Positions 1 through 52,157 of a stretch of DNA of 52,157 nucleotides are shown in pieces (positions within the stretch are counted from its first letter, which is position 1; the number at the start of each line of letters is the position of its first letter). This stretch comes from Flavobacteriales bacterium (GTDB lineage: Bacteria; Bacteroidota; Bacteroidia; Flavobacteriales_D; Sanyastnellaceae): contig PKDZ01000028.1 in NCBI GenBank assembly GCA_002862785.1, positions 1 to 52,157 on the forward strand. Reading direction: 5' to 3'. A program made the position numbers and the translations under genes. The notes under the pieces were generated by a model. The model saw nothing but the letters and a program-made list of their open reading frames with translations, made no database searches and was not told the origin of the DNA.

Positions 1-546
1 TGCGGCAACGTGGACACGGACGTGGACAGTGACGGTGTCTGTGACGACAACGACCTCTGCACCGACCCGCTGGCCAACAACTACCTGAGCCCCGGTGGCG
101 AGGAATGTGAGGTGTGCCCGGACGCTCCCATCTTCAACGGAATCTCACCGTTGACGCCGGCGACAACGATGTCCTCAGCCGATGGCGCCATCAGCCTGGA
201 TCTCTCCGGAAATACGGCCACGACGCTGTACCTGATGGGAATCAACGGTGCGCCCGACTACACGATTTCCCTCCCGGACGCACTGAACAACCTGCAAGCT
301 GGATACTACACCGCCATGGTGCAGGATGCCGACGGATGTTGGGGCGTGGCGGGCACGTCACCGGGCGGAACCACCCTGCAACAGCCTGCCGTTTCCCTGG
401 AGCTGATCATTCCGTTTGACCTCTGCTGCAGCGGGTGCGGCATCAACGACAGCGATGCCGACGGCATCTGCGACGACGACGACAACTGCACCGACCAAAC
501 GGCGACCAACTTTGCCGATCCGGCCAACAGCCCGTGCAGCTATTGA
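1..546 (+). CDS. C-terminal part of a secreted SprB-like / DxDxDG-repeat surface protein (5' end outside window)
   Basis: The reading frame is already open at base 1, so only the last 181 residues are visible. Two Cys-rich modules of the form DxDxDGxCDDxDxCTD, which look like calcium-binding thrombospondin type 3 units, flank a domain of about 80 residues. That domain ends in LQAGYYTAMVQDADGC, the typical end of SprB-type adhesin repeats. The last module ends ATNFADPANSPCSY and lacks a recognisable T9SS sorting domain. Related modules occur in the large protein at 7257-10193. Extracellular adhesin or structural role is inferred; ligand and full architecture cannot be seen. Confidence 0.75.
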   Translation, partial: CGNVDTDVDSDGVCDDNDLCTDPLANNYLSPGGEECEVCPDAPIFNGISPLTPATTMSSADGAISLDLSGNTATTLYLMGINGAPDYTISLPDALNNLQAGYYTAMVQDADGCWGVAGTSPGGTTLQQPAVSLELIIPFDLCCSGCGINDSDADGICDDDDNCTDQTATNFADPANSPCSY

Positions 547-570
547 AGCCGTCGCTGCGTTTGACCGATA

Positions 571-601
571 AAAAAAGCCCCGCCACCGAGCGGGGCTTTT
601 T
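571..601 (+). terminator. Rho-independent terminator
   Basis: A-tract, GCCCCGC (577-583), six-base loop, GCGGGGC (590-596), then TTTTT. It lies 25 bases after the stop of the surface-protein gene and closes that transcript. Confidence 0.9.
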
Positions 602-653
602 GCTGCCTTTCTGGGTCCATTCCCCACCCGCCATAAGTCCCCTTTGACGCGGC

Positions 654-661
654 TACCTTTG
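654..661 (+). promoter_or_regulatory. Candidate Bacteroidota -7 box (TACCTTTG) before tatA
   Basis: TACCTTTG matches the Bacteroidota -7 consensus TAnnTTTG exactly and ends 7 bases before the tatA ATG. No TTG is present at the expected -33 distance (a TTTG at 643-646 is too close), so promoter activity is plausible but not secure. Confidence 0.4.
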
Positions 662-668
662 ACGCTCC

Positions 669-1040
669 ATGGGCACGACGGAAATCGTCTTCATCCTGCT
701 GATTTACCTGCTCCTCTTCGGGACGAAGGGGCTGCCCTCCATGGCGCAGTCCGCGGGCAAGTTCATGCGGCAGGTCCGCGACGCCCAGCAGGACATCCAG
801 CGCGAGATCCTCAGCGGAACCGACGACCTGCGCAAGGGCGCGGCCGCCTTCCGCGATCCCGTCGGCGCCGCCACCAAGGGCTTCGAAGACGCGATGAAGG
901 CCCCGTCGGGCACCCCCCGCTCATCCACGGGCCCTTCTGCGGGCAGCTCCACGGGCACGCCGGCCGACGGTATGCCGCCCGAGGGCGACGGCGACATGCC
1001 TAGCGCGGAGGACACTGCTGACGCCAAGCCCGACGCCTGA
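669..1040 (+). CDS. tatA: TatA/TatE-family twin-arginine translocase subunit
   Basis: A 123-residue protein with the TatA layout: one N-terminal transmembrane helix (about residues 4-17), the FG hinge (17-18) followed by LP (22-23), and an amphipathic helix (about 24-50) with alternating charges. The C-terminal 50 residues are Pro/Gly/Ser/Asp-rich and probably disordered. TatA-type proteins form the pore of the Tat pathway, which moves folded, often cofactor-bearing proteins across the inner membrane. No tatC lies nearby. The stop at 1038-1040 is directly followed by the ATG of the antiporter gene, suggesting co-transcription. A TatB-like assignment cannot be excluded, because the two differ little at this length. 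Confidence 0.85.
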   Translation: MGTTEIVFILLIYLLLFGTKGLPSMAQSAGKFMRQVRDAQQDIQREILSGTDDLRKGAAAFRDPVGAATKGFEDAMKAPSGTPRSSTGPSAGSSTGTPADGMPPEGDGDMPSAEDTADAKPDA

Positions 1041-2018
1041 ATGGAGTTCCTCGCCGACATCCCGGCCCTGCTGGCGCTCGTCTTGGGCCTGGTGTTCCTC
1101 GTGGGCGGCGGTGAGCTGCTCGTCCGCGGTGCGGCCGCCCTCGCCCTGAAGGCCAACATCCCCCCGCTCCTCATCGGCCTGACCGTCGTGAGCATGGGCA
1201 CCTCCGCTCCGGAGCTGTTCGCCTCGGTGGAAGCTGCCCTCGAAGGCCACCCGGGCCTAGCGGTCGGTAACGTGCTGGGCTCCAACGTGGCCAACCTCGC
1301 CCTCATCCTCGGCCTGACCGCCCTGATTCGGCCCGTCACCGTGGACCGCATGGCCCTTCGGCTCGACATCCCCCTCATGTTCGGCGCCAGCCTGCTCTTC
1401 GTCGCGGTCGCCTCCGATCTGGAGATGACCCGGACCGAAGGCATCAGCGCCCTGGTGCTGATGGGGTTGTTCATCGCCTCCCTCTTCCGGCGGGCGAAAC
1501 AGCAGGACAACCCGGTCGATGGAGACGTGTCGGAAACCGGCGGGTGGGCATCGAAGTCTGTCTTGGCCTTGCTTGGGGTGATGCTGGCGGGAACGGGTGC
1601 ACTCTACTTCGGATCGGAAGCCTTTGTGGACGGGGCCAGCCGCATCGCCCTCCAGATGGGGGTCAGCGACCACGTGATTGGCCTGACCGTCGTCGCCTTC
1701 GGCACGAGCCTGCCCGAAATCGTGGCGTCCGGCATGGCCGCCTGGCGGGGCCAATCCGACCTCGCTGTGGGCAACGTCGTCGGCAGCAACCTCTTCAACC
1801 TGCTCCTCGTCCTCGGCACCACCGCCACCATCACCCCCCTGCCCATGGGGCCCGAGGTGTTGTCGTGGGACATCTGGTGGGTGCTCGGGACCGCCGCCGC
1901 CCTCATCCCCCTCGCCCTGCTCGGCGGGCTTCGGACGCCGCGCCTGGGTCGCTGGCAAGGCGGCCTCTTCGTCCTGGCCTACCTCGTCTACATCGGCACC
2001 ACGTGGACGGGCCTCTGA
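1041..2018 (+). CDS. Calcium/sodium antiporter (CaCA family, YrbG-like)
   Basis: A 325-residue polytopic membrane protein with the two inverted alpha-repeats that define cation/Ca2+ exchangers: GTSAPE near residue 53 followed by GNVLGSN, and GTSLPE near residue 220 followed by GNVVGSN. The acidic residue in each repeat coordinates the transported cation. About ten hydrophobic helices are visible, and a short hydrophilic loop near residues 150-170 separates the halves. Length is normal for the bacterial YrbG type. Its ATG abuts the tatA stop. Ion specificity is inferred from family membership. Confidence 0.9.
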   Translation: MEFLADIPALLALVLGLVFLVGGGELLVRGAAALALKANIPPLLIGLTVVSMGTSAPELFASVEAALEGHPGLAVGNVLGSNVANLALILGLTALIRPVTVDRMALRLDIPLMFGASLLFVAVASDLEMTRTEGISALVLMGLFIASLFRRAKQQDNPVDGDVSETGGWASKSVLALLGVMLAGTGALYFGSEAFVDGASRIALQMGVSDHVIGLTVVAFGTSLPEIVASGMAAWRGQSDLAVGNVVGSNLFNLLLVLGTTATITPLPMGPEVLSWDIWWVLGTAAALIPLALLGGLRTPRLGRWQGGLFVLAYLVYIGTTWTGL

Positions 2019-2566
2019 CCGTTCTCTCAGCCGGCGCCGCCCGCTGCCGGCATTGGCCTGGACTCCTCTCTTCGGAGTCCCTCGACGCCTGGGTGGACCG
2101 CATCCCGTGGCAGCAAAACCGCATCACCGTCTACGGCAAGACCTACGACGAACCGCGCCTCACCGCGTGGTTCGGTCCGGCCTATCGGTACAGCTCCATC
2201 GACTGGCCCGCCACCCAGATCCCGGTTGAATTAAAAGCACTCAATCAACTCGTTTCAAAGGAGTTGAGGTGTCGAGAGTTTGATGCCGTGTTGTGCAACC
2301 TGTACCGCGATGGGCAGGACGCCATGGGCTGGCACCGGGACAACGAGCCCGAAATCGACCCCGCCGTCATCGCCTCGGTCAGCTTCGGGGCAGCACGCGA
2401 TTTCAAGGTGCGGCACCGCACCACCAAGGAAGGATTGACCGTCTCGCTGGGGCACGGCGACCTGCTCGCGATGGAGCACCTCCAGGCCGATTATGACCAC
2501 GCCCTGCCGAGGCGGGCCCGGGTCGATGCCCCGCGGTTGAACCTCACCTTCCGCCACTTCCGTTGA
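2003..2566 (+). CDS. AlkB-like 2-oxoglutarate/Fe(II)-dependent dioxygenase
   Basis: Small AlkB-family protein (about 187 residues), predicted to demethylate alkylated bases oxidatively. Iron ligands are visible as WHRD (HxD), with the distal His in YDHALPR. The 2-oxoglutarate-binding Arg lies in the C-terminal RLNLTFR. IPWQQNRITVYGKTYDEPR matches the N-terminal substrate region of short AlkB homologues. The reading frame extends far upstream inside the antiporter gene, so the start is uncertain. No ATG is near the expected N-terminus; GTG at 2003 gives a normal length and a 16-base overlap with the antiporter, so it was chosen. Confidence 0.85.
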   Translation: MDGPLTVLSAGAARCRHWPGLLSSESLDAWVDRIPWQQNRITVYGKTYDEPRLTAWFGPAYRYSSIDWPATQIPVELKALNQLVSKELRCREFDAVLCNLYRDGQDAMGWHRDNEPEIDPAVIASVSFGAARDFKVRHRTTKEGLTVSLGHGDLLAMEHLQADYDHALPRRARVDAPRLNLTFRHFR

Positions 2567-2617
2567 GGGGGCAGTCGGGGTGGTTCGGGCCGGGGGCGCG
2601 CTGTACCTTGCATCTCC

Positions 2618-3433
2618 ATGTCTGTTCACGCCTCCGCCAAACGCATCACCACGCAAGTGCTGCAGGAAATGAAGCACAACGGTGAGAAGATCGCCATGCT
2701 CACCGCCTACGATTACTCCATGGCCCGCATCGTCGACGGTGCCGGGGTCGATGTGATCCTGGTGGGCGACAGCGCCTCCAACGTGATGGCCGGCCACGAG
2801 ACCACCCTCCCCATCACGTTGGACCAGATGATCTACCACGCCCAAGGCGTGGTGCGGGCCGCCAAGAAGGCGCTCGTGGTGGTCGACCTCCCCTTCGGAA
2901 CCTACCAGGGCAACTCCAAGGAGGCGTTGCAAAGCGCCATCCGCATCATGAAGGAGAGCGGTGCCCACGCCGTCAAGCTCGAAGGCGGCGCCGAAGTCCG
3001 CGAAAGCATCGAGCGCATCCTCACGGCCGGCATCCCCGTCATGGGCCACCTCGGCCTGACGCCACAGAGCATCTACAAGTTTGGCACCTACACCGTCCGG
3101 GCAAAGGAAGAGGCCGAGGCAGCGGAGTTGAAAGCCAATGCCAAGCTGCTCGAGGAGATTGGCTGCTTCAGCCTTGTGCTCGAGAAGGTCCCCGCCAAGC
3201 TCGCGACCGAGGTCAGCGAAAGCCTGGACATCCCAACCATCGGCATCGGCGCCGGCGTCGGCTGCGACGGCCAGGTGCTCGTCCTGCCCGACATGCTGGG
3301 CATCACCCAGGACTTCTCACCGCGCTTCCTGCGCCGCTACCTCGACATGGGCCAGCAGATGCACGACGCCATCGGCCAATACGTGTCGGATGTCCGCTCC
3401 AAGGACTTCCCCAACGAAAGCGAGCAATACTGA
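2618..3433 (+). CDS. panB: 3-methyl-2-oxobutanoate hydroxymethyltransferase
   Basis: PanB (271 residues) transfers a hydroxymethyl group from 5,10-methylene-THF to 2-oxoisovalerate, making ketopantoate for pantothenate/CoA synthesis. Family signatures are clear: [19 protein letters not shown] near the N-terminus, [38 protein letters not shown], and [17 protein letters not shown] with the usual FLRRY near the C-terminus. Length is typical. A TACCTTGC box ends 6 bases before the ATG. The stop overlaps the ATG of the next gene (ATGA), so translation is probably coupled. Confidence 0.97.
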
Positions 3434-4224
3434 TGGGCCAGGAGCGCGACGGATCCCCGTTTGCCCACAAGCCCAAGGTGCCCATCATCATGAGCACCCC
3501 GGAAAATCTGGAGGTCCTGTTTGAGGACAACCACATCATCGCGGTCAACAAGCGCTCCAGCGACATCGTCCAGGGCGACATCACCAACGACCGCACCCTC
3601 GACAACGTCATCCGCGAATACCTGCGGGTCAAGTACGACAAGCCGGGTGAGGCCTGGCTCGGCACCATCCACCGCATCGACCGCCCGGTCAGCGGCGTCA
3701 TCCTCTACGCCAAGACGTCCAAGTGCCTCAGCCGCATGATGAAGGCGTTCAAGCACCGTGAGGTCGCCAAAACGTATTGGGCGGTGGTCAAGGGCGAACC
3801 GCCCCAAACTGTCGGCCACGTGGTGAATTACCTCCGGAAGAACAGCGAGCGCAACAAGAGCTACGCCTACGACACCTCGGGCAAGGACCGCAAGGAGTCC
3901 GAGCTCAAGTACTACCTGCTCGGCAAGGGCGACCATTACCACTTCGTGGAAGTCCACCCGAAATCCGGCCGCCACCACCAGATTCGGGTCACGCTGTCTT
4001 CGCTGGGTTGCCCCATCAAGGGCGACATCAAATACGGGGCGCGCCGGACCAACGACAACGCCTCCATCCACCTCCACGCCCGGCGCATCGAGTTCGTGCA
4101 TCCCGTGCGGCGCGAGGTCGTTCGCATCATCGCCCCGCCCCCAGAGGACAACCTCTGGGACAAGATGCTCGAGTTGGATGAAAAGGTGAAAACTGGCGGC
4201 GCCGACCCGCGTCCGGGGCAGTAA
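3433..4224 (+). CDS. RluA-family 23S rRNA/tRNA pseudouridine synthase
   Basis: RluA-type enzyme of 263 residues that isomerises uridine to pseudouridine in structured RNA. The catalytic motif HRIDRPVSG starts at residue 80, with the nucleophilic Asp at 83. GRHHQIRVTLSSLGCPIKGD is the second conserved block. There is no S4 domain, as in the short RluA/RluC-like paralogues of Bacteroidota. The ATG at 3433 overlaps the panB stop. An in-frame ATG at 3490 (residue 20) begins right before the conserved LFEDNHIIAVNK segment and is a credible alternative. The target uridine cannot be deduced. Confidence 0.9.
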   Translation: MGQERDGSPFAHKPKVPIIMSTPENLEVLFEDNHIIAVNKRSSDIVQGDITNDRTLDNVIREYLRVKYDKPGEAWLGTIHRIDRPVSGVILYAKTSKCLSRMMKAFKHREVAKTYWAVVKGEPPQTVGHVVNYLRKNSERNKSYAYDTSGKDRKESELKYYLLGKGDHYHFVEVHPKSGRHHQIRVTLSSLGCPIKGDIKYGARRTNDNASIHLHARRIEFVHPVRREVVRIIAPPPEDNLWDKMLELDEKVKTGGADPRPGQ

Positions 4225-4229
4225 ATTTG
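4222..4229 (+). promoter_or_regulatory. Candidate -7 box (TAAATTTG) before trxB
   Basis: TAAATTTG fits TAnnTTTG exactly, overlaps the stop codon of the preceding gene and ends 7 bases before the trxB ATG. A matching TTG at -33 was not found. Confidence 0.35.
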
Positions 4230-4236
4230 CCCTCCC

Positions 4237-5190
4237 ATGGAAGCCAAGGAACACGTCAAGTGCCTGATCATCGGATCGGGCCCCGCAGGATACACCGCCG
4301 CCATCTACGCCGCCCGGGCGGACATGAAGCCCGTCCTCTATCAGGGCATGCAGCCCGGTGGACAGCTCACCGAGACGACCGACGTCGACAATTTCCCCGG
4401 ATACCCGCAAGGCATCAACGGGACGGCCATGATGGTCGATCTGGAAAACCAGGCCAAGCGCTTCGAGACCGACGTCCGCACCGGATGGGTCACCGCCGTC
4501 GACTTCAGCGGCGACAAGAAGCTGGTCGAGATTGAGGAGGGCAAGCACGTGGTCAGCGCCGACAGCGTCATCATCTCCACGGGCGCCTCGGCCAAGTGGC
4601 TGGGCCTGGAGAGCGAAACCCGCCTGCGCCTCAACGGTGGCGGCGTCTCGGCCTGCGCCGTGTGTGACGGCTTCTTCTACCGCGGCCAGGAGGTCGCTGT
4701 GGTCGGTGCTGGCGACAGCGCCTGTGAGGAAGCGAGCTACCTCGCCAAGCTCTGCACCAAGGTCCACATGCTCGTGCGCCGCGACCAGATGCGCGCCTCT
4801 AAGGCGATGCAGCACCGCGTCATGGGCATGGACAACATCGAAATCCACTGGAACACCGAGACCGTCGACATCCTCGGTGCCGAGCAGGTGGAGGGCGCGA
4901 AGGTCCGCAACAACCAGACCGGTGAGGAGACCGTCCTGCCCGTCACCGGCTTCTTCCTGGCCATTGGCCACAAGCCCAACACCGACATCTTCGCCGGCCA
5001 AGTCGACCTCGATGAGGAAGGCTACATCATTGCCGCCAAGCCCGGGTCGTCCTATACCAATGTGGAGGGCGTGTTCTGGAGCGGCGACGCCTGCGACAAG
5101 ACGTACCGCCAGGCCATCACGGCCGCCGGCACCGGCTGCATAGCCGCCCTCGACGCAGAGCGCTGGCTCGCCGAAAAGGGCATCCATTGA
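4237..5190 (+). CDS. trxB: Thioredoxin-disulfide reductase
   Basis: TrxB (317 residues) is the NADPH- and FAD-dependent enzyme that keeps cytosolic thioredoxin reduced. It has the FAD-binding GSGPAG near the N-terminus, the redox-active CAVC at residues 140-143, the NADPH-binding GAGDSACEEA, and a C-terminal FAD segment with the usual FWSGDACDKTYRQAITAAGTG-like block. Length is canonical. It follows the pseudouridine synthase by 12 bases, and its TGA overlaps the TTG start of the lipoprotein downstream. With bshB1 and the peroxidase-like gene at 10430-11821, it contributes to thiol redox balance. Confidence 0.97.
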   Translation: MEAKEHVKCLIIGSGPAGYTAAIYAARADMKPVLYQGMQPGGQLTETTDVDNFPGYPQGINGTAMMVDLENQAKRFETDVRTGWVTAVDFSGDKKLVEIEEGKHVVSADSVIISTGASAKWLGLESETRLRLNGGGVSACAVCDGFFYRGQEVAVVGAGDSACEEASYLAKLCTKVHMLVRRDQMRASKAMQHRVMGMDNIEIHWNTETVDILGAEQVEGAKVRNNQTGEETVLPVTGFFLAIGHKPNTDIFAGQVDLDEEGYIIAAKPGSSYTNVEGVFWSGDACDKTYRQAITAAGTGCIAALDAERWLAEKGIH

Positions 5191-6014
5191 TCGGCCCCCG
5201 GCCGGCCTCCCTCCTGCTGTCCGCGGCCGCCTTCTTGGCGTTGGCCATTGGACTCTCGTCCTGCGCGGAACCCGCCGCCCAAGTGGTCGCCGAGCCATCG
5301 GTTGCCTCAGCGGTTGACGTTGATGCTGATGCGGCCGTCACCTTGGCTCAGAACGTGCCGGCCTACACCCGCGAGGAATTGCTCGGCCGATTCGAACCTG
5401 CCACGCACCCCAGCTTTTCTCGGATTCCCGACGCGTGGACCGACAAGGACGGCATCTACCTGCGCACCGAGGTGCTCGACGCCTGCGGTCGAATGCGCAA
5501 CGCCGCGGCCGCCGAGGGCGTGACGCTGGTCATCCGCAGCGCCACACGAAACTTTCATTACCAGAAGGGCATCTGGGAGCGCAAGTGGGAGCGCCCGCAA
5601 TACATGGGCTGGCAGGCTGTCGACAAGGCCCGCGACATCCTCACCTACAGTGCCATGCCCGGCGCTTCCCGTCACCATTGGGGCACGGATATCGACTTCA
5701 ACTCCTTCGAAAACGACTGGTTCGAAAGCGGCGAGGGCGCGGAAGTCTACACGTGGTTGTGCGACCACGCCGGGGAATACGGCTTCCATCAGGTCTACGA
5801 CGACAAGTCCACCGGCCGCACCGGCTACGAGCTCGAGCGCTGGCATTGGTCCTACCTGCCCACTGCAGGCCCCATGCTCGCCGCTTACAACACCTTGATT
5901 TCCGGGGAAGATCTGACAGGCGCTCCGTTCAGTGGCGCCGAAACGGCAGACAGCCTGGCGGTCCTTCGCGACTTCGTCAACGGCCTCGACCTGCCTCAGA
6001 CGAGCGAGCGATAA
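5187..6014 (+). CDS. VanY-like D-alanyl-D-alanine carboxypeptidase lipoprotein (peptidase M15)
   Basis: A 275-residue exported lipoprotein. The N-terminus is a signal peptide ending in the lipobox LSSC (Cys near residue 26). The mature part carries the M15 zinc-peptidase motifs SRHHWGTDID (residues 161-170, with His163 and Asp170 as ligands) and ERWHWSY (catalytic/ligand region, His220). M15B enzymes trim D-Ala from peptidoglycan stem peptides. The start is TTG at 5187, overlapping the trxB TGA. No other start preserves the signal peptide, so this TTG is well supported. The 3' end overlaps the convergent glycosyltransferase gene by 19 bases. Confidence 0.88.
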   Translation: MIGPRPASLLLSAAAFLALAIGLSSCAEPAAQVVAEPSVASAVDVDADAAVTLAQNVPAYTREELLGRFEPATHPSFSRIPDAWTDKDGIYLRTEVLDACGRMRNAAAAEGVTLVIRSATRNFHYQKGIWERKWERPQYMGWQAVDKARDILTYSAMPGASRHHWGTDIDFNSFENDWFESGEGAEVYTWLCDHAGEYGFHQVYDDKSTGRTGYELERWHWSYLPTAGPMLAAYNTLISGEDLTGAPFSGAETADSLAVLRDFVNGLDLPQTSER

Positions 6015-7159
6015 ACCGCCTCGATGGCACCCCCGACGGCTTCCGGTGTAAATCGCGCCGAAGCGTACCCCTGGATCGCCTCGTGGTCCGACCGCTGGCC
6101 GCTGGCCTTGGCTTTCGCGGCCGCCACGATGGCCTGCGTCAAGCCCTCACGGTCTCCCGATTGGATGAGCGTGCCAAGCACCTCATGGCGGCCCAGGTGC
6201 TCCCCCACTCCCCCGACGTCCGTGGCGAGGGTCGGCAACCCCGTCACCCACGCTTCCAGCAGGACGCACGGCAGGTTCTCGTAGCGGCTGAACAGCACAA
6301 ACGCATCGGCCTCCTGCATGGCCTCCACCACCTGATCTGGTGCAGCCGGGCCTCGAAAGATCACCCTTCCGTTCAGTCCGAGCTGATCCACCATCGCCTT
6401 GTAGCGGGGCACCGCAGCCCTTCCGTCTCCAGCCCCTCCCCAGCAGTCCATCGTCAGGTCTGCACCCCGCTCCACCGCGGCGGACAGTGCATGCAGCATT
6501 CCTGTGATGTCCTTGTGGTCATCGATGAGCGAACTGACGTGCAACAACCGAAGCGGTCCCTCCTGCGAGCGCGGGGTTGATGGAGGATTGAAACCGGCAT
6601 CGACAACGTTGGGAATGACCACCTGACGCACGTCCGGAGCATATCGGGCCATCGCCCGGCCGAGGTGCTCCGAGACAGGCAGATGCACCGCAGCCGCCTG
6701 CAAGGCGCGCTTGACCGCGCGCTCCTCCTTGGGACGGAAGGACCGTCCATGTTCGGCATGGTAGGCGGTCCAATTCTCGGACACGACGAGGGGCACACCC
6801 CACGCCTCTGCCATCCGACACGCCGGGACCGCCGCCTCCGCCGCATTGTGCAAGTGGACGAGGTCCGGGCGATACCCCGCAGAACTCATCTCTCGATGTA
6901 ACTCCATATATAAACGACCAATTCTCATCCTTCTGGGTGGTAAATCGGCGCAATACCGGATGAATTCAAGTCGATTGGGCCATGTACCCTGCCCCTCGGG
7001 CTGAGGGGTATCCCCTCGCGCCGCACTTGAGGCTGGCCACACGTGCAAAACTCTGTTTTCCAACCCCTTGGAGACAGAGTCAATGTGCCGACGAACGAAA
7101 TTGCCGAGCTGATTGTGGACCCGATTCGGGTACCAGCTCGCCAAGTGCAGGATGCGCAT
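5996..7159 (-). CDS. Glycosyltransferase family 4 (GT-B fold)
   Basis: A GT-B glycosyltransferase of about 387 residues. The N-terminus [21 protein letters not shown] is the usual acceptor-side start of GT4 enzymes. The C-terminal nucleotide-sugar domain has [18 protein letters not shown] and the EX7E-type segment [21 protein letters not shown], followed by [11 protein letters not shown]. The ATG at 7157-7159 was chosen because homologues begin at this point, although the frame is open to 7219. It stands alone, divergent from the repeat-protein gene with about 97 bases between them. It may act on an envelope glycan or on surface proteins, but the substrate is unknown. Confidence 0.9.
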
Positions 7160-7256
7160 GCTGCAAGATGGTCCGCCCCGTCGGATAATCCACTTCGTCA
7201 TTGTCAGTGGCATTCCCATTGGATTTTATGACCTTCAAGAAGCCGAACCAAACCTC

Positions 7257-10193
7257 ATGCCAAGCCGAATCCACGGGCCTTTCTGGGCCTTGCTGCTGTC
7301 CATGTTCACCGTGGATCTCGCCGTTGGGCAAACGGCCATGGAAGAGCCGTTCCTGCCCATCAACAACGGCATCGCCAGCCCCGCCTTCGACCCCAGTGAT
7401 TTCCAAATCGAAGTGGACACGATGGCCAGCAACATCGGCGTCCTGGCCGATGCCGATTTGACCGGGTTCAGCACCTACCGATTGTTCGTGACCACCTCCG
7501 ACCCCACGGATCAGATCTCCGCTGTCTACGGAAACAGTGCCTCGCCCTCTTCCTTGCAGACCACGGGCAACTTCTTCCAATCCTCGCCCCTGGGATCTTA
7601 TACCCCGGCGGGCATCCTGTCGGATGTTTGGGATTTCTACCCTTCCAACGAATTTGACAGCTACGTCACCATCGGCATTGATGCTCCGCCTTCCTCGGAA
7701 AACAACGAAGGGACAGTCCAGACGGCAGAATCCTCTGCCAATCCCTGGCTACCGGTGTTCGAGCCAGAGGATGATGGGTATGGGTCCAGCTTTCAACTCG
7801 ATGACCTCGTCGGAGGCATGTGGTTCGTTCTGAGCAATTACTCGAATGGCATCGCCGGTCCAGAACAGCGCGTTCAAATTGCCCAGCTCACCACGGATGG
7901 AGAACTGAGCGGCAACCTCCATGTTCAGGTCTTCCTCGGCGGCAACAACGAGGACGCCGTCAACCTCAACCTGACCATTCCAGAATTCGGTTGTACCGAC
8001 GTCACCGCGTGCAATTTTGATGCCGAGGCCACGACAGACGACGGCAGTTGCCTGACGCTGGACGAATGCGGAGAGTGCGGTGGCGATGGCCCCGGAGAGG
8101 ACGCCTGCGATTGTGACGGCAATCAACTCGATGCCCTCGGCGTCTGCGGAGGAGACTGCGCTGCTGACCTGGATGCCGACGGTGTTTGCGACGACGTGGA
8201 TGATTGCGTAGGCGCCTACGATGACTGCGGAATCTGCAACGGGCCCGGTGCCATCGACGATTGCGGATGCACCGGAATTCCTGCTGGCGATTGCGACTGC
8301 GACGGAAATGAGCTCGACGCCCTCGGTGAATGCGGAGGAGACTGCGCCGCTGACCTCGACGGCGACGGAATCTGCGACACGGATGAGATCCCGGGCTGTA
8401 CAGATGATGCCGCCTGCAACTTCAACCCCGATGCTACCGACGAAGACGGCTCCTGCCTTGAACTCGACGAATGTGGCATCTGTGGCGGAACCGGCATCCC
8501 CACTGGTGACTGCGACTGCAACGAAAACCAACTCGACGCACTCGACGTGTGCGGAGGAGACTGCACGGCCGACCTCGACGGTGACGGAATCTGCGACGAC
8601 GTGGATGACTGTGTCGGCGCCTACGACGACTGCGGCATCTGCAACGGACCCGGAGCCATCTACGACTGCGGCTGCGAGAACATCCCCTCCGGCGACTGCG
8701 ACTGCAACGGGAACCAACTCGACGCACTCGACGTGTGCGGAGGAGACTGCACAACGGACGCCGATGGTGACGGAATCTGCGACGATCTGGATGACTGCGT
8801 AGGCGCTTACGACGACTGCGGCATCTGCAACGGGCCCGGAACCATCTACGACTGCGGCTGCGAGAACATCCCCTCCGGCGACTGCGACTGCAACGGGAAC
8901 CAACTCGACGCACTCGGCGTCTGCGGCGGTGATTGCACGGCCGACCTCGACGGTGACGGAATCTGCGACGATCTGGATGACTGCGTCGGCGCCTACGACG
9001 ACTGCGGCATCTGCAACGGCCCCGGCGGCATCTACGAGTGTGGGTGTTCTGACATTCCTTCTGGCGATTGCGATTGCGACGGAAACCAGCTCGATGCCCT
9101 TGGTGAATGCGGTGGGCCTTGTGCCTCCGACTTGGACGGGGATGGCATTTGTGACACCGACGAAATTCCGGGCTGCACGGACAATGCCGCCTGCAACTTC
9201 AATCCGGACGCCACCGATGAAGATGGATCCTGTTTGACCGATGATGCCCTCGGCGTCTGCGGGGGAGACTGCGTTACTGACCTCGACACCGACGGGCTCT
9301 GCGACGACGACGACGACTGCGTCGGCGCCGATGATGACTGTGGAATCTGCAACGGACCCGGCGCCATCTACGATTGTGGATGTGCCAACATCCCGGCTGG
9401 CGATTGTGACTGCAACGGCAACCAACTCGATGCTCTCGGTGAATGCGGTGGGCCTTGTGCCTCCGACATCGACGGGGATGGCATTTGTGACACCGACGAA
9501 ATTGCAGGCTGCACGGACAATGCTGCCTGCAACTTCAATTCGGACGCCACCGATGAAGATGGATCCTGTTTGACCGACGATGCCCTTGGCGTCTGTGGAG
9601 GAGACTGCACCGCTGACTTGGACGGCGACGGAGTCTGCGACGACGTGGACGACTGTGTCGGCGCCTACGATGACTGCGGCATCTGCAATGGACCCGGCGC
9701 CATTTACGATTGTGGATGTGCCAACATCCCGGCCGGCGATTGCGATTGTGACGGAAACCAGCTCGATGCGCTCGACGTCTGCGGGGGAGATTGTGTCGCT
9801 GACCTCGACGCCGACGGAGTATGCGACACCGATGAAGTGCTCGGCTGTTCCGATGCCGATGCCATCAACTTCGACCCTTTGGCGACGGAAGAGGATGGCT
9901 CTTGTCAATATGCTGGATGCACGGATCCGGAGGCCGACAATTACAGCGCCATCGCCTCTTTGGACGACGGCTCCTGCGAATACCTGTGCATCGGGGTCGC
10001 CGGCTGCACTTATCCCGGAGCAGACAATTATGACGAAGCCGCCAACTGCGAGGACGGCTCCTGCACCTTCTCGCCCTCCGACAGCGAAGGCTGCATTCTC
10101 GACATCGACGGAAACGGCTACATCGGAGCCGGCGACCTCATCTTCTTCCTCGGGTTCTACGAGCTCTATTGCGGAGACCTGATTCCCGAGTAA
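7257..10193 (+). CDS. Large secreted Cys-rich, Asp-rich repeat protein with dockerin-like C-terminus
   Basis: A 978-residue exported protein. Residues 1-23 form a signal peptide. Residues 24-243 form a domain of unknown function, with [19 protein letters not shown] and GGMWFVLSN segments. From residue 245 there are seven GCTDxxACNFxxxATxDDGSC-type modules interleaved with about eight CDCxGNQLDALxxCGGDC blocks, DLDGDGICD calcium-loop motifs and six [10 protein letters not shown] units. The C-terminus [22 protein letters not shown] resembles one EF-hand/dockerin repeat; no standard T9SS domain is visible. The ATG at 7257 was chosen because it starts the signal peptide. Calcium-stabilised cell-surface or matrix role is inferred. 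Confidence 0.85.
8520..9077 (+). repeat. Three tandem 186-bp units within the repeat protein
   Basis: Units 8520-8705, 8706-8891 and 8892-9077 keep a strict 186-base (62-codon) period. For example, the GCTGCGAGAACATCCC string recurs at 8671 and 8857, and GCGGCATCTGCAACGG at 8632, 8818 and 9004. Long stretches are identical, suggesting recent duplication or homogenisation. Confidence 0.9.
9081..9752 (+). repeat. Two tandem 336-bp higher-order units within the repeat protein
   Basis: Segments 9081-9416 and 9417-9752 share the same module order over 112 codons ([61 protein letters not shown]) and are very similar at nucleotide level. A third copy starts at 9753 but diverges quickly. Confidence 0.85.
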
Positions 10194-10237
10194 TTCCCCC
10201 ATTCCAATCCACCACACTCCCTGTGCAACACGAAGAG

Positions 10238-10267
10238 TTGGGAGGATGGGGAAAGGCGCTATCTTTG
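10238..10267 (+). promoter_or_regulatory. Promoter of tRNA-His (TTG-N19-TATCTTTG)
   Basis: TTG at 10238-10240, a 19-base spacer and TATCTTTG at 10260-10267 match the Bacteroidota housekeeping promoter. The box ends 11 bases before the G-1 of tRNA-His. Confidence 0.8.
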
Positions 10268-10279
10268 CCGGCCCATACG

Positions 10280-10353
10280 GTGGCTATAGCTCAGTTGGTT
10301 AGAGCGCTTGATTGTGGTTCAAGAGGTCGTCGGTTCGAACCCGATTAGCCACC
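10280..10353 (+). tRNA. tRNA-His (anticodon GTG)
   Basis: The acceptor stem GTGGCTA (10280-10286) pairs with TAGCCAC (10346-10352). C73 is at 10353 and the encoded G at 10279 can serve as the G-1 that histidyl-tRNA synthetase requires. The D-arm TAGCTCAGTTGGTTAGAGC, anticodon loop TTGTGGT with GTG, and T-arm loop TTCGAAC are all present. The 3' CCA is not encoded. No other tRNA is nearby; the gene has its own promoter and terminator. Confidence 0.97.
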
Positions 10354-10360
10354 CATCCGA

Positions 10361-10391
10361 ACGCCTGGTCCCTCGCGGACCGGGCGTTTTG
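10361..10391 (+). terminator. Rho-independent terminator after tRNA-His
   Basis: ACGCCTGGTCC (10361-10371) pairs with GGACCGGGCGT (10377-10387, one G-T pair) around a 5-base loop, followed by a T-run. It ends the tRNA transcript just before the convergent bshB1 gene. Confidence 0.85.
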
Positions 10392-10429
10392 CTTTTCCTG
10401 CGGTGCCCTCGGACGAGGCGCAACGGGGA

Positions 10430-11191
10430 TCAGAGCAGGTGGGCGAGGTCGTTCAGACCGAGGGGCGTCTGGGACTCGAAGCCCTCGCCGGATGCCACGC
10501 CGATGTAGCGGCCCATCGTGATGTCGCGGCCGCGGACCACCGCCATGAAGTCAGGAGTCGAAATCGGGGTGGCGAGGTCAGAGGCGGTGGGGATGTCCAC
10601 CTGCCCCTCGGCGGCGCCGGGCACATGGAACTGGGAACTGTAGCAACCGATGGCCGCATACTTCGCCTCCTCCGTGCCGGTGATGTCCACCACGATGGAC
10701 GGCTCTCGGAAGCGGTCCTGGATGTAGTGCAAGACGTGCTTGGGGCGATGGGCCTCCTGCATGGTGCCGTCCGCCTCGTGCGTTTCGATGCGGGCGAGGC
10801 CGGCGAGGAAACAGGCGCGGTGCACGAATTCAGCGGCGCGGCCGTGGTCCGTGTGGCGGTCGTGGAGGGCGTTGGCGAGGACCGTGCGGGGGCGGTGTCG
10901 GCGGATGGCCCCGATAAGCGCCAAGATGACGCGCTCCTCATCGTCGGGGAGGCCGTCCTTGAGGCCGAGGTTTTCCCGGACCGTCAGACCAAGGGCCTTG
11001 GCGGCTGCGGCGGCTTCTTCGTCGCGCAACTCAGCCGAACCACGCGTGCCGAGCTCACCGCGCGTCAGGTCGACAATGCCCGTGCGCTGGCCTTGGCGGG
11101 CCGCCTTGATCAGCGTGCCACCGGCGCTCAGCTCGACATCGTCCGGGTGCGCCCCGAAGGCGAGGACGTCCAAAGAAGGGGAATTCGGCAT
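10430..11191 (-). CDS. bshB1: Bacillithiol biosynthesis deacetylase BshB1
   Basis: LmbE/PIG-L-type zinc deacetylase of 253 residues. It removes the acetyl group from GlcNAc-malate in the second step of bacillithiol synthesis. The metal/catalytic motif AHPDD lies at residues 14-18, and the second signature HxDH-like HDRHTDHGRAAEFV is present. The TRGELGTRG segment and overall length match the BshB1 group found in Bacteroidota rather than generic LmbE proteins. It starts 24 bases after the stop of the glutathione-peroxidase-like gene on the same strand, so the two probably form a thiol-redox operon. bshA and bshC are not in the window. Confidence 0.93.
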   Translation of the reverse strand: MPNSPSLDVLAFGAHPDDVELSAGGTLIKAARQGQRTGIVDLTRGELGTRGSAELRDEEAAAAAKALGLTVRENLGLKDGLPDDEERVILALIGAIRRHRPRTVLANALHDRHTDHGRAAEFVHRACFLAGLARIETHEADGTMQEAHRPKHVLHYIQDRFREPSIVVDITGTEEAKYAAIGCYSSQFHVPGAAEGQVDIPTASDLATPISTPDFMAVVRGRDITMGRYIGVASGEGFESQTPLGLNDLAHLL

Positions 11192-11215
11192 GGGCCGAAG
11201 TTCGGGAAGGCGCGC

Positions 11216-11821
11216 TTAGCGGCCGGCAGCGAAACCGGCAATCTCGTCACCGAGGGGATCGGCGCCGGACTTGAGAGACGCCACGAGGCGGCCTTCACCA
11301 TCCACGAGAAACTTGTGGAAGTTCCAGCCCACGCTGTGGTCTCCCACCCCATTTTCGCTCGCGTTGCAGAGCCAACTGTAGACAGGATGCTGGCCGTTGC
11401 CCCGGACTTCCACCTTGGACATCAACTGAAACGTGACTCCGTAGTTGTTGGAACAGAATTCCCCGATTTCACTCGCGGATCCGGGCTCCTGGCGACCAAA
11501 CTGGTTGCAGGGAAAGCCGAGGATGTCGAATTCGTCTCCTCCGTGCTGCTCGAAGAGGGCCTGGAGCTTCTTGTACTGGGGCGTGTAGCCACAACGGCTG
11601 GCGGTGTTCACGATGAGGACCCGCTTGCCCTTGAGCTGGGTGAAGTCGAACGTCTTGCCATCGAGGGTCGTGGCGGTCAGGGAATGGAAGTCGGACATGG
11701 CGACGGTGAGGGGATAACGGACTTCGGTTCCGCCCAGAATGGCACCCTTGTAGGTGCCGAACGCAGCGAGGCTCACGAGGGCAATGGCGGCGAGGGCGAT
11801 GGACATGACGGTGCGCTTCAT
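11216..11821 (-). CDS. Glutathione-peroxidase-family thiol peroxidase, membrane-anchored or exported
   Basis: A 201-residue protein with a hydrophobic N-terminal segment (about residues 5-22) and a GPx fold. The catalytic tetrad is complete: peroxidatic Cys77 in NTASRCGYT, Gln107 in FPCNQFG, and Trp166-Asn167 in VGWNFHKFLVDG. It is a Cys, not Sec, enzyme. Such bacterial GPx homologues usually use thioredoxin rather than glutathione. The ATG at 11819-11821 gives the hydrophobic start; the upstream open frame lacks coding character. It lies upstream of bshB1 and divergent from crtI, with a terminator-like hairpin in its leader. Confidence 0.9.
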   Translation of the reverse strand: MKRTVMSIALAAIALVSLAAFGTYKGAILGGTEVRYPLTVAMSDFHSLTATTLDGKTFDFTQLKGKRVLIVNTASRCGYTPQYKKLQALFEQHGGDEFDILGFPCNQFGRQEPGSASEIGEFCSNNYGVTFQLMSKVEVRGNGQHPVYSWLCNASENGVGDHSVGWNFHKFLVDGEGRLVASLKSGADPLGDEIAGFAAGR

Positions 11822-11856
11822 AGGAGCGGAACAAGGAAACGGCGCGCAAGTTCTGA

Positions 11857-11985
11857 AAACCGACCCGAGCCAAAAGAGAAACGCCCCGACCAGGCGGGGC
11901 GCTTCATGGCAATTGGAAGAAACCCCATCATGCAGTTTCACACTTGCAGGAAGTCGGTTTCACCCCTTCAACGCCAAAAACCGAC
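11857..11985. repeat. Three AAACCGAC sites in the gpx/crtI divergent region
   Basis: AAACCGAC occurs at 11857-11864 (+) and 11978-11985 (+), and as its reverse complement GTCGGTTT at 11953-11960. The last two form an 8-bp inverted repeat with a 17-base spacer. Three copies of an octamer in about 130 bases between two divergent genes suggest an operator. The regulator is unknown. Confidence 0.5.
11870..11901 (-). terminator. Terminator-like hairpin in the gpx leader (minus strand)
   Basis: On the minus strand CGCCCCG (11901-11895), a 6-base loop and CGGGGCG (11888-11882) are followed by TTTCTCTTTT. The hairpin sits about 60 bases upstream of the gpx start, and no minus-strand gene lies upstream. 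It could be an attenuator or end a short antisense RNA. The rest of 11822-12106 is non-coding, with an AT-rich stretch at about 11995-12070 before crtI. Confidence 0.55.
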
Positions 11986-12106
11986 CTGAGGTTTCATTCC
12001 AAGATGAATTGTCATGCCTCGTAATCCATATTTCATCCCTGATTAACCCTACCTTATTCCCGAATCAAACCAGAGAACACCAAACGGCCTGAGCCTGTTT
12101 GTTCTC

Positions 12107-13651
12107 ATGACCATGACCCGAAACCCAGCCCCCTCCCTCGATGTCGCCGTCATCGGATCCGGCTTTGCCGGCCTCGCGGCAGCGACAACCCTCGCCAGCC
12201 GGGGCTTGAACGTGACCGTCTTCGAACGCCACGGACAGGCCGGGGGCCGCGCCCGCCGATTCGACGCCGAGGGATTCCGATTCGACATGGGTCCGAGCTG
12301 GTACTGGATGCCCGACGTGTTCGACCGCTACTTCGCTCAATTCGGCCGGACGGTAGACGAGCTGTACGACCTCGTGCGCCTCGACCCCTCCTACCGGGTG
12401 GAATTCGCCAAAGGGCCCTTCGATGTGCCGGCGGGAACCGAGGCCCTCGCTGAGGCTTTCGAGGCCATCGAGCCTGGCGCGGGAAAGAAGCTGCACGACT
12501 TCCTCGCCGAGGCCAAGGTCAAGTATGACATTGGCATGGGGCGCTTCGTCAACAAACCCGCCCACAACGTCTTCGAGTTTGCCCGCCTCGACATCCTCCG
12601 GGACGCGCCCCGCCTCCAGTTGCTCCGCAGTTTCAGCGACCACGTCCGGCGTCACTTTAAGGATCCACGGCTGGTCCAATTGATGGAGTTTCCCGTTCTC
12701 TTCCTGGGCTCCAAACCACAAAACACACCCGCCCTTTACAGCCTCATGAACTACGCGGATGCGGCCCTTGGGACATGGTATCCCATGGGCGGCATGCACG
12801 GCATCGTAGTGGGCATGGTGAAGGTGGCCGAAGAGCAGGGCGTTCGGTTCGAATACAACTGCGAGGTCGAAGCCATCCTCGAAGAAGGCGGCAAAACCCG
12901 GGGTCTGCGGGTCGGAGGACAGCACATCCGCTGCCCGCACGTCATCGCGGCCTGCGATTACCACCACGCCGAGCAACACCTGATGCCCGCGGCCTACCGC
13001 CGTTACGATGAAGCGTATTGGGACAAACGGGCCATGTCTCCGAGCTCCCTCCTCTTCTACCTCGGCGTGAACCGCCGGATTCCCGGACTCAAGCACCACA
13101 CCCTCTTCTTTGACACCCCCTTCGACGCCCACGCCGAGGAGATTTACGACCAGCCCGCCTGGCCCGAGGATCCCCTCTTCTATGTCTGCGCGCCCAGCGT
13201 GACCGACCCGAGCGTGGCCCCAGACGGGTGCGAAAACCTGTTCCTGCTCGTGCCCACAGCTCCTGGCATGGCCGAAGACCAAGCGGCCTGCGACCGCATC
13301 TATGGCCAAATCATGGACCGGCTGGAGGCCCGCAGCGGCGTGCCCATCCGCGAGCATGTGGTCTACAAGCGCCAGTACGCCCACCGTCAATTCATTGCGG
13401 ACTACAGCGCGTACAAAGGCAATGCTTATGGCCTCGCCAACACCCTGCGCCAAACGGCCTTTCTGAAGCCCAAGCTCAAGTCCAAGCTGCCCGGCACCTG
13501 GTTTGCCGGTCAGCTCACGACGCCCGGCCCCGGTGTCCCGCCGAGCATCATCAGCGGGCAAGTCGCCGCAGGCGAAGTGCTCAAGTCCCGGGGCCTGCCC
13601 GGGCTGGCGGAAACCGTCGCCATCGAACAACCTCACGCCTTGCGGGTTTAA
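12107..13651 (+). CDS. crtI: Phytoene desaturase
   Basis: A 514-residue FAD-dependent desaturase that converts phytoene to lycopene by successive dehydrogenations. The N-terminal dinucleotide-binding motif GSGFAG (residues 17-22) is followed by FERHGQAGGRARRF and by DMGPSWYWMPDVFDRYF, typical of the Bacteroidota CrtI group. GTWYPMGGMHGIV and the C-terminal FAGQLTTPGPGVPPSIISGQ are the other family signatures. It is the first gene of an eight-gene plus-strand carotenoid operon. ATG at 12107 was chosen; a second ATG lies two codons later. The AT-rich region upstream probably holds the promoter, but no good TTG/TAnnTTTG pair is seen. Confidence 0.95.
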   Translation: MTMTRNPAPSLDVAVIGSGFAGLAAATTLASRGLNVTVFERHGQAGGRARRFDAEGFRFDMGPSWYWMPDVFDRYFAQFGRTVDELYDLVRLDPSYRVEFAKGPFDVPAGTEALAEAFEAIEPGAGKKLHDFLAEAKVKYDIGMGRFVNKPAHNVFEFARLDILRDAPRLQLLRSFSDHVRRHFKDPRLVQLMEFPVLFLGSKPQNTPALYSLMNYADAALGTWYPMGGMHGIVVGMVKVAEEQGVRFEYNCEVEAILEEGGKTRGLRVGGQHIRCPHVIAACDYHHAEQHLMPAAYRRYDEAYWDKRAMSPSSLLFYLGVNRRIPGLKHHTLFFDTPFDAHAEEIYDQPAWPEDPLFYVCAPSVTDPSVAPDGCENLFLLVPTAPGMAEDQAACDRIYGQIMDRLEARSGVPIREHVVYKRQYAHRQFIADYSAYKGNAYGLANTLRQTAFLKPKLKSKLPGTWFAGQLTTPGPGVPPSIISGQVAAGEVLKSRGLPGLAETVAIEQPHALRV

Positions 13652-13666
13652 TCCCATACCTCCGAG

Positions 13667-14608
13667 ATGAACGCCCGTCCTCCCATCGCCCAAGTCCATG
13701 CTCCGAAACCCGCCCCTAGCCGGGCTGGAGCGGTTCAGGACATCACGGTGCCCGATGAGCTGCTCATCACGGGAAAGCCTCTCTTCGATTCCGTGTCCCG
13801 ACGGTGCAGCGCCCTCACAACGAAAGCGTACAGCACCTCCTTCAGCCTGGGCATCCGGATGCTCCACCGCGACCTCCGCGAGCCCATCCAGGCCATCTAC
13901 GGCTTTGTCCGCTTCGCCGATGAAATCGTCGACACCTTCCACCACTTCGACAAGGTGGAACTGCTCGACCGGTTCAAGCGCGACACCCACCTCGCCATCG
14001 AGGAACGCATTTCCCTGAACCCCATCCTGAACAGCTTCCAATGGGCCTTCTGGAAGTACGACATGGACCTCGCCCATGTCGACAAATTCTTGGAGTCCAT
14101 GGAGCGCGACCTCGACCAGACGGCCTACGATCGCGACGGCTATGACGACTATATCGTGGGCAGTGCCGAAGTGGTGGGCCTCATGTGCCTCTCTGTGTTT
14201 GTGGCCGGCAACCGTGTGCAATACAACGCCTTGCTGCCCCACGCCCGGAGCCTGGGAGCCGCCTTCCAGAAAATCAACTTCCTCCGGGATCTTCAGGCCG
14301 ACTGGGAGGGGTTGGGTCGAACCTATTTCCCCGGACTGAACCTCGCCGACTTCGACCATGACGCGAAGAAGACCATCGAGGGAGAGATTGAAGCGGATTT
14401 CGAGCACGCCTATCAGGGAATCCTCCGCCTGCCGAATTCCTCTCGACTCGGAGTGTACATGGCGTACATCTACTACATGCGCCTGTTTCGGAAGATTCGC
14501 CGCCTCCCGCACCACCGGGTGCTCGAGGAGCGCATCCGCATTCCGAACCGCCAAAAGGCCGCCCTGCTGATGGGGTCATACCTCCGTCATCAGCTCAATC
14601 TGCTCTGA
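13667..14608 (+). CDS. crtB: Phytoene synthase
   Basis: Squalene/phytoene synthase family, 313 residues, with an N-terminal extension of about 30 residues. It condenses two geranylgeranyl-PP molecules to phytoene. The first Asp-rich motif lies in FVRFADEIVDTFHHFD and the second in NFLRDLQADWEGLGRTYFPG. KAYSTSFSLGIRMLHRDLREPI matches the substrate-binding N-terminus. It begins 15 bases after crtI. No crtE (GGPP synthase) is in the window, so the precursor must be supplied by a gene elsewhere. Confidence 0.95.
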   Translation: MNARPPIAQVHAPKPAPSRAGAVQDITVPDELLITGKPLFDSVSRRCSALTTKAYSTSFSLGIRMLHRDLREPIQAIYGFVRFADEIVDTFHHFDKVELLDRFKRDTHLAIEERISLNPILNSFQWAFWKYDMDLAHVDKFLESMERDLDQTAYDRDGYDDYIVGSAEVVGLMCLSVFVAGNRVQYNALLPHARSLGAAFQKINFLRDLQADWEGLGRTYFPGLNLADFDHDAKKTIEGEIEADFEHAYQGILRLPNSSRLGVYMAYIYYMRLFRKIRRLPHHRVLEERIRIPNRQKAALLMGSYLRHQLNLL

Positions 14609-14610
14609 TC

Positions 14611-15117
14611 ATGCGCCCATTGCGGTGTGCCATCCTGTTCATGTGGGCAGGCATCCTGTGTTCCCTTTCCCTAGCCGGTCAGAACGACTGTCCTCCACTG
14701 CCCGAATTGCGGACCGCCTTCCTCGGGCACAGCACCCTAGAGCAGGCCTTCGAATCCCGGACCCTTGCCGAGCGTCATCTTGAAGGCCGGACCGGGCCCT
14801 GTGCCGCCGTCATCAACGCCCACCGCTGGGTGTCGCACGCCCGAAGTGCCGACTTCGAATGGAACCCGGCCACGAAGCTAAACCGGCTCAACTCCGGCCT
14901 CGACAGCCTCGATGCCCTTGTCGCCCTCCACCCCGATCTCGACATCCTCAAGGCCCTGCGGTTGACCATCACCGGCACCGCACCCCGGTTCCTCGGAGTC
15001 AACGGTGACTGGCCGGTGGACCGGGCCGCCACCCAGCGGCTCCTCGATACGAACCATTGGGCAGAAAGCCCGAAATTTTCGGTCTGGATGGCCGATTTAA
15101 TGGAACAGACTGATTGA
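14611..15117 (+). CDS. Unknown secreted protein inside the carotenoid operon
   Basis: Not recognised. A 168-residue protein with a clear signal peptide (hydrophobic residues 6-22, cleavage probably near LAGQN). Two Cys residues remain in the mature part (NDCPP and TGPCAAV) and could form a disulfide. The remainder looks helical (LNRLNSGLDSLDALVALHPDLDILKALRL). It starts 2 bases after the crtB stop, and its TGA overlaps a TTG near the idi start, so it is embedded in the translation-coupled carotenoid cluster. The location suggests a role linked to pigment placement or envelope function, but this is inference only. Confidence 0.75.
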   Translation: MRPLRCAILFMWAGILCSLSLAGQNDCPPLPELRTAFLGHSTLEQAFESRTLAERHLEGRTGPCAAVINAHRWVSHARSADFEWNPATKLNRLNSGLDSLDALVALHPDLDILKALRLTITGTAPRFLGVNGDWPVDRAATQRLLDTNHWAESPKFSVWMADLMEQTD

Positions 15118-15125
15118 AACCGAAC

Positions 15126-15653
15126 ATGAACGAAACAATGGAAGAGCAGGTGGTGCTGGTCAACACCCTCGACGAGGCGCAAGGCACCATGGAGAAGATG
15201 GCCGCCCACCGGAAGGGGGTGCTGCACCGCGCGTTCAGCGTCTTCATCCTGAACAGCAAGGGAGAACTGCTGCTCCAACAGCGCGCCCACCACAAGTACC
15301 ACAGCGGAGGCCTCTGGACCAACACCTGCTGCAGCCATCCCCGCGACGGAGAAACCGTGATTGAGGCGGGCATCCGTCGCCTTCAGGAGGAGATGGGCAT
15401 GCAATGCCAGCTGGCCAAGGGCTTCGACTTCATTTACCGATCCGAACTCGACGGCGGACTCGTGGAGCACGAATTCGACCACGTCCTCTTCGGACGGAGC
15501 GATGTGGCCCCGGTTCCGAATCCCGAAGAGGTCGCGGACACGAAGTACGTCGATTTCGCCACGGTCCGGGCGGACATGGCAGCCCAGCCAAACCAGTACA
15601 CGACCTGGTTCCGCATCTGTTTCGAACGCGCCGCTGAGCACCTGGGAAAGTGA
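15126..15653 (+). CDS. idi: Isopentenyl-diphosphate delta-isomerase, type 1
   Basis: Nudix-fold isomerase (175 residues from this start) that interconverts IPP and DMAPP, feeding prenyl chains to carotenoids. The active-site Cys lies in TNTCCSHP (C68/C69) and the metal-binding Glu residues in RRLQEEMG. HRAFSVFILNSKGELLLQQRA is the usual N-terminal block. The ATG at 15126 (MNETMEE) was preferred; a TTG at 15114 overlapping the previous stop would add four residues. Its 3' end overlaps the GTG of the next gene. It complements ispH further along the window. Confidence 0.94.
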   Translation: MNETMEEQVVLVNTLDEAQGTMEKMAAHRKGVLHRAFSVFILNSKGELLLQQRAHHKYHSGGLWTNTCCSHPRDGETVIEAGIRRLQEEMGMQCQLAKGFDFIYRSELDGGLVEHEFDHVLFGRSDVAPVPNPEEVADTKYVDFATVRADMAAQPNQYTTWFRICFERAAEHLGK

Positions 15654-17128
15654 GCTCCGTCGCGGTCATCGGTGCCGGCATTGGAGGCCTCTCCACTGCC
15701 ATCCGCGCAGCCGCGGAAGGCCGGTCCGTGACCCTGTTCGAGGCTGCGCCCGAGGTCGGCGGCAAACTCCGCCAACTCCACCTTGGAAACTTCCGGTTTG
15801 ACCTTGGTCCCAGCCTGTTCACTTGGCCTGACCTCCTGCTGGAGACCTTGGCCGTCGCCGGGGCCCACGCGGCCCCGTTCGACCACACCCGCCTGGACCG
15901 CTCCTGCCACTATTATTGGGAAGACGGCACCCGCCTGATCGGCTGGACAGACCAGCAACGGTTGAAAGCAGAAATCGAAGAGGCCCTCGGCATCTCAGCC
16001 GATCCCGTCCTCCACCACCTTGACCTCAGTCGGAAAGGGTTCGAAGCCACCCGAGAACTGTTCCTCGAACAAAGCCTGCACGAAACCTCCAGTTGGACGC
16101 CAACCCGCACCGCACGCCACCTCGGAAAGGCTCTCCGCGCCTGGCAATCCCTGCCCCTGACCCATCGGCTCAACCGCTGGAACGCCCGGACAGGCCACCC
16201 TCACCTTCAACAACTGTTCAATCGATTCGCCACCTACAATGGCAGCGACCCCTACCGGGCGCCGGCGATGCTCCATGTCATCCCCCACCTTGAATTCGGA
16301 ATGGGCACGTTCGCCCCGGTCGGCGGCATGCACGCCATCGTCGACGCCCTGCACCAGACGGCTTTGGCCGTGGGGGTCGACATCCGCCTCAATGCCCCGG
16401 CGGACCGCATCGAGGTCGAAGAGAACCGCGTACGCGGTGTGCGGCTTCGGGACGGCCACCGACATGAAGCTGACGTGGTCGTCTCCGGCGTGGATGTGAC
16501 CCCGACCTACCGAATGCTCCTGCCGGATCAGCCCGCTCCGAAGCGCATTCTCAGCGCCGAGCAATCGACCAGCGGCGTCATCTTCTACTGGGGCATCCGG
16601 CACGACGCCCCGGACCTTCACCTGCACAACATCCTGTGGGCCGAAGATTACCGCGAGGAATTCCGCTGCCTGTTCGAAGAAAAACGCATCGCGGACGACC
16701 CGACCGTCTACATCAACATCGGGAGCAAGACGTCGCCGGCAGATGCTCCGGATGGAGCGGGCAACTGGTTCGTGATGGTCAATGCCCCCGCTGGCTGGGA
16801 TGCCACAGGGATTGACCCACTGCGAACCCGGGTCGAGCAGAAAATCCTGCGCATCACAGGAATCGATGTCGCGGCCCACCGCGAATGCGAGCACATCCTC
16901 ACCCCGAGTGACATTGCCTATCGCACAGGCAGCCACCTCGGCGCCCTCTACGGTCCGGCCAGCAACAAGGCCACAAGCGCCTTCCTCCGCCAACGAAACC
17001 GGGACCGCCGCATCCGGGGGCTGTACTTTGCCGGCGGAAGCGTTCACCCCGGAGGCGGGATTCCCCTGTGCCTCCTCAGCGGACGGATCACCCACGAACT
17101 CATGAAGCGCCATGACCCCCAGCACTGA
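15650..17128 (+). CDS. crtD: CrtD-type carotenoid 3,4-desaturase (CrtI family paralogue)
   Basis: A second FAD-dependent CrtI-family protein (492 residues), clearly distinct from the first: GAGIGGLSTAIRAAAEGRSV binds FAD, then EVGGKLRQ and DLGPSLFTWPDLL. The MGTFAPVGGMHAIVDALHQTA and GLYFAGGSVHPGGGIPLCLLSG blocks fit 1-hydroxycarotenoid 3,4-desaturases. Adjacent cruF supports this, since CruF makes the tertiary-alcohol end group on which CrtD acts. Start is GTG at 15650, overlapping the idi TGA. Specificity versus other CrtI-like enzymes (CrtN, ketolase-like) is inferred from context. Confidence 0.85.
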   Translation: MSSVAVIGAGIGGLSTAIRAAAEGRSVTLFEAAPEVGGKLRQLHLGNFRFDLGPSLFTWPDLLLETLAVAGAHAAPFDHTRLDRSCHYYWEDGTRLIGWTDQQRLKAEIEEALGISADPVLHHLDLSRKGFEATRELFLEQSLHETSSWTPTRTARHLGKALRAWQSLPLTHRLNRWNARTGHPHLQQLFNRFATYNGSDPYRAPAMLHVIPHLEFGMGTFAPVGGMHAIVDALHQTALAVGVDIRLNAPADRIEVEENRVRGVRLRDGHRHEADVVVSGVDVTPTYRMLLPDQPAPKRILSAEQSTSGVIFYWGIRHDAPDLHLHNILWAEDYREEFRCLFEEKRIADDPTVYINIGSKTSPADAPDGAGNWFVMVNAPAGWDATGIDPLRTRVEQKILRITGIDVAAHRECEHILTPSDIAYRTGSHLGALYGPASNKATSAFLRQRNRDRRIRGLYFAGGSVHPGGGIPLCLLSGRITHELMKRHDPQH

Positions 17129-17804
17129 GCGCGGCCTCTTCGGTTTCAGCGGATGGTGGATGTCCATGCCCGCCTGGATGGGGCTCATCGCCTTCCTCCA
17201 CGCCGTTGGTCTGGCCGGTGTTGTCCTGTATGACGCCTCCCTTGTGTTGGACCTGACCGTCTTCAATCTGCTGCTGTCGACCATCGTGGTCCTCGGGTTC
17301 GGCGACCCGAAGAATGGGGGGCGGTGGACCATGACCGGTTACATCACTTATGCGGTGGAAGTGCTCGGGGTACAGACCGGATTCCCTTTCGGCGACTACG
17401 AATACGGATCCCGCCTTGGCCCCCACATCTATGACACCCCCCCGATGATCGGCGTGCTGTGGCTCATCACCCTCAGTGGAGCCGTCTACTGGGCCGAGCG
17501 CCTGCTCACCGGCGGCGGGACCGCCCTCCACCGGATGGGCCGGGCCGCCATCGCCGCAACCATCATGCTCGCCTTTGACCTCATCATGGAGCCGGTCGCC
17601 ATGATGGCCGACTTCTGGAATTGGGCGGGAGACGACATCCCCCTGAGGAACTATGCCGCCTGGTGGGTCATCGCCTTCCTCCTCGCCTGGCTCTGGGGCG
17701 GAACGCGCAGCCGATCCTTCAGAACCAACCGTGCCGGGGGCCTGTTGCTCTTGGTGCAGACCGCCTTCTTCATCGGACTCCTCCTGTTGCCATGGACATC
17801 CTGA
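17112..17804 (+). CDS. cruF: CruF-type carotenoid 1',2'-hydratase (DUF422 family)
   Basis: A 230-residue polytopic membrane protein with about seven helices and the CruF hallmark segments VLGVQTGFPFGDYEYGSRLGP and DLIMEPVAMMADFWNW. CruF adds water across the terminal double bond of an acyclic carotenoid end, giving the 1'-hydroxy group of saproxanthin and myxol. The gene overlaps the crtD-like gene by 17 bases and crtZ by 13 bases, placing it firmly in the operon. Confidence 0.9.
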   Translation: MTPSTERGLFGFSGWWMSMPAWMGLIAFLHAVGLAGVVLYDASLVLDLTVFNLLLSTIVVLGFGDPKNGGRWTMTGYITYAVEVLGVQTGFPFGDYEYGSRLGPHIYDTPPMIGVLWLITLSGAVYWAERLLTGGGTALHRMGRAAIAATIMLAFDLIMEPVAMMADFWNWAGDDIPLRNYAAWWVIAFLLAWLWGGTRSRSFRTNRAGGLLLLVQTAFFIGLLLLPWTS

Positions 17805-18274
17805 CCGCCTCCCTCATCGTGCTCGCCACCTTCCTGACCATGGAGGGCGTGGCCTGGGCTGCCCACAAATACCTGATGCATGGCGCCATGTGGTACTTCC
17901 ACCGCGACCACCACCAGCACGAGCCGGGGTTCTTCGAAAAGAACGACGCCTTCTTCCTGATTTTCGCCGTGCCGAGCGCCTGGTGCTTCATCACAGGGAG
18001 CATTCACGCTGACTTCCGCTTCTGGATCGGCACCGGCATCGCCGCCTACGGCCTCTGCTACTTCCTCGTCCACGACGTGTTCATCCACCGCCGGTTCAGT
18101 TGGTTCCGCAACGCCAAGCACCCGTATTTCGCCGCGATCCGAAAGGCCCACAAGGTCCACCACAAGCACTTGGGAAAGGAGGATGGCGAATGCTTCGGCA
18201 TGCTGTGGGTGCCGCTCCGTTATTTCCGGGAAGCCCGCAAAGCCCACGAGGCCCGTACCTTGAGCCAGGGATGA
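17792..18274 (+). CDS. crtZ: Beta-carotene 3-hydroxylase
   Basis: A 160-residue membrane di-iron hydroxylase of the fatty-acid-hydroxylase superfamily that adds a 3-hydroxyl to a beta-ionone ring. The histidine boxes are all visible: HKYLMH, HRDHHQHE, HDVFIHRR and HKVHHKH. GKEDGECFGMLWVP near the C-terminus is typical. The frame is open upstream inside cruF, but the ATG at 17792 starts exactly where CrtZ homologues start. The stop overlaps the ATG of the cyclase gene (ATGA). Confidence 0.95.
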   Translation: MDILTASLIVLATFLTMEGVAWAAHKYLMHGAMWYFHRDHHQHEPGFFEKNDAFFLIFAVPSAWCFITGSIHADFRFWIGTGIAAYGLCYFLVHDVFIHRRFSWFRNAKHPYFAAIRKAHKVHHKHLGKEDGECFGMLWVPLRYFREARKAHEARTLSQG

Positions 18275-19050
18275 ATCCGCACTACCTCTATCTCACGGTT
18301 GACTTGGCTGTGCTGGCCGTACCGCTGGTCTTCAGCTTTGACCGCAAGGTGAGGTTCGTCCGCTTCTGGCCAGCGCTCTTTCCGGCCATCGCCGTGATGA
18401 TGGCCCTCTTCATTCCCTGGGACATCGCCTTCACCGAGCGGGGCATCTGGGGGTTCAATTCGGACTACCTGAGCGGCCTCTGGATCGCGGGCATTCCCCT
18501 GGAAGAGTGGCTCTTCTTCCTCTGCATCCCCTACGCCTGCCTGTTCACTTATGAATCGCTGAAGCACTACATCCCCAACCCCATCGGCGGCGCCATGGCC
18601 ATCCCGGCCAGCACCCTGCTCGCGATTCTCAGCGCCAGCCTGTGCGTGGCCAACCTAGACCGGTGGTACATCGCCGTGACCTGCGCCTTGACCGCCCTGC
18701 TGTCGGCCGGCCTGGCCCTTTCGGCCTCGCGCTGGCCCTCTGTCCGCGAATGGAACCACCGCTTGTGGTTCGCCTACCTCCCCCTTCTGGTTCCGTTCAT
18801 CCTATCCAATGGGGTCCTGACCGGTCTGCGCTTCTGGCAATACTCCCCGCTCAATCGAGAGGTGCAGGACATCGCCGACCAGATCGTGTGGTACAACAAC
18901 GACCACAACCTCCAGCTCCGCATCTTCTCCATGCCGGTCGACGACCTCTTCTACGGTTTCCTGATGATCGCGATGACCGTGGTGGCCTACGAACTGATCG
19001 CCCGCCGCCTGGGCCTCGTCACGGGATCGGCGCCTGCACCACGGCCGTGA
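18271..19050 (+). CDS. crtYcd: Lycopene cyclase, fused CrtYc-CrtYd type
   Basis: A 259-residue protein of about seven helices, made of two lycopene-cyclase domains in tandem (CrtYc/CrtYd architecture). Each repeat carries an IPLEEWLFF- or MPVDDLFYGF-type acidic motif preceding a conserved helix (residues about 74-86 and 225-240). It cyclises one or both psi ends of lycopene into beta rings. ATG at 18271 overlaps the crtZ TGA. It is the last gene of the operon and overlaps the convergent EEP-family gene by 32 bases, leaving no room for a separate terminator. Confidence 0.92.
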   Translation: MNPHYLYLTVDLAVLAVPLVFSFDRKVRFVRFWPALFPAIAVMMALFIPWDIAFTERGIWGFNSDYLSGLWIAGIPLEEWLFFLCIPYACLFTYESLKHYIPNPIGGAMAIPASTLLAILSASLCVANLDRWYIAVTCALTALLSAGLALSASRWPSVREWNHRLWFAYLPLLVPFILSNGVLTGLRFWQYSPLNREVQDIADQIVWYNNDHNLQLRIFSMPVDDLFYGFLMIAMTVVAYELIARRLGLVTGSAPAPRP

Positions 19051-20140
19051 CATAGCGGTGGTCGCTCAGGCCATCGCCGCCATTTCCATAGTCCAAGACA
19101 GGCCAGACCGGGTCCACGAGGATGTGGTCAATGCGCACGCCGGGCACCGCACCCTGCCACGTCCCGTCCATTCGAAGTCCACGGAGGTCATGGGTGTCCC
19201 GGAGTTGACCGCGGGCCGCCTGAAGTGCCCAGCTGACCGGCACGTCATTGAAATCCCCACACAGGACGACCGGGTGGGGGCTTTGCGCCACCGCCTCCAT
19301 GACCCGCGTCACCTGGGTGACCCGCTCGGAATAGGCGTCCCGCATCCGCGACCAGATCCGTTGCCGGCCTTCCGCATCAGGCACCCCCTCCTCGAGCGCG
19401 GCGTACTCCTCCGACCCGAAGTGCAGACTCGCAAAATGGGCGTTGAAGACCCGCACGGTGTCGCCGTTCCACGCGATGTCGGTGACGGCACAGGCGTTGT
19501 TGCTCCGGGTGCCGAAGGCGATGTCCTCCCGGCCCACGATGGGATGCCGGGACCACGTCGCCACCCCGAACCGCCGGCCGGCCTTGCCCCGCGCCCAGAC
19601 CTCATGGACCTGGACGGGCACCTTCTCCACACCCCCTACCGCGCGGCGCACCAGGCCCTCCACGGGGAAGACTGCCGGATCCGGATCCCGGTAGTGCTCC
19701 TGAAGGCACAGCACGTCCGGGTGTTCGTCAGCAATCGCCTCAGTGATGCCCTCCTTGGTGTCCTCGCCCAGCCATCCGTACCGGTCATAGAGCCGAACAT
19801 TCCACCCCATGACCTTCAGGGCTGGGGCGTCATTCATCAGCGCCTCCGGCACACCCCAGCCGAATCCGCCCCACACGCTCCGATACAAATCGCCGGACAG
19901 CAGAATCAACAGGGAAAAGCCCAAGAACCATCCCCAACGGCGGCGGCGGAACATCACCGCCATCGCCACAATCAAGAGGACACCGAATGCGGGGAACGCC
20001 ATCCCGGCCAAGGCCGGGATGGCCCATCGGGCCGGAGACAGGAAGACAGCGAGGTGGGCCCACAGCACGCCCAAGGCGGCCAGAAGACCGAGCACCATCC
20101 AGAGGTGGCCCCTCCGTCGCTGGGATGGGCGCCTTGCCAT
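19019..20140 (-). CDS. Membrane-anchored endonuclease/exonuclease/phosphatase family protein
   Basis: A 373-residue protein with three N-terminal transmembrane helices (about residues 13-85), followed by a DNase I-like EEP domain facing the periplasm. Catalytic motifs are present: MGWNVRLYD, CLQEHY (metal-binding Glu), FNAHFASLH, LCGDFNDVP, RIDHILVD and the final SDHRYV. EEP enzymes hydrolyse phosphodiesters; the real substrate may be nucleic acid or lipid. It starts 2 bases after the rhomboid gene stop and ends the ispH-mutL-rhomboid operon. Confidence 0.88.
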   Translation of the reverse strand: MARRPSQRRRGHLWMVLGLLAALGVLWAHLAVFLSPARWAIPALAGMAFPAFGVLLIVAMAVMFRRRRWGWFLGFSLLILLSGDLYRSVWGGFGWGVPEALMNDAPALKVMGWNVRLYDRYGWLGEDTKEGITEAIADEHPDVLCLQEHYRDPDPAVFPVEGLVRRAVGGVEKVPVQVHEVWARGKAGRRFGVATWSRHPIVGREDIAFGTRSNNACAVTDIAWNGDTVRVFNAHFASLHFGSEEYAALEEGVPDAEGRQRIWSRMRDAYSERVTQVTRVMEAVAQSPHPVVLCGDFNDVPVSWALQAARGQLRDTHDLRGLRMDGTWQGAVPGVRIDHILVDPVWPVLDYGNGGDGLSDHRYVTAVVQAPIP

Positions 20141-20142
20141 GG

Positions 20143-21093
20143 TCAGACGTTGCCGCCGTGGCGGAAGAGGAAGTCCTTTTCCTCCTTGGTCAGCTGGTCG
20201 TAGCCTACCTTGGAAATCTTGTCGAGGATGCGGTCGATCCGCTCCTGCCTGGCCTTTTTTTCCTCATTGAATTCCTCATCCGTCTGGGCCCGGTGGGTCT
20301 TGCCCTCTACGTCCACACTCCGGTGGACTGAGCGCAATCCCTTGCCCCGCTTCGGGCGCTTCCGCCGGGTGGGGCGGGCAGTGCCGGAGGACCGACCGAA
20401 GGTGGTCACCAACCAATCAATCAGCTTCTCCATCGGAGCCCCGAGGTCCCGGTTGGACTGCATGCCCCGCATATACATGAAGCCATAGGCCGCCCCTCCG
20501 ATGTGGCCGAGGTGGCCGCCGACATTGCTTCCATTGGACAAGGCCACATAATCGAGGACCACATAGGCCACTGCGACCCACTTGAGCTTGACCGGTCCAA
20601 TGAGGAACAGGCGGATGACGGTGTCAGGCAAATAGGTGGCCGTGGCCACCATGAGGGCCATCACCGCCGAGGACGCCCCGAGGGCATAGCCGCCCTGCGG
20701 GAAGGAGGGCACAAGGTTCGTCGCCAGCACATACAGCACAAAGCCGGACAGCCCCCCCGTGAGGTAGGTGCTCAGGGTGCGCCGGTCCCCGAAGTACCCC
20801 CGGAACATGCCGCCCATCCACCAGAGGATGAGCATGTTCATGGCCAGGTGCCAGACTTCGGTATGGGCAAACATGTGCGTGACCGCACTCCAGGGGCGGG
20901 TGGCCAGCACGGTGAGGTCTGCTGAGGTCGCCAGCCCGAAAGCCCCGGGCAACGCAGGCAGGGGCAGTCCCAATCCAATCAGCAAGCGAAGTGTCGTCAG
21001 GATGAGAAAGACCAGAATGTTGAACATGACCAGCCGAACCGCCATGCCCCCGGTGGCCCACCGCATTCTCAAATCGTCCTTCAAGCTGCTCAT
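20143..21093 (-). CDS. Rhomboid intramembrane serine protease with long C-terminal tail
   Basis: A 316-residue protein with six hydrophobic helices. The catalytic dyad is visible as GASSAV (Ser) and HLGHIGGAAYG (His). HTEVWHLAMNMLILWWMGGMF is the rhomboid loop-1/helix-2 region. The last 110 residues are hydrophilic and basic (RPTRRKRPKRGKG), ending in a helical segment with LDKISKVGYDQLTKEEKDFL, and are cytoplasmic by prediction. It lies 24 bases downstream of a second rhomboid gene. The substrate is unknown. Confidence 0.9.
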   Translation of the reverse strand: MSSLKDDLRMRWATGGMAVRLVMFNILVFLILTTLRLLIGLGLPLPALPGAFGLATSADLTVLATRPWSAVTHMFAHTEVWHLAMNMLILWWMGGMFRGYFGDRRTLSTYLTGGLSGFVLYVLATNLVPSFPQGGYALGASSAVMALMVATATYLPDTVIRLFLIGPVKLKWVAVAYVVLDYVALSNGSNVGGHLGHIGGAAYGFMYMRGMQSNRDLGAPMEKLIDWLVTTFGRSSGTARPTRRKRPKRGKGLRSVHRSVDVEGKTHRAQTDEEFNEEKKARQERIDRILDKISKVGYDQLTKEEKDFLFRHGGNV

Positions 21094-21117
21094 CTCAGAG
21101 AATCAACGCGGGAAACC

Positions 21118-21801
21118 TCAATAGAATACATCCCGCTCCCGCTGCCACCGCTTGAGCAAGAGGTAGCCGAAGATCATGCCGCCGAGGTGGGCGAAATGCG
21201 CCACGTTGTCTCCGGGGTTGTTGTCCAACGCGAGAATCAATTCCAGCGCACCGAAGCCCAGCACGAAGTAACGCGCCTTGATCGGCACCGGCGGAAAAAG
21301 CAACTGAAGACGGGTGTTCGGAAACAACATGCCGAAACCCAGCAGCAGGCCAAACACCGCGCCGGAGGCCCCCACGACCGGCACAAAAACCCGGGCCGCC
21401 GCCCGCTCTGCCGCACTGTATCCCAAGTTGGGAAACAGTGCCTCCGCCGTCGGGAACCACGTCCCATAGTCCGTGAAGTAGCTGTAACCGACCACGACCT
21501 CGTGCAGAAAAAAGGCGCCCAGTCCACAGGCGAGGTAATAGTTCAGAAACCGCTTCGGACCCCACACGCGCTCCAGCTGGGAGCCAAACATGAACAGAGC
21601 GAACATGTTGAAGAAGATGTGCCCCAAGCTGGCATGCATGAACATGTGCGTCACCACCTGCCACGGCTGGAACTGGGGCGCACTGGGGTAGTATCCCGCC
21701 AGCATCGAGCGGAGTTCCGGCGCCAGGAAATGCGTCACCACATAGAAGATGATGTTGATGATCAACAGATTGCGGACGACAGGCGTGGCTTGTTGGAACA
21801 T
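21118..21801 (-). CDS. Rhomboid intramembrane serine protease
   Basis: A 227-residue rhomboid protease with six helices, catalytic Ser in VVGASGAVFG and His in FAHLGGMIFG. HMFMHASLGHIFFNMFALFMFG is the classic HxxxN-containing helix 2. It is compact and lacks the tail of its neighbour. The two rhomboids are only moderately alike, so they are paralogues with probably different substrates. It begins 12 bases after the mutL stop. Confidence 0.92.
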   Translation of the reverse strand: MFQQATPVVRNLLIINIIFYVVTHFLAPELRSMLAGYYPSAPQFQPWQVVTHMFMHASLGHIFFNMFALFMFGSQLERVWGPKRFLNYYLACGLGAFFLHEVVVGYSYFTDYGTWFPTAEALFPNLGYSAAERAAARVFVPVVGASGAVFGLLLGFGMLFPNTRLQLLFPPVPIKARYFVLGFGALELILALDNNPGDNVAHFAHLGGMIFGYLLLKRWQRERDVFY

Positions 21802-21813
21802 GCGGGGTGCGGC

Positions 21814-23727
21814 TCAGCGGAAGCGCGCTTCCACGGCTTCCTGGTCAAAGGTAGCGAGGGTGGGGCGTCCCCACGGGTCCCGGTCCGGTTCCTCACAGGC
21901 AAACAGCCCATCGACCAGGTCCAGCATCTCGGCCCGGGTCAGGGTTCGGCCGGAAGGAATGGCGGCCCCGCGGGCCACACCGGCAATCGCCCGGCTCTTC
22001 CGGAGTTCGAGGTCGACCTCTCCGGCCTCCCTCAACTCCTCGAGCACCGCATCGAGTAGGGCCGAGGGCTCCCCTTCTGCTGCCTCCGGGGGGAGGCCCA
22101 CCACGCGGACCACACCCTCCTCAGGGAAAGCCAAATCAAAGCCCAGCGCCATCAGGGGATTCCGCGCATCCTGCAGCAAGGCCACATCGGCGGGGCCCAC
22201 TTGGAGATCAGCGGGAAAGAGGAGCTGCTGCGCCCCTGCCGCCGCCGTGTCCGGCCGCGAAGAAAGGCGTTCGTAAAGAATCCGAGTGTGCGCCCGGTGC
22301 TGGTCCACCAGCACCAACCCACTGCGTGTGGCCGTCACAATCCAGCCGCCAAACAACTGGAACAGCGGACGTTGCTGATCGAACCCGAGGTCGGCCGTCT
22401 GGGAAGACACCGTCGCCTTGGATTCGGAGAACACCAGTCGGGCTGGCCCCTCCTCCCCCGTGTCTTTCGCGTTGGCCTCCGCGGAATCAGGAGACTCAAA
22501 GAAGCGCCGGGTAGCCTCGATGCGGGAGGCCTTGAATGGGTCCTTTTCCGTCCGGTATCCTCCTCCTGAACCAGCAGTGCCAGCAGCACCACCCGAAGAC
22601 GAACTCGAATGGAACGGGTTGTAGTCCGGGTTGAGTTGAATCCGGGGTTCCTCCACCTCCTGACCCGGTCGGGGCGGCGCGATGTCAAAAGCGGATTCTG
22701 TATCGAAATCCAACGACGGTGCGACGTGGAATCGGCCCAAAGCACGCTTCACCGCCGCCTGCAGAATGGCCACAATGGGCCGCTCTTCCTGGAACTTCGC
22801 CTCCACTTTGGTGGGGTGGATGTTGACATCCACGCGTGAAGCGTCCACCGTCAGAAACAGCGCATACAGAGGGAACTGTCCGGGCGTGAGCAGACCGTCC
22901 ATGGCCCGCATCACGGCCCCATGAAAGGCGGGGTGCTTGATGAAGCGGCCGTTGACAAAGAGGAACTGCTCCCCCCGGGTGCGGCGGGCGAATTCGGGCT
23001 TGCCCACGAAGCCCGTGAGCTGGACCACGTCGGTCTGCTCCTCCACCGGCACAAGCCGCTCATCGTATTTGGCCCCAAAGACCCGGACCAATCGCTGGCG
23101 CAGGCTGCCCGCGGGCAAATCGAAGAGCTCCCCTCCGTTGTGGCTGAGGCGGAAGGCGGATTCGGGATGGGCCAGGGCAATGCGCTGGAATTCATCAATC
23201 GCATGCCGCAACTCCACCTGGTCGCTCTTGAGGAAGTTGCGGCGGGCCGGCACGTTGAAGAACAGGTGCTTGACGACCATCCGCGTGCCGACCTCACAGG
23301 CCACGGCTTCGGACGGCTGGGCCTCTCCTCCCTCGATGACGTGCAGAATGCCGAGTTCATCTTCGGCCCGGCGGGTCCGCAACTCCACCCGGGCAATGCT
23401 CGCGATGCTCGCGAGGGCCTCTCCCCGGAAGCCCATCGTGGCGAGGGCGAGCAGGTCGTCGGCCGAGCGCAGCTTGGACGTGGCGTGCCGCTCAAAGCAG
23501 ATCGCCGCATCCTCCGAACCCATGCCCATCCCATTGTCCTCTACGGCGATGCGGTTCCGACCGGCATCCTTGAGTTCCACAGTGATTCGGGAAGCTCCAG
23601 CATCCAGCGCATTCTCCATGAGCTCCTTGACCACGGAGGCCGGCCGTTGCACCACCTCGCCGGCGGCAATCTGGTTGGCCACATGTTCGGGCAACCGCTG
23701 GATCCGGGTTTCGGTCACGGTGCCCAT
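21814..23727 (-). CDS. mutL: DNA mismatch repair protein MutL
   Basis: MutL (637 residues) couples mismatch recognition by MutS to strand removal. The N-terminal GHKL ATPase is intact: ELMENALDAGASRI, VEDNGMGM and TMGFRGEALASIAS. A linker of about 90 variable residues follows, then the dimerisation domain. The metal motif there reads DQHRAHTRILYE (from D475), lacking the first Glu of the endonuclease consensus DQHAxxExxxxE. The terminal CPHGRP block is DPWGRP. The ATG at 23727 (ATGA overlap with the upstream stop) was preferred to a GTG one codon earlier. Confidence 0.95.
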   Translation of the reverse strand: MGTVTETRIQRLPEHVANQIAAGEVVQRPASVVKELMENALDAGASRITVELKDAGRNRIAVEDNGMGMGSEDAAICFERHATSKLRSADDLLALATMGFRGEALASIASIARVELRTRRAEDELGILHVIEGGEAQPSEAVACEVGTRMVVKHLFFNVPARRNFLKSDQVELRHAIDEFQRIALAHPESAFRLSHNGGELFDLPAGSLRQRLVRVFGAKYDERLVPVEEQTDVVQLTGFVGKPEFARRTRGEQFLFVNGRFIKHPAFHGAVMRAMDGLLTPGQFPLYALFLTVDASRVDVNIHPTKVEAKFQEERPIVAILQAAVKRALGRFHVAPSLDFDTESAFDIAPPRPGQEVEEPRIQLNPDYNPFHSSSSSGGAAGTAGSGGGYRTEKDPFKASRIEATRRFFESPDSAEANAKDTGEEGPARLVFSESKATVSSQTADLGFDQQRPLFQLFGGWIVTATRSGLVLVDQHRAHTRILYERLSSRPDTAAAGAQQLLFPADLQVGPADVALLQDARNPLMALGFDLAFPEEGVVRVVGLPPEAAEGEPSALLDAVLEELREAGEVDLELRKSRAIAGVARGAAIPSGRTLTRAEMLDLVDGLFACEEPDRDPWGRPTLATFDQEAVEARFR

Positions 23728-24083
23728 CACGGTTGCGGAGTCAGGAATTCACGGGCGAAATCGGTGGTCTCGACCCACAGCAAGCCGCGCCAAGCAGCGT
23801 ACAAGAGCACACACAGGATGGCCACGCTTCTGAGCATCGCCCGCTGGCGGGAACGCCGCAGCAAAGCCAAACGCCCCTGGCGCTCTCTGCCGGTAGCCCC
23901 CGCCTGGCGGAAGCGCAATTTCTTCGGAGCCCCGCTCGGCGTCCCATTGACCTCGGCCTCGATGGCCTCCTTGCGCTCCTTCCACCGCATGGCCCGCGCG
24001 TCCACATGGGACGAGCGGAAGGTGAAGTTCCGCGGCGTCGATCGGACGTTTCGGAAGGGACTGGGCAGACGGGGTGGCTTCAT
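23727..24083 (-). CDS. Small conserved-looking membrane protein between ispH and mutL
   Basis: Function not recognised. A 118-residue protein: a basic, Arg-rich N-terminal two thirds without clear motifs, then a hydrophobic helix (about residues 84-100, VAILCVLLYAAWRGLLWV) near the C-terminus, suggesting a tail-anchored topology. Its ATG overlaps the ispH stop and its TGA overlaps the mutL ATG, so it is translation-coupled on both sides. This makes it a likely real gene despite the lack of a family match. Confidence 0.7.
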   Translation of the reverse strand: MKPPRLPSPFRNVRSTPRNFTFRSSHVDARAMRWKERKEAIEAEVNGTPSGAPKKLRFRQAGATGRERQGRLALLRRSRQRAMLRSVAILCVLLYAAWRGLLWVETTDFAREFLTPQP

Positions 24084-25342
24084 GAGGCCCCCAAATTTGC
24101 CTGCTCCTGCTCGAATTGGTTCAACACGTCATCCACAGCGCGTCCACCACCGGCTCGTTCAAGAATTTTCTGCAGGACCCGATCCACCGCGCTGTCCGGG
24201 CAGGAAGCCCCGCTGGTCAGGAGCACCGTGGTCACCCCCTCAGCCTTGGTCTCCTCCGGCCACCACGACCCGGTTTCCTTGCGGGTGGCGTCGTGCAGGT
24301 CGAAATGACCCAGCGATCCGTCCTCAGCAAATTCGTCGGCCCCGCGCACAAACCAGGTGGGCATCACCTCCTCGCACAGTTCGACGAGGTGGCTTGTGTT
24401 GCTGGAATTGTAGCCGCCGACCACCACGGCAAAATCGGCCTGTTCCCCCGCCGCCTCGATGGCCCCGGTGGTGGCCGTCTGGTTGTCCAGTGTGGCATAG
24501 CAGAGGGTGTCGCGGGTGTTGGCGAACCGGTCCGCCGACCCCTCGTCGCGCTGCTCGAGGGCCTGTTTCAGGTGATCGGCAATGGCCTGCGTGTCACTGG
24601 CCAACATGGTCGTCTGGTTGACCACGCCGAACCGTTCCAAGTCGCGGGGAGCCTCAAATCCATCGCTGGTCCGCCCGCCAAAGTGGGCGTCGAATTCCGA
24701 CCAGTCCCGGTCGCCACGGATGAATCCCGCCAACACCTCGGCCTCCTCCATGTTCTTCACCACGAGCGACTTCGCGTGCGCGCTGCTGTGGCTGAACGTG
24801 GCCCGGGTCTCCTCGTGCTTGGGCTTGCCATGGATGATCACAGTGTAATCCTTGTCGCCCAGCTGGGCAGCCCGTTTCCAGACCTTCTCGACAAAGGGAC
24901 AGGTCGTGTTGTAGCGTTGGATGTCGACGCCGATCGCCTCCAACTTGGATTCGAGCTCGAGCGTCGTTCCGAAGGCCGGTACGATGACCACATCGTCCGC
25001 AGACAAAGCCTCGAACGGGGTGATGACGCCGCCCTCGGTGTCCATCAGGAATCCGATGCCCTGGGACTCGAGGTCCGCATTGACCTCCGGGTTGTGGATC
25101 ATCTGGCTGAGGAGCCACAGCCGCTTGCCCGGGTTTTCCGCCACGGCCTTGTAGGCGATCTCGATGGCGTTTTCCACCCCAAAGCAGAATCCGAAATGGC
25201 GGGGAAGGACAAAGCGCACCGTTCCGAAATCCAGCACCGTCGGCGACAAATCCCGCTTCCTCGGGTCGGCCACCTTGCGCAAGGCCTTGACCTTCCCGAT
25301 GACGGGCGAACGGTAGGCTTCCGGGATGTCGAACGTGCGCAT
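24080..25342 (-). CDS. ispH: 4-hydroxy-3-methylbut-2-enyl diphosphate reductase (long form)
   Basis: IspH is the last enzyme of the MEP pathway, reducing HMBPP to IPP and DMAPP with a 4Fe-4S cluster. The three cluster Cys are visible: C53 in HFGFCFG, C148 in NTTCPFVEKVW and C281 in TLCYAT. NSSNTSHL and TSGASCPDS are also conserved. At 420 residues it belongs to the long cyanobacterial/plant-type form; E. coli-type proteins are near 316. The ATG at 25342 was chosen from the onset of the conserved N-terminus, with a TACCTTCG box ending 4 bases before it. It heads the mutL operon and supplies precursors for the crt genes. Confidence 0.95.
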   Translation of the reverse strand: MRTFDIPEAYRSPVIGKVKALRKVADPRKRDLSPTVLDFGTVRFVLPRHFGFCFGVENAIEIAYKAVAENPGKRLWLLSQMIHNPEVNADLESQGIGFLMDTEGGVITPFEALSADDVVIVPAFGTTLELESKLEAIGVDIQRYNTTCPFVEKVWKRAAQLGDKDYTVIIHGKPKHEETRATFSHSSAHAKSLVVKNMEEAEVLAGFIRGDRDWSEFDAHFGGRTSDGFEAPRDLERFGVVNQTTMLASDTQAIADHLKQALEQRDEGSADRFANTRDTLCYATLDNQTATTGAIEAAGEQADFAVVVGGYNSSNTSHLVELCEEVMPTWFVRGADEFAEDGSLGHFDLHDATRKETGSWWPEETKAEGVTTVLLTSGASCPDSAVDRVLQKILERAGGGRAVDDVLNQFEQEQANLGAS

Positions 25343-25439
25343 GAAGCGAAGGTAAAGGCCACTGCAGGGCCACAGCGGATTTGCCCCGTGTGAAATTCTG
25401 TGAGGGAACGCAACCCTCCCCCACTTCGCCCCGTACACC

Positions 25440-25600
25440 GAGGCAACACCACACCGTCGGCCCATCAAGCAGGCCCAATGTGGACGACATCGGATCCCGC
25501 CCGTCGGGGTCCACTGCCACCTGAAGGCGATGCCGCGTGCGGCACCCGTGAGGTAGATGTGGTGAGAAGGGGCTGCCGAGGGGCGGCCCCTTCACTTTTT
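25440..25600 (+). ncRNA. Candidate structured non-coding RNA ending in a terminator
   Basis: The gap 25343-25591 has no coding character on either strand. On the plus strand three stems can be drawn: GTGGAC (25480-25485) with GTCCAC (25509-25514); TGCCG-CGTG-CGGCA (25531-25544); and a strong 12-bp hairpin at 25566-25593 (GAAGGGGC...GCCCCTTC with inner GCC/GGC) followed by ACTTTTTG. No plus-strand gene lies upstream to use this terminator. No known RNA family was recognised, and no clear promoter was found. Alternatively the hairpin only serves the minus-strand gene ending at 25592. Confidence 0.3.
25566..25600 (+). terminator. Strong hairpin with T-run (plus-strand orientation)
   Basis: GAAGGGGCTGCC (25566-25577) pairs with GGCGGCCCCTTC (25582-25593) around GAGG, then A, C and TTTTT. 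On the minus strand it directly follows the stop at 25592-25594, but no T-run follows there. Confidence 0.6.
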
Positions 25601-26065
25601 GCGCCCGCCCCAGCGCTCACCGGCCCGGCGGACGAAATCCTCCCGCTTGGCTTGACTCGACGGGTCGTCCTGATGTCGTCCCCACGACCGGGGGAACCAG
25701 CGACGCCGGCCCTTGCATTCCGCCAGCGCCTCGGCTTTGATGCGCAACAGAAACCCCCCTTCCGTCCGCATCAGCCACTCAGTCTCGGTGCCATTCAAAT
25801 CAATGTAGATCTCGGGGTGGGCCTGGAGCCAACGGACCAAGAGAATGTCCACCACCTCCTGGACCTCATCGCAGGTTTGTCCCCGGTAATCACGACGCAA
25901 GGTCCGGATGGCCCAACGGTCCATCTGCATGGCCGCCTCGGCCGAGGTCACCTCCACCAACGGGTCATAGGGAGGCGCGTCACACGGCCCTCCTGCTGAG
26001 GCGCCACTCGCAAGAATGAACCCCAACAAAATCAGAAGACCCAACCGTGCCGCTGCTTTCTGCAT
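25592..26065 (-). CDS. Small secreted protein of unknown function
   Basis: Not recognised. A 157-residue protein with a signal peptide (residues 1-24, cleavage probably after ASGASA). Three Cys remain in the mature part (GPCDAPP, QTCDEV, AECKGR). The C-terminal 40 residues are very basic and Trp/Arg-rich. Its ATG overlaps the stop of the saccharopine-dehydrogenase-like gene (ATGA), so they are co-expressed. Conservation cannot be judged from the window; the coupling and signal peptide support a real gene. Confidence 0.75.
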   Translation of the reverse strand: MQKAAARLGLLILLGFILASGASAGGPCDAPPYDPLVEVTSAEAAMQMDRWAIRTLRRDYRGQTCDEVQEVVDILLVRWLQAHPEIYIDLNGTETEWLMRTEGGFLLRIKAEALAECKGRRRWFPRSWGRHQDDPSSQAKREDFVRRAGERWGGRKK

Positions 26066-27414
26066 CAGGCCGGCAATTCAGTTTCGGTGAAGGCGATGCC
26101 TTGTTGGGCCAGCCCTTTGAGCAGGGGGGCATACAAGTCGGCTGACGTGGGCAACAGGACTCCGGTCGCATTCCAATCGCCCCGCACCCACATCCGGGCG
26201 GCAAGGGCCAGCGGCAAGCCCACAGTGAGGGACATGGCCGTGTGGGTCTCATCCTCCCCGATGTGCACGAGGTGGGACGTCCGGACCCGGTTGCGGCCTT
26301 CCGGATCCCGGTAGCGGAAGCGGTGCCACATCACAATCATGTCGAGGTCGCCCGGCTTCAACGCCCAACGATCCTCCAACAGGGCCTGTAGGATGTCTGC
26401 CGGACTTCCCGACCCCTTCGGAAGGGGGGCATCCCCGAAGAGCCCGAGGTTGTCCAGCAAATCGAGGGCGCGGTCGCTGGCTCCAGTCGCCTTGGCCACC
26501 GCAGTACGGACCGCCTCGGTATCGGCCCCTTGCGGCACTCCGCCGGAGAATCCGGCCGTGAAGTCCCGCCACGTGGTTCCTTCCGGATAGGCCACCTGGG
26601 CATCGTCCCGGTTCATGCCCAATTGGAACACCGCATCCCATCCACCGCAGAATCCGTCTCCTCGGAGAGTGCCACGCACGAGGGTGTCGATGCCCTGAAT
26701 GCCGTAGATCTCCTCATAGGCGAGGGAGTCCCGATTGGCATACCCCTCAAACCGACCGGCGCCCGGCACATCCACTGCCGTGATTTCCTGAAACAACCGG
26801 TGCGGCGGCAGAACCCGGATGCGGCCATTCTCCTTGAACGTGGCCGAACCGCCTTGGCCCGCCAACACGACGTTCCGGGGATTCCATGTGAACTTGTAGT
26901 GCCAGGGGTTGTCGTCACTTTCCGGGGCGACGAGGCCCCCGGTGTAACTCTCGAATCCAGTCAGAGTGTTCCCCTCCGCGCGAAGGCCATCGATGACCTC
27001 CATCGCACTCAGGTGGTCGATGCCGGGATCCAGACCGAGCTCGTTCAGGATGGGAATGCCGGCCGCCTTCGCGTCGGCGTCCATGGCCGCAATCTCCGGA
27101 GAGAGATAACTCGGGGTGATGAGCGGGGTCCGGGTGGCAATGGCATCGCGCGCCACCTCGGGGTGCAGGAAGGCCGGCAGCATGCTGATGACCAGATCCG
27201 CCGCCTCGATTTCCTTTCGGCGCGCCTCGGGGTTGCCCGCGTCGAGAGCAAACGTGGACGCCGCAGGATGCCCCTCCGCCTTTCGCGCAGCCAGCTCCGG
27301 ATCGAGATCGCCAATGCGCACGGTGAATCCTTCATCGCCAGCATGCTGCAAGAGGTGACGAATCAGCGAGGAACTCGAACGGCCCGCTCCGAGGATGACA
27401 ATGCGCTTGGACAT
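26065..27414 (-). CDS. Saccharopine dehydrogenase family oxidoreductase (Lys9-like)
   Basis: A 449-residue NAD(P)-dependent enzyme of the saccharopine dehydrogenase family. It has the nucleotide-binding GAGRSSSSL at residues 8-16, NELGLDPGIDHLSAM and SYTGGLVAPESDDNPWHYKFTWNPRN-type substrate region, with EIYGIQGIDTLVRGTLRG further on. These fit the glutamate-forming (Lys9-type) dehydrogenase, which links 2-aminoadipate semialdehyde and glutamate with lysine metabolism. The ATG at 27414 was chosen from the conserved SKRIVILGAG start. Direction (synthesis or breakdown of lysine) is not decidable here, as no partner gene is nearby. Confidence 0.88.
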   Translation of the reverse strand: MSKRIVILGAGRSSSSLIRHLLQHAGDEGFTVRIGDLDPELAARKAEGHPAASTFALDAGNPEARRKEIEAADLVISMLPAFLHPEVARDAIATRTPLITPSYLSPEIAAMDADAKAAGIPILNELGLDPGIDHLSAMEVIDGLRAEGNTLTGFESYTGGLVAPESDDNPWHYKFTWNPRNVVLAGQGGSATFKENGRIRVLPPHRLFQEITAVDVPGAGRFEGYANRDSLAYEEIYGIQGIDTLVRGTLRGDGFCGGWDAVFQLGMNRDDAQVAYPEGTTWRDFTAGFSGGVPQGADTEAVRTAVAKATGASDRALDLLDNLGLFGDAPLPKGSGSPADILQALLEDRWALKPGDLDMIVMWHRFRYRDPEGRNRVRTSHLVHIGEDETHTAMSLTVGLPLALAARMWVRGDWNATGVLLPTSADLYAPLLKGLAQQGIAFTETELPA

Positions 27415-27535
27415 GCCCCGAATTTCGGAGGCAGGGATGGCGGGGCCAAGGATTGGATCGGAATACTTGGCACGGGACTTGTCTGAACGAGGGGGCCGCT
27501 GGCCTAATTTCAACGCTCACCTCAATCGTTTGCCC

Positions 27536-28900
27536 ATGATCCGCACCCGATTCCTTCTGCCCCTCTTCGGACTGGCCCTGGCCGTCGCGTCCTGCAACGG
27601 ACCGAAGTCACTGAGCAAGCGGGCCGGAGAACTGCATGCGGTTGGGTTCAACCAGCAGGCCGCCGACCTCTACGCCATGGCCCTGCGCAAGCGACCGGGC
27701 TATGTCGACGCCATGGTCGGTTTGAAGATGACCGGACAGGGTGTGGTGGATGCCCACATTGGAGAGTTCCAACGGGCCGCAATGGACGGCCGACGGGCAG
27801 ACGCCATCGCCGAATACGACCGGATGTCGGCCTTCAAGACCCGCGTCGCCGGATTGGGCGTCGAGCTCGTGGTCCCGGCCTCGGTCGAATCCGACCACAA
27901 CGACCTGGTGGATGAGCACCTCATCGAACTCGACGATCTCGGCCACGCCCAACTGGAGGAGGAAGCTTTTGCCGAGGCGGAAGCCACCTTCCGGGAAATC
28001 CTGCGCCTCGACCCGCAGTATGGAGAGGCCGCCGAGCTCCTCACCGTCGCCCGCGCCGAACCGAAATACCGCGCCGGCAAGAGCGCTTTGGAGACGGGGC
28101 GATTCCGGGAAGCCCACAGCGAACTGGGGCTGGTGCTCGCCCTCGATGCCGACTACAAAGACGCCGCGGACCTGCATGCCGAAGCGCTCGAAACGGGCCG
28201 GTTCAACGTGGCCATCTCCGACTTCGACTCCCGCAACCGGGACCGGGACGTCGCCCTCGAGCTCCGCAGTGGGGTCCAGCGTGGCCTGCTCGACTCCTCG
28301 GATCCGTTCGTGGGCGTGGTCGACCGCACCCTGCGCGAGGACATCATCGCCGAGCAGGAGCTTTCGCTGTCCGGCATCTCCGACGAGAGTGTGGAGGTCG
28401 GCGAGCTCGCCGGCGCCCGCGCCATCCTCACCGGCTCCATCCTCACCTATTCCGCCGAAACCGGATCGCCCCTGAGCACCCAGCGCAACGGGTTCAGGAA
28501 ATATTTCCGCGACGTCAAGGATGACGAAGGCAACATCAAGAAGGTCGCCGCCTTTGCCCCCGCCCGGTACACCCTGCACTCCCGCCGGCGCAGCGTCTTG
28601 CTCAAGTTCGAGATCAAGCTCATCAGCACCGAGACGGGCGAAGTCATGCTCTCCGAGGTGGAACAGGTGCACGCGCAGGATGCTGTGGAGTATGCCGTCA
28701 GCCAGGTCCCCGCCGGCAACCTCTACCCCGCCCGGGCCAACGGCGAGGTGGACCGCGGCGGCCGGTCCCGCATGAACGCCCTGCTCGGCGCCCGCCGCGA
28801 GTTGGCAACGGAAGCCTCACTGCGTGCCCAGGTCATCCAAGAAGCCACCGCCCGCGGCACGCGCGACATTGAACAGTTCCTCACCCGCCACATCGAATGA
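27536..28900 (+). CDS. Lipoprotein with TPR-like repeats and a CsgG-like domain
   Basis: A 454-residue protein. A signal peptide ends in the lipobox VASC (Cys near residue 20). Residues about 25-220 contain TPR-like helices (AGELHAVGFNQQAADLYAMALRKRPGYVDA-type and LEEEAFAEAEATFREILRLDP-type). The segment ELSLSGISDESVEVGELAGA followed by ILTGSILTY resembles CsgG/FlgO-family outer-membrane lipoproteins. Its stop overlaps the ATG of the next lipoprotein gene. The upstream open frame runs into the divergent dehydrogenase gene and was rejected as start because the signal peptide begins at 27536. Role in envelope assembly is inferred. Confidence 0.8.
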   Translation: MIRTRFLLPLFGLALAVASCNGPKSLSKRAGELHAVGFNQQAADLYAMALRKRPGYVDAMVGLKMTGQGVVDAHIGEFQRAAMDGRRADAIAEYDRMSAFKTRVAGLGVELVVPASVESDHNDLVDEHLIELDDLGHAQLEEEAFAEAEATFREILRLDPQYGEAAELLTVARAEPKYRAGKSALETGRFREAHSELGLVLALDADYKDAADLHAEALETGRFNVAISDFDSRNRDRDVALELRSGVQRGLLDSSDPFVGVVDRTLREDIIAEQELSLSGISDESVEVGELAGARAILTGSILTYSAETGSPLSTQRNGFRKYFRDVKDDEGNIKKVAAFAPARYTLHSRRRSVLLKFEIKLISTETGEVMLSEVEQVHAQDAVEYAVSQVPAGNLYPARANGEVDRGGRSRMNALLGARRELATEASLRAQVIQEATARGTRDIEQFLTRHIE

Positions 28901-30270
28901 GTCTCCGCACGTCCATATCGATTCTGGCCTTGATCCTGCTGGGCACCGGCTGCACCGGGCGCAGGGGCATGGAGCAGACCCCGCCCCCCTCATGGGTGGG
29001 TGAACGCCCTGTATCCAGCCTGCACTACATCGGCATCGGCAGTTCCACCTCGAATCCCATTCCGGGTGAAGCCCTGCGCACCGCCAAGGAGCGCGCTGCC
29101 GCCGACCTCGTTGGTGAGATCGCCTTGCGCGTGGAAAGCACCTCCCTGCTCGAAAGCGAAGAGCGGAATGGCCAGGTCCGGGAAGACTTCACGAACACCA
29201 TCTCCAGCCGGGCGGAAGAGCGCATCGCCGGATTTCAGGTCGTCGACGTGTGGGAAGGGCCGCAGGGCACCTATGTCTACTACCGTCTCGACAAGGCCCG
29301 CTATGCCGCCGAGCGGCAGGCCCGCCGACAGGAAGCCATCGACCTTGCCCTGCTCGAACATGAGGCCGGCAAACAGGACCTCGCCAGTGGCAACATCCAA
29401 GGCGCACTGGACCATTGGGGGGCCGGCGTTCTCGGTCTGGAAGAATTCTGGAATGAGGTCAACCGGGCCACCATCGAGGGCGTGGAGGTCAGCGTCGAGC
29501 CCCACCTGCTGCGCACGATGCGTGAAGCTGTGCGGAACATCGACCTGAATGCCGCCATGGACGTGGTCACCCTCAATGCCCGGGGAGACTTCCGCTTTCC
29601 GTTGGGCCTGCACGCCACCCTCGACGGCGGCAACGTCCGCGGCCTGCCCCTCCTGTACCGGTACCACAACGGCACCTACATGAAGAAGGCCACCGAATTC
29701 ACCGACGATGAAGGCACCGTGGTGGCCCTGATCAGCGACGTGGATCCCGCGCGGCCCGACCGGAACCTGACGTGCACCATCGACGTGGACCGCTTGACCC
29801 GTGCGGCTGGTCTGTCCTCCGTCCTGGTCGAACTGCTCGGAGACCTCGTGGTGGACGGCGTCACGCTCCCCGTGGAAGTGGAGATGCCTTCCGTCCAGAT
29901 TCTGCCTGCCCTGAACTCGCAACTCGACGCTGCGGCCCATGCCGGCCCCATCGCGGCCCTGCGCTCCCTGCTGTTGGAGGCAGGGTACATCGTGGTGGAT
30001 GCCGGAGCCGACAGTGATTTCAGCCTCTCAGTGGACCTGCGCGCCGAGCGCCGGACCCCCAGCGGGGACCTCGGCAACTTCCACACGGCCTATGTCCAAG
30101 GGGGGCTCGTCCTGCGCAATGCATCGGGCAACATCGTCCACCAAGCGGTTCTGGACCGCGTGAAGGGCGTCCAGCTGGATCCCGCCACGGCCCTGACCCT
30201 TGCCTTGTCCAACGCGGCTGAAGCCCTGCGCGAAAAACACGGATACGACCTCATCCGGGCCCTGCGCTAA
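28897..30270 (+). CDS. LPP20-family lipoprotein
   Basis: A 457-residue lipoprotein (lipobox LGTGC, Cys near residue 19). The first 150 residues, with PPPSWVGERPVSSLHYIGIGSS followed by an A-rich helix (ALRTAKERAAADLVGEIALRVES), match the LPP20 domain seen in FlgP/LPP20 lipoproteins. The middle is beta-rich without a family match. Residues near 340-450 may form a second domain like the C-terminal part of FlgT. It overlaps the CsgG-like gene by four bases. Confidence 0.8.
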   Translation: MSLRTSISILALILLGTGCTGRRGMEQTPPPSWVGERPVSSLHYIGIGSSTSNPIPGEALRTAKERAAADLVGEIALRVESTSLLESEERNGQVREDFTNTISSRAEERIAGFQVVDVWEGPQGTYVYYRLDKARYAAERQARRQEAIDLALLEHEAGKQDLASGNIQGALDHWGAGVLGLEEFWNEVNRATIEGVEVSVEPHLLRTMREAVRNIDLNAAMDVVTLNARGDFRFPLGLHATLDGGNVRGLPLLYRYHNGTYMKKATEFTDDEGTVVALISDVDPARPDRNLTCTIDVDRLTRAAGLSSVLVELLGDLVVDGVTLPVEVEMPSVQILPALNSQLDAAAHAGPIAALRSLLLEAGYIVVDAGADSDFSLSVDLRAERRTPSGDLGNFHTAYVQGGLVLRNASGNIVHQAVLDRVKGVQLDPATALTLALSNAAEALREKHGYDLIRALR

Positions 30271-30324
30271 CCACTTTGGCACGATATTGGCCCTACCCTT
30301 CACAAACCCACTAACACAAACGCT

Positions 30325-30897
30325 ATGACCCGTACTGCAATCCTCACCACGACGGGCCTGGTCCTCGGCCTGGCCGTCTTCACGACCGGCTGCAAGAAGA
30401 ACAAAGAAGTCGCCAAGCCAAAAGGCGAAGTCGAAATCGTCGAATTCTGCACCGGATCCGAATACAACAGCGACAGCAAGCACTTCCGCTCCACCGCCAC
30501 CGGCGAGAGCCAAGACCGCGAGATCGCCAAGAAAAAAGCCCGCTCCACCGCCGAAAGCCGCATTGCCCGGACTGTCAGCGCCACCATCCAAGCTGTGACG
30601 GACAACTACGTGTCGAGCACCGAGTTCAACAACCGCGAAGAGGCCACCGAGACCTTCAACGAGTTGGCCCGCACCGTCGTCGACCAGGAGCTGCGTGGCG
30701 CCATCGTCATCTGCGAGAAGCTCACCCAGCGCGAGAACGGGATTTACGTCGCCTACGTCGCCCTCGAACTCAGCGGCGAGAAATTCGCCTCGAAGTACAA
30801 CGAGAAGATCTCCGAGGACGAGCGCATCATGGCCGAGTACAACTACGAGCGCTTCAAGGAGACGTTCCAAGAGGAAATGGAGAAGCTCGGCAACTGA
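30325..30897 (+). CDS. Small LPP20-like lipoprotein
   Basis: A 190-residue lipoprotein with lipobox FTTGC (Cys near residue 24), then a Lys-rich linker and a domain with VEIVEFCTGSEYNSDSKHFR and a conserved helix ATGESQDREIAKKKARSTAESRIA, which is the LPP20-type pattern. The C-terminal 60 residues are predicted helical and acidic. It follows the previous gene by 54 bases and is closed by a terminator. Three related lipoproteins in a row suggest they form one outer-membrane complex. Confidence 0.78.
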   Translation: MTRTAILTTTGLVLGLAVFTTGCKKNKEVAKPKGEVEIVEFCTGSEYNSDSKHFRSTATGESQDREIAKKKARSTAESRIARTVSATIQAVTDNYVSSTEFNNREEATETFNELARTVVDQELRGAIVICEKLTQRENGIYVAYVALELSGEKFASKYNEKISEDERIMAEYNYERFKETFQEEMEKLGN

Positions 30898-30921
30898 TCT
30901 TGCCTCCACCCCAGCATTTGG

Positions 30922-30947
30922 AAAGGGCGCCTTCGGGCGCCTTTTTT
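30922..30947 (+). terminator. Rho-independent terminator after the lipoprotein operon
   Basis: GGCGCC (30926-30931), TTCG tetraloop, GGCGCC (30936-30941), then TTTTTT. It lies just before the convergent pabA/trpG-type gene. Confidence 0.92.
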
Positions 30948-30954
30948 CATGGGC

Positions 30955-31539
30955 TCAGCCTAGGGTGGCGAGCCACGCGGCCAGCATGCCGCGGCCATCC
31001 GGCGTCAGGACGCTCTCGGGGTGGAACTGAACCGCATGGAGGGGCAGGGAATCGTGTCGCAGGGCGAGCACAATGGCGGGGTCGGAGGCGACCTCCGCGG
31101 TGACCGTCCACACCCCCGGCAAAGAGGACCGGTCCGCACACCAACTGTGGTAATGGCCGACGTCGAACCGGTCGCCGATGCCCCCCAACATCGGGTCGGC
31201 CACCAAACGGCGGGCCTCACTGGACACACCGTGCCGGACGGCGTCGAGCTGGCGGAGGCGGCCCCCACTCCATTCGACCAGGGCCTGCAGGCCGAGGCAC
31301 ACTCCGAGCATCGGCTTTCGGGTCGCCCAAGCGGCCACGAGCGGCATGAGGCCCTCGCTCTCCGACGGCAGGCCCGGGCCGGGCGACAGGACGATGCCAT
31401 CCATGCCCTCCGCATCCTCGGGCCGGCATTCGGCCGCCTGCCGGACCACGACTTTGGCCCCGGCCCGCTCCAGATCATGGGCGAGGTTCCAGGTAAACGA
31501 GTCCCGGTTGTCGACGAGCAGGATGGTCTTTCCCTCCAT
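30955..31539 (-). CDS. Glutamine amidotransferase, PabA/TrpG type
   Basis: A class I glutamine amidotransferase of 194 residues, the small subunit of aminodeoxychorismate or anthranilate synthase. It has the catalytic Cys81 in GVCLGLQ, the His173-Glu175 pair in FHPES, and the oxyanion LSPGPG. The N-terminal LLVDNRDSFTWNLAHDLERAG is diagnostic of TrpG/PabA. No pabB, trpE or other trp gene is adjacent, so the two roles cannot be told apart; a solitary copy often serves both. ATG at 31539 was chosen; the box AACCTTTG ends 4 bases upstream of it. Confidence 0.88.
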   Translation of the reverse strand: MEGKTILLVDNRDSFTWNLAHDLERAGAKVVVRQAAECRPEDAEGMDGIVLSPGPGLPSESEGLMPLVAAWATRKPMLGVCLGLQALVEWSGGRLRQLDAVRHGVSSEARRLVADPMLGGIGDRFDVGHYHSWCADRSSLPGVWTVTAEVASDPAIVLALRHDSLPLHAVQFHPESVLTPDGRGMLAAWLATLG

Positions 31540-31576
31540 GGTGCAAAGGTTCACAGAAGCGGGCGATACTTGCACC

Positions 31577-31927
31577 ATGTCGAAGCCCATTGCCAGCTAC
31601 AGTCCGTTCCGGCGCGCCGGAGACACCGTTTACTGCAGCGGACAAATCCCGCTGATTCCCGAGACCGGAGAGTTGCTCCACGGCACCATCACCGAGGAGG
31701 TGAACCGCGCCATCGACAACCTGGCCGCGGTGCTCGAGCAGGCCGGCAGCGGTCTGAACAAGGCGGTTAAGACCACCGTCTTCCTCATCGACCCCCGGGA
31801 TTACGGCGAAATGGACGCCGCCTACCGCGCCCGATTCTCTGACCCTCTCCCTGCCCGCGAGGCCGTCTTCGTGTCGGGACTGCCGAAACAGGCCCGGGTG
31901 GAGATCAGCGCCATCGCCGTGGATTGA
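31577..31927 (+). CDS. RidA family protein (reactive enamine/imine deaminase-like)
   Basis: A 116-residue YjgF/YER057c/UK114 protein. It has GDTVYCSGQIPLIPETGEL at the N-terminus and the C-terminal REAVFVSGLPKQARVEISAIA. There the Arg before VEI corresponds to the substrate-binding Arg of RidA deaminases. RidA hydrolyses 2-aminoacrylate made by PLP enzymes. The start is 37 bases from the divergent amidotransferase gene. The frame is open much further upstream, but only in antisense to that gene. Confidence 0.93.
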   Translation: MSKPIASYSPFRRAGDTVYCSGQIPLIPETGELLHGTITEEVNRAIDNLAAVLEQAGSGLNKAVKTTVFLIDPRDYGEMDAAYRARFSDPLPAREAVFVSGLPKQARVEISAIAVD

Positions 31928-31971
31928 ACCCAGACCCACCCCGCATTGTCATTGACTTAGAAGACCAAACC

Positions 31972-32139
31972 ATGGAGATTCTCCGCAAAATCCTGCACTA
32001 CGCCAACCCGGTGAACCTGTTCCGCAAGAACGAAGGGGAAGGCATCAACCTGCGCGTGATGCACGGCATCAACAAGGTGTCCATGACCGTCTTCCTGTTG
32101 TGCGTGATCTACCTCTTGATTCGCACCCTGACACGCTGA
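31972..32139 (+). CDS. 55-residue single-span membrane protein
   Basis: MEILRKILHYANPVNLFRKN at the start and one transmembrane helix (residues about 34-50, VSMTVFLLCVIYLLIRTL) near the end. Similar tiny proteins are common in Bacteroidota (DUF6728-like, from memory), and their function is unknown. ATG at 31972 gives a compact protein with good codon use; an earlier start at 31924 overlapping ridA is less likely. It ends 4 bases before the convergent lptD stop. Confidence 0.7.
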   Translation: MEILRKILHYANPVNLFRKNEGEGINLRVMHGINKVSMTVFLLCVIYLLIRTLTR

Positions 32140-32142
32140 AGA

Positions 32143-35100
32143 TCAACGGATCAAACCCGATCCCTGGAAGCGTTTTTCCAACTTCACATCGCGCAACATC
32201 GACGACTTGACCGCCAGGCGGAGCTGCAAGCTCTGCTGGATGCCGAACGGCACCCACCGCGCCGAGAATTCCCAGCAGTGAAGGTCCCAAAGCAGGTTGA
32301 CCTGCGTGTTGGTGAACTCCCCCGCGGTGAAGTCATAGCCTGAGCCCACCGTCAGGCGCCAATCCTCGAAGAGCGTCACATCCCCATTGAACGTCAGGTT
32401 CTGGCTCAGGATGGTCGTGTCGGCCTGCAGATCCTGCCGCCAATTCCGTTGCAGCCGCAACGTGTAGCCCGCCCGGATGCTCCACGGGACCTCGCCCTGC
32501 CCGCTCCAACTGCCGTTCACCGATGCATTGGCCCGTTTGAGACGCAAGGGCGAACCGCCGCCCTCCCACAGGTAGCGGTCGATCTTCGCCCCGGTCGAAT
32601 CGCGGTCGTACACGCTGTGGGCGAAGCCAACATTGACCGGAAAACGCCCGGCCAGCGTGGTGAAGCCGGACCCACTGATGTCGCTCCACCGAATGGAATC
32701 CGCCTGCAGGTTGTGGCTCGCCCGGAGCGAGAGGTTGTCGATCAGACGGACCTTGCGCACCTCCCCTTCGCGGTCGCGGATTTTGGCTTCGAGGTTGTTG
32801 TTCAAGGTGAAATTCAATGCCCCCTGCGCCCCGATGTTCGCCGGCGTGTAGAGTCCGGGAGCCAGTGGATCGAAGACCTCGAGGATGCTCCCGTCCAGCC
32901 CGACGACCGTATCCCGACGCTCGAAGGCGGGGTTGTAACTGAATCCGACCTGGGGCGTGATGACATGCCGGATGGCGCGCAGGCGGCCCTCCCCCCGGTT
33001 GTTGAACGTCCCGTAGAACTTGGTGTTCGCGCTGACGCCCAGCCGCCAGTCACCATCCGTGTAGAACCCGCGCAATGTGTCGGTCACCACGCTGTCCGGC
33101 ACGTTCGGACTCACGGCCTTGTCAAGGGCGGCGAAATTCCAGTAGCCGTTGTACGACACGTTGGGCGTGAAGCTCACAAAGCCCGCCTTGATCTGCGTGG
33201 AGGCCGTCGCGGTGTGCCGGACCCCCGCTGTGGCCCGCTCAAGCAGTCCGGACAGACCCTCGTCGAAGAGGGTGCTGTCGGTCCCACTCACCTTTTGTTC
33301 CGACTTGAGCGCGTAGGTCACGCCAATCCGGTCATACCACTTGCGCGTAACCGCATCCGGGTCGAGCAGCCGGGACAGGGGGAGCTCGAAGCGGCTCACG
33401 TTGATGCCGAGCGAGGGCACGACGAGGTCCACCCGGTTCGTGCTGCTGTTCTGATTGTGGCGGGCCGTCGCCGTGATGCTCACGGGCTTCCGCGGAATCG
33501 AGGCATTGTAGTTGATGCTCGAGGAAAACGAATTGGACAGGAAATCCTCTTGCGAGCTGTTCAGCTGCGATCGGAAATTCCCGCTGGAACCGAAGTTGAC
33601 GTTGGCGTTGAACCGGCCATTGGGCCTTGCTTTCGGATCCTGACTGTGGCTCCAGCGGACAAAGAACTCCGTCCGTCGGGTCGCCCCAGGGTCACCCGCA
33701 GTGCCGCCCGAAACGATGCTCGACCGGGACACTTGAAGGTTGCCATTGAACCGATATCGGTACCGGTACTGCGCGGTCCCCGCCAGACGCCAAGTCCCCC
33801 GGCTGTAGAGGTCGCCTTGGATGCGAGCATCCCAGTGCTCGCCCAGCGGTTCGTACCAGCCCAGGTCCTTGATGAAATAGCCCAACTCGCGCCCATTGCC
33901 GAAGCTCGGGAAGATGAGACCCCGGCTCCGCTCCTGCTTCTGGGGGAACCAGAAGAACGGCAGTCCGATGGGCAGGGGAATCTTCCGCACCTTGACGTAC
34001 ATCGGACCGCTGACCACCTTTTCATCCGGAATCAAGAGACCGCGGGTCAGATGAAAATGGAAATGCGGGCGCTCCGCATCGCAGGTGCTGAACATCCCGC
34101 CCCGCAGAAAGATGCGCCCGTCCGGGAATCGCTTGGCCCGCTGGGCGTGAAAGGTCAATTCGCCCTCTTTCGTCACAGCCTGTCGGCTCAGGCCCTTCCG
34201 GCTGTCCAGGTCGTAGCGCAGGCCTTCCTGGGTGAACGACTTGCCCCCTTGGGTGAAGACCGGCTTGCCCTGAAGCGCCCCCGTGCTGTCGGGAACACCG
34301 GCCGCCTCGATGATGCGGTCCCCGGCGAAATAGTCCACCTCGGCCGCGGTAAGCTCGATGCCATCGGTCTCCACCTTGGCCTCCCCATGCAGGGCCACTT
34401 GCTCTTCCCGGACATGGAAAAGGATGCTGTCCGCGGCGGAATACACAATCGGCTCCTCCCCGTTCGGTCGCAATGAGTCCGGTGGCGCCTGCCATGGCAA
34501 CACGGGCAACGGCGCCGCTGTGGCCCCTGCGCCGCGTTGCAGGGAGTCGGGGCGGCTGCGGAGAACGAAGCCCGGCAGGTGGGCCGCATCAGGGGCGCCG
34601 TCCAGAGGGTGATCCCCCAAGGCGGCGAGGTCGGAGAACCGACCGGATGGGGCCGAGAACAGGGCAATCGATCGCAGGCCAGCACTGTCCAACGCCATGC
34701 GGATTTCCGTGCAAGCCGCACGGTTGGCCTGAGGAAGTGGAAACGGCAGGCTGTCTGCACGGGCTTGCGCCTCGGCCGCGGTGTCGGGCTCGGCGAAATA
34801 GAGGGTGCGCCCGTTGCCCACCATGTTCAGGATTTCCAGACGGCCGTCGGCAAACAAACCATCGAGGTCCCGGCCGGCCAACTGGTGGTGGAACTCCCGA
34901 CCGGCGGGACTGGCCACGAAAGCGTGGCCTCGGACCTCGAGGCGTTTCGGCGCCCCGTCCGAGAGGAACAGCCGCACGGAATCCCCGGTCAACTGGTCCG
35001 AACCATTCCACATCACGGGGGCGCCTTCGAGGTTTATCCTCCCCGCGTCCTCGGACCAGGTCAGTCCGTCCGCCGCTGCTGTCACTTCCCCGAAATGCAA

Positions 35101-36105
35101 GAAAGTCCCCGATCGGGCCGCGAGTGACCGTCCGTCTGGTCCGTCGGCGATGTCCATTTCCGGGGCCGCAACGCGCAAGGGGTCCTCTCCATCATAGAGC
35201 CAGGCCACAGAATTTCCCTGGAGCGCCACGTCGGAACCGATGTCCCCATCGGCATCCGCCCGGTTGAAGCGGACCGTGTCGGCCACCAGCCGGTAGGTCG
35301 TCGCAGTGTCGCGCAGGACGACCTCTCCATAGGCCAGACCCAGCGTATCGCCCATCACCAGGCTGTCCGCCAGCACCACCAGCGCACCATCCCGGAATCG
35401 AGCCCGAACCGAGTCCCCTCCGGCAAACCAACCGGTCTCCGACTCCATGGACCAGCGTCCCCGCGAGCAGGCGATGCCCCCACCAGGATGCATCACCTCC
35501 GCCTCCACAGGAAGGTCGAGCCGCCGTCCCTCCGGACGGTAACGCACGGTTTCGGAGCGGACCTCGACGGTGTCCACCGACATCCTGACAGCCCCATTGA
35601 ATTCCATGGTCCCCGCTTCCCGATCGTACCATCCGGAGCGGCTCTCAATGCGCTCGGTCTCGGTGGTCACGACCCCACTGCGATCAAAACGGGCCAACCC
35701 AGATCGAAAATCGTACGTGGTCCGCTCGGTGGTCAAGGTTCGGGGCTCCTGCGGGTCGGTGGAATCCACCAGCTTGACCACCCGGCCGGTCATTCGGCCG
35801 ACGCCGCTGTCGGGAACCAGTTCTAGGACGTCACCGGTCAGGACGGCGGGGCCGTCTGTGGCCTCAACCCGCCCCATCAAGCGGAAGCGACCGGTCGGAT
35901 ACCGCCAAGCACTGTCGCACACGACCTGCGCCTCTCCCACCGAGAGAAGCACATCGCCCACGAGCCGCTGGGCCTCAACGATGGCGGGATCTCGGCTGAT
36001 TTCCGAGGCGCGCCGAATCTCCACCTCAATGGACTGCGCCAGGGTGATGAAGGGCAGGACCAGAAGGCCCCATGAAAGAAACACGCGCCGGACCGCGTTG
36101 TCCAT
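32143..36105 (-). CDS. lptD: LptD-like LPS-assembly outer-membrane protein with fused OstA-like N-terminal half
   Basis: A 1320-residue exported protein with a signal peptide (residues 1-21, ITLAQS). Residues about 22-500 are OstA/LptA-like beta-strand repeats (GDVLLSVGEAQVVCDSAWRY, RTTYDFRSGLARFDRSGVV). A Pro/Ala-rich linker (about 505-550) follows. At about residue 553 EEPIVYSAADSILFHVREEQ begins a second start-like segment typical of separate Bacteroidota LptD proteins, with GGMFSTCDAERPHFHF, then the beta barrel to the end. LptD inserts LPS into the outer leaflet. A perfect minus-strand -7 box (TAGCTTTG) lies at 36203-36210. The amidase gene is divergent. Confidence 0.88.
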   Translation of the reverse strand: MDNAVRRVFLSWGLLVLPFITLAQSIEVEIRRASEISRDPAIVEAQRLVGDVLLSVGEAQVVCDSAWRYPTGRFRLMGRVEATDGPAVLTGDVLELVPDSGVGRMTGRVVKLVDSTDPQEPRTLTTERTTYDFRSGLARFDRSGVVTTETERIESRSGWYDREAGTMEFNGAVRMSVDTVEVRSETVRYRPEGRRLDLPVEAEVMHPGGGIACSRGRWSMESETGWFAGGDSVRARFRDGALVVLADSLVMGDTLGLAYGEVVLRDTATTYRLVADTVRFNRADADGDIGSDVALQGNSVAWLYDGEDPLRVAAPEMDIADGPDGRSLAARSGTFLHFGEVTAAADGLTWSEDAGRINLEGAPVMWNGSDQLTGDSVRLFLSDGAPKRLEVRGHAFVASPAGREFHHQLAGRDLDGLFADGRLEILNMVGNGRTLYFAEPDTAAEAQARADSLPFPLPQANRAACTEIRMALDSAGLRSIALFSAPSGRFSDLAALGDHPLDGAPDAAHLPGFVLRSRPDSLQRGAGATAAPLPVLPWQAPPDSLRPNGEEPIVYSAADSILFHVREEQVALHGEAKVETDGIELTAAEVDYFAGDRIIEAAGVPDSTGALQGKPVFTQGGKSFTQEGLRYDLDSRKGLSRQAVTKEGELTFHAQRAKRFPDGRIFLRGGMFSTCDAERPHFHFHLTRGLLIPDEKVVSGPMYVKVRKIPLPIGLPFFWFPQKQERSRGLIFPSFGNGRELGYFIKDLGWYEPLGEHWDARIQGDLYSRGTWRLAGTAQYRYRYRFNGNLQVSRSSIVSGGTAGDPGATRRTEFFVRWSHSQDPKARPNGRFNANVNFGSSGNFRSQLNSSQEDFLSNSFSSSINYNASIPRKPVSITATARHNQNSSTNRVDLVVPSLGINVSRFELPLSRLLDPDAVTRKWYDRIGVTYALKSEQKVSGTDSTLFDEGLSGLLERATAGVRHTATASTQIKAGFVSFTPNVSYNGYWNFAALDKAVSPNVPDSVVTDTLRGFYTDGDWRLGVSANTKFYGTFNNRGEGRLRAIRHVITPQVGFSYNPAFERRDTVVGLDGSILEVFDPLAPGLYTPANIGAQGALNFTLNNNLEAKIRDREGEVRKVRLIDNLSLRASHNLQADSIRWSDISGSGFTTLAGRFPVNVGFAHSVYDRDSTGAKIDRYLWEGGGSPLRLKRANASVNGSWSGQGEVPWSIRAGYTLRLQRNWRQDLQADTTILSQNLTFNGDVTLFEDWRLTVGSGYDFTAGEFTNTQVNLLWDLHCWEFSARWVPFGIQQSLQLRLAVKSSMLRDVKLEKRFQGSGLIR

Positions 36106-36202
36106 GTGGGCAACAACGCGGAATTCGTCCTGTCGGTATGCGGTCTGGTTTGCCAACAACGGGCGGCGAAAATTCCGGGCACATCCGCGCCTGAATGCCT
36201 GT

Positions 36203-36210
36203 CAAAGCTA
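36203..36210 (-). promoter_or_regulatory. -7 box (TAGCTTTG) upstream of lptD
   Basis: On the minus strand TAGCTTTG matches TAnnTTTG exactly, about 98 bases before the lptD ATG. TTTG 15 bases further upstream (36226-36229 on plus) is a -33 candidate, although the spacing is shorter than the usual 19. Confidence 0.45.
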
Positions 36211-36228
36211 GATAGTTTCACTCCTCAA

Positions 36229-37467
36229 ATGGCGTCGACCCACACCCCCCTTTCCCACAGACCGGCCCGGAGACCGAGGCGGTGGAAGATGGCGGTCTTC
36301 GTCGCCTGCGGAGGCGTGCTCCTGGTGGGCAGCGCCTTTCACCCGCCGGCCGAACCGGCCATGACCGTGGTAATTGATGCCGGACACGGCGGAAAAGACC
36401 CCGGCAACCTGGGAACCGGCCGGTACCGGATCGCCGAAAAGGACATCACCCTGGCGGTCGCCAAGAAAACCGCCGCCTACATTGAGGAGCGCATCCCCGG
36501 GGTCCGCGTCATCATGACCCGCACGGACGACACCTACCCCGAACTCTCCGACCGGGTGCGCATCGCCAACGAAGCCGAGGCCGACCTTCTGCTCTCCATT
36601 CATTGCGACAGCTTCGACAAATCCTCGGTCACCGGCAGCTCCACCTTTGTGATGGGCCTCGACAAGAGCGAGGCCAGTCTGCGTGTCGCCGCCCGGGAAA
36701 ATGCAGCCGTCTTCAACGAAGCCGACACCCGCGGATTTGACCCGGACGACCCCGACACCTTCATCGCGCTGGCCCTCAAGCAGGAAATCTACCTGGGCCG
36801 AAGCCTCCAGCTGGCCGAACTGATCCAGACCCAGTTCCGGGAGAGGGTCGGCCGCAAGGACCGCGGGGTTCGACAGGCGCCCTACTACGTGACCGCGTAC
36901 GCCAACATGCCGAGCGTGCTGGTCGAGCTCGGGTTCCTGACCAACCCGACCGAAGAGGACTTCCTCCACTCCGAACAAGGACAGGACTACATGTCGAGTG
37001 CCCTCTTCCGCGCCTTCCGGGACTACGCCAAGCAGTGGTTCAGCCTGGAGGCCGCCGTCTTGGAAGCCAATGAATCCGAACCGGAACCCGAAGCAGTGGC
37101 ACAAGGCCAACCCAATGGGAAAGCGCCAACCGAAGACGGGGTCGAAACCGCAAGGGCCACCCCGGAATGGCATGCCACCCTCTCGGCAGCATGCGACGGA
37201 GACGCCCTGTGCTTTTCGGTACAAGCGGCGAGCAACCGCCGTGGCGGTCCTCTGATGGGGTCCGATGGAATCGAGATCCCCCACGCCACAAAACAACAGG
37301 TCGGACCCGTGTACAAGTACCGGGTCGGGTCCTCCGAATCCTATGCGGAAGCCTGCCGGATGCGCGATACCTTGCGGAAGAATGGCTTTCCCGACGCCTT
37401 CGTCGTGGCCTTCGAGAATGGAAAACGAATTCCGCTTGAAGCCGCATTGAAAAAGGCCCGGAATTGA
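36229..37467 (+). CDS. N-acetylmuramoyl-L-alanine amidase with C-terminal SPOR-like domain
   Basis: A 412-residue exported amidase_3 enzyme that cleaves the MurNAc-L-Ala bond of peptidoglycan. A transmembrane/signal segment lies at about residues 21-37. Zinc ligands are His53 (VIDAGHGGKDPG), Glu70 (AEKDITL) and His125 (LLSIHCDSF), with catalytic Glu233 (VLVELGFLTNP). The C-terminal 90 residues (KYRVGSSESYAEACRMRDTL, FVVAFENGKRIPL) resemble a SPOR domain, which binds denuded glycan at division sites. It leads an operon with the MCE gene 13 bases downstream. Confidence 0.93.
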   Translation: MASTHTPLSHRPARRPRRWKMAVFVACGGVLLVGSAFHPPAEPAMTVVIDAGHGGKDPGNLGTGRYRIAEKDITLAVAKKTAAYIEERIPGVRVIMTRTDDTYPELSDRVRIANEAEADLLLSIHCDSFDKSSVTGSSTFVMGLDKSEASLRVAARENAAVFNEADTRGFDPDDPDTFIALALKQEIYLGRSLQLAELIQTQFRERVGRKDRGVRQAPYYVTAYANMPSVLVELGFLTNPTEEDFLHSEQGQDYMSSALFRAFRDYAKQWFSLEAAVLEANESEPEPEAVAQGQPNGKAPTEDGVETARATPEWHATLSAACDGDALCFSVQAASNRRGGPLMGSDGIEIPHATKQQVGPVYKYRVGSSESYAEACRMRDTLRKNGFPDAFVVAFENGKRIPLEAALKKARN

Positions 37468-37480
37468 CCCGACCCAGCGA

Positions 37481-38527
37481 ATGCAAAAAGGCAGGGAAAT
37501 CAAAGTAGGTGTGCTCGTCCTGTTGGGCGGCATCCTGCTTGTGCTCGGCGTGAATTACCTCAAGGGATTCAACCCGTTGGGCAATGGCCGTGAATTCCAT
37601 GCGGTCTACGAGCGCATCGACGGTTTGGCCGTGTCCAATCCCATCGTGGTCAATGGCTTCAAGGTGGGGCAGGTTTCCAGCATCGATTTCGATGCACGCG
37701 GCACCGGGGCTCTCCACGTCACCTTTCTCATCGACCAGCCCAACCTTCAGCTCCCCGACGACACCAAGGCCCGAATCGTTTCCAACGACTTGTTCGGCAC
37801 CAAGGCCATCGACCTCATCGCTGGACGAAGCGTGGAGCTGGCCCAAGCCGGAGACACCCTGCCATCGGAAATTGAAATGGGCATCGCCGAATCCGTGAAG
37901 CAGGAGCTCATTCCGCTCCGCCAACGGACCGACCAGCTGATCGCCGGGGTCGACGAGATTCTCCTGAACCTTCAAACCGTCTTTCAAGACAGTGCCACCC
38001 AAGGCCTGCCCAAGGCATTTGAAAGCATCCAGCGGACGATGGAAAACCTCGAGAGCACCTCGCGCACGCTCGACCTGACCGTCGCGGAGAACCGCGCGGC
38101 ACTCAATGGCATCGTCAACAACATGGAGGAATTGACCGGCTTCATCAATGACCAGCAAGGCAACCTCTCCAATGCGCTGGGCAACTTCAGCCAGATTTCC
38201 GATTCACTGGCCAGCCTCGAGCTCGCCTCCACCTTGCGCCAAGCCGACGCGTCCATCGCCGAGCTGAACCGCCTGCTCGAAGGCCTGAATGCCGGCGAGG
38301 GCAGCCTCGGCAAGCTCCTTCAGAGCGACAGCCTTCACGATGGATTGATCGCCACCAACAAGGAACTTCAATTCCTGCTGAACGACTTGTACCTCAATCC
38401 GCAGCGGTACGTGCGCGTTTCCGTGTTTGGAGGGAAGGAAAAGCGGAAATTGAGCGAAAAGGAACTCGAACGCCTGCAGCGCCTGATCGACGCCGAACTC
38501 GACGAGCGCGAAGCCGGCGGGAACTGA
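37481..38527 (+). CDS. MlaD-like MCE domain protein
   Basis: A 348-residue protein with one N-terminal transmembrane anchor (about residues 9-27), then one MCE domain (residues about 38-115, RIDGLAVSNPIVVNGFKVGQ, NDLFGTKAIDL). The remaining 200 residues are long helices (for example TLDLTVAENRAALNGIVNNMEEL-type) ending in a basic tail. MCE proteins carry phospholipids between inner and outer membranes with an ABC transporter (MlaEF). The transporter genes are not in the window. The tight spacing to the amidase and the iron-sulfur genes is typical of Bacteroidota. Confidence 0.9.
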   Translation: MQKGREIKVGVLVLLGGILLVLGVNYLKGFNPLGNGREFHAVYERIDGLAVSNPIVVNGFKVGQVSSIDFDARGTGALHVTFLIDQPNLQLPDDTKARIVSNDLFGTKAIDLIAGRSVELAQAGDTLPSEIEMGIAESVKQELIPLRQRTDQLIAGVDEILLNLQTVFQDSATQGLPKAFESIQRTMENLESTSRTLDLTVAENRAALNGIVNNMEELTGFINDQQGNLSNALGNFSQISDSLASLELASTLRQADASIAELNRLLEGLNAGEGSLGKLLQSDSLHDGLIATNKELQFLLNDLYLNPQRYVRVSVFGGKEKRKLSEKELERLQRLIDAELDEREAGGN

Positions 38528-38541
38528 CCCACCAACCGCGC

Positions 38542-39915
38542 ATGCCCCATTTCATCGGACAACTCGCCTTCGCCCTCCTGCTGGGCACTGCGGTCTTCCT
38601 GTTTGCCCGTCGGATTGGCACCATCCGCCGCAACATCAAGCTCGGACGCGACATTGACTTGACCGACCGGTCGGGAGAGCGGTGGGCGACCATGGCCCGC
38701 GTGGCCTTGGGCCAATCCAAAATGGTGGTCCGCCCCGTGGCCGGGGTGATGCACATCCTCATCTACGTCGGCTTCATCCTGATCAACATCGAGGTCCTCG
38801 AGATCCTCTTCGACGGACTGTTCGGCACGCACCGCGTCTTCGCTCCCTATCTCGGCGGCCTGTACAATGTGATGATTGGGGCCTTCGAATGGCTCGCCCT
38901 CGGCGTACTGGTCGCCTGCGTGGTCTTCCTGGTCCGGCGCAACGTGTTGCCGATTGCCCGGTTCCGGAGCCCCGAAATGGAAGGGTGGCCGAAGAATGAC
39001 GCCAACATCATCCTCGTGGTGGAGGTGCTCCTGATGTTCGCCCTGCTCTCCATGAACGCGGCCGACGCGATTGCCCAATCCCGCATCGCCCTCGGCATCT
39101 GGGACAATGCGCACCACTACATCGCCGCTGGATCATTCCCGGTAAGCCAATGGTTGGTTCCGCTCTACGCTGGGCTGTCCGATGCGGGCATCGTGGCCGT
39201 AGAACGAGGCGCCTGGTGGTTCCACATCGCCGGCATTCTCGCCTTCCTCGTCTACGTCCCCTATTCCAAGCACTTCCACATTTTCCTGGCTTTCCCCAAC
39301 ACGTGGTACAGCGACCTGACGCCATCCGGCCGGCTCGACAACATGGCCGCCGTAAAGAAGGAAGTGGACCTCATGATGTCCGGCGACCCGTTCGCCGCCC
39401 CGGCTGAACCCGCTGGGGACGCTCCCGCCGAGCCCGCACGGTTCGGGGCCAAGGACGTTCAGGACCTGACCTGGAAACAATTGATGGAAGCTTACAGCTG
39501 CACCGAGTGCGGCCGGTGCACCTCGGTCTGTCCCGCCAACACCACCGGCAAGCTGCTCAGCCCCAGGAAAGTCATGATGGACACCCGCGATCGGGTGGAA
39601 GAAGTGGGCCGCGCCATCGATGCCGCCGGCGGAAGCTGGGGCCAAGGAGATGGCAAGGCCCTGCTCGGCGACTACATCAGCGAAGAAGAACTGTGGGCCT
39701 GCACCAGCTGTCAGGCCTGCGTGGACGCCTGCCCGGTGAACATCAACCCGATGGGCATCATCCTCGACATGCGCCGCAGCCTCATCATGGAGGACAGCCA
39801 AGCCCCCGAGGCCATCACCTCCATGTTCAACAACGTGGAAAACAACGGGGCACCCTGGGCCTTCCCCGCCACCGACCGCGGCAAATGGGCCGATGAACTC
39901 GCCTCCGAATCTTGA
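38542..39915 (+). CDS. Membrane-bound 4Fe-4S dicluster protein (HdrE/NarI-like N-terminus)
   Basis: A 457-residue protein. The first 260 residues form about six transmembrane helices with His residues (GVMHILIYVGF, YSKHFHIFLAFPN) as candidate haem b ligands, like NarI/DsrM-type cytochromes. The cytoplasmic part has two ferredoxin-type cluster motifs, CTECGRCTSVCPAN and CTSCQACVDACPVN. It overlaps or abuts a CCG-domain gene, and together they resemble a membrane quinone-linked HdrDE-like module. Electron donor and acceptor are unknown. It follows the MCE gene by 14 bases. Confidence 0.87.
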   Translation: MPHFIGQLAFALLLGTAVFLFARRIGTIRRNIKLGRDIDLTDRSGERWATMARVALGQSKMVVRPVAGVMHILIYVGFILINIEVLEILFDGLFGTHRVFAPYLGGLYNVMIGAFEWLALGVLVACVVFLVRRNVLPIARFRSPEMEGWPKNDANIILVVEVLLMFALLSMNAADAIAQSRIALGIWDNAHHYIAAGSFPVSQWLVPLYAGLSDAGIVAVERGAWWFHIAGILAFLVYVPYSKHFHIFLAFPNTWYSDLTPSGRLDNMAAVKKEVDLMMSGDPFAAPAEPAGDAPAEPARFGAKDVQDLTWKQLMEAYSCTECGRCTSVCPANTTGKLLSPRKVMMDTRDRVEEVGRAIDAAGGSWGQGDGKALLGDYISEEELWACTSCQACVDACPVNINPMGIILDMRRSLIMEDSQAPEAITSMFNNVENNGAPWAFPATDRGKWADELASES

Positions 39916-39920
39916 ACGAC

Positions 39921-40712
39921 ATGGCATTGACCGTCCCCACCCTGGCCGAGATGAACGCCCGCGGAGAGTCCACGGAGGTGCTGTTCTGGGTCGGCTGTGC
40001 CGGCAGCTTCGATGACCGGGCCAAGCGCATCACCAAGGCCATCGCCCGCATCCTGCATGCGGCCGACGTGCCCTTCGCCGTGCTCGGTGCCGAGGAGAGC
40101 TGTACCGGAGATCCGGCCAAGCGCGCCGGCAACGAATTCCTGTTCCAGATGCAGGCCGCCCAGAACATCGCCGTCCTCAACGGCTACGGCGTCAAGCGCA
40201 TCGTGACGGGCTGCCCCCATTGCTTCAACATCTTGAAGAACGAGTACCCCGAACTCGGTGGGGAGTATGAGGTCCTGCACCACACGCAGTTCATCCAACA
40301 ATTGATTGACGACGGCCGCTTGCGGATCGCCGACGGCAACCCCTTCAAGGGCCGCCGCATCACCTTCCACGACCCCTGCTACCTCGGCCGCGGCAATGGC
40401 GAGTACGAAGCGCCTCGCGCCGCCCTGCAGGCACTGGATGCCGACCTCGTCGAGATGCGCCGTTGCAAGAGCAAGGGACTGTGCTGTGGCGCCGGCGGGG
40501 CCCAGATGTTCAAAGATGCCGAAAAAGGCAACCGCGAAGTCAACCACGAGCGGACCGACGACGTGCTGGAGACCGGCGCCAAGGTCATCGCCACCGGATG
40601 CCCCTTCTGCAACACGATGATGACCGACGGCGTGAAAAACGCCGAGAAGGAAGGCGAGATCGACGTCAAGGACATCGCCGAACTCATCGCCGAAGCGGCA
40701 GATCTGCTCTGA
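39921..40712 (+). CDS. CCG-domain iron-sulfur protein (HdrB/GlpC-like)
   Basis: A 263-residue protein with two Cys-rich CCG domains: GCPHCFNILKNEY with HDPCYLGR, and LCCGAGG with GCPFCNTMMTDGV. CCG domains bind non-cubane or 4Fe-4S clusters and perform disulfide- or quinone-linked redox steps. WVGCAGSFDDRAKRI near the N-terminus is the first cluster region. ATG at 39921 was preferred; a TTG at 39912 overlapping the previous stop would add three residues. It is the likely catalytic partner of the membrane dicluster protein upstream. Confidence 0.87.
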   Translation: MALTVPTLAEMNARGESTEVLFWVGCAGSFDDRAKRITKAIARILHAADVPFAVLGAEESCTGDPAKRAGNEFLFQMQAAQNIAVLNGYGVKRIVTGCPHCFNILKNEYPELGGEYEVLHHTQFIQQLIDDGRLRIADGNPFKGRRITFHDPCYLGRGNGEYEAPRAALQALDADLVEMRRCKSKGLCCGAGGAQMFKDAEKGNREVNHERTDDVLETGAKVIATGCPFCNTMMTDGVKNAEKEGEIDVKDIAELIAEAADLL

Positions 40713-40784
40713 CCGGAACGCCGTCACCCCCTCTCCTCTCGAACCCGAATCCCCCGGCTATCTTGCCGCCCCAAATCTGAGACC

Positions 40785-41531
40785 ATGGCCCTTCTCGAAG
40801 GAAAAATTGCCCTCATCACCGGTGCCTCCCGCGGCATCGGCAAGTCCATTGCCCAGCGCTTCGTCCAAGAAGGCGCCACTGTGGCCTTCACCTACCGCTC
40901 CAGCGACGAGAAGGCCCGCGCCCTGGAAGAAGAACTCACCGCCTCCGGCGGCACAGCCCGCGGCTTCAAGTCGGACGCCGGCAGCCTTGAGCAAAGTGAG
41001 GAGCTCGTCAAGGAGGTCGTGGAGGCCTTTGGTACCGTCGACATCCTGATCAACAACGCGGGCATCACCCGTGACACGTTGCTCATGCGCATGTCGGAGG
41101 AGCAATGGGACGACATCATGCAGGTCAACCTCAAGAGCTGCTTCAACCTGACCAAGGCCGTCCTGCGCACCATGCTGAAGGCCCGCTCCGGCAGCATCAT
41201 CAACATGTCCAGCGTGGTCGGCATCCAAGGCAACGCGGGGCAGGCCAACTACGCCGCCTCCAAGGCCGGCATCCTCGGCTTCACCAAAAGCGTGGCCCTC
41301 GAGCTCGGCAGCCGCAACATCCGCTGCAACGCCATTGCACCGGGCTTCATCGAAACGGAGATGACCGATGCCCTCGACGAGGCCACCGTGCAGGGATGGC
41401 GCGATGCCATCCCACTGAAGCGGGGCGGAAAGCCGGAGGATGTGGCCGACGCCTGTGTCTTCCTCGCCTCCGACATGAGCACCTACATCACCGGCCAAAC
41501 GCTGTCCGTAGACGGCGGCATGCGGATGTAA
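40785..41531 (+). CDS. fabG: 3-oxoacyl-ACP reductase
   Basis: A short-chain dehydrogenase of 248 residues that reduces 3-oxoacyl-ACP with NADPH in fatty-acid elongation. Cofactor motif TGASRGIGKSIA (about 12-23), structural NNAGITRD, catalytic Ser142/143, Tyr156 and Lys160 (SSVVGIQGNAGQANYAASK), and C-terminal ITGQTLSVDGGM are all canonical for FabG. It begins 72 bases after the CCG gene; TATCTTGC at 40759-40766 is a weak -7 candidate. Confidence 0.94.
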   Translation: MALLEGKIALITGASRGIGKSIAQRFVQEGATVAFTYRSSDEKARALEEELTASGGTARGFKSDAGSLEQSEELVKEVVEAFGTVDILINNAGITRDTLLMRMSEEQWDDIMQVNLKSCFNLTKAVLRTMLKARSGSIINMSSVVGIQGNAGQANYAASKAGILGFTKSVALELGSRNIRCNAIAPGFIETEMTDALDEATVQGWRDAIPLKRGGKPEDVADACVFLASDMSTYITGQTLSVDGGMRM

Positions 41532-41540
41532 TTTCGCGCC

Positions 41541-43640
41541 ATGCGCGAACTCGTCCTCGACGCCCCCTGGATTCAGGTTGCTCCGGCTGTGGCCCTCATG
41601 GTCATGGCCGCTGCCCTCCTGTACAGGATCGACCGAGGCAATCGTCACATCCACGGCGGGATTCGCGCCCTGCTCGGCGTCCTCCGGGCCGCCGTGCTCG
41701 CCCTGCTCGTGATGCTCCTGTTCCGGCCCGTCCTCCGGAGTGAGGAACGCACCACCACCCAACCGGCCCTGCTCATTCTCCAGGACGCCAGCCGCTCCAT
41801 CGGACAGGACGCCCCGAACTGGGGATCCGCACTTGATGAATGGATGGCATCCTTGCCTTCGGCAGAGGGCGAGCCCGGGGCCCGCACCGCCTCATACGGC
41901 TTTGGATCAGAGCTCTTCCCCTGGGCTGAGGGAGACACCGCGATGAAGGCGCCGGTGACCGACCTGACTTCCGCCTTAGACGCGTTGGAAGGTCAATGGG
42001 CGGGACGGCCGGTCGGAGCCGTGGTCGTCGCAACCGATGGCCGGTTCAATCGGGGACGCGATCCGGAAACGGTCGGATTCCGATTCGGCGCCCCGGTCCA
42101 CTTCATCCGACTCGGAGACACCACGCTCCAGAAGGACGTGCGCATCGATCGCCTCCTCCACAACGACATCGCCGGACTCGGCAACCGCTTCCCGATCGAA
42201 GTGGAAATCGGAAGCCAGGGCGTGACCGGCCCCGCCCGCGTCACCCTGACGGGCCCAGACACACGGCTCGTTGAGACCGTCACCCTTGAGCCCGGTGGCG
42301 CCCCGGCCGTCACCACCTTCCTCGTCGAGGCCGCGCGTCCTGGAATTCAGCGCTACACGGTCCAAGTCGCCGATGCCAAGGGGGAAACCAACCTCGACAA
42401 CAATCGGCGGGTCGTCACCGTGGACGTCATTGAGCGGAAGAAGCGCATCCTGCTCACCGGGACCGCACCCCACCCCGACCGCGGGGCGTGGTCCAATGCC
42501 CTGTCCGCCAACGCCAACTACGAAGTCGTCCAATTCACCGTGGCCGACCTGGTCGGGGGCGACCTCGACCAAGGCCCTTGGGACGGCCTGCTCTTCTTCG
42601 GGTTCGACCCCGGTGACCGCGACACCCGCGACCTGTTCGAAACCGCCCGCGAAAACGGGTGGCCCCTCGGCCTGGTGATCGACGCCGAAGCGGACTTTTC
42701 CACCCTCGCCGGACTGGGCATCGGGGTGGATGTGCAACCGAGCCGAGCCGGTCTGACCACGGACCCCCGAGGCTCGGTGAATCCGGCGTTTCCGCACTTC
42801 CAGCCCGATGCGGGACTCGAGACCATGCTGGCGGAGGTTCCTCCGCTCGTCACCCCCTTCGGAGAAACAACGTGGGGTGCCGCCCACACTCCGCTGCTCT
42901 TCCAGCGCATCGGCGGCATCATCACCGACGACCCTCTGCTCACGGTGGCCCAGACCAACCGTGGCCGGCTGATGGTCCTGCTCGGCGAAGGCAGCTGGCG
43001 CTGGCGGCAAGTCGGTTACCTCCGCACAGGATCCCATGCCGCCTTTGACGACCTCATCGCCAAACTCGCCCAATACCTGACATCAGATCCTGGCGTGGAT
43101 CGATTCAGGGTCGAAGCCCCCCGCCTTCTGGATGAAGACCGGAGGGTCACGTTTGAGGCCCGGGTCTACGATGCCACCCTACAGCCCCTCGCCGGCGCCG
43201 ACATCAGCCTTACCCTGCGGGACAGTGCCGGCACCTCCTACGATTACCGGTTCTCCTCCACCCCGAGCGGCGGCTACGGTCTGGACGCCGGACGCCTCCC
43301 GAAAGGCACCTACCGCTGGACGGCACGGACGACCACCGCCGGCACGGACTACGACCGATCAGGCACCTTTGAAATCCGGGGCATCCAGCTCGAACTAAAC
43401 GGCCGGCCCGCCGACCACGACAAGCTCTTGAGGATGGCGGACAACGCCGGCGGCCAGTGCTTCGGTCCCGAAAACCTGGCCGCCCTGACCGAAACCCTCT
43501 CGGCATCTGACCGCTTCATCCCCGAGCTCTCGCTGTCCGAACGACTGCAAGACCTCATCGGACTCAAGGCCTTGCTGATGGCCCTCGTCGCCCTGCTCGG
43601 GCTGGAGTGGTTCGTCCGTCGCTGGTCGGGCACCTATTGA
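41541..43640 (+). CDS. Large vWA-like membrane protein of unknown function
   Basis: A 699-residue protein. Two N-terminal helices (about residues 11-27 and 41-61) precede a von Willebrand A-like domain: the MIDAS-type DASRS at 82-86 and VVVATDGRFNRG. Then follow a CARDB/Ig-like stretch (LDNNRRVVTVDVIERKK) and a region like class I glutamine amidotransferase folds (WDGLLFFGFDPGDRDTRDLF) without obvious catalytic Cys. A C-terminal helix (about 673-690) ends the protein. The layout resembles BatA/GATase-like membrane proteins of Bacteroidota. It follows fabG by 9 bases. Function unknown. Confidence 0.75.
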   Translation: MRELVLDAPWIQVAPAVALMVMAAALLYRIDRGNRHIHGGIRALLGVLRAAVLALLVMLLFRPVLRSEERTTTQPALLILQDASRSIGQDAPNWGSALDEWMASLPSAEGEPGARTASYGFGSELFPWAEGDTAMKAPVTDLTSALDALEGQWAGRPVGAVVVATDGRFNRGRDPETVGFRFGAPVHFIRLGDTTLQKDVRIDRLLHNDIAGLGNRFPIEVEIGSQGVTGPARVTLTGPDTRLVETVTLEPGGAPAVTTFLVEAARPGIQRYTVQVADAKGETNLDNNRRVVTVDVIERKKRILLTGTAPHPDRGAWSNALSANANYEVVQFTVADLVGGDLDQGPWDGLLFFGFDPGDRDTRDLFETARENGWPLGLVIDAEADFSTLAGLGIGVDVQPSRAGLTTDPRGSVNPAFPHFQPDAGLETMLAEVPPLVTPFGETTWGAAHTPLLFQRIGGIITDDPLLTVAQTNRGRLMVLLGEGSWRWRQVGYLRTGSHAAFDDLIAKLAQYLTSDPGVDRFRVEAPRLLDEDRRVTFEARVYDATLQPLAGADISLTLRDSAGTSYDYRFSSTPSGGYGLDAGRLPKGTYRWTARTTTAGTDYDRSGTFEIRGIQLELNGRPADHDKLLRMADNAGGQCFGPENLAALTETLSASDRFIPELSLSERLQDLIGLKALLMALVALLGLEWFVRRWSGTY

Positions 43641-43675
43641 ATCACAAATCCCCGCGTTCGACGGCCGGGCGCGCG

Positions 43676-43683
43676 TAGTTTAG
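43676..43683 (+). promoter_or_regulatory. -7-like box (TAGTTTAG) before the prohibitin gene
   Basis: TAGTTTAG matches TAnnTTTG at all but one position and ends 4 bases before the ATG. No TTG at -33 was seen. Confidence 0.3.
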
Positions 43684-43687
43684 GCGC

Positions 43688-44512
43688 ATGGACACATCGA
43701 ACCGTTCCCTCCGGCTGCTGGCGGTGGGCTCCGCCCTCTTCGTCGGCCTGCTCATCAGCTGGTCCTCTTTGACCTTCACCATTCCTTCTGGCCATGCCGG
43801 CTTGATCTTCCGCACCTTCTCTGGCGGAATCAACCCGGCGGAAAGCCCGGTCGACCAAGGCTTCCATATCAAGGCCCCATGGGACCGCATCGTGACCTAC
43901 GAGGTCCGGCAAAAGGAAATGCAGCAAAAGCTCGACGTCCTCTCTTCCAACCTGCTCAAGATCCAACTGGACATGACCGTCTTCCACCAGCCGGTCTACG
44001 ACGCCCTCGGCGCCCTCGAAATCGAACGCGGGCGTGGTTACGAGGACGCCGTCATCGTGCCCGCCATGCGGTCCGTATCCCGTGAAGTATTTGCCAAATA
44101 CCTTCCCGAAGAGATCAACACCTCCAAGCGGGAGGAAATCCAGATCGAAATCCAGGACCGGCTCCGGGAGAAGCTCGTCTCCAACTACATCCAGCTCAAC
44201 GACGTGCTCATCCGCAACATCCGGCTGCCCCAAACCCTTGAGGAGGCCATCGAACGCAAGCTCCAGCAGGAACAGGAATCGCTCGAATACGAGTTTCGCC
44301 TCGAAAAGGAGACCAAGGAGGCCCAGCGCAAGCGCATCGAGGCCGAGGGGATCCGGGACTTCCAGGAGATTGTCTCCGAAGGCATCTCCGATGAGCTCCT
44401 CCGCTGGAAGGGCATCGAGGCCACTCAGAAACTGGCTGAAAGCCCGAACAGCAAGGTGGTCGTGGTCGGAAGCGGAGACGACGGTCTGCCGATCATCCTC
44501 GGCAACAACTGA
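43688..44512 (+). CDS. Prohibitin family protein (SPFH/Band 7)
   Basis: A 274-residue protein with one N-terminal transmembrane helix (about residues 10-28), then a SPFH domain (IPSGHAGLIFRTFSGGINP, GFHIKAPWDRIVTYEVRQKE) and a long coiled coil (about 180-245, ERKLQQEQESLEYEFRLEKETKEAQRKRIEAEG-like). Prohibitins form large membrane rings that regulate proteases such as FtsH; ftsH is about 5 kb away on the other strand. A bidirectional terminator follows the gene. Confidence 0.92.
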   Translation: MDTSNRSLRLLAVGSALFVGLLISWSSLTFTIPSGHAGLIFRTFSGGINPAESPVDQGFHIKAPWDRIVTYEVRQKEMQQKLDVLSSNLLKIQLDMTVFHQPVYDALGALEIERGRGYEDAVIVPAMRSVSREVFAKYLPEEINTSKREEIQIEIQDRLREKLVSNYIQLNDVLIRNIRLPQTLEEAIERKLQQEQESLEYEFRLEKETKEAQRKRIEAEGIRDFQEIVSEGISDELLRWKGIEATQKLAESPNSKVVVVGSGDDGLPIILGNN

Positions 44513-44552
44513 TCGCCGGGATCGTTCCCGCGGACTGGAACCAAACGACACG

Positions 44553-44582
44553 AAAAAGCCCCGCTCGATGGCGGGGCTTTTT
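44553..44582. terminator. Bidirectional terminator between prohibitin and rpmB
   Basis: AAAAAGCCCCGC (44553-44564), six-base loop, GCGGGGCTTTTT (44571-44582). A/T tracts on both sides let it end the plus-strand prohibitin transcript and the minus-strand rpmB transcript. Confidence 0.92.
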
Positions 44583-44602
44583 CATGGGCGGTGACGAAGG
44601 AA

Positions 44603-44845
44603 TCAGGCCTCCGTCCAAGTGCCCTTCTCCTTGGCCTTGGCAATGGCGCCGAGGACGCCAAGACGGTTGATGTTGCGCATGCCGGAGGCACTGACGCGCA
44701 GGGTAATCCAACGGTCCTCCTCGGGAATGAAGAAGCGCTTCTTGAACAGGTTGGGGTAGAAACGGCGCTTCGTGCGGCGGTTGGAGTGGGAAACGTTGTT
44801 TCCGACCATCACTTTCTTACCGGTCAACTGGCAAATGCGGCTCAT
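44603..44845 (-). CDS. rpmB: 50S ribosomal protein L28
   Basis: An 80-residue L28 with [20 protein letters not shown] at the start (the usual Cys/Gly region), then [20 protein letters not shown] and the C-terminal [19 protein letters not shown]. Length is normal. ATG at 44845 is unambiguous from the family start; the open frame further upstream is leader. In many Bacteroidota rpmB is followed by rpmG and DUF4295, but here a terminator follows and both are absent. Confidence 0.97.
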
Positions 44846-44875
44846 GGGGAGTGCTTTCCGTGGTTCGTATCCAAT

Positions 44876-44926
44876 TCCCGAAAATTTCGGGAGTGCAAAG
44901 GTGCGCTTTTCAATGCGAATCCGCAA
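44876..44926 (-). promoter_or_regulatory. Promoter and palindromic leader of rpmB
   Basis: Minus-strand TTG (44926-44924), 20-base spacer and CACCTTTG (44903-44896) form a near-consensus Bacteroidota promoter inside the 3' end of cinA. Just downstream, TCCCGAAAATTTCGGGA (44876-44892) is a near-perfect palindrome in the rpmB leader that could be an operator or a regulatory hairpin. Confidence 0.5.
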
Positions 44927-46220
44927 CCCCTTGCGATGCAGAAGCCGCATCCGCCCGCAAACTCCTCCCTTCGTCAAGGGCAAGCGCGCAGGCCGACCGA
45001 ATCGTCATGCCCAAATTCCGCGCCCGATCACGTCCGAAACGATGCCCCACGCAGCGGGTTCCTTCCGGCCCGGCACAGGCGATGAACACCGTGCCCACCG
45101 GCTTTTCAGCGGTCCCACCATCCGGTCCCGCAATCCCGGTGATGCCCACGCCGAAATCGGCGCCCAGTCGCGAACGGGCGCCCTCCGCCATGGCCCGGGC
45201 CACCGGTTCGGACACAGCCCCATGAGCAGCCAAATCCCCCTCTGAGACACCGAGCAATTCCACTTTGGCCGAATTGGCATAGGCCTGCACTCCACCGAGG
45301 AAATAGGCACTGGCTCCGGGCGCGGCCACCAAGGCGGCCCCCAGCCCACCGCCAGTGCAGCTCTCGGCCACAGCGAAGGTCCAACCTTGTGAGGTCATCA
45401 GGTGGGCGAGCTCCTGTTCGACAGTGCGTCCTTCTTCAGACACCACCCACTCGGTCAGGCGGTCCACAAGGTCGCCCCGGGCGACATCCAATCCGGCCGT
45501 GGCGGCCCCCTCTGCCGTTAGGCGAAGGCGCACGCTACCCGGGCTGGGCAGATAGGCCAGCTTGATGCCCTCCCCGGCCCATCGGGTTTCCAAATCCTCG
45601 ATGCGGGCCGCCAGTTGGCTCTCGCCCGTGCCCATCGTCAAAATGGACCGGTGCTCACGCTCAGGTTGCCGGCCGGCCTTCGCCAGACGGTTGCGCATGC
45701 CGGGAATGACCCCATGGATCATGATGTGCTCCATCTCGTATGGCACGCCGGGCATGGACACGGTCACTCCGCCTTCCCGGTCGAACCACATGCCACTGGC
45801 CGTGCCCAATGGATTGTCCAATGCCGTGCAGGAAGCGGGCAACAGGGCCTGGTCGCGGTTGACCTGCAGGACCTCACGGCCGCGTCGGCCGAACCAGGCG
45901 ACGATGCGGTCTTCGATGTCGGGGTGGCGGACCAATTCAGTCCCGTTGTGCTCGCAGAGCACATGTTTGGTGATGTCGTCCCGGGTCGGCCCCAGGCCGC
46001 CCGTCAACAGGACGAGTTCGGCGCGGGCTTCTGCCCCGCGCAGGGCCTCGAGGATGGCCTCCCGGGTGTCCGGAATGACCTGGCACCGGCCCACGTGCCA
46101 TCCCTCCGCCTCGAGGGCACGGCCCATCCAGGCGGCGTTGGTGTTGACGGTCTGGCCGATTAGGAGTTCATCCCCAATCGAGACCACCTCGACCTCCAGC
46201 CGCCCGGATGAACCGGCCAT
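44910..46220 (-). CDS. cinA: CinA family protein (competence/damage-inducible, NMN deamidase)
   Basis: A 436-residue CinA with both domains. The N-terminal MoaB/COG1058 domain has [19 protein letters not shown] and [15 protein letters not shown]. The C-terminal PncC domain ([40 protein letters not shown]) hydrolyses nicotinamide mononucleotide in NAD recycling. Length is standard. Its ATG overlaps the stop of the T9SS cargo gene. The rpmB promoter appears to lie in its 3' end. Confidence 0.95.
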
Positions 46221-48130
46221 CAGCGGATGGAGAGGCGCTCGATGCTCCGTGCACCGGAGCCGCTGACCTCCACCGTGTAGACGCCGGGGGTCAGGTTCGA
46301 CACGTCCATGCGGGCAATGCGGCCCTGAACCCGCTCGAAGCGGACCAGGCGGCCACCCAGGTCCCGGATGCGGACCTCCGCTCCAATCAGGAGCTCATCC
46401 AGCACCACCTCCACCACGGCGTCCGCCGGGTTCGGGAACAGGCCGAAGCCGACTTCGGCGATCTCACCGATGCCCACGTAGTCCTCGAAGTCCACATCGG
46501 CGCAGTCATCGAGATCCTCGACCATCATGGAGAGGCCCACGATGTCGTTGATGTCAATCGGATCCTCATCGCCGCGAACGTGCAAGCCGGGCTCGAAGTC
46601 ACGCTGGTAGGTCAGGTTGAGCTCCCCACCGGAGATGCGAGGCGGAATGCACGGGTACACCGCCTCAATCAGGTCGAAATCAAAATCCGGGGTCACGTCA
46701 CAAGCCGTCTCGCTGTTCCAGGTCTCACCGAGGTCGGTGGAGTGGACCACGTAGCAGTGGCGGTAGTTCTGGACACCCGTCGAGAAGTTCTCCATCAGGG
46801 CACTGTAAGCCACCACAATCGTGTTGGACTCGACCACTTGTCCGGCGGAAGCCTGGGAGGAAATGCCCACGAAGTAGCCGGCAATCTCATCTTCGAAGTC
46901 GAGCGTGCCGCTGCCGTCGATGTCATAGGCATAAGCAATGGTCACGGTGGTGTCCGGGCCCATGTCGTTGCGCCAGTACTCCAGACCATTGGTGTAGGGG
47001 TAGTAACTGGACGTGCCGTCCGTCGTGTCGCTGTCCGCGTAGAACATGGCCCCGAAGAACACGTGCACGCCGCCCGCCTCATCGACGAGGACATCGCCGG
47101 CACGGTCGGCGTTGAAGAACATGGCATTCCCGCTGGCGTCCACCGCATCGGCGATGGTGGTGTCGAGCAGGGCGCCGGAGTCGAGCACGTAGTTGTCGAC
47201 CGGGAAGTCCACAATGGCCTCGTAGCTCCAGGTGGCTCCGTTGTCCTCGGAGATCATGGCAAACGTGTCGTAGAAACCGTTGAAGACCGCAAAAGCGACC
47301 GTCTCGCCCTCGGCGTGGATGGCGTAGGAGTCAGCCACGAAGCCGCCGGCGAAGGCAGACGTGTCCAACTCGGCAAACGTCTGCATGTCCCAGTTGGCAC
47401 CGCCGTCCGTGGACCGCATGTAGATCAGGGCACCGTCCTGTCCATTGTAGAGGACGCCGCCATTGCCTTCCGGGGCCGTGATGCAGATGGCGTGAATGGT
47501 GTTGCCGTCGGCTCCACCCACGGTGGCGCGGGGCCAAAGGTGCCAGATGTCGTTGCCGGTCTCATCCGGCAGGGCGGGCAGCGTGTTCGTGGTCCAGACG
47601 CCGGATCCCACGGCGTCACGGGTGGCGAAGACGAGGCCTCCGGTGCTGCCATGGCTCAGGGCAAACTCGGAACCGTTGGCCAAGTGCCCGAGGGACGGCC
47701 AACCGATGCGGACGTCCTCGATGCGGTCGTAGGGAATCTCTCCCCAGTCCATGTCCGGCCCCGGGGCCTTGTAGTTGTAACCCGTTCCCCGGTCGCTGAA
47801 GGGCGACGTCTCAAGGGACTGGATCCAGCCGGCGCTGATGCCGTTGCCGGAGCTGTACACCCGGTCGTCGACGGCGTAGTTGGACTGAAGGTCATACTGG
47901 GTCAGACCGATGATCTGACGCTGGATGACCATTTCCCGCAGCTGCAGGTGGTCAATGTCCCCCACGTTCTGGCCGGTGAGCGGCTGGTAGGGAATGATCT
48001 CCTCGCCGGTCATGTCGACCGTCGGCAGCGGGGCCGACACCTTCTGGGCGTCGGAGAGCGGAATGAATTGGGCCTGGACGGCCAGGGAGGTCGCCATCAG
48101 GGCAACCAAGGAAAGAATCGCGTAGCGCAT
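46220..48130 (-). CDS. Secreted T9SS cargo protein with Asp-box repeats
   Basis: A 636-residue exported protein. Residues 1-20 are a signal peptide (LAVQAQ). The body has Asp-box (BNR) motifs RSTDGGANW, ISEDNGATW and HSTDLGETW, indicating a sialidase-like beta-propeller, and one EF-hand-like DIDGSGTLDFEDE. The last 75 residues (FGLFPNPADAVVEV, VRIRDLGGRLV, LTPGVYTVEV) are a type A T9SS sorting domain, so the protein is moved across the outer membrane by the type IX system. Catalytic residues for a glycosidase were not identified, so enzyme function is open. Confidence 0.88.
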   Translation of the reverse strand: MRYAILSLVALMATSLAVQAQFIPLSDAQKVSAPLPTVDMTGEEIIPYQPLTGQNVGDIDHLQLREMVIQRQIIGLTQYDLQSNYAVDDRVYSSGNGISAGWIQSLETSPFSDRGTGYNYKAPGPDMDWGEIPYDRIEDVRIGWPSLGHLANGSEFALSHGSTGGLVFATRDAVGSGVWTTNTLPALPDETGNDIWHLWPRATVGGADGNTIHAICITAPEGNGGVLYNGQDGALIYMRSTDGGANWDMQTFAELDTSAFAGGFVADSYAIHAEGETVAFAVFNGFYDTFAMISEDNGATWSYEAIVDFPVDNYVLDSGALLDTTIADAVDASGNAMFFNADRAGDVLVDEAGGVHVFFGAMFYADSDTTDGTSSYYPYTNGLEYWRNDMGPDTTVTIAYAYDIDGSGTLDFEDEIAGYFVGISSQASAGQVVESNTIVVAYSALMENFSTGVQNYRHCYVVHSTDLGETWNSETACDVTPDFDFDLIEAVYPCIPPRISGGELNLTYQRDFEPGLHVRGDEDPIDINDIVGLSMMVEDLDDCADVDFEDYVGIGEIAEVGFGLFPNPADAVVEVVLDELLIGAEVRIRDLGGRLVRFERVQGRIARMDVSNLTPGVYTVEVSGSGARSIERLSIR

Positions 48131-48175
48131 GGTGGTTCAGGTGTTCGGACCAAGTCAGTCCGTGTGCCGGGGAAG

Positions 48176-48841
48176 TTAAGGCACCTCGGGCAACCTCGCC
48201 ACCACCGTGCTGCGGGCCACGACCCGGTCTCCCGGCTTCACGAGCACCTCCGCATCCAAGGGCAGATAGAAATCGATTCGGGACCCAAACAGGATGAAGC
48301 CAGCCTCCTGGCCGTGCTCCATCTCCTGCCCCTCCTCCACGAACCAGCGGATGCGCCGGGCCACGGCTCCGGCAATCTGACGCCAGACAACCATTCCATA
48401 CGGCGTGCGCTGTCCGAAGGTGGTGCGCTCATTGAGCGTCGAAGACTTCTTGTGCCACGCCACGAGGTATTCCCCGGGATGGTATTTGAAGTACTCGAGG
48501 GTCCCACCGACCGGGGCCCATTGGCAATGCACATCGAAAATGCTGAGGAAGACGCAGACCTTGATCGCCTTGCCCCCGATCACCTCGGGTTCGTCCACCT
48601 CCTCGACCAGCACCACCTTGCCATCACTCACGGCGGTGACCTCGTTGGGAGCGGCACTGAATGGCCGGGGCGGAATCCGGAAGAACCACAACACCAGACA
48701 GAACAGGATCAGCAAAGCGCCCCGCACGCCCCACTCCAACCAGTCGGGGATCTGGGGAATCTGGTGGACCAGCACCGCTACAGCGACGACGATGACCAAG
48801 AAGACGAGGATCACGCGGTATCCCGCGGGGTGGATGTACAT
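48176..48841 (-). CDS. psd: Phosphatidylserine decarboxylase family protein
   Basis: A 221-residue short-form decarboxylase that makes phosphatidylethanolamine. It has two N-terminal helices (about residues 8-50) and a C-terminal FILFGSRIDFYLPLDAEVLV. There the Ser of GSR is the self-cleavage site that yields the pyruvoyl group (GST in E. coli). VFLSIFDVHCQWAPVGG carries the conserved His region. It starts 10 bases after the cdsA stop, giving a phospholipid-synthesis pair. Confidence 0.92.
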   Translation of the reverse strand: MYIHPAGYRVILVFLVIVVAVAVLVHQIPQIPDWLEWGVRGALLILFCLVLWFFRIPPRPFSAAPNEVTAVSDGKVVLVEEVDEPEVIGGKAIKVCVFLSIFDVHCQWAPVGGTLEYFKYHPGEYLVAWHKKSSTLNERTTFGQRTPYGMVVWRQIAGAVARRIRWFVEEGQEMEHGQEAGFILFGSRIDFYLPLDAEVLVKPGDRVVARSTVVARLPEVP

Positions 48842-48851
48842 GGCGCGAAAA

Positions 48852-49514
48852 TCAGAAAAGCTGAAGCAGGATGGCCGCGATCGGGGCCGAAAAAAAATGG
48901 GAGTCGAACCGATCCAGCACGCCGCCGTGTCCGGGCAGCATGGTTCCGGAATCCTTGATGCCCGCCTGGCGCTTCAAGGCGCTCTCGAGCAGGTCCCCCA
49001 TCGGTCCGAACACCGACACCACCGCACCGAGTGCAGCCCACTGCGCGGCCGTCAGATCCGCCACGCCCTGCGACACCCCCAACAGCCCGTAGGCCACCGC
49101 CAAGGTGGCCACCGCCCCTCCAGCCCATCCTTCCCAGGTCTTGCCCGGTGAGGTGGACGGGGCCAGCTTGTGGCGGCCGAAACTGCGGCCGAAGAGATAG
49201 GCCGCCGTGTCGTTGGTCCACAGCAACACAAACCACCCGAGCGGAAGGGCGGATTCGTATGCGTTTCCGCGCCAACCGATGAAAAACAGGCCCACAACCG
49301 GCAGGGCCACCATGGCCAAGCCCTTCAGGTACACTTCTGCCGAGGACTGCTCGGGATCGGCCGCCTGAAGGGCCTCCCTGGCCTCCTGCCACCCCACGTA
49401 TAACAAGATGGCCAGCAGGGCCGACCACGTCCACAGGCCACCGAGGATGGCCGCCACGATGGCCGAGACCAATACGGCCCCCGTCATGGCCCGGATAAAG
49501 AATTCGCTGCGCAT
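48852..49514 (-). CDS. cdsA: Phosphatidate cytidylyltransferase
   Basis: A 220-residue membrane enzyme that makes CDP-diacylglycerol from phosphatidate and CTP. The family signature is complete: NDTAAYLFGRSFGRHKLAPS, SPGKTWEGW, and the C-terminal MGDLLESALKRQAGIKDSGT with LPGHGGVLDRFDS. It is shorter than the E. coli enzyme (285 residues) because N-terminal helices are fewer, as in other Bacteroidota. Its ATG overlaps the DUF2007 gene stop. Confidence 0.95.
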   Translation of the reverse strand: MRSEFFIRAMTGAVLVSAIVAAILGGLWTWSALLAILLYVGWQEAREALQAADPEQSSAEVYLKGLAMVALPVVGLFFIGWRGNAYESALPLGWFVLLWTNDTAAYLFGRSFGRHKLAPSTSPGKTWEGWAGGAVATLAVAYGLLGVSQGVADLTAAQWAALGAVVSVFGPMGDLLESALKRQAGIKDSGTMLPGHGGVLDRFDSHFFSAPIAAILLQLF

Positions 49515-49720
49515 CAGGATGGTTCCGGAGCCAGCCCGAGGACGGCCCGGGCGCGCTCGGCCTGCTGTTCGGGCACCCAGAGCACCAGCTCTCCGAATCC
49601 ATAGCTGCTGTCCTTCTGGTTGAGGAGCACCGCCGGAATGCCCACCCCCTCGAGGGCGTTCTTGAAGAGTTCAGCGCGAAAGGACTGCGACTCGGTCAAA
49701 AGGCGGACCCAGCCCTCCAT
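49514..49720 (-). CDS. DUF2007 domain protein
   Basis: A 68-residue protein with one ferredoxin-like DUF2007 fold: WVRLLTESQSFRAELFKNAL then GIPAVLLNQKDSSYGFGELVLWVP. Its function is unknown. The gene sits between ftsH and cdsA; its ATG directly follows the ftsH stop and its stop overlaps the cdsA ATG. A role linked to membrane homeostasis is inference only. Confidence 0.85.
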   Translation of the reverse strand: MEGWVRLLTESQSFRAELFKNALEGVGIPAVLLNQKDSSYGFGELVLWVPEQQAERARAVLGLAPEPS

Positions 49721-51796
49721 TCAGGCTGCACTTTCGTCCGCAGCGGACTCTCCAGCATCGGCAGGCGGATCCGGCTCGGTCTGTCCCTTTGACTCTTCGG
49801 ATGTCACGGCTTTCTCTACCGTCGATTCCGCGGCCTCCTTCCCATCCTTCTCCGATTCCGCGTCCGGTGCCTCCGGAACGGCATCGAGGGTCTTGGATTC
49901 CCACTGGCGCTCGCCAAGCAGATCGACGAGGTCTTCCTTGAAGATGACTTCCCGCTCGAGCAGGCGCTCGGCCAAGGCAGTCAGCTTGTCCTTGTGGGTC
50001 TCGAGGATTTCCCGGGCCTTCGCATACGCCCGCTCGATGATGGCCCCAGCCTCCTCGTCGATGATGCGGGCGGTCTCCTCGCTATACGGCTTGGTGAACG
50101 TGGCCTCGGCACGGGGATCGTAGAAGCTCCGATTGCCGATGCGTTTGTTCAGGCCATAGACGCTGACCATGGCATACGCCTGCTTGGTCACCTTCTCGAG
50201 GTCGCTCAGGGCACCGGTGGAAATCTTGCCGAAGGTCAATTCCTCCGCAGCGCGACCACCCAACGCGGCACACATCTCATCGAAAATCTGCTCCGTCGTG
50301 GTGATGTGGCGCTCTTCCGGCAGGTACCACGCTGCACCAAGAGACTGGCCCCGCGGCACGATGGTCACCTTGACAAGCGGCGAGGCGTGCTCGAGCATCC
50401 AGCTCACGGTGGCGTGGCCCGCCTCGTGGAAGGCAATGGTCCGCTTCTCCTGTTCGGTGATGAGCTTGTTCTTCTTCTCCAGTCCGCCGACCACGCGGTC
50501 CACGGCATCCAAGAAATCCTGCTTGCCCACTTTTTCGGCATCCCGACGGGCCGCGATCAACGCCGCCTCGTTGCAGATGTTGGCGATGTCCGCTCCACTG
50601 AATCCAGGCGTCTGGCGGGACAGGAAGTCCACGTCAATCGTGTCGTCGGTCTTCAGGGGACGCAGGTGAACCTCGAAGATGGCCTCCCGCTCCTTGAGGT
50701 CAGGCATGTCCACGTAGATCTGGCGGTCAAAACGGCCGGCCCGCATGAGGGCGCTGTCCAAGATGTCCGCCCGGTTGGTGGCGGCGAGAATGATGACCCC
50801 GCTGTTGGTGCCGAAACCGTCCATCTCGGTGAGGAGCTGGTTGAGCGTGTTCTCGCGCTCATCGTTGGATCCGATGCTGGCGTTCTTGCCCCGGGCGCGG
50901 CCCACGGCGTCGATTTCATCGATGAAGACAATGCACGGGCTCTTCTCCTTGGCCTGCTTGAAGAGGTCCCGGACCCGGCTGGCGCCGACCCCCACGAACA
51001 TCTCGACGAAGTCCGAACCGCTGAGCGAGAAGAACGGCACCTTGGCCTCCCCCGCCACCGCCTTGGCCAGCAGCGTCTTTCCCGTTCCCGGAGGGCCGAC
51101 CAGCAGGGCGCCTTTGGGAATCTTGGCTCCGAGGTCCGTGTACTTGCCGGGATTCTTCAGGAATTCCACGATTTCGCCGAGCTCCTCCTTGGCTCCGTCC
51201 AATCCGGCCACGTCCTTGAAGTTGACCTGGGTCGAATTCTCCTTGTCGAAGAGCTGGGCCTTGGATTTGCCCACGTTGAAAATCTGGCTGCCGCCGGCTC
51301 CGCCGCCGCCGAGACGGCGCATGAGGACCATCCACACACCCACCATCAAGGCAAGGACGATGATGTAAAAGACGAGCTGTTGCCCCCACTCATTGGGGCG
51401 CTCATAGGTCACGGCCACGACCCCATCCGCAGCGAGTTGATCGAGCCGATCGATGTTCTTTTCGGACGGCGGAATTTCCACCACGAGGTCTGCCCCTTGC
51501 AGGAGTCCGCCCCCCATCGGCCCGTCCTTCCGGTCCTTCATGATGGAGTCTCGGGCGGCATCAGTGTACCACGCCTCGACCACCATCCCGTTGTGGCTCA
51601 GCTTCCGGAACTCACCGGATTCCGCCTTGCGCACCAACTGCTGGAAACTGATGCTCCCCGCCGTCGGGTGAGATCCGCTCAGGATCATCGCGATGAGCAA
51701 CGCGCCGATTCCAGCGTAGACCCAGTAGAAGTTGAAGTTGGGACGACCAGACTTGCGGGATTCCGGAGATTTCGATTCCATGGAGGATTCAACCAT
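49721..51796 (-). CDS. ftsH: ATP-dependent zinc metalloprotease FtsH
   Basis: A 691-residue membrane-anchored AAA+ protease that degrades misfolded and regulatory membrane proteins. Two transmembrane helices (about residues 25-42 and 140-160) flank a periplasmic domain. Then come Walker A GPPGTGKT (about 233), Walker B FIDEID, SRH region, and zinc motif HEAGH at about 457. The last 70 residues are an acidic, Pro/Glu-rich tail. ATG at 51796 is listed; an ATG at 51781 (MESKSPES) is equally plausible. It heads the ftsH-DUF2007-cdsA-psd operon. Confidence 0.97.
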
Positions 51797-52003
51797 TTCA
51801 AGGCGCTCGGGTTCAGCCGACGTGGCCGAGATTCCAAATCGCCTCTCTCACGAAACTACGACACCAACGTGCCGACCCTTCCTTTCGGTCGGCTCGACAC
51901 CGGGTTTGTTCACAGTTGTGGGGAATTCAGACCTTTCGGCAACCCAAGTCACAAGCCGGTCTTCCAATCCTGCCTTTACTTCTCGCCCGTATGGAGATCC
52001 GTG

Positions 52004-52157
52004 ATGCTTCATCCACGGCACCGTCTGACCCAAGATGCTGTCGAAATCGCCGTCTTGCCCGCCCATGGCACCATCGCCTTCCGGCCCGGCCAATTCGTCT
52101 TGCTCGAAGTCGAGCTGGACACCGGGGCGAGACGGAGTGCATCTTCCATCGTCCAAG
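52004..52157 (+). CDS. Probable start of a ferredoxin-NADP reductase-like gene (3' end outside window)
   Basis: Only 51 codons are visible. HRLTQDAVEIAVLPAHGTIA, then FRPGQFVLLEVELDTGARRS, resembles the FAD-binding start of PaaE/Hmp-like flavodoxin reductases (FxPGQF followed by RRS). G/C at the third codon position is strong in this frame. Start is ATG 52004 or GTG 52001. The minus-strand frame covering 51848-52156 showed no protein family features. The region 51797-52003 is an intergenic divergent spacer with no secure promoter found. Confidence 0.4.
   Translation, partial: MLHPRHRLTQDAVEIAVLPAHGTIAFRPGQFVLLEVELDTGARRSASSIVQ

Follow-up and report, generated by a model that had tools for sequence, protein, structure and literature searches.

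An in-frame fusion of an OstA-like protein and LptD throughout a genus of uncultured Flavobacteriales

The fusion of a gene for an OstA-like protein with the gene for LptD, found in a 52,157-nucleotide stretch of DNA from a member of the Flavobacteriales (the window), is real and extends through the whole genus. Taken together, it is highly probable that this genus-wide fusion was accompanied by loss of the stand-alone OstA-like copy and that its product is a covalent 1:1 LptA-LptD bridge-plus-pore.

Layout of the fusion protein

Positions 32143-36105 of the window (reverse strand) form a single open frame that starts with an ATG and encodes 1,320 amino acids; the same frame stays open for 32 codons upstream of this ATG, as far as position 36201. 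A preliminary description of the sequence had proposed an OstA-like protein and LptD joined in one 1320-residue polypeptide, which is confirmed by matches to the Pfam families OstA_2 and LptD_2, both above their cut-offs. The order along the chain is a signal peptide (residues 1 to ~24, positions 36034-36105), the OstA-like part (residues ~25-525, 34531-36033), a Pro-rich linker (residues ~526-552, 34450-34530) and a signal-less LptD (residues 553-1320). The latter consists of an N-terminal jellyroll domain (residues 553 to ~696, 34018-34449) and the barrel part (residues 697-1320, 32146-34017). All of these features lie on the reverse strand.

The signal peptide was assigned by a hydrophobicity scan, in which it is the peak of the whole protein (mean of 2.21 for the 15 residues beginning at residue 8). 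Beyond residues 1-30 the maximum is 1.63 at residue 241, and the region around the junction has no further signal-like stretch, with a maximum of 1.01 in residues 400-720. For comparison, nine stand-alone LptDs reach 1.86-2.68 in their signal regions in the same scan, and LptD's own signal peptide is thus missing in the fusion. The OstA-like part is not a separate periplasmic protein here either, since it shares the frame of LptD without a second signal-like stretch near the junction. The start of the LptD part had been expected near residue 553, and indeed the profile of stand-alone LptDs begins at residue 550 and most stand-alone LptD matches begin at residues 550-553.

The Pro-rich linker that had been suspected between the halves is there. 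It has low pLDDT, is predicted to be disordered and varies between relatives. These properties would suit a fusion that is a precursor only, cut in the linker by a periplasmic protease after export into a separate OstA-like protein and LptD. As most of the natural C-terminus of the OstA-like part is retained, both cleavage products would have a normal appearance. In the most divergent member of the fused group (locus L073) the linker is almost missing, which speaks slightly against such a cleavage. We regard it as unlikely, although it is the alternative that fares best.

Identity of the two halves

The search of the two halves with separate profiles assigned them to the OstA-like and the LptD family, respectively, with Pfam as well as with both of our own profile sets. 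The seeds of the first set (21 OstA-like and 9 LptD proteins) each qualified as family members on their individual scores, and profiles rebuilt from 28 OstA-like and 20 LptD proteins gave the same picture.

OstA_2 (PF13100) matches residues 28-183 with 30.4 bits (cut-off 21.2). The profile of the 21 stand-alone OstA-like proteins spans residues 8-493 of the fusion (positions 40-525 of the extended open frame) and 7-475 of its 506 model positions. The first ~500 residues are thus OstA-like as had been noted, and the part extends slightly beyond them, as an alignment with nine stand-alone proteins makes the C-terminus recognisable up to residue ~525. In near full-length profile coverage, in its jellyroll fold and in a similar C-terminus the first half resembles the stand-alone OstA-like proteins of Bacteroidota, and its cysteines 63, 213 and 465 are common to 9, 9 and 8 of the 9 proteins compared. 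In contrast to this half, which is fused to LptD, these proteins have a frame of their own, 513-566 aa long, in the family's 20 other genera. Among the genus's 12 whole frames, 11 including that of the window score above the OstA_2 cut-off, and the remaining one (G004) is matched by our own profiles only. PF03968 (LptA/LptD_N) reaches 22.7 bits over the whole protein (cut-off 20.4), with no single stretch that passes and the best one at residues 337-381. TIGR03002, the LptA equivalog, stays below its cut-off (31.5 versus 71.7 bits) and matches residues 548-607, inside the N-terminal domain of LptD. This match and the starts of the stand-alone LptD matches delimit that domain.

The barrel part is defined by LptD_2 (PF19838), which matches residues 697-1166 with 419.1 bits (cut-off 22.5) over profile positions 1-464, and by LptD core structures. 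The profile of 9 stand-alone LptDs covers model positions 63-715 and 747-855 of 860. NF003358, the NCBIfam equivalog of LptD, misses its cut-off by far (13.3 versus 944 bits), and the assignment is that of PF19838. Alignment A1 contained all 14 fused loci and alignment A2 13 of the 14 (L062 was left out) together with 11 stand-alone LptDs from the other 61 loci. Cys675 (34081-34083, reverse strand) and Cys1277 (32275-32277, reverse strand) are invariant in all 25 rows of A2 (14 fused, 11 stand-alone) and could link the N-terminal domain and the barrel by a putative disulfide, presumably in parallel to the cysteines of E. coli LptD. A profile of A2 found, among solved structures, LptD 8h1r (E 5.1e-7), LptD 7omm (3.2e-4) and LptA chains. 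Overall, the second half shares with Bacteroidota LptD the whole barrel profile, the N-terminal domain, the invariant cysteine pair and the gene neighbourhood, but differs by ~550 extra residues in front and by lacking a signal peptide and a start of its own.

Predicted structures

Both the jellyroll array and the barrel that had been anticipated were found by structure prediction, the barrel in a model of middling confidence (AlphaFold2, mean pLDDT 66.7). Residues ~43-181 resemble the jellyroll of LptA, LptH and LptC (VIA-align Z 14.4-16.1, rmsd 1.8-2.3 over 118-135 residues), for instance LptA 2r1a (Z 16.1, rmsd 1.8, 123 residues) and LptH 4uu4 (Z 15.1, rmsd 1.9, 123 residues), and further jellyroll matches lie at residues ~121-241 and 225-371. 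The best unrelated match to this first model are MORN-repeat proteins with a Z of 11.5. The LptD part aligns with LptD cores over 366-460 residues (Z 10.9-13.1, rmsd 7.6-10.2), and unrelated barrels score Z 12.4 (BtuB, 224 residues) and 11.4 (VDAC, 241-243 residues) with the second model. The structural scores are therefore not exclusive to Lpt proteins. Whole-length LptD alignments (rmsd 10.7-26.6 and 25.9-35.4) were kept out of the evidence. The two models have a pTM of 0.63 and 0.39 and do not fix the seating of the OstA-like part on the LptD N-terminal domain. In sum, the predicted folds place the first half with LptA, LptH and LptC and, less surely, the second half with LptD barrels.

Genome content, gene neighbourhood and trees

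Separate lptA or OstA-like genes elsewhere in the genome would have been of importance for the interpretation, but besides the fusion there is no OstA_2 match in this genome, which is 98.49% complete. LptD_2 and LptC have one match each and LptF/G two. A genome search with PF03968 at E 0.001 gave no match and missed the fusion itself, too. PF03968 also misses Bacteroides ihuae, and a divergent second LptA could therefore escape this search.

The neighbours of LptD are unchanged. On the forward strand there follow the divergent frame of an N-acetylmuramoyl-L-alanine amidase (36106-37467, Amidase_3, with the true start inside this frame) and a MlaD-domain protein (37481-38527), both of them conserved LptD neighbours according to synteny. 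At the stretches between RelA and PurA and between trigger factor and ClpX, where the sister genera have their OstA-like gene, none was found in the fused genus.

In the OstA tree the fused OstA-like part groups with the stand-alone OstA-like proteins of the sister genera. The row of the window comprises 592 residues in this tree, as compared to 447-487 in the other fused rows, and is probably a clip that spans at least two profile matches; the same clade is formed by five other rows from fusions. For genus g13 (G028), whose LptD is a fragment, only the OstA tree has a row. The OstA and LptD trees are concordant and fit a single fusion on the stem of the genus, and by these trees both halves descend within the family.

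These results bear on the question whether the N-terminal half might instead be an extended periplasmic domain of LptD or an assembly or scaffold module, with an unrecognised protein or LptC alone forming the bridge. Such a role would agree with the modest OstA_2 score. The identity to the window is 55-62% for the OstA-like part versus 84-86% for the LptD part in 11 of 14 relatives and, by this measure, the OstA-like part evolves faster, which would also agree. Moreover, none of the 50 structure matches listed names a Bacteroidota organism, so that the bridge of Bacteroidota could differ. However, near full-length coverage of the stand-alone OstA-like family, the grouping with the stand-alone proteins of the sister genera and a genome without another OstA_2 match all argue against such a module, and we consider it improbable, slightly more so than a cleaved precursor.

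Distribution within the genus, the family and the phylum

The junction is present in all 15 informative genomes of the genus, namely in 12 whole frames of 1333-1365 aa (the window's included) and in 3 frames truncated at contig ends. The named loci L062-L075 are likewise fused, their best segments being 49-96% identical to the window. The apparent split in G003 is a contig break, since a stretch of 42 identical residues from within the gene occurs at both contig ends. All named relatives are metagenome-assembled, but since the junction recurs in every one of the 15 informative genomes, and given the loss of the LptD signal peptide, the identities of the named relatives and the failure to find a stand-alone OstA_2 gene in the genome itself, a merger of two adjacent genes through a missed stop, be it by assembly or gene calling, has a practically negligible probability.

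Outside the genus the situation is entirely different. None of 92 genomes with LptD from the family's other 20 genera has the junction; 76 of these have LptD frames of at least 842 aa and 16 have short frames. The view that relatives encode the two proteins separately holds, as the OstA-like gene stands alone in 20 of 20 family genomes, one per genus. If all close relatives had an LptD of the same length with merely a standard N-terminal domain, there would be no fusion, but frames of this length were found in the same genus only, with the OstA-like part as well, and the LptDs of the 20 other genera lack this part.

In the phylum survey, OstA_2 matched in 379 of 392 genomes and the longest frame among the matches listed has 934 aa; a fusion as divergent as that of the window would fall among the weaker matches, outside those listed. 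LptD_2 matched in 150 of 155 genomes of the order and in 153 of 153 of the phylum. Among the LptD frames listed from beyond the genus, the four longest (G167 with 1433 aa, G553 with 1188, G182 with 1101 and G102 with 1083) were considered as fusions and rejected, as none has an OstA-like match with either profile set. By eye, the extra length is an upstream open frame ahead of a signal-like start in G167, G553 and G102 and a Pro/Thr-rich N-terminal extension in G182. Our profiles derive from Flavobacteriales, and an OstA part that has diverged strongly could escape them; rare fusions may occur elsewhere in the phylum. In those parts of the open-licence literature that our search covered, no natural LptA-LptD fusion was found.

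Proposed working and significance of the fusion

According to the preferred reading, a covalent bridge-plus-pore, a nearly complete OstA-like periplasmic protein of the LptA type of Bacteroidota would have been joined in frame ahead of mature LptD, where it took the place of the original LptD signal peptide, and the separate copy would have been lost. The product would be exported as one chain, and a covalent 1:1 joint would therefore take the place of the docked contact between strands of LptA and LptD. The barrel would be assembled in the outer membrane with the LptA-type jellyroll permanently attached and extending in the direction of LptC on the inner-membrane side; LPS would slide from LptC over the OstA-like groove and the LptD N-terminal domain to the pore. 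From fold, gene content and order we infer that the OstA-like part is a functional LptA that carries LPS between LptC and LptD, and the fusion would tie the periplasmic bridge functionally to the pore.

Formation of the bridge is believed to be gated by correctly assembled LptD. In a natural one-chain bridge-plus-pore, the docking of LptA to LptD and any assembly check that depends on it would probably be abolished, the bridge would be permanent and only the contact to LptC could vary. Each outer-membrane translocon would then come with its bridge permanently attached.

In the proteobacterial system the folds of both halves, as far as the models go, and the order along the bridge are alike, the latter according to PMC7237710. 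This paper describes a role of the C-terminal strand of LptA in the contact with LptD, and this agreement supports the order LptA then LptD in the fusion. In contrast to the separate and small LptA of Proteobacteria, for which the number of copies in a bridge is under debate (PMC7347655), one longer LptA-type unit is fixed here to each LptD. For Porphyromonas gingivalis, PMC3684754 reports that attempts to delete PGN_1553, which has LptA/C/D-like domains, and PGN_0884 (LptD) failed. These are probably the same kinds of components, PGN_1553 being a presumed OstA_2 member, but encoded by two genes. The view of Bacteroidota OstA-like proteins as LptA rests on domain resemblance and on these failed PGN_1553 deletions.

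The fusion supports this view of the OstA-like proteins as the LptA of the phylum. It sets the stoichiometry at one LptA-type unit for each LptD and suggests that both can work without coming apart. Moreover, it offers structural studies of the whole bridge-plus-pore a construct made by nature.

Results

Domain composition of the fused protein

The frame at 32143-36105 on the minus strand encodes 1,320 residues without interruption. The preliminary description as an OstA-like protein and LptD in one polypeptide was borne out, since the profiles of both families match one after the other within this single frame. In Pfam, OstA_2 (PF13100) matches residues 28-183 (30.4 bits, cut-off 21.2) and LptD_2 (PF19838) residues 697-1166 (419.1 bits, cut-off 22.5). 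The LptA/LptD_N family (PF03968) reaches 22.7 bits for the whole protein (cut-off 20.4), with its best stretch at 337-381 and no single stretch that passes. NCBIfam gave no match to the fused protein over its cut-offs; TIGR03002 (LptA) obtained 31.5 of 71.7 bits at residues 548-607, i.e. in the LptD N-domain, and NF003358 (LptD) 13.3 of 944. Custom profiles seeded with 21 stand-alone OstA-like proteins and nine stand-alone LptDs place the OstA-like part at residues 8-493 (model positions 7-475 of 506) and the LptD part from residue 550 onwards (model positions 63-715 and 747-855 of 860), and profiles remade from 28 and 20 proteins led to the same outcome. By alignment with nine stand-alone OstA-like proteins, the C-terminus of the OstA-like part can be traced to approximately residue 525, and the linker proper comprises about 526-552. 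The most divergent fused relative (L073:4698-8696, genome G004) nearly lacks this linker, which is longer and Pro-rich in the other members.

Cys675 and Cys1277 are invariant across an alignment of 25 rows (14 fused proteins, 11 stand-alone LptDs), and in the OstA-like part Cys63, Cys213 and Cys465 recur in 9/9, 9/9 and 8/9 stand-alone OstA-like proteins, respectively. Both halves therefore retain usual features of their families. Hydrophobicity over 15 residues peaks at the N-terminus of the fusion (2.21); outside residues 1-30 the highest value is 1.63 (at residue 241), and within residues 400-720 it is 1.01, compared to 1.86-2.68 in the signal regions of nine stand-alone LptDs. From these values, it appears that the LptD half no longer has an export signal of its own and relies on that of the OstA-like half.

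Distribution within and beyond the family

The source genome of the window is 98.49% complete and contains one OstA_2 and one LptD_2 match. Our survey of the family covered 114 genomes, 17 of them from the same genus (16 with LptD) and 97 from other genera. Twelve genomes of the genus possess a frame of 1333-1365 aa, which in 11 of them also contains an OstA_2 match; in the twelfth (G004) the OstA-like part is matched by the custom profiles. The junction is also present in G003, G015 and G011, where the genes are broken at contig ends (G011 was equated with locus L066, as frame length, 1197 aa, and match position agree), and the facing contig ends of G003 have 42 identical residues of the gene in common. 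The two genes are therefore fused in 15 of 15 informative genomes. In the two others, the frame is broken ahead of the junction (G002, 641 aa) or no LptD match was found (G007, 67% complete).

An LptD match was found in 92 of the 97 genomes from other genera, the best frame being at least 842 aa long in 76 and shorter in 16, which are probably cut frames. LptD frames there reach 966 aa, with G553 (1188 aa) as the one exception; nothing in its additional stretch matches OstA. A separate OstA-like gene (frames of 513-566 aa) was present in all 20 genomes that represented one other genus each. Within 75 named loci, 14 (L062-L075) carry the junction, with best segments that are 49% to 96% identical to the window; L076 is broken before it, and no LptD-matching frame with an OstA-like match occurs in L077-L136, where several frames are cut. 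Among the matches listed, no further fusion was found with LptD_2 in 155 genomes of the order and 153 of the phylum, nor with OstA_2 in 392 genomes of the phylum, and inspection of the four longest listed LptD frames outside the genus revealed no OstA-like match.

Gene neighbourhood and origin

LptD is flanked on one side by genes for a CsgG-like, an LPP20-type and a 190-residue protein, a class-I glutamine amidotransferase and an L-PSP/RidA-type protein, and on the other by those for an amidase, an MlaD protein and two redox-type proteins (iron-sulphur and CCG). This order is kept in four sister genera (G018, G020, G025, G029), as far as the stretches extend. The CsgG-like/TPR, LPP20-type and 190-residue genes (27395-30897, plus strand) adjoin LptD in sister genera too and possibly form an uncharacterised outer-membrane lipoprotein operon; the 190-residue protein has no Pfam match at E 0.001. 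The same is true of a Cys- and Asp-rich, repetitive frame of 1,026 residues elsewhere in the window (7113-10193, plus strand), with units such as [18 protein letters not shown]. The genes at 12107-19050 we take, by eye, to be a carotenoid-synthesis-like run with two desaturase-like, one phytoene synthase-like and further membrane proteins.

The separate OstA-like gene lies between RelA/SpoT and Fur-PurA in G018, adjoins trigger factor and ClpX in G020, G025 and G028, is about 3 kb from PurA in G029, and adjoins PurA in G024, where the amidase and MlaD genes separate it from LptD (Fur, PurA, trigger factor and ClpX were identified with Pfam at a single locus and from their similarity at the others). 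The source genome has RelA/SpoT and PurA as adjacent frames with no OstA-like gene in between, and the trigger factor-ClpX stretch contains none either. The far side of PurA, visible solely on the 3.5-kb contig L163 because the PurA gene crosses a contig end, has no OstA-like match.

In midpoint-rooted trees of 20 chosen LptD and 23 chosen OstA-like rows, the genus forms a single clade (support 100/100) on a long stem (0.75 and 1.24 changes per column, respectively), nearest to the sister genera g3, g5, g10 and g14, and in the OstA-like tree also to g13. This pattern agrees with one event on the genus's stem in which two resident genes of the lineage were joined, rather than with gene transfer. 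Evolution is fast in the free-standing OstA-like genes of the nearest sister genera (L144, L146, L148, L150, L154), whose end branches measure 1.01-1.65 compared to a tree median of 0.71 and which occur in at least two distinct neighbourhoods.

Predicted structure

An AlphaFold2 model of residues 22-720 (15 rows) has strands over approximately 46-436, where most block means exceed 80 and the lowest fall to 56; the linker is badly predicted and the LptD N-domain moderately. VIA-align matched residues ~43-181 to LptA (2r1a; Z 16.1, rmsd 1.8, 123 residues), LptC (6mit; Z 15.5, rmsd 2.3, 135 residues) and LptH (4uu4; Z 15.1, rmsd 1.9, 123 residues), the best unrelated rows being MORN-repeat proteins (Z 11.5). 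In a second model (residues 121-1320, 25 rows, mean pLDDT 66.7), LptA aligned at ~121-241 (Z 17.2, rmsd 2.0) and LptC at ~225-371 (Z 13.5, rmsd 3.5). Since these alignments fall on successive stretches, the jellyroll is predicted to be repeated along the OstA-like part. The C-terminal part aligned with LptD cores at Z 10.9-13.1 across 366-460 residues, and with the unrelated barrels BtuB (Z 12.4) and VDAC (11.4) across 224-243. The mutual placement of the OstA-like and LptD parts is left unfixed by the predicted models.

Discussion

The proteobacterial system is described as having a single periplasmic groove that is made up of LptC, LptA and the LptD N-domain (PMC7347655), and work on LptA implicates its C-terminal strand in the contact with LptD (PMC7237710). 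The fusion follows the same order, as the C-terminus of its OstA-like part is joined to the N-terminus of LptD. The number of LptA units is presented as a matter of debate (PMC7347655). The confident stretch of the OstA-like part is about three times the LptA-aligned length, so that a single copy may be long enough to cross most of the gap. The source genome also has one match to LptC and two to LptF/G. In contrast to the fusion, the probable counterparts in Porphyromonas gingivalis are reported as separate genes, which the authors tried to delete without success (PMC3684754).

The main alternative to a protein that works as a single chain is that the linker is cut after export. An artefact is ruled out by the junction in all 15 informative genomes together with the single OstA_2 and LptD_2 matches of the source genome. 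The frame is a real, genus-specific fusion of two already known components, and the likeliest working mode of the single chain would be that of a permanent 1:1 bridge-plus-pore.
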